Assembly: GCA_025766275.1 (NCBI GenBank)
Contig: JAFKAC010000085.1
Span: 1 to 64,000, forward strand
DNA length: 64,000 nt
Direction: 5' to 3'
Source: Lactarius indigo
Taxonomy: Eukaryota; Basidiomycota; Agaricomycetes; Russulales; Russulaceae
Shown: positions 1 through 64,000 of the stretch, one piece after another
Layout: every line of letters begins with the position of its first letter
How positions within the stretch are numbered: position 1 is the stretch's first letter
Position numbers and translations under genes: made by a program
Notes under the pieces: generated by a model
Told to the model about the DNA's origin: nothing
The model's database searches: none
Seen by the model: the letters and a program-made list of their open reading frames with translations, nothing else

Positions 1-520
1 CCGTCTCATTTCAATGATCAGATTCCGGAAAAGAAGTACGGAAGAGATCCTGATAGTCGCGTTCGCACCGCATGTCGAACGTCTGATTTGGTCTGTTACA
101 ACTTTCGACAATGGCACGTGGCGACTTGCTACATAGGCCATGTCACACAAGTTATGCACGTGCGGCCGAGATATCCGATACGCGAGACATCCTCCAAAGA
201 AGCAGCAAAATAAGGGTTCCGGGACGACCGACCGAGCACAGACATCTATCTTTCCGTCTTCAATTTTGGACTTCTCTGAGACTCCCAAGCCTGTTGCTGA
301 TTGAAAGACTCAAAACCGTCGGCCGTTTCTGTAAAAGAGTGCAACCGACAGTCCAGAGACAGCATCTAGAACCCCTCGACCCGCCCGTCTCCCACACACT
401 GCCCGCGAGTACGCCAAGCACAAGCCTTCCCACACACACCCGTCACTTCCGACTCCTTCTTAAAACTCCAATCGTCCTCGCAAACCGACGCCGCTCCAAG
501 ACGTAGCTAAAAGAAAAGCA
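1..520. other. No supported gene
   Basis: This is the sequence downstream of the minus-strand RFT1 stop codon. An open frame of 131 codons runs through 111-506 on the plus strand, but it has no recognisable domain, no intron structure and a composition rich in Ser, Thr, Pro and Arg, as expected by chance in this GC-moderate DNA. I see no RNA gene or repeat here. Confidence 0.5.
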
Positions 521-2298
521 TCAGGTCTTTTTCACGCGCGGGGCGAGAACAAATAGGAAGAGGAGAAATGGAACGCACCACACGACGAGACAGACACCGA
601 GACAAACACCACCCAGCGCAACGTGCCAGCGCTGCGCCCACAACGATAGCCGGACATCCGCATGCGCAGCGGCGCTCCAGCGCGTGCAGGCCGCGGCAGC
701 CGCAAATGCCACGAGCACGCCGAGCGGGGGACGTAGAGCAGCGAGCCCCAGCGCGCGTTCGGTCTCCCGTTGGCGTTGTGGCGCTGCGCGGGCCTTGCAA
801 AATCTGCGGGCGAAGCGCCAGGCGTACAGCGCGCGCACGGCCATGCTTGCGGTGTTGGCCCAGACGAGCGCGGCGTCGCCAGCGTCGAACACACGTGCGC
901 CCGCGAGCGCGGTGGCGATGAGCGCGGCGGAGGCGGCGGCCATCATCCGGCTCTGGGCGCGGAGGTCCGCGGGGGTGCATACGGAGGCGAGGAACGCCTC
1001 GAGCACGCCGTTGTACGCCATTGCGGGGAGGTAGAACCGGAAGGCGCGCAGTATGCGCGGTGCGGAGGTTTGCTGGTATCGTGGAGGAAGCACCAATGCG
1101 GTCGCTAGCGGCAGGTATGGTGGGCCGAAGACCAGGAGGAGAAGGAGGAAGTGTGTGAAGAGGAGGAGGAGGGTCGACAGCAGTTCGACGGCGGTTTGCA
1201 GCGCCTCTTGGTCGTTTTCGCTGGACGATGATGATGGGGAGGAGGATAGAGATTTGGAGAAGAAGATGCGTGAAGTCTCTTCAATGGGTTGGAACACGAC
1301 GCGTGCGATGAGCGAGCCTATTGTGTATTAAGTAGATGCAAGTGGCCCCACGACTTGCTGAGACGCACCATAGTTGGATGCGATAGCATAGCCGCCTTGG
1401 TCTGCCAGCGGACTGAGGCGGGATATAAGTAGCTTATCTCCTTCTGTAAGGAAATGCTTCACAACCGACTGGGCAGTCATAGCGCCAGAGAGATGTAGTA
1501 GCTCCTGATCAAAGTATGCGTCCTTCTTGCTACAAAAGGTATCAATATCGGCGACGTCGGTGCCAGCAAACAAGCAACTCACTGGCCACGGTCACCCAGT
1601 GCAACCCTATGGAGGACATACCGCGTTGACCACCCACAATAGTTCCAGAAGACTATGAACGTGGCGAGGGCGTAGGCAGCCTGTCCTGCAGCAAAAGCGA
1701 CGAGCGCCCATGCCGGCGGAGCGAACGCAAGTCCTAAGAACGTGGTGAGGGTCTTCGAGAACACGGCCGCTCCTTCCGCGCGCACGCGCACGTCCACGCG
1801 CAGCTCGTTTTGTGCGCGGATGTAGAGCGGCTCTGCTGCGAGCTCGAGGGCGGCGGCGAGGGCATATATCGACACGCTGAGGTGAAAGTGCGGCTGGGCG
1901 CGCACGGCAGGGGCACTGGTCGCTGAATATAGGATGGCGAGGGCTACGGCGATCGGCGCACCAACGTAAGCTGGGAGGAGCGAGATGTTGCGGGCGAGGT
2001 CGGGCGGCACGTTCTTCCGCTGGCGCAGCAGGGCGGTACGCACGCCCTCGCGGGACAGGAAGAGGGTGGTTGAGAGCAGTAGCTCGAATTGCACGGTTGC
2101 GGTGCCGAATGTTTGCGGGGTTGCCAGGCGCACGAGGGCCTGGTTCAGAACGAACGTGAAGATTCTTGAAAAGAGCTGGAGGAAGACTAAGGAAGAGACA
2201 GAGGTGAGGGATGCTGCGAGTAAGCCAGAGTTAGGTGGGGTGGACGTGGCAGCATGGTGGTGAGAGCGAGGGTTGTCAGTGGTGGGCTTGACCTCCAT
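521..2298 (-). CDS. RFT1: RFT1-like oligosaccharide translocation protein
   Basis: RFT1 is an ER multi-pass membrane protein of N-glycosylation, required for use of the lipid-linked Man5GlcNAc2 precursor; direct flippase activity is disputed. Three exons read cleanly on the minus strand: 1583-2298, 1369-1529 and 521-1317. They are joined by introns 1530-1582 (53 nt, GTGAGT...TAG) and 1318-1368 (51 nt, GTGCGT...TAG), giving about 557 residues, close to the usual family length. Family signatures are visible: [21 protein letters not shown] and LFLSREGVR near the N-terminus, [13 protein letters not shown] and [10 protein letters not shown] in exon 2, and [11 protein letters not shown] across the second junction, then NGVLEAF. 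The ATG at 2298 gives a short polar leader before the first hydrophobic helix. No break is seen. It is the most conventional host gene in the window. Function is from family knowledge; exon joins are read directly. Confidence 0.93.
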
Positions 2299-3884
2299 AA
2301 GAAAAACAAAGTGTGTCGATAACGACTAAAGGAGAGGCACCCATCATTCGATACTGTATTCCAGTGCTGTCCCAACATCGGACACCATGTCAGGCACTCC
2401 GAGTTTCTCGCTCAGCTCTGGTTCAATCGATACTGTACGATACCACCCTTGGCAAGCTTGGCTCTTACTCTCTTGCCCTCGTTATCCAAGTCACAGTTGC
2501 TAGCCTCGGCCAATACGTACGACCCTTGGTACGACCAGGCTCGTTTCTATTACATTCAATTACTACGGTCAAAGTTTCATTGCAAAATTCATTCTAGAAT
2601 ATTTACAAGTACTTCTCGTCGATACAGTAACATCATGATGTGTTCCACCTTTCGTCCCAAGGAATCGCTTGCACCAACTTGAACTCCTCGTGCCAGTGTA
2701 TGCCAGGCGTCACGCCTTCCGAAATTGGGGCGTTACAAAGCGTGACTTCCCCCTTCGCGCTTGACCACCACTTTGTCTACCACCGTGAGGTCTATGACAG
2801 GACAGTACCTGAATTCAGCCTGACTCAGAGTGGGCGGCTGTGTCTAGCTTCCAAGCTGCGGAGGAAGACCGTGGCCCTGACAACAGAAGGAACTCATGTC
2901 CCCACTTACGGCCTCGAGCTATAGTGGCTAGGGACTGCCAATCAATACTACTGTATAGGCGACGAATTTTTTGTAACGGGTGGGGACCGTCAATCAATGG
3001 GCGACGAATCTTCTCAAGTTTCAGCCTCAGTGTGACATATAAGCTATTCGTCTGTCAAATAAGTAGAGACTGCGCTTGTACAGACCTTTGCGCGCCGACA
3101 CCTGTCTGATGCGTCAGTGCTAAGCGCTAATCATCAATCTCGCCCTGTGGAGGACGTGGACAAAACGGCAGAATGTATCTGTTGACTTGTATGTGGCGCA
3201 AGCTTCTTGACTCGTGGAATCCTTGGGCCCATAGCAACACACCCACTCTGTGTCCACACACGGTCGCGGCTCGAATCACCATCGGAATTCGCCCGTCCAA
3301 CCAGTTTTGTGATGTCGTGTACCGGTCTCGCATGCCCGAGTTGCAGGTGACCGATCGCACAGATGGCATGAGACAACTTCGCCTGGCTATCATGGAGACC
3401 TCTGTCTCCGTTGATGAACTTTTTTCCACCCACGGTCATCTGCAAAGGCAGAACCCATCACCAGCCTCTATCCGTTCGAGAAGGTTTCATATTAAGCTGT
3501 TTATAGTGTTTACTAGCCTCTATTTACTTGGTGCTTATCTAGTAAACTGGCGAGGCCCTCGGCGGCCTTATGGACACATGATATAAGTTGTTGCCTCCCG
3601 ATCCATATCCATAACATTTGCGCATCTTCTTCCGTAGCGTTAGCATGATATCTACTGACTAAAAAAACATGTCTTCCGCACCTTTATGGTCCTCCAGCTG
3701 AAAGTTCTGCGCTCATTGAGAAGGTGGAGCCGGCAAAGTATTGTACACGGTGCCCGCCAACAGACTTATGGTCTCGTACGATGACCCTCAGTCATAGCAC
3801 CGCACAGGCACGCTTCTCCCACTAACCGTTATTCTGAGCTCACGTGCTTGTTATGGTATACATCAGGAGATAGGCTTACGCTTA
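2299..3884. other. Intergenic region, no supported gene
   Basis: This lies between the RFT1 start and the end of the DUF6533-like gene. Open frames of up to 137 codons (for example 3173-3586 plus) lack domains and splice support. From about 3170 onwards it shows patchy similarity to 7050-7730, in line with a tandem duplication that includes the downstream gene. Confidence 0.5.
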
Positions 3885-5782
3885 TCAAGGTTGGGCGTGA
3901 GCATCATTCGAGACGGATAGTGTGGTGTCCTCTAATGTCTCTCCAAGATGCGACTCTACGGCGAGCATCTCAAGGGCTTCGTTGACAACGTGGGAGTATT
4001 GGTTTCGGAGTTGTGTCTCCGTGGGAGACGCTTTCCGGCGCAACATCAACACTCTGAACAAATAAAACAGAACGATTGAACCAGGAAGGACTGTTCAGGG
4101 AGTGATACACGTACAATCGACATGACTGACAAGAGGAGTGACAATAATCATCAGTGCGAACATAGCTGGGGAGAGAAGAACCAATTACCAGAGGGGACGG
4201 TAGAACGTACGCAAACCAAGGACCAATGGCCTTGGCTTCATGCAATATCTGTGAGCTAGTACGGCAAGACCTGGTCAATCGATCGCGGTCTGGATGGGCT
4301 TTGACGACTTCTCACCTGAAAAATGTTCCAATCGTCAACGTGTTCAATACTGTCATGACGATGTAGAGGAATATTCCTATGTTACCAGAACCAAATAAGA
4401 ATGACAGATCGCACCGATGATGCAGACCATGACCTGCCTTGTTTCAGAATACTCTGGGCTAGCGAGCCGAGGGTATGACGATCCCTATAACAGTGCTATG
4501 TCGAGTTAAGATTCAAGTAGACAAAGCAACGATCGTTAAAACTCACCCAAAGCATCACGAACAAGTTGAAGCCATCGAACAATGCACTGAGTACCTAGTA
4601 GGAGCTTCAGCCAAGGAGATAGCAAGTGACAAGTGACATCGCACAAAGATGAGCTGACCAAGAAAAAAAATCTTATGAGTATAACCAGAGAAAAACACGC
4701 CAAAGCCCCAGACGTACTCCTAAGTGATACGAGAAGGGCACCTGCACTACACTGATCCCCAGTATTTCGCTGGCCGCCTGCACTACATTAATGCTCGGCG
4801 GATCTGAAATACCGAAGCAGGCACTGCGCTCGACCGCAAGGAACAAGGGGGACACTGCGATGCCACCGAAAGTCAGGAATACACGTGATATACCTTGATA
4901 AACAATGTATTCAGTACAGACGGATTAACTGTTTGCACGACACCCAAATCATAAAGCCGGTCAGGCCGAACAAGATGGTCGAAAGAATGGCGAGAATTTT
5001 TTTTTTCCTCCCAGAGAATGCATATGTACGCAACATCAGAATGACTGAGGACCGTCACGAGTGTAATTAACAGCTTGTGAACCACGTGGAGCCAGTCGTG
5101 CTTACATTGTGCTGAAAATATCTAAAGCTAGATCGTGAGGCAAGACCGGATGGGAAATATGAGTGAGCGCACCGTCGGTATGGTACAGAGAGAAAGTGCA
5201 TGATAGTATGACTCGCAAACGTGTTGCTCGTGGTCACCGAGAAAACCCCAGAAGTGGAACGGTGCGACCGCCAGTGGGTAATAGCGGGAAAATAGATATG
5301 CAGCTTTGACGGTATTCCACGGAGCAGAAAATACCTATAAGTCAAATCAATTAACGGCTCCTTGGTACGGGAAAAAGGTACAGGCTCACAAAAGCGACTT
5401 CCTCTTCCAGCCTAAACACAGGAGTCAAGTTAAGCATTCTCGCTCCGGGAATCAACGAAGCGTTAAAATTCAACGAACGATATGGCCCAATCATAGAAAC
5501 AGACAGTGTCTAGGAGACTGGTCATCAGGATACACCGATGGTGGGCTGAGTCTCAAGGGAAACGTACAGGCAGCTGGAAATGGTCTCGATTGGTCACTTT
5601 GATGGCACGAGGAAGGAACACACTCACATGCGAGGGTATAACGCCCGCTATATGCAACCAGCACGAACAGGTAAACACTCTCAGTCAGTATATGCCCTCC
5701 AAAAAAATTTAATTGGGACTCACATAGCCAGTAAACTCAGGCTGGACGCCAACAGCTGCAGGGCGGGCAACCGTTCGTCCAT
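3885..5782 (-). CDS. DUF6533-like multi-pass membrane protein (copy A)
   Basis: A gene with many short introns, read by comparison with its paralogue at 7730-8623 plus 44580-45598. From the ATG at 5782 the exons give MDERLPALQLLASS, then LLDTVCFYDWAIS, then LEEEVAFVFSAPWNTVKAAYLFSRYYPLAVAPFHFWG and HEQHVCESYYHAL, which follow the pattern of the basidiomycete DUF6533 module (aromatic-D-W start, acidic loop, W-x-x-VK-A-Y helix). Later exons carry FSGRKKKILAILSTILFGLTGF, a helix near 4130-4160 (AMFALMIIVTPLV), and a cytoplasmic tail with RRKASPTETQLR ending at TGA 3885. These proteins have about seven helices and no established function. Only the ends and several core exons were fixed; the remaining junctions are not resolved, so I cannot exclude decay. 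Confidence 0.55.
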
Positions 5783-7729
5783 AGTTATAGAACGGTACGG
5801 ACGCTGCCAAGTCGTACAGCAGAACGATACTATGTCCCAGTCTACTAGCGGCAACGCCATGAGCGAAATGTGGACAGAGACAGTCGATGGCGTACCGCTT
5901 CGAACTTCAAGAGGTGCAGTAACTATCGAGAGAGAGGGAAAACAGTTGGCGGGAAAGACTATGCGGACATGCGAGAACTAAAAGGGATCGCCTTGTGATA
6001 AGGAGACATACATAATCTTTCCATTTTCCAGAGTGGCTATGGAATAAATAGGTTCCTGTGCGGCAAATGTGGCAAGGAATCAATATATGGGCGCTGTGGG
6101 GTGTCTGACCTTCGGGTTTCGCGAGCTTCTCAGCACGACTGGTGTCGGTTTATTCTAGCGCCTTCGCATCCGGCATGGTCCTTTGATCACGTTATCTACC
6201 CGCCCAAGCTAAGCCGCGGCGCGGCGTCCCAGCCTAATTGTTCGGAGCACTCGCCGGGCCTCGTCTTCTCTCCCACGAACCTGCAACGTTGCATACACAT
6301 CATCCTGTAGAGCCTGTAGTGAATGTCCTCTGGTGTGATAGACGACATGTTGCTTGTTAACAGCGGAATAAGTTCAAGTTCAAATTCAAATTCTGGTCTT
6401 CATGATCACCACATGTGATCGATGTCACTGTTACCGTACTTACTGTACACTTTAAAAGTACCGAAACCTCGCCCTGATTCCCTGAATGTCAAACCAGGCT
6501 AATTACAGTAAGGACGTGGGGCCTGCCGGGCGCACGCGTTGTCGCGCGGGCCCATCAGTCAAACAAGAAAAAAAAGGTGTGTCCGCCGAGTCAGACAAAG
6601 TTTCGTTATGTGATCACTCACATTCAATCGGGACGTCCAAATTGCTACCGTAGCGCCCAACGAGGCACACGTGCACAAGGGGCGCTCAAGAGGTGGAATG
6701 GATAGCGGCACACAGCATAAAAAACTTTATTTCCCTCGGCAGATAATACTCCGCCATTCCTGGGCTGCCTGGCCCCATTGCGCAATTGCTCTAGAACTGC
6801 GGCGGCGGGTAATCGAGAGACTAATTCGATTCATGTAGTCCGAATCATACCATCTTCTCCCATCTCGTTCAAAGAAGGCTAATTCCCTGGCTAATTCGTT
6901 CTGGCATTTTTCTTCGTGTCCTGCCATTGACAGGCTACTGTATTACATTCCTCATCACTAGCACCCCATCCTTGGTCCAAGCCAAAACATTACGTATCAA
7001 CACCTGTATCGACGTTGTCAACCGCTGAGGGTCAGGTCACAACTCACGTGCCTGAAGAGTACTTCCATTTACACCTGTCGAGTGTATCGACACTCTCACC
7101 CTGCTTTGGTAGTGGAGGACGTTATGCTACGCTACCGTCGGTCTGGTTCGGGTAGGTTCAAACCTGAACGTGCTGAACCTTCCCTCATAGCCTGAATCAC
7201 CATCGCCACGGTGGGCTCAACGTATTTCTACTAACCATTTCTGTGACGTCGCGTACTATTATTACATGTGCAAGTCCCAAGTCATCGCCCAATTGGCATA
7301 AAACCCTCGGGGACCTCTCTGTTGGGACTTTCCCGGCTCACGACACATCTGTTATGGGCCCTCTGTCGGCAATGAAACAACTTCAGGATTCTTCCGATTT
7401 TGAGATTGTTTTCAGCATCAATATTATACTCTTTGAACAACTTACTGACAGTATAGTGCTTACAGCATTATCTCACTTAGTAAAACAATTCGTTTCCTTG
7501 TCCAGTCCGTAATATTGGCACATGTATGCTGTAACGTTCACATGATTTCGGCTCTATAACATGTCTTCCGCCTTCATGGCGAACTGAAAACCCTAGGCGC
7601 TTATCGGAAACTGGGCTTGCAGAGTACCGTCCACTGTGGCCCCACACGAGCACGCTTCGCCAAATAGAAGATATCCTCAGCCCATGTGCTTGTTATGGTA
7701 CACCTCAGAAGGAAGTAGGCCCGGGTACA
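5783..7729. other. Intergenic region, no supported gene
   Basis: This lies between the two DUF6533-like paralogues. There are a few short open frames (6101-6310 plus, 6727-6927 minus, 7243-7512 plus). The 66-codon minus frame at 6727-6927 is rich in charged residues and could be a small exon, but nothing supports it. The part beyond about 7050 resembles the downstream flank of copy A. Confidence 0.45.
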
Positions 7730-8623
7730 TCAAGGCTGAGCTTCAGTATCCGTTGAGATGAACGGCACGAAGCCCCCTGATACCTCTTCGGGACGCCACT
7801 TGACGGGGGCCATCTCGATGACCTCGTTGACCATGTGCGAGTATTCGATACGAAGTTCTGTCTCAGTCGGAGACGCTTTCCGTCGCAGCATTAGTACCCT
7901 AAGAAAACATGATGTTTGAACCAGTAAGGACTTTGCAGAGAACGTGAAACGTACAACCGACATGACTAGAAAGAACCGACAATAATCAGCAAAGCGAGCA
8001 TAGCTGGGAAGAAGAATAGATCACCAGAGGGGACGGTAGAATGAACGAAAACGAAGAAGCTGAACCAAGGCCCTCATGGACCATATTTGAGCTATGACAG
8101 GACCTAGTCAATTTTATTGCAATCTGGACGGTCGTTGACGACTTCTTACCTGAGAAAAGTCCCAATCGCCAACGCATTCAAGGCTGTCATGACGACGTAG
8201 ACCAGTATCCCTATGTGACCAGGACAAAATAAATTGTGACAGACTGCGTCGGTGACCCATTGGGTGAATAAAGACCTGCCTTGCCTTAGAATGCTCTGGC
8301 CTAGCGAGCCAAGAGAACCACGCCGAACGTAGTGCTGGATCAATTTACAATGCTATCGTTCACGACAAGGAAAGGCGTCGTCGTCAGACTCACCCAAATC
8401 ACCACGAACATGTTGAGGCAATCGAAAATGGTCGCGAGTATCTATGAAATGCTGTGTTTGGCCAGAGTGATAGCAACAACAAGATATCCTTACAGAAATT
8501 ATCTGGCAGTGAGCGAGGAAAATCTCTTGTCAGTATGATCAGAAAAGCACGTCCAAGTCTGAGACACACCCCCATGTGATAGGCAATGGGCACCGGCACT
8601 ATATTGACTCCATGTGCTGCATT
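7730..8623 (-). pseudogene. DUF6533-like gene copy B, 3' half, split by the copia insertion
   Basis: This is the C-terminal half of a paralogue of the gene at 3885-5782. The last exon ends at TGA 7730 and gives RRKASPTETELRIEYSHMVNEV; a preceding helix reads FFPAMLALLIIVGSF. At the interrupted edge the minus strand reads AAHGVNIVPVPIAYHMG. Joined to the 5' half at 44580 (one GCATT copy removed) it gives a continuous frame that aligns with INVVQAASEILGISVVQVPFSYHLG of copy A. The gene is therefore broken by insertion and not obviously by point mutation. It could still give a truncated transcript ending in the LTR. Confidence 0.6.
8619..8623. repeat. Target-site duplication of the copia element (GCATT)
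   Basis: GCATT lies immediately left of the LTR terminus TGTAGG, and the same five bases follow the right LTR at 44580-44584. A 5-bp duplication is normal for LTR retrotransposon integration. Confidence 0.9.
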
Positions 8624-9001
8624 TGTAGGTTATGGATAGTTTCGGGAGCACGGAAACACACGCGCGGAGCGAACTGGATAACACGAAAGACTCAGGAATC
8701 GCGTACGGGCGATGACTCAGATTGTATTTACCTGGATAACACGAAAGACTATCCAGGTGTGAGTGAACTGTAAGGTAACGAACGGTAAAGCTTCTCACCT
8801 CAGGAATCGCGTACGGGCGATGACTGAGGTGGGCAGTACTAACGAGCGAAAGTATTTAACTAACGGGTAAAGAAATTGAGGACGTACAAACGTCGCGCTA
8901 AGGAGTGACAGGACATGACAGAAAGACTTTTAGTTTAGACAGGTTACTACGGTAGGTAGGCATAAACGTAACGTCGCGCGTAAACGCGCTGAATCTCGAC
9001 A
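8624..9001 (-). repeat. Copia 3' LTR
   Basis: A 378-bp direct repeat of 44202-44579. In element orientation it begins TGTCGAGATTC and ends CATAACCTACA, the expected TG...CA termini. Confidence 0.92.
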
Positions 9002-9011
9002 CTCCCCCTCA
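9002..9011 (-). promoter_or_regulatory. Copia polypurine tract
   Basis: On the minus strand the bases TGAGGGGGAG abut the 3' LTR; the TGA is the pol stop codon. A purine run at this position primes plus-strand DNA synthesis in LTR elements. Confidence 0.8.
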
Positions 9012-12000
9012 CTTCGCGCACAGTCCGAGTCCCGCGGCGAAGTGTTTCACTTTGGGAGATGGCAGCGCTTTGGTGAGCACATCGGCCACCATGTCCTCTG
9101 TTGGGCAGTAAACGAGCCGGACGACGCCCTGGTCGACGACCCAGCGGATGAAGTGATAGCGCACGTCGATGTGTTTTGTGCGTGCGTGGTACTGGTGGTC
9201 GCGAGCGAGTGCGATGGCCGATTGGTTATCACAGAGCATGGTTGTAGAGTCTTTGAATGGGCCGAACACATCAGAGAGGAGGCTGCGCAGCCAGAGCGCC
9301 TCCTTCAGTCCGTGCGTCGCCGCGACGTATTCGCTCTCGGTCGTGGACAGGGAGACTATCTCCTGTCGTTTTGATGACCACGAGACGGCGCCCCCGTCGA
9401 TGAGAAAGGCGTAACCGGAGATGGCGCGGCAGTCTTCTGCCATGCTGCCGTCTGCGTCGGTGTAGCCGGTGAGGGCGCGTCGTGTTTCGCCGTACGAGAG
9501 CCACAGGTCGCGGGTGCCAGCCAAATAGCGAAAGATTCGCTTTACGGCTTCCCAATGCGCGGGCCCTGGGTTCGTTGAAAAGCGTGCCACGGTGGACACG
9601 GCGAATGAAATGTCGGGGCGCGTGGCGAGTGCAGCCCAGTTGAGGGCGCCGACGGCTTCGCGGTAAGGGACGTCGCGCATGACCGCGAATTTGGCCGCGT
9701 TCGCAGGGGCCTGCTCAGATGTGAGCCTGGCCTGTACGTCCATCGGCGTGGTTAGGGGTTTGAGGTCGGCGAGGTTGAAACGGTTGAGAATGGCGTCGAT
9801 ATACGCCCGCTGGGAAAGGTGGATGGTGCCCGCGTGCCGATCGCGCTTCACCTCGATGCCAAGCATCCAGTGAAGTTCGCCCAAATTGGTAACTTCAACG
9901 TGCTTTCCGAGGCCCGTCTTGAAGTCGTCGACGAGGTGCGAGTCACTGGCGGCGATGGTGCAGTCGTCGACATGGACGGCGATGACGACGGTCTTGCGGG
10001 TCGTGGTGTTGGTTTTGTGGTAAACGGCTTGGTCCACGGAGCATTGCGCGAACCCGAGAGTGGTGAGGATGGAAGTGAATGTTTGGTACCAGCGGCACCC
10101 GGCCTGCTTCAAGCCGTATAAGGCTTTCTGCAGTCGCAGGACTTGCGTCCCCGATGCCGGTGCTGCGTACCCGGGAGGTTGATGCATGAACAACACCTCG
10201 TCGTTTCGTAGTACGCCGTTTAGGTAGGCGCCTTTGATGTCGACTTGGTGGAGAACGAGGCTGAGTCGGTTGGCCATCGCGATAATCGCGCGCGAGGATG
10301 CCAGCTTGGCGACTGGGGCGTAGGTGTCGTCGTAGTCGACGCCGCCGATTTGCGAGAAGCCCTGGGCGACAAGCCGGGCCTTGTAGCGGGCGATGGTCCC
10401 CGTGGCGTTCTTTTTCGCTTTGAAAACCCACTTCGAGCCGATGACGTTGGCTCCGGGGGGTGCGTGTTCCAGACGCCAGGTGCCTGCCGCGTTGAGCGTT
10501 GCGAGCTCTTCGCCGATGGCCTTTTCCCAGAGGGGCCAGTCAGGGCAGCGTTTCGCCTCGGCGAGTGTTCGTGGCTCAAGGGCCTCCGCCTCTGCGGTCT
10601 CGGCGGCGAGTACAAGCTCGAGCCAGCCTGAGTCCTCGAGCGCGTCGAATGCGGTATCGACTGCCCAAACTCCCCCTGTCTCCTCGGCGTCCCCGTCGAA
10701 TCCTCCCGGTAGCTGAAGACCGGTGGGAATGGCTGGGTCAGAGCGGCGCGCTGATGACACCCCAGCGCCGGTGAGCAGGTCACGGAGGGTGCGTGATGGC
10801 TTGCGGGTACGAGTCGGCCTGGGAGTTCTCCACGGGTCGGCTTCGTCGTCGCCTTCCGCGCTCTCAGATGCTGAGGTTTCGGAAAGGGGTGTAAGGGGTG
10901 AAGGTGGTGATGAGGGGCTCGGCGCGCGCTGCGTGAGGGTCTTGATGGGCGAAGGTGAAAGTGGAGAGGTGGGAGTTGAGGGGGTTGGCGGCGCGACACG
11001 CTGCTCGCCTTCTGTGCCTGGGATCAAAAATCCCTCCCCCTCAAGCTGCGATGTCGTGCTGAAGTAGACGTTTCGCTCCGTCGTAACACCCCGCGTGGCC
11101 GGGAAATATATTTTGTGCGCGTGTGACTCGGTTTCGAAGCCGAGCCAACGGCCCTCTCGTGCGCGTGCGTCCAGCTTGCTGCCGTTGGCGTCGTGTACCC
11201 ATAAGGTCGTGCCCCATCGCTGCAAGCCCGAAAGATCGGGTGTGCGTCCGAACAGAGCCTGGTAAGGCGTCAGGCCGTCGAGGGCGCGGGTTGCCGTGCG
11301 GTTCTTCAACCACGTAGCGTGCCGCAGCGCCTCGCCCCAGAGGAACTTGGGGAGGCCGCTTGAGTGTGTGAATGCCCGAATGCGCTCGACGAGCGTGCGG
11401 TTCAGGCGCTCGGCGACGCCGTTGAGTTGTGGGGTGTCGTGCACGGTCAGACGACGTGCGGTGCCGGCCAACTGGAGGTGTTGATCGAACGCCTCGCTGA
11501 GGTATTCGCCGCCGCGGTCCGAACGAAGGACTTTGATGGCGGCGCAGTGCTGCTGTGTGAGTGCCCATGCCTCGAAAGACTTGTACGCGCCGAGGGCTTC
11601 TGCTTTCGTGCGCAGGACGTAGGTGACGGTGTAGCGGGTGGCGTCATCCGTGAAGGTAATGAAATACCTGCACCCGCGTTTCGTCATAACGGGGGATGGT
11701 CCCCACACGTCCGTGTGTACCTCCTCGCCGAAAAACTTGGCTTGGGGGCCGACGCGTAGTTTTGGAACGGGCTTGCGAGTCGCGCGCGCAAAGATGCAGG
11801 CGTCGCACTCCGCCTCTCGTGAATCAGGGTCCAGTTTGATCCCGGTTACGAGGTTCTTTTCAACGAGCGCGCGTGCGCTGGCAGGTGCGATGTGGCCCAT
11901 CCTGCGATGCAGCTCCATGACCGAAATGGTCTCGATGGAGTAGGCCGACTCCCCGGGGTGTGTGATGCGGTACAAGCCGTGGTCTGTCTGCGGGATACGC

Positions 12001-12809
12001 GCGATGCGCCCGCCTGCTGGAGCGAACAGCTCGAGGTGACCGTTGCCAATTATGGTGCGGTAGCCTCTCTTGTCCAGCGTGCCGATCGATACCAATGTGT
12101 ATCCGACGGCCGGCGCATGGAGTACGTCGTCGAGGGTGATGGTGGACTGGGTGCTGCCGTTCGGCGCATGAATGGTGAGGGTGCCAGAGCCGATGGCGGG
12201 GAACTTTTGCTGGTTTGCTGCATTGAGATAGACTGGGGGGTCGAGGACGGTGTATGAGCTGAAATCAGACTTGTAGGGGGAGATATGGCGGGTTGCGCCC
12301 GAGTCGTATAGCTCGACGCGCTCCCCCTGGTTGTTGTTGACGGGCGCAGTGGCTGCTGCCGCGATTTCGTCCTCTAGTTCCTCGCGTAGCCAGTCGCTCT
12401 CGTCAATGAGGGCGACGTTCTCGGCGTCTGGTACTTCCGGAGTGAGATCCACGACCCAGCACTCGTCGACGTCCTCGTCGTTGGCCGCGACAGCGTTCGC
12501 CAACCCGACAGGCTTCGTCTCTGCTTTTGGTGCGTCATTGCCTGGCTTCTCCTCCTTCTTTGGAGATCGGCACTCGCGTGCCCAGTGACCCGGCTTGCCG
12601 CAGTTGTGGCATTTGCCCTTGCGACGCCGTTTCCTGCTCTCGGACCCCGTGGCTGCGAGAGCTTCGTCTCCGGCAGCTTGAGATCTGGCCCCGGACTGAT
12701 TTTGTTGAGACTTGCCCCGGCGGTTTTTCAAACGGTCCGCCTCTTCGCTTATGTGATCGATGAGGGTGTCTGTGTCGACGCTGGTGACATGGTGGACGAG
12801 GCGGGCGGA
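9009..12809 (-). CDS. Copia gag-pol polyprotein, 3' part (end of gag, pol)
   Basis: The frame is open over the whole stretch and continues the gag frame at 43539-44134. Domains in order: end of gag; zinc knuckle CHNCGKPGHWAREC near 12600; aspartic protease ELYDSGATRHIS near 12300; GAG-pre-integrase region with MELHRRMGH; integrase core with HTDVWGPSP, SDRGGEY and AERLNRTLVERIRAF; RT with KARLVAQGFSQIGGVDYDDT and HVDDCTIA near 9970; RNase H ending TESEYVAATHGLKEALW and HIDVRYHFIR. The long Ser/Pro-rich linker around 10900-11000 after integrase is usual for copia. No internal stop or frameshift is visible, so apart from the KDZ insertion the polyprotein looks intact. Gag and pol form one continuous frame with no programmed frameshift, as in plant and Drosophila copia elements. 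Confidence 0.93.
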   Translation of the reverse strand, partial: SARLVHHVTSVDTDTLIDHISEEADRLKNRRGKSQQNQSGARSQAAGDEALAATGSESRKRRRKGKCHNCGKPGHWARECRSPKKEEKPGNDAPKAETKPVGLANAVAANDEDVDECWVVDLTPEVPDAENVALIDESDWLREELEDEIAAAATAPVNNNQGERVELYDSGATRHISPYKSDFSSYTVLDPPVYLNAANQQKFPAIGSGTLTIHAPNGSTQSTITLDDVLHAPAVGYTLVSIGTLDKRGYRTIIGNGHLELFAPAGGRIARIPQTDHGLYRITHPGESAYSIETISVMELHRRMGHIAPASARALVEKNLVTGIKLDPDSREAECDACIFARATRKPVPKLRVGPQAKFFGEEVHTDVWGPSPVMTKRGCRYFITFTDDATRYTVTYVLRTKAEALGAYKSFEAWALTQQHCAAIKVLRSDRGGEYLSEAFDQHLQLAGTARRLTVHDTPQLNGVAERLNRTLVERIRAFTHSSGLPKFLWGEALRHATWLKNRTATRALDGLTPYQALFGRTPDLSGLQRWGTTLWVHDANGSKLDARAREGRWLGFETESHAHKIYFPATRGVTTERNVYFSTTSQLEGEGFLIPGTEGEQRVAPPTPSTPTSPLSPSPIKTLTQRAPSPSSPPSPLTPLSETSASESAEGDDEADPWRTPRPTRTRKPSRTLRDLLTGAGVSSARRSDPAIPTGLQLPGGFDGDAEETGGVWAVDTAFDALEDSGWLELVLAAETAEAEALEPRTLAEAKRCPDWPLWEKAIGEELATLNAAGTWRLEHAPPGANVIGSKWVFKAKKNATGTIARYKARLVAQGFSQIGGVDYDDTYAPVAKLASSRAIIAMANRLSLVLHQVDIKGAYLNGVLRNDEVLFMHQPPGYAAPASGTQVLRLQKALYGLKQAGCRWYQTFTSILTTLGFAQCSVDQAVYHKTNTTTRKTVVIAVHVDDCTIAASDSHLVDDFKTGLGKHVEVTNLGELHWMLGIEVKRDRHAGTIHLSQRAYIDAILNRFNLADLKPLTTPMDVQARLTSEQAPANAAKFAVMRDVPYREAVGALNWAALATRPDISFAVSTVARFSTNPGPAHWEAVKRIFRYLAGTRDLWLSYGETRRALTGYTDADGSMAEDCRAISGYAFLIDGGAVSWSSKRQEIVSLSTTESEYVAATHGLKEALWLRSLLSDVFGPFKDSTTMLCDNQSAIALARDHQYHARTKHIDVRYHFIRWVVDQGVVRLVYCPTEDMVADVLTKALPSPKVKHFAAGLGLCAK

Positions 12810-12816
12810 AGAGAGG
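12810..12816. repeat. Target-site duplication of the KDZ element (left)
   Basis: Plus strand AGAGAGG (CCTCTCT on the coding strand of gag), repeated at 43532-43538. Removing one copy and the element rejoins gag in frame across GILSSARLVHH. Seven bases match exactly and the eighth position differs; KDZ-type elements usually make 8-bp duplications. Confidence 0.8.
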
Positions 12817-13105
12817 CAGCCAATGATCTGCCATGACTTTCATAACTCATGGGCCATCCGACGGGAAGAACCCCTCATAACTCATGGGCCAACCGACGTC
12901 GGCCGACACACAAAATTCTTCCGGAATTCATGGGCCACCCGACGTCGGTTCCGATGTAGGAATTGCTAAAGGAAGTAGCAATATTTCCTTCCATAATGGA
13001 AGAATCAGATTTCTGGGTCATTTCCCGAAACAGAAGAATAAACACTCATTCATTTCCTGAAATGGAGGGATCATGACCCATGTTACTTCCTGAAATGGGG
13101 GTACC
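12817..13105 (+). repeat. KDZ left terminal inverted repeat
   Basis: Inverted copy of 43243-43531 with roughly 20 mismatches over 289 bp. It contains three spaced direct copies of a motif with core TCATGGGCCAnCCGACG (12841-12864, 12876-12900, 12924-12947), probable transposase-binding sites, and the palindrome CCGACGTCGG. Confidence 0.88.
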
Positions 13106-14770
13106 TATACAGATGCCCAGAATCCAGTCAGGAGAGATCTCACAGAAGGTGGGCCTCATGGAAGCTTACTTTCCCATCATGGGAAACTCAACAGAAGCTC
13201 TTATTCCCAGGATGGAAGCTATGACGGAAAGTAAGTATCCCATGATGGTAGACTTCATGGAAACTCAGTTTCCCGTGATGGGATACTCAGTTTCTGTGAA
13301 GTGCTCCGTAATGGGACAATCATGAGAACGATCACAGAAACAGTTTCCCGTGACAGGAAAAGTCACAGAAGGACAGTTTCCCGCGATGGGAAACTACATG
13401 GAAACACATTTCCCGTAACGGAAAGATTCATGGAAACACGGTGTCATGTCACAGGAACAGTAATGGAAACTCGCTTTCTCGTGACGGGAATATTTATGGA
13501 AACTTCATTGCCCATCACGGGTTAAGTCACGGAAACCAAGATTCCCGTTACGGAAATACTCACGGAAACATATCTTCCCGTGACGGAAAGACTCACGGAA
13601 ACCTATCTTCCCGTCACGGGAAGGTTCACGGAAACTCAGTCTCCTGTCACGGGTTAAGTCACGGAAACTAAGGTTCCCGTGACGGAAAGGCTCACGGAAA
13701 CATATATTCCCGTCACGGGAAGATTCACGGAAACATATCTTCCCGTGACGGAAAGTCTCACGGGAACATATCTTCCCGTGACGGGAAGGTTCACGGAAAC
13801 TCAGTCTCCCGTCACGGGTTAAGTCACGGAAACTAAGGTTCCCGTGATGGAAAGGCTCACGGAAACATATATTCCCGTCACGGGAAGATTCACGGAAATA
13901 TATCTTCCTGTGACGGAAAGTCTCACGGAAACATATCTTCCCGTCACGGGAAGGTTCACGGAAATTCAGTCTCCCGTCACAGGTTAAGTCACGGAAACTG
14001 AGGTTCCCGTGACGGAAAGACTCACGGAAACATATCTTCCCGTCGCGGGAAGGTTCACGGAAATTCAGTCTCCCGTCACGGGTTAAGTCACGGAAACTGA
14101 GGTTCCCGTGACGGAAAGTCTCACGGAAACATATCTTCCCGTCATGGGAAGATTCACGGAAACATATCTTCCCGTGACGGAAAGTCTCACGGGAACATAT
14201 CTTCCCGTCACGGGAAGGTTCACGGAAATTCAGCCTCCCGTCACGGGTTAAGTCACGAAAACTGAGGTTCCCGTGACGGAAAGACTCACGGAAACATCTC
14301 TTCCTATAACGGGAAGATTCAAGGAAATTCAATTTCCTGCCACGGGAAAAGTCACGGAAATTGAGTTGTCCTCGACGGAAATATTTACAGAAACATATCA
14401 TCCAGTGACGGGAATATACACGGAAACTAAGTTACCCATCATAGGAAACATGACTGAACCTGAGCTTCCTGTCACAGGAAATATCACAACAACTGAGCTT
14501 TCCGTGATGTGAAACTTCACAGCAAATGATATTACAGTGATGGAAAACCACACGGAAACTGAGTGTCCCACCACAGGAATATTCACAGAAACTCACTTCC
14601 TATTACTGGAATATTCACGGAAACTGGGTCTCTCATAATGGGACAATTCACGGAAAGTGAGGTTGCCATCATAAGATATTTCACAGAGAGTGAATTTCCT
14701 GTCACACAAAATTCACTCAAGCTGAGGTTCCCTGTGCAGGCGCCTCACTGAAACTCAAGTTCCCATTATC
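13106..14770. repeat. KDZ left subterminal repeat array (33-bp unit)
   Basis: Dense array of a unit of about 33 bp built from TTCCCGTCACGGGAA-like palindromes alternating with TTCACGGAAACATAT. It is clearest at 13320-14400 and degenerates on both sides. Larger periods near 97, 127 and 167 bp are multiples of the unit. Because 33 is divisible by three, a 298-codon minus-strand frame stays open; I treat this as a by-product of the repeat and not as a gene. Similar 33-bp units occur at the right end. Confidence 0.85.
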
Positions 14771-15078
14771 GGAGACATCATGGAAGGTACTCCCTTTACT
14801 GTAAGACAGTCTACAGCTCTCCATTTTCATATAGACTCCCATACATTGGAAGATGATATGCATGAATCAGTCTTTCTCAAATGGACAAGCAAATATTCAT
14901 ATGGTTTCCAGAATGGATAATCCAACAACCACAGGTTCTTAAATTTCTACAAAGGTATCACTGTATCACTAATTGCCTCTCTGAAGGTATGTTGGATCCA
15001 GTCCACCGGAACCCCTGCCAATATCTACATTCCTTTATAATGATCAGATCACACAGTATATGTCTTTACTGTGCTTAC

Positions 15079-16082
15079 TTACCTGGCTTTATCTGTCATC
15101 TTGACCACTCGCTTGACTCGTCCTTGCTGGGGCTTGGGCACACCAGGGTTGTTATATGGCACAGATCCCACTGGAGGTCCTGTCCCAGTCCTTGGATGTT
15201 TCCGAAATGTTTCCGCCCTTGATATGCTCAATGGAGGAGGATGCAATGATTTGCTAGTGGCTATAAAATAGTATGCATGAGTTTGTATGGCCATAAGAGA
15301 AATGGTAAGCTGCTCACTAGGAGCAGATGTCTGTTCAGCCTCCCTATTTCTACTGAGGGCAGATGAAGATGGCGATGGTGGAAGAGGTGGGGTCACAGTT
15401 GGAGATTGTAAACCATTGATTTCATTTGAGAAGTCTTCCTCTTCACTGCTAGTGTCTGACTCAGACTCATTGGAATCTGAGCATCTCTGTGTCTGCTGTG
15501 GATTCTGTATCCGCTGTGGATTCTGGATCCGCTTCGGATTCTGGATCCGCTGTACAGCCTGATCTCTATCAGTAAGTAGCTCACAGGATGAGTTCCAGAT
15601 CAATGGAATTAATCCTTCTTTCTCGCGTTTCCTCCAGTGGTCTAGCAGCCTGAACACCTGAACTATACGGAGCTTTGATGGATCCACCCATGGAAATCCA
15701 GTTGGGAAGCATTCCTCCTCAATCCATGCGGCTGGATCACTGCAGACTTTGCTCCAAGGGATAGTTGCTTTCTTCCTACCAGAGATGAATCCTAACTCAT
15801 ATGTGTTATCATAGAACTGTAAAGGGAATATCCTTAACTCACTGATATGAGCATTACAATAATCCCTAAGAGCTGACTGAACGACCTTTGCTGAATAGCC
15901 ATCATCTAGGGTAATGGAAGGAATTTCAGGTTCCCCATCTGAATCCACAACAATCTTCACTTTGTTCTTGAGTGTCTTTGAATGTTCCGCAGGGATAACT
16001 TGGTCATGCTCTATACTATGAATATGAGATAATGTTGATGGATGTGTGGAAATGTGACAAACCGGGTCCAAAGCACTTCCGG
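15079..16082 (-). pseudogene. KDZ cargo gene 1, 3' part (split by gypsy copy 1)
   Basis: C-terminal part of a gene that starts at 24697. It continues from 23764 across the gypsy insertion: the exon gives WMKYSRKCFG once one TCCGG copy is removed, then intron 16014-16062 region (GTTTGT...TAG) and the last exon, open from about 16010. The last exon gives EHDQVIPAEHSKTLKNKVK, IVVDSDGEPEIPSITLDDGYSAK, TIPWSKVCSDPAAWIEEECFP and LRIVQVFRLLDHWRKR, then a low-complexity acidic and Pro/Ser-rich tail with repeated QNPQRI units. A donor-like GTAAGT at the end of this frame suggests one more short exon. I recall similar hypothetical proteins in Agaricomycetes (a V/I-P-W-x-x-x followed by LxxW-R-R region), but know no function. 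Confidence 0.6.
16078..16082. repeat. Target-site duplication of gypsy copy 1 (TCCGG)
   Basis: TCCGG flanks the element at 16078-16082 and again at 23764-23768. Confidence 0.92.
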
Positions 16083-16541
16083 TGTTACGGTTCTCGCATT
16101 GGACCCTTACTGTACCGGTTGTGGCTACGGCTGTAAGGTATATTAGTCACGGACTCGGGGTTACGGTAGGAGTTAGGCGTTGTGGAATGACTCGATCCTA
16201 GTACAGGTAGTAGTAGTATTAGGATTGCGGTACTTACGCGATACGTTGGACGCTACATTACGGTGACTCATAGCAGCGCTTGAAAGCCTGCTCTTCTTGT
16301 ATTTAAGATAGCTGCGGAAGACCAAGACACGCCATCTTGGTCTTCTTCAATCGTCACTTCTGATTTCTCTCATTCTCATCTCTAAGACGCGCCTTCCATC
16401 GAGGAAGAGCCTCATCCACAATCTAGTGTCTGCGTACATCTAGCACCGCCTTCGAGCCATACGCCTCCGCGCGTGACCAGCTAAGTCATAGAAGTCGCCT
16501 TAACCGAGCTCAAGTCGAGCTAACGTCGTGACGGCGTTACA
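16083..16541 (+). repeat. Gypsy copy 1, 5' LTR
   Basis: 459 bp, TGTTACGG...GCGTTACA. It contains a TATA-like TATTTAAG (16300-16307). Some 34 bp downstream is ATCTTGGTCTT (16334-16344), the probable RNA 5' end. An 11-bp inverted repeat (16317-16327 and 16335-16345, 7-nt loop) straddles that point. From there to the gag frame the leader contains no ATG. Confidence 0.95.
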
Positions 16542-16543
16542 TT

Positions 16544-16554
16544 AAGACCAAGAT
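16544..16554 (+). promoter_or_regulatory. Self-priming primer-binding site, gypsy copy 1
   Basis: AAGACCAAGAT lies two bases after the 5' LTR and is the exact reverse complement of ATCTTGGTCTT in the LTR at the inferred transcript start. In Tf1/sushi-type chromoviruses an 11-nt match of this kind lets the RNA 5' end fold back and prime reverse transcription in place of a tRNA. The same arrangement is in the other two gypsy copies. Confidence 0.75.
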
Positions 16555-16561
16555 ATTCATT

Positions 16562-18553
16562 GTGGCGACAGTCAGCACCAGAGAACAGTGGATGAACTTC
16601 CGTCCCTATCATCTAGACCGAAGAGGGGACCGTAACGTACCAACCCGATTCCTAGGAGCAGCCAGGTGGAGAGACCGAGGAGACGAAACCGGATATTTCG
16701 TGGAATTTAACGGACCTACAAGGTTCAGACCTGTTGAGTTTAATTTCGATCGCCTGTGCTGGGTGGAGGTTACGTGGAATCCTATAGACAACCGCTGGGA
16801 CGTTGTCAGACCAGCAGGAAGACAATACCAGTGTGACATCGACGCACGCGAGCTCAATTCACGGGCTGACTGGGGCCCTATTGACGGCCAATTACGAGAA
16901 CATTCTACTGGAGAAGCAGTTAGCGAGGAAACTGAGGAAGACGAACAAAGCGAAGAAAACCGACCCGCGAGCGTGGGTCCTATTGAGCAATACACCATCC
17001 AACAAGCTGAGTCCCTGCACATCACCGAACAACCAGAAGTCATTCACGTGCGATCACCAGCAGCAGAAATGGCAACCACCACCATGACGGCCGAAGAAAT
17101 CATGACCGTAAGGGAACAAGCGGCGCGAGAGGCGGCCGAAGCAATTAGACAAGAATCACAGCGGCATCTCATGCCTATTAATCCTGAAACAGGACACCGT
17201 ATGACCGCAGACGACGCGGCAATCTTCCGAGCCATTGGGCCCGACCAAGGAGACCCCCCATCAGGGGACGGAGGAAGACGAGGAGTACCACTAGACCCAC
17301 CACCGGGGTGGGGAGGACCACCCGGAGACGACTTTCCCCGACGTCCAGGAAGAGGAGGAAACCCACCTGACCTCCCGAACCAACCACCGGAGGGAGGACC
17401 CCCCGGAGGAGGAGGAGGCGGTGGAGGAGGAGGTGCAGGAGGAGGGGGACAGGGGCACGAAAAACTAACTGGTGAACCCCCTACCATCTTTGACGGCGAT
17501 CGCACTAAAGTGGATTCGTTCCTCACGCAATGGCACGTATATTGGGGAATGAACCTCGATACCACTGTCATGCGCAACGACTACCGACGAAGCCTCTTAT
17601 TTCTATCCTATATAAAAGGGGTATCAGTCAGCGAATGGGTACTCTCGTACCTCAAATGGCTCAACCGACAAATACAACGAGGAATTGATCAACATACGCG
17701 TGATCTATGGAACGCGGTGGCAGAGGGATTTAACCAAAGGTTCGTCAATACCCTCGAACGCGAGCAAGCTCAAGCGCTTCTTAGAAAAGGACTCAAAATG
17801 GTCGACGGAGATATCGATAAGTACGTCAACGAGTTCGAAGAAGCCGCCAGGAAGGCCGGATACCGTCTCAATGACCCCCAAACAATCGACCTCTTTACCA
17901 AGGGGTTGCCCAAGAAGCTTTACGAAAAGACCTACGACCTAGACGAACCGGAGACGTTCGACGAATGGAAGAGGGCAACGCTCCGTAGGCAACGCAACTA
18001 CATCCACATCCGTGCACGGGTGGATGAGTACAAAGACAACAAGCCCAAGAAGACCGGAAATGCCGGATGGACCGTCCCCCAGAATCTCGCCAATCCGTGG
18101 GCAATGGACACCTCCGCCGACCGAACCAAGGCACGACTGGCCGGGTCAGAAGAAATCGACTATGGCAAACCACCGTATACCAACTCACCCCCCTTCCCGC
18201 CGAGGGGAGGGCCAGGAGTTCGGGGCCGAGGAAGGGGAGGGTCGCGACGAGACCTAAGGACGGTGTTATGCTATAATTGCAACGCACCAGGCCATCTCTC
18301 ACGAAACTGTCCCCATCCTAGACAGCCGCGACAGTGGCAACCACAAAACCCTGGACCATCCACCGTCCGGATGACAGAGACCGACTACTACACGCAAGAG
18401 TCACCGCCAGCCCAGATACAGGCTGCCTCGACCAGCAAAACGGCTGAAGAACGTGCCAAAGAATGGCTCACTGGGGTCGCAAATGCACCCGACGAAGTAA
18501 AGGACCTGATATTGCAGGATTTGTGGGGAAAAGAGGGTTTTCGGAGCGCCTGA
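16562..18553 (+). CDS. Gypsy copy 1 gag
   Basis: About 660 residues from the GTG at 16562; the frame is open back to 16532. There is no conserved ATG: the Met in EQWMNFRPYH is Thr in copy 2. Visible parts: conserved N-terminal region FRPYHLDRRGDRNVPTRFLG, an acidic middle, a Gly/Pro-rich linker with a poly-Gly run near 17410-17455, a retrotransposon gag (capsid) region FLTQWHVYWGMN to FTKGLPKKLYEK, and a zinc knuckle CYNCNAPGHLSRNC near 18270. It ends at TGA 18553 inside the frameshift region. Function: structural protein of the cytoplasmic virus-like particle. The true initiation codon is uncertain and is discussed as a finding. Confidence 0.9.
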   Translation: MATVSTREQWMNFRPYHLDRRGDRNVPTRFLGAARWRDRGDETGYFVEFNGPTRFRPVEFNFDRLCWVEVTWNPIDNRWDVVRPAGRQYQCDIDARELNSRADWGPIDGQLREHSTGEAVSEETEEDEQSEENRPASVGPIEQYTIQQAESLHITEQPEVIHVRSPAAEMATTTMTAEEIMTVREQAAREAAEAIRQESQRHLMPINPETGHRMTADDAAIFRAIGPDQGDPPSGDGGRRGVPLDPPPGWGGPPGDDFPRRPGRGGNPPDLPNQPPEGGPPGGGGGGGGGGAGGGGQGHEKLTGEPPTIFDGDRTKVDSFLTQWHVYWGMNLDTTVMRNDYRRSLLFLSYIKGVSVSEWVLSYLKWLNRQIQRGIDQHTRDLWNAVAEGFNQRFVNTLEREQAQALLRKGLKMVDGDIDKYVNEFEEAARKAGYRLNDPQTIDLFTKGLPKKLYEKTYDLDEPETFDEWKRATLRRQRNYIHIRARVDEYKDNKPKKTGNAGWTVPQNLANPWAMDTSADRTKARLAGSEEIDYGKPPYTNSPPFPPRGGPGVRGRGRGGSRRDLRTVLCYNCNAPGHLSRNCPHPRQPRQWQPQNPGPSTVRMTETDYYTQESPPAQIQAASTSKTAEERAKEWLTGVANAPDEVKDLILQDLWGKEGFRSA

Positions 18554-18575
18554 ACCCATCGGCCTGGGTGAGGGC
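18535..18575 (+). promoter_or_regulatory. Programmed -1 frameshift site, gypsy copy 1
   Basis: In the gag frame the heptamer G GGT TTT (18535-18541) fits X XXY YYZ, and G GGA AAA (18526-18532) just upstream also fits. Pol is in the -1 frame. The 28 bases at 18548-18575, containing the gag stop and a possible CCCA/TGGG stem, are identical in the otherwise diverged gypsy element at 53424-61227, which suggests an RNA stimulator. The slip itself is inferred. Confidence 0.7.
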
Positions 18576-21500
18576 TCTAAATTGTAATTCTGTAATCATG
18601 ACGCGCTTTCGTTCTCTTCGAATTCCAGTCTCGATTCGTACGAATTACAGAATGGCCGACATAAAAGCACTAGTGGACTCGGGGGCCACTGACAACTTCA
18701 TACACCCGAACTTTATCAAGAAAATGGGTATCGGAACCCAACAATTGATCCGACCGCGGAAAGTCTGGAATATAGACAGTACAGAAAATAAAGCTGGGTC
18801 TATCACTCACTTCACCGACCTAGACGTATACGCCAATGGATATCACAGGACCATGAGATTCCTTATCACGAACCTCGGAAACGAAGAAGTTGTCCTAGGT
18901 TATCCCTGGTTGGCGACCTACGAACCAACCATCAATTGGAGAGACGCGGTCATACATGAAAAGGTCATGCCAGTCGTAATCAGCACACAGGACAGTCTGG
19001 ACCGTCATACCGTCATCGCTGCCGCTCTAACTGACAATGAGAAAGAGGCGATAACCCTCGAACTGGACGAGGAGGACACGTGCTTGCGAGCAACTACGTC
19101 CACAGAATTGGCCATCCAGGCAAAAGGGGAGGAAAAACCCGTAGAACTGCCGGCAGTCTACCACGCCTTCCAACAACTCTTCAGCGAAGAAGCGTCACAG
19201 CGATTCCCTCCCGCCAGGCCGTGGGACCACGCAATAGACTTCAAACCGGGCACCCCTTCAGCAATAGACTGCAAGATATACCCACTAACGCAAGAAGAAG
19301 AAGGGAAACTCAAAGAATTTCTGGATGAGAAACTGCAACAAGGATATCTGCGGCCTTCCATATCCCCGTACGCATCCTCGTTTTTCTTTGTCAAAAAGAA
19401 GGACGGAAAACTACGCCCCGTACAGGACTATCGCACTATCAATTCGTACACTATACGAAATCAGTACCCATTACCCCTAATTCAAGACCTCATTTACGAC
19501 CTCAGCAACGCCCACATCTATACCAAGCTCGACATCCGCTGGGGATACAATAATATCCGAATACGAGACGGCGATCAAGAAAAGGCAGCCTTCAAGACCA
19601 AGTTTGGCCTCTTTGAGCCAACAGTAATGTTCTTCGGCCTTACTAACTCGCCGGCAACCTTCCAGACGATGATGAATCACATTTATCGTGATACCATCGC
19701 AAAACATGAACTCCGCGGCACCGTCATCCGCGTCTACATGGATGACATCGGCATCGCCACACGGGAGGGCGCCTCATCCGCTGACCACATAGCCGCGGTA
19801 ACGGACGTTCTCCGCGTCGCTCAAGAACACGATCTCTACTTCAAGCTCGAAAAATGCCTTTTCCACCAACCTCGGATGGATTACCTGGGGGTAATCCTTG
19901 AAAAGGGGGTAACACGTATGGACCCGGTAAAAGTTCGCGGCATCAGAGACTGGCCGACGCCAACCAAGGTCAGGGATGTACGGTCATTCTTGGGTTTCTG
20001 CAACTTTTACCGCCTTTTCATCCGAGGTTTCACAACCCACGCACGACCGCTCAACCGGTTAACAAGGAAGGATACCGAGTGGAGCTGGGGAGACGACGAA
20101 GAGCGGGCCTTCAAAACCCTCAAACGACTCGTAACGGAAGAACCGGTGCTAGCACACCCCAACTTACAAGATCAGTTCGAGCTGGAGGTTGACGCATCGG
20201 GATTCGCGGTAGGCGCAGTACTTCTGCAAAAGAAAAATGACGGTCGCAAGCATCCTATAGGATACTACTCGGCAACGCTGAATGAAGCAGAGCGGAATTA
20301 CGACATCTACGACCTAGAACTTCTCGCCATCGTTAAAGCCCTTCGCCACTGGAGACCTCTGCTCGCAGGATCTCCGCACAAGATCAAAATATTCTCAGAT
20401 CACCTAAACCTCCAATACTGGAAAACTCCGCAAAAGATCAGTCGAAGGGTCGCTCGAGAAGTACTAGAGTTGATGGAGTACGACTTTGAGATCCATCACA
20501 TCAAAGGGAAGAACAACGGCAGAGCGGATGCGCTATCACGACGACCAGACTACGATCAAGGAGAGGGAGACAACCAAGGTGTGGTCGTCTTACCTCCGGA
20601 GGTATTCATACGAGCCACTAATGCTGCGCGTACTCTGGAAACACACCCGATGATGCAACCGCCGAAGCGACGACAAGACCCCGCTATAATCAAAACCTGG
20701 GTCGATGCCCATCGCCTCAAGAAGATAGAAGGAGAATGGTACAAGGACGGGCGACTGGTAGTCACCGGACCTATGACAGCGTACCGGGCCATTATACAAG
20801 ACCATCACGATCCACCGGTACACGGACATCCTGGAATAAGCAGGACACAGCGAATCGTGGAACGACACCACTGGTGGCCGAGCATCCGTCGGGATGTGTA
20901 TGAATACGTAACGGGATGTGCTGACTGCCAGCGAATCAAAGTCAATACGAGACCAACGCGTGCACCACTACACCCAATCACCGCTGTCAAGGACGCCCCT
21001 CCTTTCCATACCATCGCCCTCGACTTCATCACCAAACTGCCGACCTCACAGTCGTACGACAGCATTCTAACCGTTACCGATCACGATTGCAGCAAAGCGT
21101 CCATATTTATTCCCTGCAACGAGGAGATTACAGCAGAAGAGACCGCCATTCTGTACGTCAATCACGTGTTCAAACGATTCGGATTACCGCGTAAAATTAT
21201 TAGCGACCGAGACCCCCGGTTCACTTCCAAATTCACACGAGAAGTATGCCGCATATTGGGCATTCAACAGAACATTTCCACGGCCTATCATCCGCGTACA
21301 GATGGGCAGTCGGAACGGACCAATCAGTGGCTTGAACAATATCTACGATTCTGGGCCAACGAGCGTCAAGACAATTGGGCAGCGTATCTACCGATAGCAG
21401 AATTCGCTCATAACAACTGGCCCCACGAACACACGAAACAATCGCCATTCATGCTTCTGATGGGGTACAACCCGACCGCCGATTGGACGGATAAGCCATC

Positions 21501-23274
21501 TCCAATCCCAAACGTAATCACCAGACTGACACAACTAAAGGAGGCGCGCCGATTGGCCCAAGACCTTATCAAAAAGGCACAAGATAGCTGGGTTCGGCAC
21601 AAAGACACTCCACGTTATCAAGTCGGTGATCAAGTGTGGCTGGAAGGAAGACACCTACGAACCAATCAACCAACGGCGAAATTGGCGGCGCGACGCCACG
21701 GACCATTTGAAGTAGTACAGGTGATGTCCCCATACAACTACCGTCTCAAACTTCCCACGCAGTGGAGCATTCATCCAGTGTTTCACATCGATCTTCTCAC
21801 ACCATACAAACGTACAGCCTTTCACGGCGAAAACTTCCCACGACCGCCGCCGGATCTTGTGGAAGGAGAGGAGGAATACGAAGTAGAGGCCATTCTGGAC
21901 TCGCGGCATTTCGGCCGCCGCAAAAAGCTCCAATACCTCATCAAATGGAAGGGCTATCCGGACTCGGAGAACCAGTGGGTCGACAAAGAGGACGTGTTTG
22001 CACCAGACGCAATTAAGGCGTACCAAGAAAACCAGGCTGGCGCGCGAACCCTTAAAAGCCAGCCTATAGACGACCAAGGAGAGTATCCCTCCTACCTCCG
22101 ATCCATTCAGACGTCTATGCCCACCTCTCCTCTCAGACATGTCACCACGGCGATCCTCCTCGACCAAGTCGCACAAGACGCCGCCAACCTCATCGAAGAC
22201 GACGAAGAAACCGTGGTTCAACAGGTCCAGCTCACTCCGTACACACCTGCAAACATACGAGCGGGGCATATCACCGCTCAAGAATGGGCTAACGTCCTAC
22301 AGAGGTTCCCCGACCCGACTCACCAGCCCGACGACGAGCAGCAGCATGCCGTCGCTCACATCTTCCGAGACGACGACGGCAATCGAGAACCCATTGCCGT
22401 CATCCCCCCAGGTGACGACCTCATCGGCACAAGGGGAATTCTCCCCGCCGACCGTCCCCTTGAAGACCCAACAGGAGTTAGAAGCAGCGGAGGACTGGCG
22501 GAGGATGGCGAAGGAGTGGGCCGACGAACAACTGCGCTTAGCGCAGAGGAGATTGAGCGAGTTGCAGCAGCGCAGGCAGCGCTCCCTAACGACGAAGCTC
22601 ACACTGACGACGAAGATTACTACCCGGTCAGACACCCCCTCCTTCGAACGCACAGCCACCCTACTAATCCCCGAATCACCCCATGGCTCGTCCACACCGA
22701 CGGAACCCCCATGTCTCGAGGACGTGTGCGACTGCCCGGCGTCGCACTTCACACCCCCATTACGCACGACGACGACCCTGCGCAGGTCCTTGCGCCTGAA
22801 GGGTTCAGGGCGAATCGACAGCCCCATTACGTTCACTTCCCCATCACCGGGCCCGATGGCGTAGAGAGGAACGCCAGTCATGTTCAGATCGTCGGAGGTG
22901 CGAATCCCTTTGTGCTGGGGCTTATCCCCGGCTCTCCCCATCTTTACGGCAAACCCCTCTACGCCTTCCCGATGCTATCGGCCGCGGGACGCGCCTTCAT
23001 CGCCCACGAGGACCTCGTCATCCTCGCCTCCGACAAGATCACGGACCGCGCACTGAACCGCATCGGGGACGAGTCCCTGACTGCGGAGGTGACGCGCTAT
23101 CGAGCAGCCGCGTACGAAGAAGAGCGGCTTGCGGCTCGCATTCGCCAACTTCAGGCAATGCGACTGTCGGCGCGGGACGACAAGCAGGACTGCATCTATC
23201 GCTTGGAGAGGGCCAACGTGTTTGAGCGTATTAGTGACGAGCAGTCCACATGGACGGCGAGGGACTTCCGGTGA
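18541..23274 (+). CDS. Gypsy copy 1 pol (protease, RT, RNase H, integrase, chromodomain, extra C-terminal domain)
   Basis: About 1,577 residues counted from the frameshift. Protease ALVDSGATDNFIHP near residue 42; RT with SPYASSFFFVKKKDGKLRP and YMDDIGIA near 397; RNase H EVDASGFAVGAVL near 548; integrase zinc finger (H-x-H...C-x-x-C, ending CADCQRIK) near 760-800; catalytic region with ALDFITKLP, SDRDPRFTSKF and YHPRTDGQSERTNQWLEQY; chromodomain EEYEVEAILDSR to YLIKWKGYPDSENQWV near 1110-1165. The protein continues for about 410 residues: a variable Pro/Thr/acid-rich stretch, a conserved block (about 1392-1475, with NPFVLGLIPGSPHLYGKPLYA) and a coiled-coil-like tail. The order RT before integrase is the gypsy order. 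No break is seen. Confidence 0.95.
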   Translation, partial: SERLNPSAWVRALNCNSVIMTRFRSLRIPVSIRTNYRMADIKALVDSGATDNFIHPNFIKKMGIGTQQLIRPRKVWNIDSTENKAGSITHFTDLDVYANGYHRTMRFLITNLGNEEVVLGYPWLATYEPTINWRDAVIHEKVMPVVISTQDSLDRHTVIAAALTDNEKEAITLELDEEDTCLRATTSTELAIQAKGEEKPVELPAVYHAFQQLFSEEASQRFPPARPWDHAIDFKPGTPSAIDCKIYPLTQEEEGKLKEFLDEKLQQGYLRPSISPYASSFFFVKKKDGKLRPVQDYRTINSYTIRNQYPLPLIQDLIYDLSNAHIYTKLDIRWGYNNIRIRDGDQEKAAFKTKFGLFEPTVMFFGLTNSPATFQTMMNHIYRDTIAKHELRGTVIRVYMDDIGIATREGASSADHIAAVTDVLRVAQEHDLYFKLEKCLFHQPRMDYLGVILEKGVTRMDPVKVRGIRDWPTPTKVRDVRSFLGFCNFYRLFIRGFTTHARPLNRLTRKDTEWSWGDDEERAFKTLKRLVTEEPVLAHPNLQDQFELEVDASGFAVGAVLLQKKNDGRKHPIGYYSATLNEAERNYDIYDLELLAIVKALRHWRPLLAGSPHKIKIFSDHLNLQYWKTPQKISRRVAREVLELMEYDFEIHHIKGKNNGRADALSRRPDYDQGEGDNQGVVVLPPEVFIRATNAARTLETHPMMQPPKRRQDPAIIKTWVDAHRLKKIEGEWYKDGRLVVTGPMTAYRAIIQDHHDPPVHGHPGISRTQRIVERHHWWPSIRRDVYEYVTGCADCQRIKVNTRPTRAPLHPITAVKDAPPFHTIALDFITKLPTSQSYDSILTVTDHDCSKASIFIPCNEEITAEETAILYVNHVFKRFGLPRKIISDRDPRFTSKFTREVCRILGIQQNISTAYHPRTDGQSERTNQWLEQYLRFWANERQDNWAAYLPIAEFAHNNWPHEHTKQSPFMLLMGYNPTADWTDKPSPIPNVITRLTQLKEARRLAQDLIKKAQDSWVRHKDTPRYQVGDQVWLEGRHLRTNQPTAKLAARRHGPFEVVQVMSPYNYRLKLPTQWSIHPVFHIDLLTPYKRTAFHGENFPRPPPDLVEGEEEYEVEAILDSRHFGRRKKLQYLIKWKGYPDSENQWVDKEDVFAPDAIKAYQENQAGARTLKSQPIDDQGEYPSYLRSIQTSMPTSPLRHVTTAILLDQVAQDAANLIEDDEETVVQQVQLTPYTPANIRAGHITAQEWANVLQRFPDPTHQPDDEQQHAVAHIFRDDDGNREPIAVIPPGDDLIGTRGILPADRPLEDPTGVRSSGGLAEDGEGVGRRTTALSAEEIERVAAAQAALPNDEAHTDDEDYYPVRHPLLRTHSHPTNPRITPWLVHTDGTPMSRGRVRLPGVALHTPITHDDDPAQVLAPEGFRANRQPHYVHFPITGPDGVERNASHVQIVGGANPFVLGLIPGSPHLYGKPLYAFPMLSAAGRAFIAHEDLVILASDKITDRALNRIGDESLTAEVTRYRAAAYEEERLAARIRQLQAMRLSARDDKQDCIYRLERANVFERISDEQSTWTARDFR

Positions 23275-23290
23275 GTCTGGGGACTCACGC

Positions 23291-23304
23291 TGAAAAGGGG
23301 GTGA
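23291..23304 (+). promoter_or_regulatory. Polypurine tract, gypsy copy 1
   Basis: TGAAAAGGGGGTGA immediately precedes the 3' LTR; the same tract precedes the 3' LTR of copy 2 and, nearly the same, of the third gypsy element. Confidence 0.85.
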
Positions 23305-23763
23305 TGTTACGGTTCTCGCATTGGACCCTTACTGTACCGGTTGTGGCTACGGCTGTAAGGTATATTAGTCACGGACTCGGGGTTACGGTAGGAGTTAGGC
23401 GTTGTGGAATGACTCGATCCTAGTACAGGTAGTAGTAGTATTAGGATTGCGGTACTTACGCGATACGTTGGACGCTACATTACGGTGACTCATAGCAGCG
23501 CTTGAAAGCCTGCTCTTCTTGTATTTAAGATAGCTGCGGAAGACCAAGACACGCCATCTTGGTCTTCTTCAATCGTCACTTCTGATTTCTCTCATTCTCA
23601 TCTCTAAGACGCGCCTTCCATCGAGGAAGAGCCTCATCCACAATCTAGTGTCTGCGTACATCTAGCACCGCCTTCGAGCCATACGCCTCCGCGCGTGACC
23701 AGCTAAGTCATAGAAGTCGCCTTAACCGAGCTCAAGTCGAGCTAACGTCGTGACGGCGTTACA
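23305..23763 (+). repeat. Gypsy copy 1, 3' LTR
   Basis: 459 bp; no difference from the 5' LTR found on reading. Followed by TSD copy TCCGG. Confidence 0.95.
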
Positions 23764-24697
23764 TCCGGCTGTATTTCATCCACTCCTGCCAGACCATGGC
23801 ATTTCTCCAGTCTGGGCAGAAGTCCGAAAAGGACATTCCATCATCCAGAACCCTGTTCCAGTCATCCCTACAAATATGTGGCAATGTAAAGGTAGTGCTG
23901 CAGCTGGATACATCTTAGGAAGACTTACATTGAAGCTCTTGGGTTTCCGTCCTTGTCTGCATAAGCCACCAGAACAATTGAGCGCATTCCACATGTCTTG
24001 AATAGCTGTGTTTGGAAGTCCCTAACTATCCGGCCACGGAAAGCTGCTTGAGCCATTCTAACAAGGTGTATTATGTGTGTGGATCATGAATACATGGGTG
24101 GAAACTCACTTGGCTTGGATATCCCTTGGGGGTCTGTCCTCTGACCACTCCTTTGCAAGTTCGACATATGGTTCTTGTTCCTCTGTAGTCAGCTGTTTCC
24201 AAAGCATTGTTGTTGCATCCTGGAGAGCTCCTAAGAATGCCTGAGATCCAGGAACACCACCGGAAATCCTCTGTGCAAGTTCCATAATCTCTTCCTTGTT
24301 CTCATGGTAGAATGCATTCCGGGCTGACCACTTCCGAGTAAACTTGATAAGTTGACGATGAGGACGGGAATAGTGATTGTAAAACCAGGTTCTGATTTTC
24401 TGGAGCCATATGTATCAGTGAGCCTTTACATGGATTAACTCTCAATGCTCATACCCTTTTAGCCTCTTTTTTATCAAAGCCAGTATTTGGAGGCCTAAGG
24501 GCATACAGGTCTCCCATAGCCCTCTCAAGGATAGTCTTCCGTGTCTCTGTATCAGCCTTTTGGAACTCTTCCACATACCCCTTCAAGATGGTGGCATCCT
24601 GACGGGTTAGGGAAAAACCTTTGTCTGAGGCATGGATAGATGGAGAAGAGATCTCAGACTCCCCAGCTGAGCTCCCGGATAGATGGTCGGATTGCAT
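23764..24697 (-). pseudogene. KDZ cargo gene 1, 5' part (split by gypsy copy 1)
   Basis: Start ATG at 24697. Exons 24455-24697, 24110-24399, 23929-24057 and 23764-23867 join in frame through three short introns (GTATGA...CAG, GTGAGT...TAG, GTAAGT...TAG). The product begins MQSDHLSGSSAGESE, then LTRQDATILKGYVEEFQKA, KIRTWFYNHYSRPH, KWSARNAFYHENKEEIMELA, LWKQLTTEEQEPYVELAKEW and MAQAAFRGRIVRDFQTQLFK. The W-x-x-L-T-x-E-E-x-x-x-Y/F pattern resembles an HMG-box-like helical region, and the W/Y/H-rich segment suggests a DNA- or protein-binding fold, but no family is assigned. The gene is divergent from the transposase side of the element and continues at 16082. Broken only by the gypsy insertion, as far as I can see. 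Confidence 0.62.
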
Positions 24698-25534
24698 AGC
24701 TATGATATTAGGACGTAAGAATGTGTGGGAGATGTATATGGTGTTTGTGGAATTGTACCACATATGGTGAGCCTTAAATAGACTGGCTAATGTCTTTGAG
24801 TTCCAGTTCCGTGAATGCTGGATTTGCAGATGATTTAGGAAACATGTCTGGAGGTATCACATTGAAACAATATGTCTGTTGTGTGAGACATATGTGAAAC
24901 CACTTATTTTAATATGTGCTTCATGTTTAGTTTCAATCCAGGTAGATGACAGCAGACGGATGTATCTACAGATGTAGCAAGGGGGTAACATTTCCTGGGA
25001 TGGAAGCGATATATCCATGGACAGAGATGATGTCTGTGAACGGAAGTGATCTTTCCGTGGACGGAAATGATCCTTCTATTGGTGGATGCAATCCATCCGT
25101 AGACGGACGAAATCCATCCGTAGACGGATGCAATCCATCCGTAGACGGATGCGAGCCATCCGTAGACGGATACAATCCATCCGTAGACGGATGTAATCCT
25201 TCCTTAGATGAGACGGAAGTGAACTTACTGTGGAAGGAAGTGATATGTTACGGATTAGAACTGATACTTGAATGGAAGTGATACGCCCTCAGATGGAAGT
25301 GATGTTTCACCGGATGGAAGTGATACTTCCTGAGACGGAAGTGATGCTTCCTTGTACAATAGAATGTGCTTCCTCTGATGGCGGAGACATTTGCCATGGG
25401 ATCCATTCGTAACTTTAGTTCTGTATGGCTCACCCGTCCACACATATGTATGAGGTATTTACTGGTACATAGAAAGTGTGCGAGCTCGTTTTGAATACAT
25501 GTGTGTTTCTCAGTACAGACTCCTTGTAACTACG
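24698..25534. other. KDZ-internal intergenic region with 21-bp repeats
   Basis: Non-coding. At about 25080-25210 a 21-bp unit, CCATCCGTAGACGGATGCAAT, recurs about five to six times; each contains the palindrome ATCCGTAGACGGAT. Further on (25250-25350) CGGAAGTGATnCTTCC-like pieces recur. Open frames over the repeats (24946-25281) are repeat artefacts. Confidence 0.75.
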
Positions 25535-26954
25535 TCACTTGTCCCGGCCGCTGGTCTTGTAAATTCCATCCCTAATATATGAGATATCAGAATAGAGGTC
25601 CATTACGACGCCCATGAGTATCGTGCATCTCTCCATGAGATCCCCAGAGTGATCGGATGGGTCAAGCGAAAGCAGCCCCCTGTAGGCAGCAGGGAAATGG
25701 CGCCCGGAAGCGACATGCGGATATGGTGCCCTGGCCACCTATGGGAGTGTGTAAATGTCAGGAAACCGCAATCGACAAGACACCACTCACATATGCAACA
25801 GGTATAAGATTACTCTCAGGAATACTTATTATTTCCTCTTCCGGTGGACTGGAATCGGTATCCATCTTCTCCCCACTGTGAGAACCTTCCACCGACCGTG
25901 GGCTATCAGGAACACGTGCTGTAGGAGGGGCTGTAACATCCTGTATGTCGATGGGAATGGGCATAGCGCTCCGTTCCTGTATTGGACTATCTGGTAGCTG
26001 AAGGGCTTCGTGGACCTGCGATCTGTCAAGAACGGTCACTGCCTCAGGTCTATCAGTTACATCGTCCTCGTGGAGTACGGGTTCCGTGTGTAGGACTTCC
26101 TGCAAGATGTCGCCAGCGCCCTCTTCCGCCGGACCTGTAGCACCATGAGATTCTTGCATAGTTGGAGCCGTTCCGGGACTGCACGCGGTTTCCTGTGACC
26201 CGTCGGAAACGGCTGCGACGCCAAGGGTGGATGTTGTCTGGGTGTATGTGACTCCAAATAACTCGCCATGAACGTGTGCCATCTTGGGACTTACAATGCT
26301 CTGAGCTATGTCAAGGACATCAGCTATCTCTGGATCCGCAGCTTCCTGTAGCTCACAGGAAGGTCCTGCAGCGTGTGGAACTGGAGTAACCCGCAACGGG
26401 TCAGTGGCGGGTTCTGGCTCAGATGCAGGTGCATCCGGGGTGGTGTCCTGCCTCAGTGTTGCCTTTCGCCTATGGAGGAAGGCGGTACGGCGGGCATGGT
26501 GAGTTGGTGGAGACGGATCGGACTCAGTGGGCTCCACTAGTATTGTCGCCGACATATCCGATATGTTCTGTGGAAAATGAGAATGGTTTTTGATGGAGGG
26601 GTAGATGTGGCATACCGCTGGCGAAGGCAAGGAAGGTGCTACGGAAGTTTCGATTGTAGCAGGAGGCACAGCAGTGGCCGGACTGCGCTTCTTGAGGAAG
26701 CGGTAGCGTGTGGAAGGCCGCGCCTCTACTGTGGAAGATGGTGTTGTCTGTCCGGGTTCTGAAAGATGGCCAGATGATATGGTAGAGAGTGGGGGTCCAT
26801 GCCCGGATGGATCACCCTCAGCGGAATGCTGTCCGGATTGCACACGGGAAGGGGGAGGGCGTGGAGGCATCTTTCCAACGTATGCCCATTGACCTGGAAG
26901 CCCCTGTTTCAGTATAAATAATTTACCAACTAGGGTCGGACCTGTATGCGACAT
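25535..26954 (-). CDS. KDZ cargo gene 2, unknown low-complexity protein
   Basis: Exon 25791-26954 (388 codons, ATG at 26954) plus exon 25535-25738 join across a 52-nt intron (GTGAGT...TAG), giving about 455 residues. The long exon is rich in Pro, Ser, Thr, Glu and Ala with no transmembrane segment or recognised domain. The last exon, VARAPYPHVASGRHFPAAYRG and MERCTILMGVVMDLYSDISYIRDG, looks more structured. An alternative start is the Met in KMPPRPPPS near 26870. The gene is divergent from the Zn2Cys6 gene at 27375, with about 420 bp between. I do not recognise it; the length of the open frame and a clean intron are the support. Confidence 0.5.
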
Positions 26955-27215
26955 TCTCTACTGATCTATGGGCTGTAGGTGATTCTACAGTGGTGGGTTT
27001 CAAAATGCGCGTTGACTATGTCATCAAAAATGCCTTCTGATACATTTCTAGTGGACCTATACGATATGACGCTGGTGTACTAGGGTCTCGACTCTGAACT
27101 CCAGGCCTCAGATTGCTGATAGGCTTCTGAATGATGCAAGACATCAATAGGCAACACATGAGGCGAGGCCATGTGATCATTAATGTCCGAAATTCGGATA
27201 AGTTGTCTGAACTGT

Positions 27216-27260
27216 TGGGTTCCATCGGGTTCCATCGGGTTCCATCGGGTCCCATCTAGC
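27216..27260. repeat. Short tandem repeat (11-bp GGGTTCCATCG)
   Basis: Three to four copies of the 11-bp unit lie between the divergent cargo genes, about 120 bp upstream of the Zn2Cys6 gene start. They could be regulatory, or simple slippage. Confidence 0.7.
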
Positions 27261-27374
27261 TCCATTCGGAAACTGGTCTTCGGGCATGGGAGACTTCCCA
27301 CGAGCAACGGAAAATACTGCGTGTCCGCCCCCCCCTCCCTGTAGTCCGTTTCCGCACATTCCCTCGCTTCCACT

Positions 27375-29242
27375 ATGCCCCCACAGCGCAGGATATATGT
27401 GGACAAGCTTACTGCAGATGAAAAAGCACTGATGGGCACTGCTATCCGCTTCGACCTTGCGCTCAGGTATAGGGAGAAGAATATCGAATCTGTGGACGAC
27501 GATTGGTACAGGACGTGCATTGCTTCGGAATTGGTAAGTGCTAGTATCCCTTAATATATTGAACTGCACGCTAATTTGATGTTTTCACTATATAGGACGA
27601 TGTAAATGAGATATTTGGGAAGTATTCAGACGGAACGACGGAGCCGCGTATGCACCCGATAATCACATATGTTGCTGAAGAATGGGATAGCGCTGCGGAC
27701 AGTTCCAGGGTGCCGGATATCGCTGCACTCAAGCTCGAAGACGTCTCCAAGCTATGCGATGACGGTGCAGCGAATAATCCGTCGTGGAATAGCCAGCTTA
27801 ATATGAAGACGCTTAATACACTCATTGGGCTTCTGAATCCCTCGGATCGGTGGTGGCTTCCGGCTCTGCGTTCGGATGTGGATGATATTCCAGGTATGTT
27901 ACACATCTTCCTCTCACTCCCGTAACAGCTATTCCCATTTATTTCCAGATGCTCCCCACGTAACGCCACCTAAGGCGGGGTCCAAAGCATCTGGAAAGCG
28001 TCCCGCACCACCCCCTCCTGATACGGGTTCTGACAGTGGTGCAGAGCCCTCCGGCCCAGTTCCTGCATCCGTTCAGGATGCTACCACGGTCAATGAGGAT
28101 GTTGAGATGCAAGAGGATGATGGGGGAGAAACGCCGCGCAAGCCGAAGAAGGCCACAAAGCGTGTCGCAGTCCAGTCCCCCACAGCAGCCCATCGTACTA
28201 CCCGCCGCCGGCGCACAACTACTGGCGCAGGCGACGTCCCTTCTTCTCCAGAGCCCGAGCCCACGGAACTCGTTCCCGTGCGCCCAGTCCCCATGGAACC
28301 TGTGTCCGGTGTCCCTCCGCACGCTGCTGTTCCCACGCGCACAAAACCCGTTAATGTGACCATTGTGAGTTCTGATGAGGCTGAGGATCTGCAGGGATCT
28401 CGTCGATCTCGTCGACGACGTCTAAGTATCATTGATGATTCCGCCTCAGAACTGGAAACTGGGCCGCCGGATCCGGTAAGTCCCTCATGGCTCTATTCCT
28501 GTTTCCGTACTCACAGTGTGCTACAGCGCGCATGTGGCCCTTGCAAGGCTGCAAACCACAAATGCAAGCCACAACCCGCCGGGAGGAAGGGAACAGCATG
28601 CAGGTGGTGTATGAAGCGGAGGCACAAGTGTGTCCCCCGCCCTCAGTGGGTGGCGACAGGGAAGGAGGACGGGAAAGGGAAGAAAAAACAATCACTCGGT
28701 GCGTTCCCATTTGTCTGATATCATTGTATTATGCTAACGGACCCACAGACGAAGTCGTGCAGAGGTTGGACGACATGTCCAACACTCAAGAGGCCCACAT
28801 TGCGGCCATGCGCGACTTCGTGCACAATACGGACGTCATCCTACGTGCCCTGTGTACCCAAGGACCAGGTAATGTTAATATGTCGACCCTACGCCTCCGG
28901 ACGCCTGCTGTTCCGCTTTTCACGGAACCTGGACCGTCCACACCCAGCGCGTCCTCTGTTGCCAGTGGCGCCAGTGGCGCCCCCTCAACAGTTTCCAGCA
29001 TGGGGCTTGGTCGTATGATGATCAGCGATGCGGGTGTCGCTGGCCCTTCCGAAGTCCCACCCGACCGCCCACAGGCCCCAGGTACGTCGTAACTCGCATC
29101 CACATTTCCCGGATGCGTATTCACATTTTCCGCCTTCCTAGCATCTCGCCAGAGTCTCCGGAATCACTCAAGTCGTGCGGGAACCTCTAGTGGAGCACAG
29201 TCGAGGGTCGGGTCGCGCCAATCGTCTCGCGGACGTACCTAG
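27375..29242 (+). CDS. KDZ cargo gene 3, Zn(II)2Cys6-type zinc cluster protein
   Basis: Six exons join in one frame: 27375-27533, 27596-27893, 27949-28475, 28527-28698, 28749-29081 and 29142-29242, with introns starting GTAAGT, GTATGT, GTAAGT, GTGCGT and GTACGT, giving 529 residues. The N-terminal part is folded-looking (EIFGKY, IITYVAEEWDSAADSSRVPDI, LLNPSDRWWLPALRSDVDDIP), followed by a Pro/acid-rich linker and basic tracts. Exon 4 carries six cysteines spaced C-x2-C-x6-C-x11-C-x2-C-x6-C (ACGPCKAANHKCKP and CRWCMKRRHKCVP), which fits the GAL4-type binuclear zinc cluster. A likely coiled coil follows (VVQRLDDMSNTQEAHIAAMRDF). Probably a nuclear DNA-binding protein of the transposon; the role is inferred. 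No break is seen. Confidence 0.78.
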
Positions 29243-29724
29243 ATGCTGGAATATCATATAACGCTTGTCTTATCTACTTTTGTCTTGTATTACCCCATCT
29301 ATAGTATGTTATATATCTTCAAGGCTCTGATGCTGACATCCATATGCATATTATGTTGCTTATACGTGTCGCAGGTTATGTCCGGGACGTTTCCGAAGCG
29401 TTCCAAGCATGGGACGTATGCAATATATATATGAGGATCACGAGCACATCACGGGATACCGGCGCATGTATCCGGGAGTCACGGGCGCGTCATAGGACGT
29501 TTCCGGCATGGTTTCCGTCAAAGGTTTCCGCTTGGGTTTCCGGTACGCTCACAACAGTATCGTCCTGGAATTCGTATGCATAATATATCACTTCTGTGTG
29601 TCGCGGGTGACATATGGGACGTTTCCGAAGCTTTCTAAGCATTGCACATATGGATTACGCATGTGGGGATCACGAGCACATCATGGAATACTGTCGCATG
29701 TCACAGGATGTTTCCGGCAAGGTT
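29243..29724. repeat. Degenerate direct repeats inside the KDZ element
   Basis: Two degenerate copies of a unit of about 240-270 bp (starting near 29360 and 29600) share GGGACGTTTCCGAAGC, CATATGnATnACGnATG and GGATCACGAGCACATCA. TTTCCG motifs recall the terminal arrays. No coding potential is supported. The 5' LTR of gypsy copy 2 begins in the second copy. Confidence 0.6.
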
Positions 29725-29729
29725 TCCAG
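29725..29729. repeat. Target-site duplication of gypsy copy 2 (TCCAG)
   Basis: TCCAG at 29725-29729 is repeated at 37411-37415. Confidence 0.92.
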
Positions 29730-30188
29730 TGTTACAGTTCTCGCATTGGACCCTTACTGTACCGGTTGTGGCTACGGCTGTAAGGTATATTAGTCACGGA
29801 CTCAGGGTTACGGTAGGAGTTAGGCGTTGTGGAATGACTCGATCCTAGTACAGGTAGTAGTAGTATTAGGATTGCGGTACTTACGCGATACGTTGGACGC
29901 TACATTACGGTGACTCATAGCAGCGCTTGAAAGCCTGCTCTTCTTGTATTTAAGATAGCTGCGGAAGACCAAGACACGCCATCTTGGTCTTCTTCAATCG
30001 TCACTTCTGATTTCTCTCATTCTCATCTCTAAGACGCGCCTTCCATCGAGGAAGAGCCTCATCCACAATCTAGTGTCTGCGTACATCTAGCACCGCCTTC
30101 GAGCCATACGCCTCCGCGCGTGACCAGCTAAGTCATAGAAGTCGCCTTAACCGAGCTCAAGTCGAGCTAACGTCGTGACGGCGTTACA
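29730..30188 (+). repeat. Gypsy copy 2, 5' LTR
   Basis: 459 bp. It begins TGTTACAGTT where the 3' LTR has TGTTACGGTT, and has CTCAGGG where the 3' LTR has CTCGGGG. TATA-like box, hairpin and start motif are at the same offsets as in copy 1. Confidence 0.95.
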
Positions 30189-30190
30189 TT

Positions 30191-30201
30191 AAGACCAAGA
30201 T
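30191..30201 (+). promoter_or_regulatory. Self-priming primer-binding site, gypsy copy 2
   Basis: AAGACCAAGAT, two bases after the 5' LTR, complementary to the LTR start motif at 29981-29991. Confidence 0.75.
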
Positions 30202-30208
30202 ATTCATT

Positions 30209-32200
30209 GTGGCGACAGTCAGCACCAGAGAACAGTGGACGAACTTCCGTCCCTATCATCTAGACCGAAGAGGGGACCGTAACGTACCAACCCGATTCCT
30301 AGGAGCAGCCAGGTGGAGAGACCGAGGAGACGAAACCGGATATTTCGTGGAATTTAACGGACCTACAAGGTTCAGACCTGTTGAGTTTAATTTCGATCAC
30401 CTGTGCTGGGTGGAGGTTACGTGGAACCCTATAGACAACCGCTGGGACGTTGTCAGACCAGCAGGAAGACAATACCAGTGTGACATCGACGCACGCGAGC
30501 TCAATTCACGGGCTGACTGGGGCCCTATTGACGGCCAATTACGAGAACATTCTACTGGAGAAGCAGTTAGCGAGGAAACTGAGGAAGACGAACAAAGCGA
30601 AGAAAACCGACCCGCGAGCGTGGGTCCTATTGAGCAATACACCATCCAACAAGCTGAGTCCCTGCACATCACCGAACAACCAGAAGTCATTCACGTGCGA
30701 TCACCAGCAGCAGAAATGGCAACCACCACCATGACGGCCGAAGAAATCATGACCGTAAGGGAACAAGCGGCGCGAGAGGCGGCCGAAGCAATTAGACAAG
30801 AATCACAGCGGCATCTCATGCCTATTAATCCTGAAACAGGACACCGTATGACCGCAGACGACGCGGCAATCTTCCGAGCCATTGGGCCCGACCAAGGAGA
30901 CCCCCCATCAGGGGACGGAGGAAGACGAGGAGTACCACTAGACCCACCACCGGGGTGGGGAGGACCACCCGGAGACGACTTTCCCCGACGTCCAGGAAGA
31001 GGAGGAAACCCACCTGACCTCCCGAACCAACCACCGGAGGGAGGACCCCCCGGAGGAGGAGGAGGCGGTGGAGGAGGAGGTGCAGGAGGAGGGGGACAGG
31101 GGCACGAAAAACTAACTGGTGAACCCCCTACCATCTTTGACGGCGATCGCACTAAAGTGGATTCGTTCCTCACGCAATGGCACGTATATTGGGGAATGAA
31201 CCTCGATACCACTGTCATGCGCAACGACTACCGACGAAGCCTCTTATTCCTATCCTATATAAAAGGGGTATCAGTCAGCGAATGGGTACTCTCGTACCTC
31301 AAATGGCTCAACCGACAAATACAACGAGGAATTGATCAATATACACGTGATCTATGGAACGCGGTGGCAGAGGGATTTAACCAAAGGTTCGTCAATACCC
31401 TCGAACGCGAGCAAGCTCAAGCGCTTCTTAGAAAAGGACTCAAAATGGTCGACGGAGATATCGATAAGTACGTCAACGAGTTCAAAGAAGCCGCCAGGAA
31501 GGCCGGATACCGTCTCAATGACCCCCAAACAATCGACCTCTTTACCAAGGGGTTGCCCAAGAAGCTTTACGAAAAGACCTACGACCTAGACGAACCGGAG
31601 ACGTTCGACGAATGGAAGAGGGCAACGCTCCGTAGGCAACGCAACTACATCCACATCCGTGCACGGGTGGATGAGTACAAAGACAACAAGCCCAAGAAGA
31701 CCGGAAATGCTGGATGGACCGTCCCCCAGAATCTCGCCAATCCGTGGGCAATGGACACCTCCGCCGACCGAACCAAGGCACGACTGGCCGGGTCAGAAGA
31801 AATCGACTATGGCAGACCACCGTATACCAACTCACCCCCCTTCCCGCCGAGGGGAGGGCCAGGAGCTCGGGGCCGAGGAAGGGGAGGGTCGCGACGAGAC
31901 CTAAGGACGGTGTTATGCTATAATTGCAACGCACCAGGCCATCTCTCACGAAATTGTCCCCATCCTAGACAGCCGCGACAGTGGCAACCACAAAACCCCG
32001 GACCATCCACCGTCCGGATGACAGAAACCGACTACTACACGCAAGAGTCACCGCCAGCCCAGATACAGGCTGCCTCGACCAGCAAAACGGCTGAAGAACG
32101 TGCCAAAGAATGGCTCACTGGGGTCGCAAATGCACCCGACGAAGTAAAAGACCTGATATTGCAGGATTTGTGGGGAAAAGAGGGTTTTCGGAGCGCCTGA
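30209..32200 (+). CDS. Gypsy copy 2 gag
   Basis: Same length and domain order as the gag at 16562. It has the scattered substitutions M/T in EQWTNFRPYH, R/H in FDHLCW, H/Y in DQYTRD, E/K in EFKEAA, K/R and V/A. With the ATG of copy 1 changed to ACG, the first in-frame ATG is about 170 codons inside the protein, after the conserved N-terminal region. This is the strongest hint that translation starts at a non-AUG codon (GTG 30209 or ATT upstream). Confidence 0.9.
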   Translation: MATVSTREQWTNFRPYHLDRRGDRNVPTRFLGAARWRDRGDETGYFVEFNGPTRFRPVEFNFDHLCWVEVTWNPIDNRWDVVRPAGRQYQCDIDARELNSRADWGPIDGQLREHSTGEAVSEETEEDEQSEENRPASVGPIEQYTIQQAESLHITEQPEVIHVRSPAAEMATTTMTAEEIMTVREQAAREAAEAIRQESQRHLMPINPETGHRMTADDAAIFRAIGPDQGDPPSGDGGRRGVPLDPPPGWGGPPGDDFPRRPGRGGNPPDLPNQPPEGGPPGGGGGGGGGGAGGGGQGHEKLTGEPPTIFDGDRTKVDSFLTQWHVYWGMNLDTTVMRNDYRRSLLFLSYIKGVSVSEWVLSYLKWLNRQIQRGIDQYTRDLWNAVAEGFNQRFVNTLEREQAQALLRKGLKMVDGDIDKYVNEFKEAARKAGYRLNDPQTIDLFTKGLPKKLYEKTYDLDEPETFDEWKRATLRRQRNYIHIRARVDEYKDNKPKKTGNAGWTVPQNLANPWAMDTSADRTKARLAGSEEIDYGRPPYTNSPPFPPRGGPGARGRGRGGSRRDLRTVLCYNCNAPGHLSRNCPHPRQPRQWQPQNPGPSTVRMTETDYYTQESPPAQIQAASTSKTAEERAKEWLTGVANAPDEVKDLILQDLWGKEGFRSA

Positions 32201-32222
32201 ACCCATCGGCCTGGGTGAGGGC
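32182..32222 (+). promoter_or_regulatory. Programmed -1 frameshift site, gypsy copy 2
   Basis: Slippery G GGT TTT at 32182-32188 and the 28-nt conserved block at 32195-32222, identical to copy 1. Confidence 0.7.
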
Positions 32223-35200
32223 TCTAAATTGTAATTCTGTAATCATGACGCGCTTTCGTTCTCTTCGAATTCCAGTCTCGATTCGTACGAATTACAGAAT
32301 GGCCGACATAAAAGCACTAGTGGACTCGGGGGCCACTGACAACTTCATACACCCGAACTTTATCAAGAAAATGGGTATCGGGACCCAACAATTGATCCGA
32401 CCGCGGAAAGTCTGGAATATAGACAGTACAGAAAATAAAGCTGGGTCTATCACTCACTTCACCGACCTAGACGTATACGCCAATGGATATCACAGGACCA
32501 TGAGATTCCTTATCACGAACCTCGGAAACGAAGAAGTTGTCCTAGGTTATCCCTGGTTGGCGACCTACGAACCAACCATCAATTGGAGAGACGCGGTCAT
32601 ACATGAAAAGGTCATGCCAGTCGTAATCAGCACACAGGACAGTCTGGACCGTCATACCGTCATCGCTGCCGCTCTAACTGACAATGAGAAAGAGGCGATA
32701 ACCCTCGAACTGGACGAGGAGGATACGTGCTTGCGAGCAACTACGTCCACAGAATTGGCCATCCAGGCAAAAGGGGAGGAAGAACCCGTAGAACTGCCGG
32801 CAGTCTACCACGCCTTCCAACAACTCTTCAGCGAAGAAGCGTCACAACGATTCCCTCCCGCCAGGCCGTGGGACCACGCAATAGACTTCAAACCAGGCAC
32901 CCCTTCAGCAATAGACTGCAAGATATACCCACTAACACAAGAAGAAGAAGGGAAGCTCAAAGAATTTCTGGATGAGAAACTGCAACAAGGATATCTGCGG
33001 CCTTCCATATCCCTGTACGCATCCTCGTTTTTCTTTGTCAAAAAGAAGGACGGAAAACTACGCCCCGTACAGGACTATCGCACTATCAATTCGTACACTA
33101 TACGAAATCAGTACCCATTACCCCTAATTCAAGACCTCATTTACGACCTCAGCAACGCCCACATCTATACCAAGCTCGACATCCGCTGGGGATACAATAA
33201 TATCCGAATACGAGACGGCGATCAAGAAAAGGCAGCCTTCAAGACCAAGTTTGGCCTCTTTGAGCCAACAGTAATGTTCTTCGGCCTTACTAACTCGCCG
33301 GCAACCTTCCAGACGATGATGAATCACATTTATCGTGATACCATCGCAAAACATGAACTCCGCGGCACCGTCATCCGCGTCTACATGGATGACATCGGCA
33401 TCGCCACACGGGAGGGCGCCTCATCCGCTGACCACATAGCCGCGGTAACGGACGTTCTCCGCGTCGCTCAAGAACACGATCTCTACTTCAAGCTCGAAAA
33501 ATGCCTTTTCCACCAACCTCGGATGGATTACCTGGGGGTAATCCTTGAAAAGGGGGTAACACGTATGGACCCGGTAAAAGTTCGCGGCATCAGAGACTGG
33601 CCGACGCCAACCAAGGTCAGGGATGTACGGTCATTCTTGGGTTTCTGCAACTTTTACCGCCTTTTCATCCGAGGTTTCACAACCCACGCACAACCGCTCA
33701 ACCGGTTAACAAGGAAGGATACCGAGTGGAGCTGGGGAGACGACGAAGAGCGGGCCTTCAAAACCCTCAAACGACTCGTAACGGAAGAACCGGTGCTAGC
33801 ACACCCCAACTTACAAGATCAGTTCGAGCTGGAGGTTGACGCATCGGGATTCGCGGTAGGCGCAGTACTTCTGCAAAAGAAAAATGACGGTCGCAAGCAT
33901 CCTATAGGATACTACTCGGCAACGCTGAATGAAGCAGAGCGGAATTACGACATCTACGACCTAGAACTTCTCGCCATCGTTAAAGCCCTTCGCCACTGGA
34001 GACCTCTGCTCGCAGGATCTCCGCACAAGATCAAAATATTCTCAGATCACCTAAACCTCCAATACTGGAAAACTCCGCAAAAGATCAGTCGAAGGGTCGC
34101 TCGAGAAGTACTAGAGTTGATGGAGTACGACTTTGAGATCCATCACATCAAAGGGAAGAACAACGGCAGAGCGGATGCGCTATCACGACGACCAGACTAC
34201 GATCAAGGAGAGGGAGACAACCAAGGTGTGGTCGTCTTACCTCCGGAGGTATTCATACGAGCCACTAATGCTGCGCGTACTCTGGAAACACACCCGATGA
34301 TGCAACCGCCGAAGCGACGACAAGACCCCGCTATAATCAAAACCTGGGTCGATGCCCATCGCCTCAAGAAGATAGAAGGAGAATGGTACAAGGACGGGCG
34401 ACTGGTAGTCACCGGACCTATGACAGCGTACCGGGCCATTATACAAGACCATCACGATCCACCGGTACACGGACATCCTGGAATAAGCAGGACACAGCGA
34501 ATCGTGGAACGACACCACTGGTGGCCGAGCATCCGTCGGGATGTGTATGAATACGTAACGGGATGTGCTGACTGCCAGCGAATCAAAGTCAATACGAGAC
34601 CAACGCGTGCACCACTACACCCAATCACCGCTGTCAAGGACGCCCCTCCTTTCCATACCATCGCCCTCGACTTCATCACCAAACTGCCGACCTCACAGTC
34701 GTACGACAGCATTCTAACCGTTACCGATCACGATTGCAGCAAAGCGTCCATATTTATTCCCTGCAACGAGGAGATTACAGCAGAAGAGACCGCCATTCTG
34801 TACGTCAATCACGTGTTCAAACGATTCGGATTACCGCGTAAAATTATTAGCGACCGAGACCCCCGGTTCACTTCCAAATTCACACGAGAAGTATGCCGCA
34901 TATTGGGCATTCAACAGAACATTTCCACGGCCTATCATCCGCGTACAGATGGGCAGTCGGAACGGACCAATCAGTGGCTTGAACAATATCTACGATTCTG
35001 GGCCAACGAGCGTCAAGACAATTGGGCAGCGTATCTACCGATAGCAGAATTCGCTCATAACAACTGGCCCCACGAACACACGAAACAATCGCCATTCATG
35101 CTTCTGATGGGGTACAACCCGACCGCCGATTGGACGGATAAGCCATCTCCAATCCCAAACGTAATCACCAGACTGACACAACTAAAGGAGGCGCGCCGAT

Positions 35201-36921
35201 TGGCCCAAGACCTTATCAAAAAGGCACAAGATAGCTGGGTTCGGCACAAAGACACTCCACGTTATCAAGTCGGTGATCAAGTGTGGCTGGAAGGAAGACA
35301 CCTACGAACCAATCAACCAACGGCGAAATTGGCGGCGCGACGCCACGGACCATTTGAAGTAGTACAGGTGATGTCCCCATACAACTACCGTCTCAAACTT
35401 CCCACGCAGTGGAGCATTCATCCAGTGTTTCACATCGATCTTCTCACACCATACAAACGTACAGCCTTTCACGGCGAAAACTTCCCACGACCGCCGCCGG
35501 ATCTTGTGGAAGGAGAGGAGGAATACGAAGTAGAGGCCATTCTGGACTCGCGGCATTTCGGCCGCCGCAAAAAGCTCCAATACCTCATCAAATGGAAGGG
35601 CTATCCGGACTCGGAGAACCAGTGGGTCGACAAAGAGGACGTGTTTGCACCAGACGCAATTAAGGCGTACCAAGAAAACCAGGCTGGCGCGCGAACCCTT
35701 AAAAGCCAGCCTATAGACGACCAAGGAGAGTATCCCTCCTACCTCCGATCCATTCAGACGTCTATGCCCACCTCTCCTCTCAGACATGTCACCACGGCGA
35801 TCCTCCTCGACCAAGTCGCACAAGACGCCGCCAACCTCATCGAAGACGACGAAGAAACCGTGGTTCAACAGGTCCAGCTCACTCCGTACACACCTGCAAA
35901 CATACGAGCGGGGCATATCACCGCTCAAGAATGGGCTAACGTCCTACAGAGGTTCCCCGACCCGACTCACCAGCCCGACGACGAGCAGCAGCATGCCGTC
36001 GCTCACATCTTCCGAGACGACGACGGCAATCGAGAACCCATTGCCGTCATCCCCCCAGGTGACGACCTCATCGGCACAAGGGGAATTCTCCCCGCCGACC
36101 GTCCCCTTGAAGACCCAACAGGAGTTAGAAGCAGCGGAGGACTGGCGGAGGATGGCGAAGGAGTGGGCCGACGAACAACTGCGCTTAGCGCAGAGGAGAT
36201 TGAGCGAGTTGCAGCAGCGCAGGCAGCGCTCCCTAACGACGAAGCTCACACTGACGACGAAGATTACTACCCGGTCAGACACCCCCTCCTTCGAACGCAC
36301 AGCCACCCTACTAATCCCCGAATCACCCCATGGCTCGTCCACACCGACGGAACCCCCATGTCTCGAGGACGTGTGCGACTGCCCGGCGTCGCACTTCACA
36401 CCCCCATTACGCACGACGACGACCCTGCGCAGGTCCTTGCGCCTGAAGGGTTCAGGGCGAATCGACAGCCCCATTACGTTCACTTCCCCATCACCGGGCC
36501 CGATGGCGTAGAGAGGAACGCCAGTCATGTTCAGATCGTCGGAGGTGCGAATCCCTTTGTGCTGGGGCTTATCCCCGGCTCTCCCCATCTTTACGGCAAA
36601 CCCCTCTACGCCTTCCCGATGCTATCGGCCGCGGGACGCGCCTTCATCGCCCACGAGGACCTCGTCATCCTCGCCTCCGACAAGATCACGGACCGCGCAC
36701 TGAACCGCATCGGGGACGAGTCCCTGACTGCGGAGGTGACGCGCTATCGAGCAGCCGCGTACGAAGAAGAGCGGCTTGCGGCTCGCATTCGCCAACTTCA
36801 GGCAATGCGACTGTCGGCGCGGGACGACAAGCAGGACTGCATCTATCGCTTGGAGAGGGCCAACGTGTTTGAGCGTATTAGTGACGAGCAGTCCACATGG
36901 ACGGCGAGGGACTTCCGGTGA
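32188..36921 (+). CDS. Gypsy copy 2 pol
   Basis: Open from the frameshift to the stop at 36921, with the same domains and extra C-terminal region as the pol at 18541-23274. Differences noted: K/E near 32780, P/L in the RT segment SLYASS, and R/Q in HAQPLN. The protease DSGAT, RT YMDD, RNase H, integrase and chromodomain motifs are retained. It could supply proteins even if the Pro to Leu change weakens RT. Confidence 0.93.
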   Translation, partial: SERLNPSAWVRALNCNSVIMTRFRSLRIPVSIRTNYRMADIKALVDSGATDNFIHPNFIKKMGIGTQQLIRPRKVWNIDSTENKAGSITHFTDLDVYANGYHRTMRFLITNLGNEEVVLGYPWLATYEPTINWRDAVIHEKVMPVVISTQDSLDRHTVIAAALTDNEKEAITLELDEEDTCLRATTSTELAIQAKGEEEPVELPAVYHAFQQLFSEEASQRFPPARPWDHAIDFKPGTPSAIDCKIYPLTQEEEGKLKEFLDEKLQQGYLRPSISLYASSFFFVKKKDGKLRPVQDYRTINSYTIRNQYPLPLIQDLIYDLSNAHIYTKLDIRWGYNNIRIRDGDQEKAAFKTKFGLFEPTVMFFGLTNSPATFQTMMNHIYRDTIAKHELRGTVIRVYMDDIGIATREGASSADHIAAVTDVLRVAQEHDLYFKLEKCLFHQPRMDYLGVILEKGVTRMDPVKVRGIRDWPTPTKVRDVRSFLGFCNFYRLFIRGFTTHAQPLNRLTRKDTEWSWGDDEERAFKTLKRLVTEEPVLAHPNLQDQFELEVDASGFAVGAVLLQKKNDGRKHPIGYYSATLNEAERNYDIYDLELLAIVKALRHWRPLLAGSPHKIKIFSDHLNLQYWKTPQKISRRVAREVLELMEYDFEIHHIKGKNNGRADALSRRPDYDQGEGDNQGVVVLPPEVFIRATNAARTLETHPMMQPPKRRQDPAIIKTWVDAHRLKKIEGEWYKDGRLVVTGPMTAYRAIIQDHHDPPVHGHPGISRTQRIVERHHWWPSIRRDVYEYVTGCADCQRIKVNTRPTRAPLHPITAVKDAPPFHTIALDFITKLPTSQSYDSILTVTDHDCSKASIFIPCNEEITAEETAILYVNHVFKRFGLPRKIISDRDPRFTSKFTREVCRILGIQQNISTAYHPRTDGQSERTNQWLEQYLRFWANERQDNWAAYLPIAEFAHNNWPHEHTKQSPFMLLMGYNPTADWTDKPSPIPNVITRLTQLKEARRLAQDLIKKAQDSWVRHKDTPRYQVGDQVWLEGRHLRTNQPTAKLAARRHGPFEVVQVMSPYNYRLKLPTQWSIHPVFHIDLLTPYKRTAFHGENFPRPPPDLVEGEEEYEVEAILDSRHFGRRKKLQYLIKWKGYPDSENQWVDKEDVFAPDAIKAYQENQAGARTLKSQPIDDQGEYPSYLRSIQTSMPTSPLRHVTTAILLDQVAQDAANLIEDDEETVVQQVQLTPYTPANIRAGHITAQEWANVLQRFPDPTHQPDDEQQHAVAHIFRDDDGNREPIAVIPPGDDLIGTRGILPADRPLEDPTGVRSSGGLAEDGEGVGRRTTALSAEEIERVAAAQAALPNDEAHTDDEDYYPVRHPLLRTHSHPTNPRITPWLVHTDGTPMSRGRVRLPGVALHTPITHDDDPAQVLAPEGFRANRQPHYVHFPITGPDGVERNASHVQIVGGANPFVLGLIPGSPHLYGKPLYAFPMLSAAGRAFIAHEDLVILASDKITDRALNRIGDESLTAEVTRYRAAAYEEERLAARIRQLQAMRLSARDDKQDCIYRLERANVFERISDEQSTWTARDFR

Positions 36922-36951
36922 GTCTGGGGACTCACGCTGAAAAGGGGGTGA

Positions 36952-37410
36952 TGTTACGGTTCTCGCATTGGACCCTTACTGTACCGGTTGTGGCTACGGC
37001 TGTAAGGTATATTAGTCACGGACTCGGGGTTACGGTAGGAGTTAGGCGTTGTGGAATGACTCGATCCTAGTACAGGTAGTAGTAGTATTAGGATTGCGGT
37101 ACTTACGCGATACGTTGGACGCTACATTACGGTGACTCATAGCAGCGCTTGAAAGCCTGCTCTTCTTGTATTTAAGATAGCTGCGGAAGACCAAGACACG
37201 CCATCTTGGTCTTCTTCAATCGTCACTTCTGATTTCTCTCATTCTCATCTCTAAGACGCGCCTTCCATCGAGGAAGAGCCTCATCCACAATCTAGTGTCT
37301 GCGTACATCTAGCACCGCCTTCGAGCCATACGCCTCCGCGCGTGACCAGCTAAGTCATAGAAGTCGCCTTAACCGAGCTCAAGTCGAGCTAACGTCGTGA
37401 CGGCGTTACA
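36952..37410 (+). repeat. Gypsy copy 2, 3' LTR
   Basis: 459 bp, preceded by the polypurine tract (AAAAGGGGGTGA, 36940-36951) and followed by TSD TCCAG. Confidence 0.95.
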
Positions 37411-37415
37411 TCCAG

Positions 37416-37926
37416 GATCAATATGGGACAGTCCTGAAACAATCTGCCCATGCCCCATATTGGGTACATACACAGGAGTCACAGGTGCACTGTAAGAGGT
37501 TCCTATAGCCTTCCTAACATGCTCCATACACGCTCCATACAATGGATGCATACACAGATCATTGGCATATGCAGGTCATGGGCACATCACGAGCAAGATC
37601 ATGGAACGTCTTGAAACATTCCGGAAACGCAGAACTTCTCTGTGTGGGGGTTCGGACTATTCAAGCAGTGACACACATTCCGTATCTGTTGCATGCAGGA
37701 AACATGTGAGTAGGCCATGGTCACATGTTTTGGAATATGGACTGGCATGTGTAGTATGATTGGAATGACAGACAGTGTCCTGGTTGGAGGGGTATGAGCT
37801 GCGTTGTCACATCTCTAATCATTATCTACCTAGACAGTAGGTTGTAGCATGGATTTGCTTAAGTACCACATGTATAGTATTATGTCCATCCACCCCCCTA
37901 TTACCTCACCCCACATCTAACCTCGC
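37416..37926. other. KDZ-internal region without a supported gene
   Basis: Upstream of the acidic-protein gene. TCCGGA- and TTCCGGAAA-like motifs and CACATG repeats recur. A TATA-like stretch (TATAGTATTATG near 37873) and a pyrimidine-rich leader precede the ATG at 37927. No other signal found. Confidence 0.45.
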
Positions 37927-38451
37927 ATGTCTGACATCCAGAAGGCATCAAAAGAGAAGGATATTGATATGTCCATAAAGGATGTCCATCTTACCTTTAC
38001 CAGGACCTATACTGGGGTTTCCGATCCAGAAGATGATGCTTCATCTGGTCTGGAATCCTTTGATGAAGATGATATGTATGGATCGGACAATGGAGATGAC
38101 ATCATTTGCAATATTCCCGACACAGATGAAGAATCACAGGAACTTGAACATTCCTTGGATAGGGTATGTCCTCCACCCCACTCCCGACTTTCGGAGATCT
38201 CATGTGTTATCCAGCTCAATGAGCTCATTAATGCTTCCCAGAGTCTGTGTGTCGACCTTGAGAACATCTATATTCTGGCAGTGGAATTGTACAATATTTG
38301 GAACAGGGGAGATGTGTCTGAGCATGATTCCCAGCAGAGTTCAGATCCCTTGTCTGTCCTGCATAGGTCAGATATACTAGAGGTGGAGGCACATGGTATG
38401 GATATCGAAGCGGAAGTAGAAGGAGCCTCCACTGGCGGATTTAGTAAATAA
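37927..38451 (+). CDS. KDZ cargo gene 4, small acidic protein
   Basis: An intron-less frame of 174 codons between the second gypsy element and the KDZ transposase, on the same strand, with a TATA-like sequence about 55 bp upstream. The product begins MSDIQKASKEKDIDMS, has a strongly acidic middle (Asp/Glu/Ser-rich, including SFDEDDMYGSDNGDD), a short hydrophobic-helical segment (CVDLENIYILAVELYNIW) and an acidic end. No family is recognised. It might be a transposition accessory protein or an exon of a longer gene. Confidence 0.45.
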   Translation: MSDIQKASKEKDIDMSIKDVHLTFTRTYTGVSDPEDDASSGLESFDEDDMYGSDNGDDIICNIPDTDEESQELEHSLDRVCPPPHSRLSEISCVIQLNELINASQSLCVDLENIYILAVELYNIWNRGDVSEHDSQQSSDPLSVLHRSDILEVEAHGMDIEAEVEGASTGGFSK

Positions 38452-38712
38452 TGATATGCAGGATGCAATGGCCCACATCTGATAATCCAGTATGCATTGT
38501 TCGGATATTGTAGAACTCCGGATGGCCTAGAATACTATGGAACCGCTGATTTGTATGATCCCTGATGTACACTCTACAAGGGCACATCTGTAGAATATTC
38601 CGCAACTCATTTCTGCAGTATGCACAGGGTATTTAAGACATCATCCAAATCATACAAAGACACCCAGCTTCATCATCTCTATACATATTCCCTATCCACT
38701 GCTATACAGGAA

Positions 38713-41700
38713 ATGCCTCGCACTCGTGATGTTATCATTCCTGAAACTGTTGAAGGCATCGAGGAGGTCGTCATCAAGCACACCAAATCGAAGCGTGGTA
38801 CAATCTGGACAACGGAAAAGGTTGTTCCCGTTGTCCGTCCACAGAAGGAGCGATCCGGACAGCCTTCACGGGCATGCCAGAAGGATGCACACCCGCAGAT
38901 TCCATCAGCTAGTGTCAAAGGTTCTGGGAGGCCTCTCCACATCCCTGGAGACCCGCAGATGGACCCACACACGGAAGAGCAACAGTATGACTTCCACAAT
39001 ACAGAAGAGGATGGTCAGCTACAACCCGACTCAACAGCCACCCAACAGGCCACTGTATGTCTCACATTTATTCATATCATGTAGCTATCCTGATCAGATG
39101 TAGACTCCAATGAAACAGTGGGTGGAGCTCAGGGATAGATATCTCCATGTTCTCCTGGAGATGGAAGGTCGGGGAAGATCTGACAAGTGTTCCATGTGCA
39201 GCAAGAAACCTGAAATAAAGTGTCCGGATTGCTTTGGACCACTGTTGTTTTGCAAGGACTGCTGTCTTGAAGCTCACAGGAACTCCCCATTTCACAGACC
39301 ACTACTATGGAATGCAACCCACTACACTCCAGTAACTCTGCACTCCCTCGGATTTGTATTGTGCATCGGGCATGGTGGTATGCCATGTCCACGAACAGTT
39401 GAGGTAGTTATGGACACACATATCTTGCAATGTCTTGTAGTGCTCATATTACCTTAGGGAATCAGAGCTGCACAAGCAGTCTCCACTAGTAGAAAGAGGA
39501 GTTCTGGGAAGAGACGTGCCCACTCAGCATCTCTTGCATCTGTTTCTGAGGGTCCTGATTCTCCGGATAATTCTGGCCAACTTCCTACACCTCGCGAGAC
39601 TCCACAGCCAGAAGGCCCATCCACTAATCCGGATATCTCTGACAGACTCTTTGACTCCCTGGATATGTCTCCGGATTCTAATGACAGTGATTCCAGCAGA
39701 GTGCGGACAGCGGACTCTGGTAATCCACTGTTCACTGTTGTTGACAGAAGTGGAATCTTCGACATGGAGGTAGTATTCTGCATTTGCCCAGGAATGGACA
39801 ATATTGGCGAGCAGCTTCTCCAATCCAGGCTATTTCCATCCACATTCCGGCAAATAGAAACATTATTCACATTCACAGTATTGGAGGACTTCATTCTGGA
39901 TAACCTGGAATGCAAGACCACAGCCCAGCAGTATTATTCAAAGCTGCAAAGCATGACAAGCAAGATGTTTCCCAACAATGTGCAAGTATGTCTTCATCCA
40001 TACATACACACACTCCCATCCACCCACATCCAGATCTAATAAATGTTTACAGAACCGTTACAAGCAACTTCTGAGAGCATCTCGCCAGTGGCGTGACCTC
40101 AAGGGCAGGATGGAAAGTGGGCTTGGACATCAGTCAGAAGGAGAGAGCTGTCCGGATGGAGCCATGGCAATATTCTGCCCTGCATGCCCACAGCCTGGAA
40201 TCAATCTTCCTAAGGATTGGAAGACACTATATCCTCCGTATGTCATTTATGAACTGGCATCTCCACATACTCATACTCCCCATTGAAGTGACCAGCTTAT
40301 CCGGACATTTATCATGGACGGAAACTTTTCCGCAGAACACATGCGCCATAGATCCGGGGACAAGGATGTTGCATTATCAGCAGGAATGGCATTCATGGCC
40401 AACCCTGATTCCTACAAGGCTCATCTCCAGTGCGGAAAAGAAATAGCCCAAGTATGTGATGTCTTCCTTACCCAGATCCTTTTATCTAATGGCCTTATAG
40501 CCCAGCACATGTAATACCTACAGAGCCATTGAACAGGCAAATTCTAGTAGGACACACCTTGATGTCACAGGGATTGGTGCAACTGCCTGCTGCCATGGGT
40601 TCTTTGTTCCAACATCTGTGGTGGATTTCCAGAAAGGAGAGAGGTATGCATGTTCTCTTGGAATCCCTATATCCGGAAGTGATGTACCATTTCCGATAGG
40701 CAAATCAATATGGACTACAGCATATGCAAAGCACTCTCATACAATATGGAGGACATCCCTGTGGCTCTTGTCATGTATGACATCATGTGCCAATATAGAG
40801 TCCACTTCCAGGAGAGGGTCAAATGCAGTCCGGAACTCTCACTACCAAGCTCACTGACACTCCGGATGGGAATTGGACTGTTCCATATCCATGGGCACCA
40901 GGATTCTTGCTTGCCAAGGTTTTCTCCCAGCTACATTCCAGGAGCAAAGCAGGTTGATGGAGAAATAATCGAGACCTTGTGGGCACCCCTGAATAATATC
41001 TCTCGCAGCATCCGAGGGATGTCCTTGGACCATAGGCAGGAGGTATTGGATTCCCACATCAATTACTCCAACTGGAAGAAGCTGGTTAGGATTGGTATGT
41101 ATTATCCATCCGGACTATCCCATATGTTAATACAACACTAATGACACTTGTATGTGAAAAGTCCCATCACTACTAAAGCGGTGGAAGCGACTGGACTCTG
41201 GCTTGGATGCCAGTGCAAAGGCATATAAGGCACTCAATCAACACTTCAAGCATAAATCTGAACAATGGCTGAAGGATGATGAGGGTGCTCAACAGGAGAG
41301 ACAAAAAACCCCATCTTCCATGGATATCTATGACACTGTGAAGGAAAAGGGTGTGTGGTCTGAATCCGAAATCTTCCCCCCATAATTGATGAATGTCTCC
41401 AGCCCCATCCCGGGCTGCTATCCAGCAACAGCTTACTGAGGAAGAGAGCAGGGACCATTCCATCCAGGGTGAGACATCTTGGATTTCATGTGGCCTTAAG
41501 ATACAGGAATTACAGTATGTCCACAAGGATCCTTCCTAATTCATTGAATAATGACCTACCCAGACTTGCAATCCGCTATCAGCTCCGGAGTCAGGGATCA
41601 AGGCTCACTATAGAAGATTCACAAGTCCTTGAGAATAAGCGCAATCGCATACAGAAGCTTATTGATATGTTTGAGCACCAGGCAGACACCTTCCTACACC

Positions 41701-42653
41701 ATCATCAGGATACAGATGATGTTCCGGTATGGTCTATGGGGGACTATGCTGAATATGACAATGTGGATGACATAGATGGCTCCGGAAATCCTGGCCTTGG
41801 ACCTTCTGGCCATTACCATGGTGCCCCAACTTCTGATGGCTTGGGAATGGAAAGTTCCAATGTTGAGGACATTCCCCTCCTTCTTCCGTCATCCCTTGGA
41901 TGGGAGTGGTGTTCAAGCCACGGTATCAAGTCTCTTGCAATGAAGGAAGCTAAGCTACGCTATGCTCAGGCAAATGATTCCATCCACAGGATCCGCCTTG
42001 CTTTAGGATTCAAGTCTGCACTCTTCCGAACACAAGTGCGGGATGCCTGTACACAAAAGACAAAGACCCATGCATGGACTGCAGTTCATGGTGTTGATAG
42101 CACAGTCCATGAGCATGCCCGGAACTATTGCATGGCGCGGGATGCATACATCAAGGTCCAGGAAGAATCCGGAGACTTTCCGGAATTACCACCCCTCCAC
42201 CCCACAGATCTTCGCATCAGCACAACCATCCTTGGAGCAGCACAGGTGGGACAACGCAATAAACAGCTCCCATGGATATGGAGCTTTGGGGTCTCTGAAA
42301 GGCATGATGGAACTTGGATGGATGAGTGTAGGCCAACATCCATTGCCATATGATGAATGCTTACAGATATTTCAGTTAACCGAGTTCATTGGCTTCGTGC
42401 AAAAGCTCAGTTTGAGAGGTGGAAGGAAGAACAACACAGTATTCATAATGAAGCCATATGGATTCCGGCTTACTTTCATTCCAAGGCGGAGCATTGGAAG
42501 ACCAGGATGGATATGGCAGCACAGGTGCTGCTTCCTGGCCATGAAGCATATGCATCTCGCCAAGCACATGCATGGGAGGAACTATCTAGGAGTTCTGTAA
42601 AGGCACTAATCCCAATCACCTCTTCTCCATTAAAACATTTAGAGACTATGTAA
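38713..42653 (+). CDS. KDZ transposase with CxC2 cysteine cluster
   Basis: Eleven exons join without a break: 38713-39054, 39104-39403, 39458-39985, 40053-40237, 40289-40451, 40501-40643, 40700-41094, 41162-41350, 41403-41514, 41564-42327 and 42367-42653, giving about 1,135 residues. The N-terminal part is basic and disordered. The CxC2 treble-clef cluster is CSMCSKKPEIKCPDC with CKDCCLEAHRNSPFHRP. The RNase-H-fold transposase region shows FIMDGNFSAEHM, GIGATACCHGFFVP, DFQKGER, VMYDIMCQY, FHIHGHQDSC and QVDGEIIETLWAPLN (probable D, D and E catalytic positions). The C-terminal part has VNRVHWLRAKAQFERW. The protein would bind the TIRs and cut out the element in the nucleus. An upstream Met at 38620 is in frame, but a TATA-like TATTTAAG at 38629 favours 38713. 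Confidence 0.9.
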
Positions 42654-43242
42654 AGGTGTATCCTAGTTCTGATCTATTCCCATAAACTGTAAATCAATGA
42701 TATCACTCCACTTATTTCATGTATCACAATGGAAGGCAATCTCTACATTACAGGAATTACAAGGGAAGTGATGCTTCCATCATAGATAACTCATGGAAGT
42801 TGGTTATTATGTTATTTCTTGGATTCCAGAAAGCTACTGAAGGTGATTTTGGTAAGTTAAACGGAAAGCTAAGACTTCCACTCCTGGAAGTGACACAAGT
42901 TTTGATTCCTCCATTTCTGGAAATAATATGTGTTAGGATTTCTGTTCAGGAAACACATGTATTGATTTCCGCATTTCGGGAAAATGACACAGGTGTTAAG
43001 GTTTCCGTTCGGGAAATGATAGGGTTTTGATTCCCCATTTCCGGAAATGATTTGGGTTTTGATTTCCTGTTTCCGGAAATGATACGGGTTTTTATTTCCC
43101 CATTTCCGGAAATGATACGGGTTTTGATTTCCCCGTTTCCGGAAATAATTTGGGTTTTGATTCTCCCGAAATGGGAGAATGACATGGGTCCATCTCAGGA
43201 AATAACACAGGTGTTAAATCTTATGTTCTGAGAATGGGTTTT
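42654..43242. repeat. KDZ right subterminal repeats
   Basis: At 42850-43200 a unit of about 33 bp (TTTCCGGAAATGATACGGG then TTTTGATTTCCCC) recurs about six times with decay outside. The palindrome TTTCCGGAAA replaces the CGTGACG palindromes of the left array, but the period matches. Confidence 0.75.
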
Positions 43243-43531
43243 GGTACTCCCATTTCAGGAAATAACATGGGTCATGATTCCTCCGTTTCAGGAAATAAAT
43301 GAGTGTTTATTCATCTGTTTCGGAAAATGACCCGGAAATCTGATTCTTCCATTATAGAAGGAAACATTGCTACTTCCTTTAGCAATTCCTACATCGGAAC
43401 CGACGTCGGGTGGCCCATGAATTCCGGAAGAATTTTGTGCGTCAGCCAACGTCGGTTGGCCCATGAGTTATGAGGGGTTCTTCCCGTCGGATGGCCCATG
43501 AGTTATGAAAGTTATGGCAGATCATTATGTG
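43243..43531 (-). repeat. KDZ right terminal inverted repeat
   Basis: Inverted partner of 12817-13105. The outermost bases read CACATAATG inward, against CAGCCAATG at the left end. Confidence 0.88.
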
Positions 43532-43538
43532 AGAGAGG
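43532..43538. repeat. Target-site duplication of the KDZ element (right)
   Basis: AGAGAGG, the partner of 12810-12816, lying in the gag codons for IL-S. Confidence 0.8.
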
Positions 43539-44134
43539 ATGCCCACCGCGAAACGCGCGAGCTCTTCTGGGATGCCTCGGAGTACTGTGCGCTGGTAGTC
43601 TTTGTGAGGGATTTGGACTCCAGCAGCCGCGAGTTCTTCGTGCTTGTATCGCAGGTTCGTGAGGAAGACGCGGACGTCGCCTCCCTTGGGGCAGCGCATT
43701 TCGTAGAACGCCGTTTCGAGGTCGTTCTGAGCGTAAATGCTCTTGGCTGTGAACTCATCGCAGATCCGTTTCCAGCGAAGATGTGCAGTGGGGTAAGCAC
43801 CCATGCGCACGACTGTCGAGTCAGGGAGCCGTTGCGAGAGGAGATACTGCGCGACCTCGTCATCGTACTCCCATTTCTCAATGGCTGCGTCTTCATCGCT
43901 TGTGCGGTTTAGGGGGTCTTTGGGCAGCGGGGAAGCGTTGCTGCCGTCGAAGAAACCCCATCGACGGGTTACTCGCATCGCCTCGCGGAAACGCACAACA
44001 AAGATGGCCCAATTTGAGCCATCCGTTTCCAGGCGAGGAATGTTAGCAGGGAGTTGCTCGATGGTTGAAGACGGTTGGGGTGGTGGTGGTGCAGACGGCG
44101 ACGAAGAGGATGAGGAGGCGAGAGTTCCAGTCAT
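43532..44134 (-). CDS. Copia gag-pol polyprotein, 5' part (gag)
   Basis: Starts MTGTLASSSSSS at 44134, about 70 bp downstream of the 5' LTR. It has the usual copia gag (UBN2-type) features: IPRLETDGSNWAIFVVRFREAM, YAQNDLETAFYEMRCPKGGDVRVFL and GIPEELARFAVGIL. The frame then enters the KDZ TIR and stops; the gag sequence resumes at 12809 with ARLVHHVTSVDTDTLIDHI. About 200 residues are on this side. Role: particle structural protein fused to pol. Confidence 0.9.
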
Positions 44135-44183
44135 ACTGATGGGAAGCGATAAGGGTTCGGAGATAGTGTGGGTTTAGCGACGC

Positions 44184-44201
44184 TCGGCAGGGCCCATAAC
44201 C
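44184..44201 (-). promoter_or_regulatory. Copia primer-binding site (initiator-tRNA anticodon-arm type)
   Basis: On the minus strand GGTTATGGGCCC immediately follows the 5' LTR. It is complementary to the GGGCCCAUAACC anticodon stem-loop of eukaryotic initiator tRNA-Met, and not to its 3' end. Drosophila copia and yeast Ty5 use this half-tRNA priming. The plus strand leading into it (TCGGCAGGGCCCATAACC) resembles further tRNA sequence. Confidence 0.7.
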
Positions 44202-44579
44202 TGTAGGTTATGGATAGTTTCGGGAGCACGGAAACACACGCGCGGAGCGAACTGGATAACACGAAAGACTCAGGAATCGCGTACGGGCGATGACTCAGAT
44301 TGTATTTACCTGGATAACACGAAAGACTATCCAGGTGTGAGTGAACTGTAAGGTAACGAACGGTAAAGCTTCTCACCTCAGGAATCGCGTACGGGCGATG
44401 ACTGAGGTGGGCGGTACTAACGAGCGAAAGTATTTAACTAACGGGTAAAGAAATTGAGGACGTACAAACGTCGTGCTAAGGAGTGACAGGACATGACAGA
44501 AAGACTTTTAGTTTAGACAGGTTACTACGGTAGGTAGGCATAAACGTAACGTCGCGCGTAAACGCGCTGAATCTCGACA
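44202..44579 (-). repeat. Copia 5' LTR
   Basis: 378 bp, direct repeat of 8624-9001 with two noticed differences; followed by TSD GCATT at 44580-44584. Confidence 0.92.
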
Positions 44580-45598
44580 GCATTGGCCAGTACTTCACTG
44601 ATAGTCGGTTGATTCGAAACGGCGAAACAGCCGCTGCGTTTGAGGATCAAGAACAAGAGGGACACTGTAATTCCATTGAATGATCAGGAGTACACCTTCA
44701 CAAACAAGATCTTCGGCACAGACGGGTTAATTCTTTGCTCAGCACCCAAATAACAACGCCGGCAAGCCCCAAGTAGATGATTGAAAGAACGGCTAGAATC
44801 GTTTTCTTCCTTCCAGCAAAAGCGTATGTACGCATCATTAGAATAACTGAGGATACGACCACACATGTGACTAAGTGTGGACCATGTAGACCTAGTCTTA
44901 CTTACATTGTGCCGACAACATCTATAATCAATTCGTGAGGAAACATTAGATGGAAAGTACGAGTAGGCGCACCGTAGGCATCTTACAGGCATATATAGCG
45001 CGATAATATGACTCGCAAATGCGTTGCTCATGGTTACCGACAAGACCCCACAAGTGGAACGGTGCGACGGCCATTGGGAAATAGCGACAAAATATATATG
45101 CGGCTTTCACAACAGTCCATGGAGCGGGGTATATCTGCAAGTCAACAGTAATTAGTCAACTAATCCTCGGCAAATGAAGATGAATACTCACAAGAGTGAT
45201 TTCCTGGTCAAGCCTAAGCACCGAAGTCAAAATAAGTATTTCGAGTCTCAAAAGTCCAATGAAGTGTCGAGATTCAACGTACGATATGAACCAATCATAG
45301 AAGCAGACGACGTCTATCATAGGAGGGTTAATCACCAAGATATATCCGCGGGACGCCGAAGCTCAGAGGGGAACGTACAGGAGGCTAGAAATGGCCACAA
45401 TAGGGTGACTTTGACCGTATGAGGGAGGAACGCGCTCACATGTGAGGGCGTAACGCCCGCTAGATGCCGCCAGTAAGAATGAGTAAAGCCGCTGTCAGTA
45501 CATGACTGCATGACTCCGAGACAATAAACGAAGACCAACATAGTCACTGTATTCAATCCGGACGTCAACAGCTGCAGCGTAAGTGACTGTTGTACCAT
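44580..45598 (-). pseudogene. DUF6533-like gene copy B, 5' half
   Basis: Start ATG at 45598 (MVQQSLTLQLLTSG). Exons give MIDVVCFYDWFIS, LDQEITLV, IYPAPWTVVKAAYIFCRYFPMAVAPFHLWGLVGNHEQRICESYYRAIYACKMPT, then AFAGRKKTILAVLSIIYLGLAGVVIW, and at the broken edge TISEVLANA. These match copy A exon by exon and fit the DUF6533 pattern. The remaining exons are at 7730-8623, beyond the nested transposons. As far as it can be read the gene was intact when the copia element landed. Confidence 0.6.
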
Positions 45599-46057
45599 GA
45601 GTGTAGATAAAGGAAGACGCCGACGATGCCAAGTGCAACTGCAGATTGATACGTCAGAGCCTATTTGTAGCAACTCTGAGCAAAGTGTTGACACGGAGCA
45701 TCAGTGACGACTAACCTTTTCGAGCTATAAGCTTCAAAAATTATCTGAGATGTTAACCGGAACTGAGATTACCGACTCGGAGAGAGAGGGAAAATTGTTA
45801 GTAGGAAAGATGGTGTGTACGTGCGAGAACTATCATAAAAAGGATTGCGCTGTGGTAAGAAGGACATATTACAGTATTGTATTTCGAGTTTCCACAACTA
45901 ATGCGGGCGCCGCGGCTTCTTTCGTAACAGATTGCGGGGAATCGAGATATCTACTAGGCTAGACGCTGTAGGCTGTTTCTGTTATGATCGTCTCGGATCC
46001 AGCCGTTAGGCACGCATACAACTGCTTTGCAAGGGGTAGCGAGTGCAGTACAGTAAT
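45599..46057. other. Upstream region of the DUF6533-like gene, no other gene seen
   Basis: Partly similar to 5783-6060 upstream of copy A. It ends at the 6-bp target duplication of the next transposon. Confidence 0.45.
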
Positions 46058-46063
46058 TTCAGT
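46058..46063. repeat. Target-site duplication of the integrase TIR element, left (TTCAGT)
   Basis: TTCAGT directly precedes the TIR terminus TATGGCAAG; the same six bases follow the right terminus at 63058-63063. Confidence 0.85.
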
Positions 46064-46380
46064 TATGGCAAGCAGGAGTGAGCAGGTCCATATTGAATAT
46101 CGCGAAACGAATATTCAAAACTCCGCTTCGCAGATCAAATAGCCAATTCGATAGCCTTACTCCCGGTATCGCCACTATCACTTGGATTATGTAATTACAT
46201 AATCATTCCCAATATCACCATATTCCCGGGACTCTGGCAATTCCTTTGTCCCTCTATTGTGACTCGGTCACATCGCCGCACGTGCAACTGTAGTGAGGGT
46301 CCGTGCGTCGTCTTGAACTCAGGGTTGGCAGCCCGTCGCTCCCTTTTTCCCTGGTGCGTGCCCCTCCTATACTAACTGCC
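46064..46380 (+). repeat. Left TIR of the integrase element
   Basis: Starts TATGGCAAGCAGGAGTG. It contains the palindrome ATTATGTAATTACATAAT and ends near CTAACTGCC. Inverted copy at 62739-63057. Confidence 0.88.
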
Positions 46381-47550
46381 CTGTTTTTTTTGAACTTTTT
46401 TATTCCGGCACATGGGTACAGACGGGTCATAGCTGAGACCTGTGCCCATCTTTGTCCAAGGTGCGTAATATTCCACATGATCTAAGCCGGGCGGTCTGTC
46501 ACTGACACCCAGTAACAATACCCAGTACACTTTCGTGTCGTGCACACACCGGCAATGCGGTCTTGGGTTCCCATGGCACAGCACCAGCACGCACCTTGCC
46601 ATCGATCGCTTTTCCCGTCGCTCTTCCCATCCACGCATGCACACACTCTCCCCGCCACACTATTGCTCTCTCCCTCACAACCACGCAACTGGACGACAAC
46701 GATTCCTCCGCAAGCCAGCCCCCTAGGCTACTTGCAAACAAGCTGCGCATCCTCGTGCGTCACCTTTGTTCACTAGGTACTACTAATCTTATAATAACAA
46801 TTTAGGGTGCACCCTGTCATCGGCCGCAACACTGGCCTCCGTTCATTACAATGACATTGTCTCAGCTCCCTTCTCTCTCTCTCAGCCCTCACGCTACCTT
46901 ACCCCCGAGATTTCGTGTCCCACCGCTGTGTTTCGATCGTCTCAGCGTCTCGACTCGTTTCCTATGCCACATCTCCCTCTTTCTATCATACCTTCATATC
47001 CCTTTCTGTGGTGGCTACTGGTCCATCCGTATCTAAACCACTGCTGTTGAATAGACCGGATTTCTCCTGTTGTTCGCTTGTGTGATTCTTGAGGTCATGC
47101 CACTCAACGGCACCGGAACACTCGTATCGTAAAGTCGGCCAGCTCTCGTCCTCCTCTCGGCTCCCTCATCCTTTATCGGTTTACGCTTGCGTTCGCATTT
47201 TCACGTCCGTTCGTTCAACCTTCCTGCTCCACCCTCTCGACGCCTTGACCTGATCATTGTCGCACCGGCACTTCACCAACACACCTTCAGATCTCCGCCT
47301 TCGGATCATGTGACGTTCTGGTCTGCGAGAGTCGCCTTTCCTGGGAGCGAAGGAGATGGCTCATCAACTTCCCATGTATTATATACATCCAAATCCGAGT
47401 TTGTTTGTTTGCTTTAACTAACTAGTGTAGGTTTAAAAGTAAGTTGGAAGTGGGTAGGCTACGGAGATATATCCAGGCTGTCGCTTTCGGGGTTGAGAAG
47501 GTTATGCAGTCCCGGGACACGCTTGGGCTAGTTTTACCAGTGCTCAGTAT
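46381..47550. other. Element-internal region without a supported gene
   Basis: Pyrimidine-rich, with short frames only (up to 93 codons) and no domain. CTCTCTCTC runs near 46870 and the overall composition look like a eukaryotic promoter or 5' leader, perhaps captured host sequence, but nothing identifies it. Confidence 0.4.
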
Positions 47551-50240
47551 TCATATAGTAAGAAATATTCGGAATGGGCAACACACCTGCTGGTCATACG
47601 AAGTCGGCACCTCAAAAAACTTGCAGATAACATTGCACTGGTGCTCCTTCTCAAAATCACGATGTGTTCCCCGAACATTGCCTTTGCTGAACAATTTGTG
47701 CCCTAGGTCACTGGGCATCAAATAAGAAGAAGTCGGTAGATATGAAGAGAGAGTTCCACACAGATGTGTGATGATCTGTGGGTCTGTCAGGAGGGTATCA
47801 CCCCCTAACGTCGTCCAAGGTGTTGTCAGCTACACATAATCAATGAGTCGGAAAATCCCTCACCCTGAAAATCCAAAGTGAATGCCTGGCAGCCCGTTCT
47901 CCAGTACTGCACATGCTGGCAAAAAGCGAGAAAATCGGCACGGTGGCAATTCTCACTATCATCAAAGTGGAGTGGATACGAGGATCCATTGTTAATATAC
48001 TTCCTCCAAGGTCCATCTTCGGAGGAGTGAATCAGCTCTTCAACTAGATATGCCTCCTTTTGTGCGGGTGCTACATTGGTGATTGCCAAGCCCGACTTGA
48101 CAAATTGAAACCGGGGAATTGTCACCGGACAGGTAACATTGTAACTCTGGTGATATAAAGCAATAAAGCTGTAAACGTCTTCAAGCAGTGAATCTGCCCA
48201 CTGAATGGAAAGCGCGTCGGCGGCCAGGTCCCTAATTTGCTCATCTGGAGAGAGGGAGAGTGTCGGGGCCACAGATGATGACACATCTGAGGTGTGGCTG
48301 TGGTTCGACAAGTAGGGTTGCTTAAGCGCAACTGAAGCAGTCGGAAATGGGGATGGCCCTGTAAGGTCTATTTTCCCTTCTCTCATGGACTTGAAAGCAC
48401 CGTATTGTAGTTTTTGAGCCATATTAAAGAGGACAAACCCATTTTGAGGCTGAACCTCATGCATCCACTCCCCAAATCCGGAGTTGGTGACGCTTTGTGC
48501 TAAGATAAGCGATCTTAATGGTTTGGTGGGACACAACCAAAATAGTATCGGAAACGACACTGTATTGACTAAAATTGTGTCTTGATCATGTCAGCAGATA
48601 AGGCCATAGTAAGAACACGTACGAAGGCCATTGATAGCAGCAGGCTGTGGCTCATGTTGGGCAATAAGTGCTTGTCGGATATCTTCCACAGAAGGTGACA
48701 CAGGATGTGGATCACAGAACTTATCGCTCCGTGTACGCTTCTGTGAGCTGGATACCTCTTTAACTTGCTCTTCAGATATTTTCCGTTTCTTGCCAAATAT
48801 TGGACGGGGCTTGGGACGGGTATGCAGACGTGTATTGACTTGTGACGGTGTGACCCGAGAGTCAAGACCAGATTTTGTGCGTGAGACAAGAAGCGTTGAC
48901 TTTGATTCCGACTCAGAGTCAGATGACTGCAGAGATATGAGAACAAAAATAGAGGCCATAAAAAAAAGTGTACAGATTCTTGATCCTTGAACTGTGTGCT
49001 AGCTTCAAGTTGCTCCTGGAAGTCCTGATGGGCCTTCGCTTTCTTGTAGTGGTCCACATTGATAACCAGCATGACATCTAGTTGCGTTGCGAGAGACTTT
49101 GACCTTAAGTTGGTTTTGGGTCCACCGGAGTTGAGACAGTACTCGAGAATTGCATGTTCTTTGTTGTCAAGATGTATACCATTGTTACCCCTTTTCAGCC
49201 GGACTGATTCGATGTGTTCCATATTGAGAGGAAAACCCTTAAACTCCTTGAGCCAATCCGATAGAAAGGCATTGAGGAGGAGGTGTTGGAGGTTTTCATG
49301 ACTAATCCGGATCGGAACGTATGCTATTGTGTCACACTTGAAAGTAGTCAGCATAAGTCAGCAATAGCGTCACAAAGCAATTAACATACATGAATGACGA
49401 AAGGCTGGATTCGTCCAGGCTGCTGTGCCGTCAGTCTTCCATTGAGGATTACTGTAATGGCATCCTGTCCACCAGCACGAATCCGCTCACGAAGCTGATT
49501 ACGCACAGCCTCATAATGTTGGAGTGCAAGAGGGGCCGTGAACTCCTTTGGGATGGTGATTTCAAGAGGAGGGAGCTCAAATGGCGCACCCTCACCTACT
49601 GGTCCTGGTGCCCAGCCCGTTGGGATCAAGTTTTGAAGTGAGGTTGAACGGTGGGACCCATTGGCAGGGGTGGTGTTGCGTTGTCCCAGTCCCAGTCTTC
49701 CTGACTTGTCTACCGGCCTAACTTGGGATTGGTTACCTAATTAAAGATATCAGCGAAAGGTATAAGCATGCCCGAGGAAAGGTGTGAATGTACCCACCCC
49801 TTTGAGACGCGGCTACATCCCTCCGAATTTGTTCAAAGTTGACAGAGTGAATCCGAGTGGCTTCTATGTGGTGATGGCTTCAGTGTTATATTTAAAAAGA
49901 AAATGAGGTACTTGCGGTTTAGTGAAGTGGTGGAAGACTTGGTCCGATAGTAGCTGTAACAATCTGGACAGACCAGCATCTCCGTTATCGTCCTGTTAGC
50001 CTCTCGTACCTTTACCTTCCTTGCTAACGTTCATGAGAACTCCTTTTTGCAGCGTTCACGTTCACATTGGATGGTCAGTGCCAGACGCGTGGATTGTTCT
50101 GGTGAATGCACGACCCCCAGACCCTCAAACTGGACACCTGGGTCCGATGTCACAGGAGGTGTGGCCGAAACTAGAAGAGACGGCTCCATGAGAGAGTGTG
50201 AGTTAAAAGGCATTGGGTTGAAAGAGGGCATGTTGAAAGA
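47551..50240 (-). pseudogene. Alpha-type protein kinase gene, probably decayed
   Basis: Reads as a multi-exon alpha-kinase gene. The N-terminal zinc-binding-like part has CERERCKKEF, then VCPDCYSYY. The middle has LIPTGWAPGPVGEG, YVPIRISHENLQHLLLNAF and LDVMLVINVDHYKKAK. The C-terminal catalytic domain has FVKSGLAITNV, AYLVEELIHSSEDGPWRKYINNG, HRADFLAFCQHVQYWRTGCQAF, GDTLLTDPQIITHL and DFEKEHQCNVICKFFEV, ending near 47551. These follow the fungal alpha-kinase pattern (atypical Ser/Thr kinases). An in-frame TGA at 50031, where Arg is likely, interrupts the zinc-binding part unless it is spliced out. Alpha-kinase genes are much expanded in mushroom genomes; this one lies inside a transposon. 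Confidence 0.65.
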
Positions 50241-50483
50241 GGGGGCGTGTTTGAACAACGTGAAACGCCGCACTTATTCACAATGAAGCCCAGGCCGGAT
50301 TGGTCCAAGTGCGCGGCTGTGGAAAACTTGCCATCTGCAAATGGACTGAGTTGAATGCGCTGAATATATTCCCAGCTTTTACTTCAGCAAGTAACATAAA
50401 CTAAGTACAATAAAGACAGTAGTTCCTGGGAGGTATTGAAATGTCAGCGGGCTTGCAAAAAAGTGATCTGTCAGTACGAACCT

Positions 50484-50934
50484 CTAAAACCATCGACGTT
50501 CTCGATTGATCTCATCAGGGCTCGACACTAACAAGGGCCCAATTGCCAGTGTGTCCATGTCGTCGGTGTAGTACCGCTCGACTTCATAACTGCACACGCA
50601 ACCGTTGTCGCACATGACCTGCATGCGTGTGGCATGTGAGCCAACTCGACGCGACAATGCTGACCGTACGACGCTCGAGGCCAATGTGTACACCATGCGT
50701 GACGGCAGTGGGATGGTGCGTACGGTGCGTGGAGGTGGGTGCGGCAGCAGGTTGCTCGCTTGTGCTGGCAGAAAAGGGTGAGCGATTGTGGAGTAGGTGA
50801 AAGTGCACAGGGTGCACGTGGAACTGCCGCACCTGCAGGGAGGCCGGTGTGTGACGTTGCAGATGACGCCGCGTGGATGACGCTGTGTGTGGATGTTGAG
50901 GCTGCGTGCTGAACTTGAATAGTGGCTGCGTGGG
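50484..50934 (-). other. Open region downstream of the ROT1 copy, identity unknown
   Basis: Minus-strand frames continue from the ROT1-like exon to a stop at 50484 with no domain. The frame after TTPNMLP appears shifted by one base relative to a ROT1-like tail (TQPLFKFSTQPQ in another frame). Probably degenerate. Confidence 0.35.
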
Positions 50935-51076
50935 AGCATGTTTGGCGTTGTGGAGACTAGGAACATGGGCGGAAGTGGCGACCCAGCAAACTGATACATG
51001 TGGAGCTTGGGCCCGTCGGTTGAATCTACGAAAATTTGCCACAGCTGGTATAGCTCCGTGTAGTGTGCAAGTGTCA

Positions 51077-51383
51077 TCACAGCCTCTTGTTGATGCCACG
51101 CTCCTGAAGGAACTTCTCAAACTCATCCTGAAGGCCAAGGTCGAGCAATCAAGGCCTGTTTCTCATATTCCAGTTCCTCCGCAATTTTCGCAGACATGAC
51201 ACCATCGGTAGTGCCCTCACCAAAGCGACGCGCAGAGACGGAGAAAGGAGCAGGTGTCGCTGGCACAGTGGTGATTTGCGAGAACACGGGGACGCGTGCA
51301 CGCGTTGAAATGAGTGAAGAGCGTAGAGAAAGAGCACGTGACGATGGTGCGGTAAACTGATGGACAGCACGGAAGACAGACAT
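51077..51383 (-). pseudogene. MAM33-like mitochondrial protein fragment with internal deletion
   Basis: The minus strand from ATG 51383 gives MSVFRAVHQFTAPSS, a basic Ser/Arg-rich presequence, then PFSVSARRFGEGTTDGVM and AEELEYEKQALI, as at the start of MAM33/p32-type mitochondrial acidic matrix proteins. The sequence then passes, in another frame, straight to DEFEKFLQERGINKRL, which resembles the near-C-terminal helix of the same family, and stops at 51077. The whole middle of the protein (roughly 170-180 residues) is missing. It sits within the ROT1 copy. Too short to work as MAM33. Confidence 0.6.
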
Positions 51384-51916
51384 GACGATTTGTAGAATGA
51401 GAGGTGGACAACGAGTGCCGTGAGATGAGGTACGCCTGCTAGTCGCGCGAGGCATGCGTCAACGAGTTAGGTGCGGCACTGAAGCAATTCGAGACGCGGG
51501 CGAGGACAAGTAGCCGGAAGCGCGGGACATGCACCAACGTGAATGAAAGCGGGATTGTGGGGTTTTGGCATGCCTGCTATCGGGCAAGCCGTGGACCACG
51601 CGGCTCGAATACCTGTGGGGTAGTCATTATGATGCGCTGTGGCAGCGGCCACGATGAAGGTGCAGGTGCGGACTCGGTTGGGGAGTGCAGGAATGCTGGT
51701 GAGCTGAGTGTGCGGGTGCAGGTGGATGCGTTTGGAAGGGGGACTGGGCACCGGGAGGGATTATGTGTTGGTACCCTCGGGAACATCTCGGACGTGCGCA
51801 GGAAGGAAAGCGAGACAGGCGAATCGGTGCAAGCCATGTCGAGCTCGGAGATGAGGATCGTAGATGGCGAATGCATGAGACTGGGCGTGTCTTCGATCTC
51901 GGATTTTTGGGACGCA
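51384..51916. other. Unidentified segment between ROT1 and MAM33 pieces
   Basis: The minus frame from the ROT1 exon stays open through a Ser/Thr/Pro-rich stretch, but it resembles no ROT1 sequence. It may be promoter or leader DNA of the captured MAM33 gene, since it ends just upstream of the MAM33-like start codon. Confidence 0.45.
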
Positions 51917-52419
51917 TGAACCTCGTTGTAATTCTCCAAGAAATCGGAGGTCGCGGAACAGGGCGCCTGGATCTGGATTTGTTGGAAGCCGTTGCCAAAT
52001 GGGTACATGGTCATCGACCCGTTGGAATTATATGTAAATTTGCCATGGACCCAGCTCATGACGCCGGTGATGCATTGAGAAGATGAGCCTATGAGCGGAC
52101 AGTTGAGCGTATATTGAGGCGGCAGGCTGCGGATATACTCACCATTGCCGTACATCCGGTATCATGCAATCTCATAGACCGTCTTCGGTGCTAAAAGGGG
52201 ATGAACATCAGATCAAATTTAAAAAGGAGGCGAGGATCACGCACATAGAAAGGAGATACCTGTCGTCGAGGGATAGTTGAAGCTGACGTTGGCCGGATTT
52301 ACGAACGACTATTCAAATTCCCGACGCGCGTGAATGACTGCTTGTGCACGAAGGCCCACACATGATATGCACAGAACCAGTGATAACATTCTTTGAACCT
52401 GATGCCCATGTCCCGCCAA

Positions 52420-52595
52420 TGGGGGTGGCATTATGTGCCGAGTTGAACTGCGCAAGGGCAGCAGGAATGGTCATGAGGGCTAAGAGAGCGAGAGAGTTGA
52501 CAAACATGGGTGAGAGCCTTATGTGCCGAGTCGAACTGTGCAAGGGCAGCAGGAATGATCGCGAGGGCTAGGAGAGCGAGTGAGCTGACAAACAT
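52420..52595. repeat. Tandem duplication of the ROT1-like first exon (88-bp step)
   Basis: Two adjacent copies of the signal-peptide exon (ATGs at 52595 and 52507, 88 bp apart) give MFVSSLALLALAIIPAALAQ and MFVNSLALLALMTIPAALAQ. Since 88 is not divisible by three, reading from the outer ATG runs out of frame in the second copy. Confidence 0.8.
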
Positions 52596-52881
52596 GGGAA
52601 AACTGAAAGCCAAGGTATTAATAGGGGAGGGAATTTCTTTGCACTCACGGGCGAAGGGAAAAGGAGTGGTCTTGAGGGCTTGATGGGGACGCGAGTGTGC
52701 GTGGGGACAACGACAATGTGGACGAGGTGAAAATTTTGACACCGTAAGCAAGGCCGGGACAAGCCCCTTTACCATAGAAACCAAGGTACAAAATGTTAAC
52801 TATGTTGGAGAGACATCGACTCAGTGAATGGTCAAATTGCGTGTTGATATTGTAAGATAGTAGGAACTGAATGAGTATTTA

Positions 52882-53423
52882 CTAAAAATCGAGCCCAATA
52901 CCGTGGCCCTCCTCCGAATCGTCGACGTCTTCGACATCGGTTAGATCAACTATTAGAGTGCTTCTTTCGTCATCAGACTTGTCCACCACCAGTAGTTCGT
53001 CCTCATCCGCCCTGAGATCTGCAGGTAACTCCTCCCAACAATCCTCAGGCTGGGAAACAGCAGAAAGACTCTGACAAAAAGCCCCATCCCATCCCATGCT
53101 TCGGAGCGCATCGCGGATGTGTAAGTAAATTTCCCACGCATTATCGAACTGTGGCTCTGGAGATCCCATGTCCGTCCACACGGCATTTGCACGCACAGCA
53201 AATGCATGAGGGACCAAATCAAAAACTGGGTCATCTGGAGGAGCGTACTTCCGCTCGATCTCGTCAAAGGTTTCTGAGGAAACAGTGATCTAGTCAAATA
53301 TGTTAGTGATGTAAGAAGATAAGACAGTATAATATACCTTATAGTCCGCAGCGTTCCATTTATGTGGCTTTTGTAAAATGATCATGGGAATGCCATGGGG
53401 TAGAACTTTCTTGCGATCGGCAC
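52882..53423 (-). pseudogene. Integrase-like DDE protein, 3' part (split by gypsy copy 3)
   Basis: Exon 53338-53423 gives ADRKKVLPHGIPMIILQKPH and ends WNAADYK. A 48-nt intron (53290-53337, GTATAT...TAG) leads to the last exon 52882-53289, with APPDDPVFDLVPHAFAVRANAVW, an acidic region DEDELLVVDKSDDE and stop at 52882. At the insertion edge the frame joins the 5' part across NQRNWTKRRA-DRKKVLPHG when one GGCAC copy is removed. This tail (PxHPVFxLVP...) is typical of the agaricomycete integrase-core family I recognise. Confidence 0.72.
53419..53423. repeat. Target-site duplication of gypsy copy 3 (GGCAC)
   Basis: GGCAC at 53419-53423 is repeated at 61228-61232. Confidence 0.92.
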
Positions 53424-53932
53424 TGTTACGCTCCACCGGCGTTAGTCCGACTTGGACTCTGAAGAGGCGTATTCGACTTAGCGAAAGTTTAGGCGAATGG
53501 GGACCACGTGTCAACCCAATGCAAGCTGAACAGGAGCACACCGGCACACACTGCAGCTAAGGCAAAGAAGCACTATCCCTTGGTGGATAGGAGCGGAGGC
53601 ACACTTAGTCAAAGACCAAGGCAAGCAAAAGACGAGTTAGGATGGTGGATTGAAGAAGACCAAGATGGAGACTCTTGGTCTTCCGAGTCAACTACTTATA
53701 CAAATACATGCGGGCTTTAAAGCACCGCTGGAATAGTACATAACCAATAGCGTAACTAGCTCGAACCCTAGTACAGCTATCCTAGGAATGAGTCATACAT
53801 GAGTCACAATCACATGCGAACTACTATGCTGACTGATGTGAAGTAAGAGTCCATGACTAATACTGCTACCGGACCGTAGTCATAACCGGTCATGAGTCGT
53901 GTAGAATGAGTCACCAAGTCCGTACCGTAACA
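53424..53932 (-). repeat. Gypsy copy 3, 3' LTR
   Basis: 509 bp, direct repeat of 60719-61227. The polypurine tract AAAAGGGGGTGA (minus strand, 53933-53944) abuts it. Confidence 0.93.
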
Positions 53933-53964
53933 TCACCCCCTTTTCAGGAGTGAGGCCCACCTCA

Positions 53965-56900
53965 CTAGTCTGCTACCGATTCCTTCCTCATCCGTTCTGC
54001 TTCATCTTCCATCCGTGCCAGTATGTTAGCACGTTCCAATCGATAGAGACTGTCCTTTTTGTCCGTGATTACCATCTCCCTCTCCATCTGCAACTGCCGA
54101 ATTCGCTTCTCTAACTGGTCCTCGGCAAAGGCGAACTGCCGAAACCGGCGCAGCTCTTGAGTAAGGGTGACGTCCCCGATACACATAAGCAGCAGGTCTG
54201 TGGGATGTCGATCACGGAGCATAAAATACTCCTCGTGGGGGATAAAGGCGCGGTTGTTCTTTGGGAGATGCGGAGTGGCGTAGAGGGGTTTTCCGTAAAG
54301 GAAACCAGATCCCGGAGCTAGTCCGAGAACGAAGGGGTCTCCTCCTCGGATAACCTGTACGTGAGATGCTTGTACCATCGGTCCATTGGGGAGTTTGATC
54401 GGGAACGGAATGTAATCGGGTCCTCTATTGACCCGGAACCCTTCAGGGACGACGACCCTGGTTGCTGGGTCTTGTTCGCCCATTGGTGTATAACAAGCTG
54501 CTTGTGCCACGGCAATTCTTCCCCTGTGTAAAGGCCCCCCCGATGCATCGATGAGGTAGGGAGTGGCGGCTGGATCTTCAGCGTAGAATTCATGGTTAAG
54601 GAATGCGTGCCTGATGGGGTAATGGTCTCCAAGTTCGTCTTCATCCTCATCTTCGTCCAATACTCCCTCCGCTCCTTCATCATCCAGTGTCGGCATGCGG
54701 CGATATGCAGTTGCTCCTGCTGCCACCGCGCCGCCGTCTCCTTCCATTCTTGTTCGTACTTCTTCATGGCGTCGGGAGGTTGTACCGCGCGGGACAGCTG
54801 CTTGAAGCCGAAAGAGCTCGTCTTCCGTGAGGAAGACTTCGGGCTCACCGGTGTCAGGGTTTGTGAGGGCGTACATTGGCAGAGGTGCTGGTTGAGTTGT
54901 TGCTGGATCGTCGTCGAGAGTTCCCTGTACGGGCACAGGGAATCGCTGCAGTGTCTGGTGCAGTTCTTCACTAGTGATAGGGCCGTCTTCCTCATGCTGC
55001 ACGGAGGTACAGCCTCCATCTGTAGTTCTAGTGGTTGTGGTGTTGTTGGTGGAGTCAGGGTTAACAGGCGTGGCGGAGGAGTCGTTGACGAGGGTAGAGA
55101 GGAGTGCGAGCTGGTCATTGTGTCGAGTAGAGGACATAGGAGGAATGAGAGATGGGGACTCATCACGACAGAGGGCCATCCTTATATGCGTTTCTCTGGT
55201 GGGGTTTGAATGTTTGAATTCCCGAACGGCTTCATCGGCAAATATGTCATCCTTATCGATCCATTGGTTATCGGAGTCTGGGTACCCCTTCCATTTCACG
55301 AGGTATTGGAGCCGGCATCTTCTGCCGAATCGCCGAGAGTCCAGAATCTTCTCGACTTCGTATTCTTCTTCGTTATCAACCAAATCAGGTGGTGGGCGCT
55401 GATAGTTTGGTCCGTGCGTGGGTGTCTCGCGATAAGGTGTGAGAAGATCTATGTGAAAGACATCGTGGATGCTCCACTGCGTGGGAAGTTTGAGGCGATA
55501 ATTGACAGGGGACATCACCTGGATAACCTTAAACGGTCCATGCCGTTTAGCAGCGAGTTTTGCGGTTGGTTGGTGCGTGCGTAAGTGGCGCCCTTCTAGC
55601 CACACGAGGTCTCCTTTTTCGAACTTGGGCGTATCTTTATGTTTGATCCATGACTTTTGCGCCCAGAGCATACAGGAGAAGGCACGCTGTCGCGCTTGTT
55701 TAAACTGATCGAGCCTTAGTGATACCTGTGGGATAGGGGAAGGCCTATCGGTCCAATCAGTGCGAGGGTTGAACCCTGATAAGAGAAAGAAGGGGGACTC
55801 CTGCGTGGTCTCGTTAGGCCAATTGTTATGTGTAAATTCTGCCATTGGCAGATAACGAACCCAGTCATCTTGTCGTTCGTTTACCCAAAAGCGGAGGTAT
55901 TGCTCTAGCCATTGGTTTGTTTGTTCTGATTGGCCATCGGTTCGGGGATGATAAGCGGTTGAGATATTTTGGCTGATGCCAAGGATTTTGCATATCTCCT
56001 GCATAAACTTGGATGCGAAACGAGGGTCTCGATCACTGATGACACGCGAGGGGAGTCCAAAGCGTGGGAAAACATGGGAGACGTACAGAGCGGCCGTTCC
56101 CTCGGCTGTGATTTCTTCATTACATGGGATGAAAACAGCTGCCTTAGTACAGTCATGATCGGTTACGGTCAGAATTGAGTCATAACCGTGGGATACGGGG
56201 AGCTTAGTGATGAAGTCCACTGCAATGGTTTTGAATGGCAGGGCTTCCGGTTTGGGATAGATGGGTTGTAGAGGTGCTCTAATGGGTCGAAGATTAACTT
56301 TGTGTCGTTGGCATTCGGCACAGCCTTTGACATAGTCTGTGACGTCGTTTTTCATCTGCGGCCACCAGTAGTGTCGTTCGGTAAGTTGGAGAGTTCGTTT
56401 GATACCAGGATGACCATAAACTGGGGAGTCATGGTGGGCTGCGATAATGGTACGTTTGTCATGGATTCCGCCGGTGACCACTCGGCGTCCGTCTTTGTAC
56501 CACGTCCCCTCGATGTCTTTTAGCTTATGAGCGTCAACCCAAGGTTTCAACTTAGCTGTGTCTTGTTCATAGATGGGGTGTTCCGGAGTCATTTCTACCG
56601 GTAGGATCTCGGGTCTCCAATGTGGGTGTCGCGGTTCTTCTAGCGTAGTAGCGCGTACAAAGACGCTTTTGGGCAGTACCGTGATTCCCTCGTTATCATT
56701 TTCTCCTTGGTCGTAGTCTGGTCTTCGTGATAGTGCATCAGCGCGTCCGTTAGAAGTCCCTTTGATGTGGTGAATCTCGAAATCGTATTCCGAGAGTTCG
56801 AGTACTTCCCTGGCCACGCGTCTACTGATTTTTTGTGGTGATTTCCAGTATTGTAAGTTGAGATGGTCGGAGAATACTTTGATCTTGTGAGGGGAACCCG

Positions 56901-58749
56901 CTAAGAGGGGTCTCCAGTGGCGAAAGGCTTTGACGATTGCGAGGAGTTCGAGGTCGTAGATGTCATAATTTCGTTCGGCTTCATTGAGGGTGGATGAGTA
57001 GTAGCCGATGGGGTGTCGTTTACCATCTGCTTTTCGTTGAAGAAGGACTGCGCCTGTGGCGAAGCCAGATGCGTCGACTTCTAATTCGAATTGCTGTGTG
57101 AGATCTGGGTGCGCTAAGACGGGTTCACTAGTGACGAGGGTTTTAAGGTCTTGAAATGCCTTTTCCTCTTCGCTCCCCCAGTGCCATTCGGTATCTTTGC
57201 GTGTGAGTTTGTTAAGTGGTCGCGCTTTGGTTGCAAATCCTCATATAAAGGGTCGGTAAAAATTGCAAAATCCAAGGAAAGAGCGGACGTCCTTAACTTT
57301 GGTTGGCGTTGGCCAGTCTTTAATACCCGAAATTTTGATGGGGTCCATGCGTGTCACCCCCTTTTCAAGGATTACCCCCAGGTAATCCATACACGGGGAG
57401 TGGAAGAGGCATTTCTCAAGTTTGTAATATAGGTCATGTTCCGCGGATACGCGGAGAACGTCTTTAACTGCCTCGATGTGATCTGATAAGGAGTGAGTAA
57501 GACCCGTAGCGATGCCGATGTCATCCATGTAAACCCGAATAACTGTGCCGCGTTTTTCATGCTTTGCGATGATGTCCCTGAAGATGAAGTTCATCATAGT
57601 CTGGAACGTTGCTGGGGAATTAGTTAAGCCGAAGAACATCACCGTTGGTTCAAATAATCCGTATCGCGTTTTGAACGCCGCTTTTTCTTCGTCTCCCTCT
57701 TTAATGCGTATGTTGTTGTACCCCCATCTAACGTCGAGCTTGGTATAGATGTGGGCGTTGCTGAGGTCAGTGATAAGATCAGAGATGAGGGGGAGTGGGT
57801 ATTGGTTGCGAATGGTGACAGCGTTGATTTTCCGGTAATCTTGAACGGGTCGCAACTTACCATCCTTCTTTTTGATAAAGAAGAAGGACGAGGTGTATGG
57901 AGACTTAGAGGGTCGTATGTATCCCTTTTTCAGTTGTTCATCGATCCATTCGCGCAGTTTCTTGTCTTCTTCCTGAGTCATAGGGTATATTTTGCAGTCG
58001 ATGGTGTCAGCTGTCCCTGGTTTAAATTCGATGGCATGATCCCAGGGCCTGCTGGGTGGAAACCTGTCCGATGCTTCTTCGCTGAAGAGACGTTCGAATT
58101 CGCGGTATTCGGGGGGTAACTCAGCTTTAGTAACATATTGCTGAGCGGCAATAGCGAGGTCAGTAGCGGTGGCTCTGATTTGGCATCCTTCTTCAAATTG
58201 TTGTCGTTGTTCGTCTGTGATAACACAAGAGTGTACAACTTCATAATCATCGTTCTGAGAAGTGGTTGCCGCGATCGTTGTGGTTTTGAGGTAGGGATTG
58301 GTTGAGCGAATAATGATGGGGAGCATATCTTCGTGGATGGCGGCTTGTGACCATTTGATGTGTGGGTCGTAAATAGCGAGCCAGGGGTATCCTAATACGA
58401 TGTCTTCATTGCCGATGTCTGTAATAAGGAAGCGTATTTCCTTGTGGATTCCTTTAGTTTGGACATCGACGTCCATATAATGAGTGATACGTCCCGATTT
58501 ATTCTCCATATTATCAATATTCCATATTTTCTTCGGGATGTCGAGTAACTTGGTCCCGAGCCCCATCCTTTTTGCAAAGGAGGGTTTCATGAAGCAATGG
58601 GTTGCTCCTGAATCAACTAGTGCTCGTATGTCGGCCATTGCGTAACTGGTGCGAATCAATACTGGAACTCTCATAGAACGATAGCGAGTCATGATTACAC
58701 TGTTACAATTAACTGCCCTCACCCAGGCCGATGGGTTCAGGCGTCCTGA
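53965..58749 (-). CDS. Gypsy copy 3 pol, with one in-frame TGA
   Basis: Read from the -1 frameshift at 58749 to the stop at 53965. Domains: protease ALVDSGATHCFMKP; RT with SPYTSSFFFIKKKDGKLRP and VYMDDIGIATG; RNase H EVDASGFATGAVL; integrase with CAECQRHK, VDFITKLP, SDRDPRFASKF and HPRTDGQSEQTNQWLEQY; chromodomain EEYEVEKILDSRRFGRRCRLQYLVKWKGYPDSDNQW; and the same extra C-terminal region (EGFRVNRGPDYIPFPIKLPNG, DPFVLGLAPGSGFLYGKPLYA, then coiled coil). A TGA at 57241-57243, after CNFYRPFI, stands where copies 1 and 2 have CGA (Arg), so one C to T change in a CpG inactivates an otherwise complete pol. Confidence 0.92.
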
Positions 58750-58755
58750 AAACCC
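58715..58755 (-). promoter_or_regulatory. Programmed -1 frameshift site, gypsy copy 3
   Basis: Minus strand G GGT TTT at 58749-58755, then the 28-nt block at 58715-58742, identical to that in copies 1 and 2. The upstream G GGA AAA of those copies is not conserved here, which points to G GGT TTT as the real slip site. Confidence 0.75.
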
Positions 58756-60737
58756 TCCTTTTTCCACAACTGCTGGAGGATAATGTCTTTCACATCATCT
58801 GATTCTCCCGCTACTCCGTTAAGCCAGTCGCTGGTGCGCTGTTGAGGGGGTACGTCTTGGACTGCCCTAGTGGCAACTTCGGGTTCTTGTTGATGATAGT
58901 CGGTGTCGATATACCGACTAGTAGACGCTTGGGGCTGATAGCCTCCTCGTGGTTGTCTGCAATCTCGTGCCATATGCCCGTCCTTTCCGCAATTATAGCA
59001 AGTGACTGGCCTTTGGTTGTTACGTCCTCCTCCTCTTTGGAGGAATCCCCCCCTTGGTCGGTATGGGGGACGCGGAGCAAGTATATCCTCTGCTCCTGCA
59101 AGTCGCCCTCGGATTCGGTCCGCCGAGGTATCCATAGCATTAGGGTCTCGGGGCAGGTTTCGCGGCTGCCAGGAACTTCTTGGCGGTCCATGCCATTGTC
59201 GCGATTGGCGTGGGCGTCCTTGTCCTTGCCCTGGGGGGGCTCCTTTGTTTAGTACCGCTTTGAGGTGGAGGTACTGCTGTTGGCGAGTAGTGGCTGCTCT
59301 CTTCCATTCTTGGTAGTTACGGGGATTGTTGAGGGTATAGACCTTTTCATATAGGTCTTTTGGTAATCCACTTGCGAATAGATCCAACGTTTGGGGATCG
59401 TCGAGTCTGTATTGAGCGTGGCGTATGAGCTGTTCAAACTGCGTGCAATACTCATCTAGGTTGCCCCCGATCATTTTAACTCCTTTTTTGAGCTCGTATT
59501 GAGCTTGTTCTTGCTCCATTGTGTTGCAGAAGCGCTGCATGAAGCTACGCATAACTTCATTCCATAATCCTTCACTAGTACGGGGTATTCCAGCTTGTAT
59601 CTGGCCGTTGAGCCAGGTAAGCATGGCTAATACCCATTCGCTAACGTTGATGCCTTTGATGTAAGAGAGAAAGAGTAGGGCGTGTCGGTATGGGGTCACC
59701 ATGATGCCTTCATCAGCATTCATGCCCCAGTAAACATGCCATTGAGTGAGGAACGCTTCTACTTTGGCGCGTTCTCTGTCGAATACTGTAGGTGCTTCGC
59801 CAGCTAATTTGTTACTTGGAGGGGGAATAATGGGGCCTGCACCTGGTAATCCCCCTCCCGGGGGTCCTCCTCCTGGTGGTCCTCCTGGAAATCCTCCAGG
59901 AAACCCTCCGAACCCAGCTCCTCGTGACGGGGGTCCTCCTCCTCCTGGTAAATTGCCAGGGGGTCCTCCTCCTCCGCTAGGGGGGTCGGGTACATCTGGC
60001 CCGATGGCCCGGTGAATTGCTACGTCGTCTTCAGTCATTCGATGACCGGTATAAGGGTTGATGGGAGCCAGATTGGCTCGAGATTCTTCTGTAATGCGTC
60101 TTTGCTCTTCTAGGGCTATTTGATCCTGAGCTTCGACGGTGAGTTGAAACTCTTCTTGAGTGACTGTGGTAGTTGCCATTACGGCTGCTGGGCTGTGGAT
60201 GTGAATTACTTCTGGTTCGTGTTGATGGATGGTGAGGGACTCAGTTCGTTGTATGATATGATCGCCAATAGCCCCTAGGCTTGTTTCTTCTGCTGGTGTT
60301 GTTCCCCTGCTTGGTGATTGACTTTCGGAGGCTTCCTCTCTGCTGACTCCTTCATCTGTATGTTCTTGCGTTTGTCCATCAATAGGACCATAGTCTGCGC
60401 GGCTATTAAGTTCTCGCACGTCGATGTCGCAATTGTAGTTTCTTCCGGCTGGTCGTACGATGTCCCAGCGATGGTCTATGGGGTTCCAAGTAACCTCGGT
60501 CCAACAGAGATGTTCAAAATTGAACTCAACAGGTCGGAAACAGTTAGGACCGTTAAATTCTACGAAGTATCCAGTATCTCCTCCTCGTTCTCTCCACTGA
60601 GCTGCCCCTAGGAATCTTGTTGGTACGTTGCGATCTCCTCGTCGTTCAATATGATAGGGACGGAAAGACGTCCACTGGTCTCTGGTCGAGTACGCCACAA
60701 TGAGGATCTTGGTCTTAATGTTACGCTCCACCGGCAT
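58737..60737 (-). CDS. Gypsy copy 3 gag
   Basis: About 666 residues if started at the ATG at 60737, which lies inside the 5' LTR; the 3' LTR has ACG at that place. The conserved N-terminal region (WTSFRPYHIERRGDRNVPTRFLG) begins about 20 residues later. A Gly/Pro-rich linker, a capsid region (FLTQWHVYWGMNADEG to LYEKVYTLNNP) and a zinc knuckle CYNCGKDGHMARDC near 58990 follow. It ends at the TGA in the frameshift block. Confidence 0.88.
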   Translation of the reverse strand: MPVERNIKTKILIVAYSTRDQWTSFRPYHIERRGDRNVPTRFLGAAQWRERGGDTGYFVEFNGPNCFRPVEFNFEHLCWTEVTWNPIDHRWDIVRPAGRNYNCDIDVRELNSRADYGPIDGQTQEHTDEGVSREEASESQSPSRGTTPAEETSLGAIGDHIIQRTESLTIHQHEPEVIHIHSPAAVMATTTVTQEEFQLTVEAQDQIALEEQRRITEESRANLAPINPYTGHRMTEDDVAIHRAIGPDVPDPPSGGGGPPGNLPGGGGPPSRGAGFGGFPGGFPGGPPGGGPPGGGLPGAGPIIPPPSNKLAGEAPTVFDRERAKVEAFLTQWHVYWGMNADEGIMVTPYRHALLFLSYIKGINVSEWVLAMLTWLNGQIQAGIPRTSEGLWNEVMRSFMQRFCNTMEQEQAQYELKKGVKMIGGNLDEYCTQFEQLIRHAQYRLDDPQTLDLFASGLPKDLYEKVYTLNNPRNYQEWKRAATTRQQQYLHLKAVLNKGAPPGQGQGRPRQSRQWHGPPRSSWQPRNLPRDPNAMDTSADRIRGRLAGAEDILAPRPPYRPRGGFLQRGGGRNNQRPVTCYNCGKDGHMARDCRQPRGGYQPQASTSRYIDTDYHQQEPEVATRAVQDVPPQQRTSDWLNGVAGESDDVKDIILQQLWKKEGFQDA
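60706..60716 (-). promoter_or_regulatory. Self-priming primer-binding site, gypsy copy 3
   Basis: Minus strand AAGACCAAGAT two bases after the 5' LTR, complementary to ATCTTGGTCTT in the LTR (60951-60961 on the plus strand as AAGACCAAGAT). Confidence 0.75.
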
Positions 60738-61227
60738 TAGTCCGACTTGGACTCTGAAGAGGCGTATTCGACTTAGCGAAAGTTTAGGCGAATGGGGACC
60801 ACGTGTCAACCCAAGGCAAGCTGAACAGGAGCACACCGGCACACACTGCAGCTAAGGCAAAGAAGCACTATCCCTTGGTGGATAGGAGCGGAGGCACACT
60901 TAGTCAAAGACCAAGGCAAGCAAAAGACGAGTTAGGATGGTGGATTGAAGAAGACCAAGATGGAGACTCTTGGTCTTCCGAGTCAACTACTTATACAAAT
61001 ACATGCGGGCTTTAAAGCACCGCTGGAATAGTACATAACCAATAGCGTAACTAGCTCGAACCCTAGTACAGCTATCCTAGGAATGAGTCATACATGAGTC
61101 ACAATCACATGCGAACTACTATGCTGACTGATGTGAAGTAAGAGTCCATGACTAATACTGCTACCGGACCGTAGTCATAACCGGTCATGAGTCATGTAGA
61201 ATGAGTCACCAAGTCCGTACCGTAACA
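60719..61227 (-). repeat. Gypsy copy 3, 5' LTR
   Basis: 509 bp. Minus strand TATA-like TGTATAAGTAG (60988-60998) lies about 30 bp upstream of the start motif. The inverted repeat GAAGACCAAGA / TCTTGGTCTTC (60950-60960 and 60968-60978, 7-nt loop) has the same stem as in copies 1 and 2 although the surrounding LTR is diverged. Confidence 0.93.
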
Positions 61228-62588
61228 GGCACGGCGCTTGGTCCAGTTGCGCTGATTGACCCAGGCATCAACCTCCTGCTGTATGAAAGGAATAAAAATA
61301 AAGCGGAACACGAGACTGAAAATGCTTAGCATTGCAGAGTGAGGTTCTTATTAAGTAATATTAACGTACCATTCGAGAGGGTCTCCGATGTCATAATACC
61401 CTTCGTCGACCCCTTTATCAAGCAATTTTTGAAATCCAGTGGCCCAGTCCCTTCGAAAAACGGACCAGTGAATTTCTGGTTTGATATTTCCATGCTTGCG
61501 GAACCACCGATGTTGAATGGAGCCATCCAGGGATGGCTCCATGTGATGGCGCAGAGCCGTCTGTGCATAAGCCACGTTGACGTTTTCCGTCCCTGGATCG
61601 CTCTGCGTGATGAGGGGAATACCTGGAAAAAAAAAAAATTTTACCATCAATTAGGTAATCAAAGCACGTACCACCCATGGCCCAGGCTGCGTTAAGGTAG
61701 AAGCGCGCAATCAGTTTTGGATTCCTGACTGTCCACCAGACTTTGCACCAATGGATCACGCCTGGATAAGGGTCAAGACCAACGTGAAAGAAGAGCCCAT
61801 AACGTTTGAATTTGTCGTGCTGGTCAAGACACCACATCTCATTTGGGCCAATAGCTAGGAATGTCCGCCGCTTGAACTTTTGGTACCGCCGTGCCTCAAC
61901 GGCATCTGGCTCAGTCTGTCAGAGAAACTCTGAGATAACAGGCCTTCGTAATATGTCAGTATCATATTCATATGCAGAACGTGGGACACACCTTGATACA
62001 TGAATCTTGTTCTCAAAAAGAAGGGCCTTCCTGATCGTTTCAGCACCGCGATTGGGAAAACGTTTTTTGACCTCGATAACATGACTGGCAATACTTTGGA
62101 CCGTGTGCTTTTGTCGACGTGTGCTTTCCAAGCCCCACTTTTGACGTCGCCGGCGAACAGTAAAAACACTGAAAAGAGAAGCCATTTAGGATGCTATGAC
62201 ATTGTACAAGGTAAGAACATACCTTAAACCGTAGGACGTAGGGTCAAAATGGTCCATTGCAGAGCTAGCGATTTCCTTGTCGTTCATACCGAGATTAAAA
62301 TAGAGCGTAAGCACTGGTTGGAGTTGGTCATTTGGAGCTGTCAACGACGAAATTTAGAGTGAAAGGTGGGAAAAGGGACAGACGTACGGCAAGGTAGATG
62401 CTGGTTTGCTTGCATCTCACGGCCAGTAGCCCTGCTTGTAGCGTATTGTTCTGTATCTGGATATGTCCAAAAGGTAAAGTAAGGAGGCAGACAAGGAGGC
62501 GGAAAAATTTGGAAAGTGACTGACCTGGCAAGTCCGAGTCCATTGGCGGTGCGAGTGTTCGCGCACGGCTGTGCCTTACAGGTGGCAT
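61228..62588 (-). pseudogene. Integrase-like DDE protein, 5' part (split by gypsy copy 3)
   Basis: Start ATG 62588 (MPPVRHSRARTLAPPMDS). In-frame exons: 62525-62588, 62388-62456, 62223-62337, 62168 down to about 61990, about 61917 down to 61672, 61370-61622 and 61228-61315. The exon join near 61920-61995 is not resolved. The N-terminal helical/HTH region has LTLYFNLGMNDKEIA, FTVRRRRQKWGLESTRRQKH and VIEVKKRFPNRGAETIRKAL. The catalytic core has MWCLDQHDKFKRYGLFFHVGLDPYPG, IPLITQSDPGTENVNVAYAQ and NIKPEIHWSVFRRDW, giving a plausible D, D, E triad with 40 residues between the last two, then FRFIFIPFIQQEVDAWVNQRNWTKRRA. This fits an agaricomycete integrase-core family and is the probable transposase of the surrounding TIR element. 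Broken by the gypsy insertion. Confidence 0.72.
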
Positions 62589-62738
62589 GATAATACCAGA
62601 CCTACCAACCAACTTGAGTTTCCGGAACAATGTTGGGTGAGTGGGACGGGAAAGGGAGAAAAAAAACACATCAAGCGCTTGCCGCTAGTAGGACATGAGG
62701 ACAGTTGAAAACAGCTTTTGTATTAACATTAAATTCCT

Positions 62739-63057
62739 GGCAGTTAGTATGGGAGGGGCACGCACCAGGAAAAAAGGGAGCGACGGGCTGCCAACCCTGA
62801 GTTCAAGACGACGCACGGACCCTCACTACAGTTGCACGTGCGGCGATGTGACCAAGTCACAATAGAGGGACGAAAAGGAACTGCCAGAGTCCCGGGAATA
62901 TGGTGATATTGGGAATGATTATGTAATTACATAATCCAAGTGATAGTGGCGATACCGGGAGTAAGGCTATCAAATCGGCTATTTGATCTGCGAAGCGGAG
63001 TTTTGAATATTCGTTTCGCGATATTCGATATGGACCTGCTCACTCCTGCTTGCCATA
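62739..63057 (-). repeat. Right TIR of the integrase element
   Basis: Inverted copy of 46064-46380, ending CTTGCCATA, followed by TTCAGT (63058-63063). Confidence 0.88.
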
Positions 63058-63063
63058 TTCAGT

Positions 63064-63667
63064 AGCACAAAAACCAGATCATTCCCTGCTTCCCGGTCTG
63101 CGCCGTGCCCCTGCCACGCGTCTTCTGACCAAGCATGCCGCACTCGTCATACAGCATACAGTATTCACGAATGGATGAATGAAAACCGTATAATCTACTT
63201 CTTTCCAACCCCGCTAGTTTTGTCTCTCTCTGGTCGGCTTTACGGTGACCTTTGTCTCCTTTATCGTCTCTCCGCAATGTACCGATCACTGCAGGCACTT
63301 TCCGACAGACTGAGAAAATGCCCTGAGGGAAAATACTGCCAGTCATGGGGCGAGTGAGTGGTTATAGTACTGTAGAGGCTGGTCACTGGCTGGTATTCCG
63401 ATACCCGGGCGCGAAGAAATACCTAGTGAAGGAAAAACAGAGACAAGGTCACTGTGATCGCTAAGATCTCCGAGTAGCGTTACCGCAGCGCTGAACGGCC
63501 TTCATACTACAGGACAGGCGAGTCACAGACCTTCAAGAAGCCCGCCCTTGTTCCTACTCCCTCTAGTCAGGGTTCAGTGGGACGTTGAACCTGCTTCAAG
63601 CGAGCAGCTGCATCTCAAGCTGCACGCGAAGCGTGACTTTTGCCCTTGCCCCTCGTCCCCACAACCA
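63064..63667. other. Right flank of the TIR element, no supported gene
   Basis: Before the TIR element inserted, this DNA was joined to 46057, upstream of the DUF6533-like copy B. Only short frames without domains are present. Confidence 0.4.
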
Positions 63668-63840
63668 CTACCGTTTGCGCTGCACGGGCCTGGCGTCAGC
63701 GCCGGCCTCGTGCAACACCGTAGCCCTATCGACAGGGAGGACAGGACCCACGAGCTGGTCCATGACCTCCTGGACCCGTGCCTGCGTCTGGGTCTGCGCC
63801 AGCTCGGCGGTGAGTTCGGGAGAGGAGCTAGTCAGGAGAA
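63668..63840 (-). CDS. Possible terminal exon of an unknown gene
   Basis: A GC-rich minus-strand frame reads SSSPELTAELAQTQTQARVQEV, continues MDQLVGPVLPVDRATVLHEAGA and stops at 63668. An acceptor-like CTGACTAG lies just upstream. The Ala/Gln-rich helix could be genuine coding sequence, but overlapping plus-strand frames (63548-63901) are also open. No family is recognised. The rest of 63064-64000 shows no supported gene. Confidence 0.25.
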
Positions 63841-64000
63841 GGGTGGGGCGAGCTCACGGAAGACGCCGAGCGCGCGTCCACGTGGCGCACCGCTAGGTTG
63901 AAGTCTTCTTGCGGCTATGCTTCTTTTCCAATGGATACAGTACACTGTCGCGGTAACCCACCTGCACGAGGCAACGATGTAGCACCGTTACATAACGACC

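What the first reader, a model, noticed from the sequence alone, without database searches (positions are those of the whole stretch)
46064..63057. Integrase-bearing TIR element that carries pieces of host genes: candidate new cargo transposon family
It has 317/319-bp inverted repeats, an exact 6-bp duplication (TTCAGT), a DDE integrase-like gene beside one TIR, and an interior made of host-derived sequences: an alpha-kinase gene, an intron-containing ROT1 copy and a MAM33 fragment. A 6-bp TSD and retroviral-type integrase fit Polinton-like chemistry, but there is no polymerase or capsid gene. A DDE-integrase element that picks up genomic gene copies would be a basidiomycete parallel to Pack-type elements or Starships, with a different enzyme. 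I know of no description linking this integrase family to such TIRs.
Basis: partly seen in the sequence, partly recalled or inferred. Interest (0 to 1): 0.88.

Follow-up and report, generated by a model that had tools for sequence, protein, structure and literature searches.

The report
Mushroom jumping gene carrying host-gene scraps
This stretch of a milk-cap mushroom genome is a jumping gene of the IS3EU type, predicted to move by cut-and-paste, that has its own alpha-kinase gene and carries copied pieces of the mushroom's own genes, one of them lacking its introns; such elements likely pick up host genes while broken DNA is being repaired.

Summary
The window carries one copy (46064-63057) of a four-copy DNA transposon family in Lactarius indigo, with 317/319-bp inverted repeats and a TTCAGT duplication. 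Sister copies have 6-bp duplications GTTACT and AAGTTG; a diverged copy has 5 bp (GTGCG). Searches with joined flanks found a relative without the element for all four; of the two compared base by base, one is clean and the window's is altered at the site.

Ends (TATGG..CCATA), duplication, integrase-type transposase and alpha-kinase match what Kojima (2025) reports for fungal IS3EU transposons. The alpha-kinase is the element's own gene, found in four of four copies and under purifying selection (dN/dS 0.24). The 17-kb size comes from a nested gypsy retrotransposon that splits the transposase; sister copies are 9.5 kb.

What looks new is the cargo between transposase and kinase. Three copies share ROT1, MAM33 and other host fragments; the diverged copy has NDC80 and others there. 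MAM33 lacks three introns exactly, so it passed through RNA; ROT1 keeps intron sequence. My reading: a new variant, a self-mobile IS3EU with a host-fragment slot, likely filled during DNA repair (inferred).

The parts
46058..46063 (.). target-site duplication, left copy (TTCAGT)
   Evidence: sequence
46064..46380 (+). left terminal inverted repeat, begins TATGGCAAGCAGG
47587..50189 (-). alpha-kinase gene of the element, 8 exon pieces matched from C59; one stop codon in the first piece in this copy (50033)
   Evidence: PF02816 39.2 bits on joined C59 exon translations; exon matches
50413..50600 (-). remnant of a host gene 3' end shared with the C168 copy (resembles NDUFA9; that name is recalled); boundaries approximate
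50649..50917 (.). fragment matching host locus C281 (83%), gene not identified
50920..51064 (-). ROT1 gene fragment, part 1 (host locus C237:517854-517999, 93%)
51081..51414 (-). MAM33 fragment without introns (parents C225, C92, C13)
51473..51923 (-). fragment of a multicopy host gene family with no Pfam match (80-90% to the C36 copy)
51923..52734 (-). ROT1 gene fragment, part 2, with presumed intron sequence and upstream region (host C237:517996-518727, 90%)
52885..62588 (-). transposase gene (exon pieces matched from C59; rva_4 / IS3EU type), split by a nested retrotransposon and with an in-frame TGA at 61921; broken in this copy
53424..61227 (-). nested Ty3/gypsy retrotransposon inside transposase exon 6; LTRs 53424-53932 and 60719-61227; duplication GGCAC; not part of the element
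62739..63057 (-). right terminal inverted repeat, ends CCTGCTTGCCATA
63058..63063 (.). target-site duplication, right copy (TTCAGT)
   Evidence: sequence

Best explanation
The locus is one copy of a low-copy DNA transposon family of Lactarius indigo, IS3EU-like in its ends and genes, that encodes a DDE transposase and an alpha-kinase and carries copied host gene fragments between them; it likely moves by cut-and-paste and likely took up the fragments as filler during DNA-break repair. Shown by the sequence: the TIRs; 6-bp duplications at three copies and 5 bp at the fourth; relatives of the flanks without the element; a conserved D-D-E triad with 58 and 40 residues between; purifying selection on both genes; host parents for the cargo; exact absence of three MAM33 introns; and a gypsy insertion that breaks the transposase here. 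Inferred: that the transposase cuts at TATGG ends and makes 6-bp staggered joins; that the kinase helps the element (target unknown); and that cargo entered when breaks inside the element, such as those left by excision, were patched by copying chromosomal DNA and, for MAM33, a spliced transcript or its cDNA. The window copy can no longer make an intact transposase; the exons compared in C59 and C112 show no stop or insertion.
Against: One of four copies has a 5-bp duplication. The window's own element-free relative (C237/C65, 91%) is altered at the insertion point. Transposase and kinase share an orientation here, while TET-bearing IS3EU have them opposed. No Repbase IS3EU sequence was available, and no rust protein appears among the 120 of 139 profile hits listed, so the filing rests on ends, duplication, domain and gene content, not on a tree. 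An uninterrupted kinase reading frame was not shown even in C59: my first splice joint did not fit in frame, the window has a stop in exon piece 1 and C168 one in piece 7. Of five kinase relatives, three hit PF02816 and two (P0094, P0098) hit nothing. dN/dS used one best match per exon, leaving 134 of 519 transposase codons out. Within this genome there are only two cargo sets, since three copies share one by descent. The repair route and any kinase role are inference.
Confidence: 0.86

Rival explanations
1. The host fragments were not captured by the transposon at all: separate insertions (a retrogene, another transposon, segmental copies) landed inside it over time and simply ride along.
For: MAM33 plus a gene-family piece forms a block inside the ROT1 fragment, so cargo arrived in steps. 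The window and C168 copies also carry gypsy insertions, so the element is a frequent landing site.
Against: The MAM33 block has no target duplication, and the MAM33 copy ends inside the gene rather than at a poly(A) tail. Both subfamilies hold several unlinked host fragments in the same interval between transposase and kinase.
Confidence: 0.25
2. The element is Polinton-like, with polymerase and capsid genes lost.
For: 6-bp duplication and an integrase fold.
Against: In the 9.5-kb C59 copy, 10 of 19 listed ORFs were scanned and none hit a polymerase, protease or capsid family. Ends and gene content match IS3EU, which the 2023 tree places apart from Polinton, though without statistical support.
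Confidence: 0.02
3. The alpha-kinase is a captured host gene rather than an element gene.
For: Host alpha-kinases exist in fungi (recalled).
Against: Its longest exon is in 4 of 4 copies, including the one with 75% TIR identity, and was found nowhere else in the genome; dN/dS 0.24 over 721 codons; the same pair of genes occurs in TET-bearing IS3EU by report; L. akahatsu transposase P0009 and kinase relative P0098 are listed on contigs of the same length, 96,619 bases.
Confidence: 0.06

Closest known systems
Fungal IS3EU transposons of Kojima 2025 (PMC12730594; abstract, passages, first part of the discussion and figure legends seen)
   Same: 6-bp duplication, TIRs over 30 bp, ends TAYGG..CCRTA, transposase plus alpha-kinase, extra sequence lodged between the two
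   Different: Those reported carry a TET/JBP dioxygenase in the gap and have transposase and kinase in opposite orientations; here both genes point the same way and the gap holds fragments of unrelated host genes
IS3EU/GingerRoot superfamily (PMC10045372; passages seen)
   Same: integrase-type DDE transposase without an HHCC domain, TA..TA ends, usually 6-bp duplications
   Different: no host-fragment cargo or kinase is mentioned in the passages seen
Pack-TYPE transposons of plants (PMC8903248, search listing with start of abstract; PMC13317346, passages)
   Same: copies of host gene pieces between transposon ends, usually non-functional
   Different: Pack-TYPE elements are non-autonomous plant transposons; here the carrier keeps a transposase gene, and one fragment is intron-free
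Fungal Helitrons with captured genes (PMC4289320, search listing only)
   Same: gene-fragment capture by a basidiomycete DNA transposon
   Different: rolling-circle elements without TIRs or target duplications (recalled)
Starships (recalled)
   Same: cargo-carrying fungal mobile elements
   Different: tyrosine-recombinase driven and far larger with intact cargo genes (recalled); no such enzyme among the ORFs scanned here

Membership tests
IS3EU | target duplication usually 6 bp | tested here: met
   3 of 4 copies exact 6 bp; C168 copy 5 bp
IS3EU | TA..TA ends, in fungi TAYGG..CCRTA | tested here: met
   TATGG..CCATA in 4 of 4 copies
IS3EU | TIRs over 30 bp (fungal families) | tested here: met
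   317-461 bp in 4 of 4 copies
IS3EU | integrase-type DDE transposase without an HHCC zinc domain | tested here: met
   PF24764 only, no H2C2 model hit; D-D-E with 58/40 spacing; integrase/IstA/TnsB fold
IS3EU | transposase clusters with Repbase IS3EU in a tree | not testable with these tools
   Repbase and the papers' supplementary data were not available
TET-bearing IS3EU of rusts and truffles | alpha-kinase gene in the element | tested here: met
   4 of 4 copies
TET-bearing IS3EU of rusts and truffles | transposase and alpha-kinase in opposite orientations | tested here: not met
   both on the - strand in the window; so it is filed under IS3EU, not under this subgroup
TET-bearing IS3EU of rusts and truffles | TET/JBP gene between transposase and kinase | tested here: inconclusive
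   the gap holds other host fragments and no TET/JBP model was hit, but not every ORF was scanned
Pack-TYPE transposons | captured host coding DNA between TIRs | tested here: met
Pack-TYPE transposons | non-autonomous | tested here: not met
   transposase exons without stops in C59 and C112; NCBI gene model P0001 on the C59 contig
Polinton/Maverick | polymerase B and capsid genes (recalled) | tested here: not met
   none in the 10 of 19 ORFs of the 9.5-kb copy that were scanned
Starship | DUF3435 tyrosine recombinase captain (recalled) | tested here: not met
   mobilising gene is a DDE integrase type; no such domain in scanned ORFs

The most novel reading that the evidence does not exclude
Mushroom IS3EU transposons are self-mobile gene collectors: they carry a selected alpha-kinase and keep a fixed slot between transposase and kinase that is repeatedly filled with host sequence, both chromosomal DNA and spliced messenger RNA copies, so that the rust TET/JBP capture is one case of a general process and RNA can feed gene capture by a DNA transposon.
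Probability: 0.35. Interest if true: 0.72.

Novelty: new variant of a known kind. Interest (0 to 1): 0.52.

Why it matters
Gene capture by DNA transposons is best known in plants (recalled), and a 2026 review (PMC13317346, passages) says that a yet undiscovered route may bring fragments of unlinked genes into them. Here a little-described fungal superfamily shows several unlinked host fragments in one slot, including an exactly spliced one, which makes an RNA- or cDNA-fed repair route directly testable. It also shows that the alpha-kinase, mentioned only in passing in the one IS3EU paper found, is kept by selection across a deep split between copies, so it likely does something for the element.

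Tried and rejected
Polinton-like and Starship-like readings were rejected (see membership test). Whole-family profile searches of the genome for PF02816 and PF24764 returned nothing, and their control genomes stayed silent too, so they say nothing. A structure of the kinase from five fragmentary relatives came out at pLDDT 31 and was not used. Sequence search of the kinase against solved structures gave only weak hits to myosin heavy chain kinase A over the C-terminal motif (E 0.57; E 0.013 for relative P0096). I asked whether the NDUFA9-like piece in the C168 copy is spliced; its gaps are not exact introns, so only MAM33 is claimed as spliced. I looked for short non-autonomous relatives with the same ends: none, 8 of 8 pattern hits belong to the four copies. 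The first dN/dS run let alignments run through introns and was discarded; the exon-by-exon run is the one cited. A first attempt to splice the kinase gave stops at my joints, so later kinase queries join exon translations without settled splice joints. No paper on Lactarius indigo transposable elements was found. Literature searches behind the novelty statement: IS3EU + transposon (32 papers, 25 listed), alpha-kinase + transposon + basidiomycete (20, two), IS3EU + alpha-kinase (28, one), at least two of IS3EU / captured gene / fung (29, 146 papers, 20 listed), Pack-type + gene capture + DNA transposon + fung (69, one), Pack-TYPE + transposon + gene capture (72, three), alpha-kinase + DNA transposon (73, four).
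Full report
Observation. The inverted repeats 46064-46380 and 62739-63057 are 97.2% identical over 319 columns, and 0 of 50 base shuffles of the element gave a comparable end match. TTCAGT sits directly outside both ends. A genome-wide search with the left TIR found eight hits, which pair into four copies: the window (contig C276), C59, C112, and a diverged copy on C168 with 75-76% TIR identity. A 27-base end pattern with up to three mismatches found the same eight ends and none in the reversed control. The host is Lactarius indigo, inferred from protein records on contigs of matching length.

Anatomy of the copies. C59 and C112 are 9,489 and 9,521 bp, 99.2% identical to one another. The window copy is 16,994 bp because a Ty3/gypsy retrotransposon with 509-bp LTRs (53424-53932, 60719-61227; 99.4%) and a GGCAC duplication lies inside transposase exon 6. 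C168 is 18,003 bp and also carries a gypsy-like element, with 460-bp LTRs that are identical. Duplications are TTCAGT, GTTACT and AAGTTG for three copies; for C168 the repeat next to the ends is 5 bp, GTGCG.

Mobility. Joined flanks with one copy of the duplication were searched for all four insertions. C59 has a clean element-free relative at C224 (98% over 600 bases; a single GTTACT in a 79/80 match around the site). C112 lies in a repeat, of which a copy at C46 matches across the joint (listed at 100% over query bases 226-600). C168 has a relative at C226 that spans all 600 bases (96%). The C46 and C226 matches were not viewed base by base. The window has relatives at C237 and C65 (91%), but there the insertion point itself differs, so the exact pre-insertion site is not shown. 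I infer recent activity from the 99% identity of C59 and C112 and the clean C224 site.

Alpha-kinase. Joined exon translations of C59 hit PF02816 at 39.2 bits (cut-off 21.3). The longest kinase exon occurs in 4 of 4 element copies and at no other place in the genome at this sensitivity. Exon-by-exon comparison of C59 with C168 gives dS 0.643, dN 0.152, dN/dS 0.24 for the kinase (721 of 749 codons) and dS 0.366, dN 0.062, dN/dS 0.17 for the transposase (385 of 519 codons; one best match per exon was used). Both values indicate purifying selection, so I treat the kinase as an element gene. Against this, I could not show one uninterrupted kinase frame: my first splice joint did not fit, the window copy has a stop at 50033 and the C168 copy one in exon piece 7. 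Five relatives were found, all in Lactarius species, with only the 7,994 candidates sharing most words scored; three of the five hit PF02816 and two do not. The L. akahatsu relative P0098 and transposase P0009 are on contigs listed with the same length, 96,619 bases, which suggests linkage there.

Cargo. Between transposase and kinase the window, C59 and C112 copies share host fragments: ROT1 (parent C237, 90-93%), MAM33 (parents C225, C92, C13), part of a multicopy gene family with no Pfam match, a C281 fragment, and a short piece of a gene that looks like NDUFA9 (name recalled; weak RmlD hit only; located in C59 and matched by DNA in the window). The C168 copy has, in the same interval, a fragment of a long open frame at C39/C24 with no Pfam match (89-91%), an NDC80 fragment (parent at C217, PF03801, 81%), a 94-base piece of C215 (93%) and a longer stretch of the same NDUFA9-like gene. 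So one fragment is shared across the subfamilies and the rest differ. Three lines from other species point the same way but rest on gene models: a L. quietus transposase model that runs into a thioredoxin domain (P0005); in L. akahatsu a transposase model (P0022) and a relative of the kinase gene's N-terminal part (P0098) that share a 47-residue, 89%-identical stretch, after the one and before the other; and a Panaeolus cyanescens model that runs from the transposase into part of a protein-kinase domain (P0159). Of the 42 proteins scanned, only P0005 shows a foreign domain of this kind.

How the cargo arrived. The main ROT1 block matches its parent over 592 columns with only 13 gap positions, including a presumed intron that I recognise from the reading frame and GT..AG ends, not from a gene model, so it was copied from DNA. 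MAM33 lacks introns exactly at two joins in C59 and at a third in the window copy, so it passed through RNA. MAM33 and the gene-family piece form one block inside a ROT1 exon; the ROT1 edges share at most one base, so there is no target duplication, and the MAM33/ROT1 join has a 3-base overlap. MAM33 is truncated inside the gene, unlike an ordinary poly(A)-ended retrocopy. I infer that the block is filler copied in during repair of a break. That breaks come from element excision is a further inference.

Comparison with what is known. Passages of PMC10045372 give IS3EU TA..TA ends and usually 6-bp duplications. PMC12730594 reports fungal TET-bearing IS3EU with 6-bp duplications, TIRs over 30 bp, ends TAYGG..CCRTA, a transposase, an alpha-kinase and, between them, a TET/JBP gene. 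The present family meets the general marks but has transposase and kinase in the same orientation and unrelated host fragments in the gap. Among the papers reached by the searches listed under Tried and rejected I found no description of such cargo in IS3EU; most subscription papers are not in that library.

Verdict. A real IS3EU-type transposon family, likely active in the recent past: new variant of a known kind. The strongest new points are the host-fragment slot in an element that keeps its transposase, the exactly spliced fragment, and evidence that the kinase is maintained by selection. The mechanism of uptake and the kinase's role remain inference. After re-checking, confidence in the best explanation was lowered slightly (0.88 to 0.86) because an uninterrupted kinase frame was not shown.

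Noticed in passing
window 16100-23720 and 29747-37367: Two long direct copies 13,647 bases apart (96.8% identical over the 8 kb compared), each with 663-aa and 1603-aa reading frames; their size and order suggest gag and pol of a gypsy retrotransposon, which was not tested.
   Followed up: partly
C168 copy (L011/L012): The transposase side is 85-86% identical to the other copies while the kinase side and TIRs are 74-76%, and dS differs (0.37 vs 0.64): the element may be a recombinant of two subfamilies.
   Followed up: partly
L009 6740-7110; window 52428-52598: The ROT1 signal-peptide region is tandemly repeated within the cargo, with more repeat units in C59 than in the window copy.
   Followed up: no
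L035 (C112:1353155-1353358): An isolated match to the transposase (47% identity over 70 residues, three stops) away from any copy; likely an old remnant.
   Followed up: no
window 51577-52155 (-): A 192-codon open frame joins ROT1 (PF10681) to the gene-family piece; C59 has the same join but with a stop upstream of it, and the window lacks 201 bp of the gene-family piece. Possible chimeric reading frame, no evidence of use.
   Followed up: no
P0159 (Panaeolus cyanescens): An IS3EU-type transposase model continuing into the C-terminal part of a protein-kinase domain, possibly another captured fragment.
   Followed up: partly
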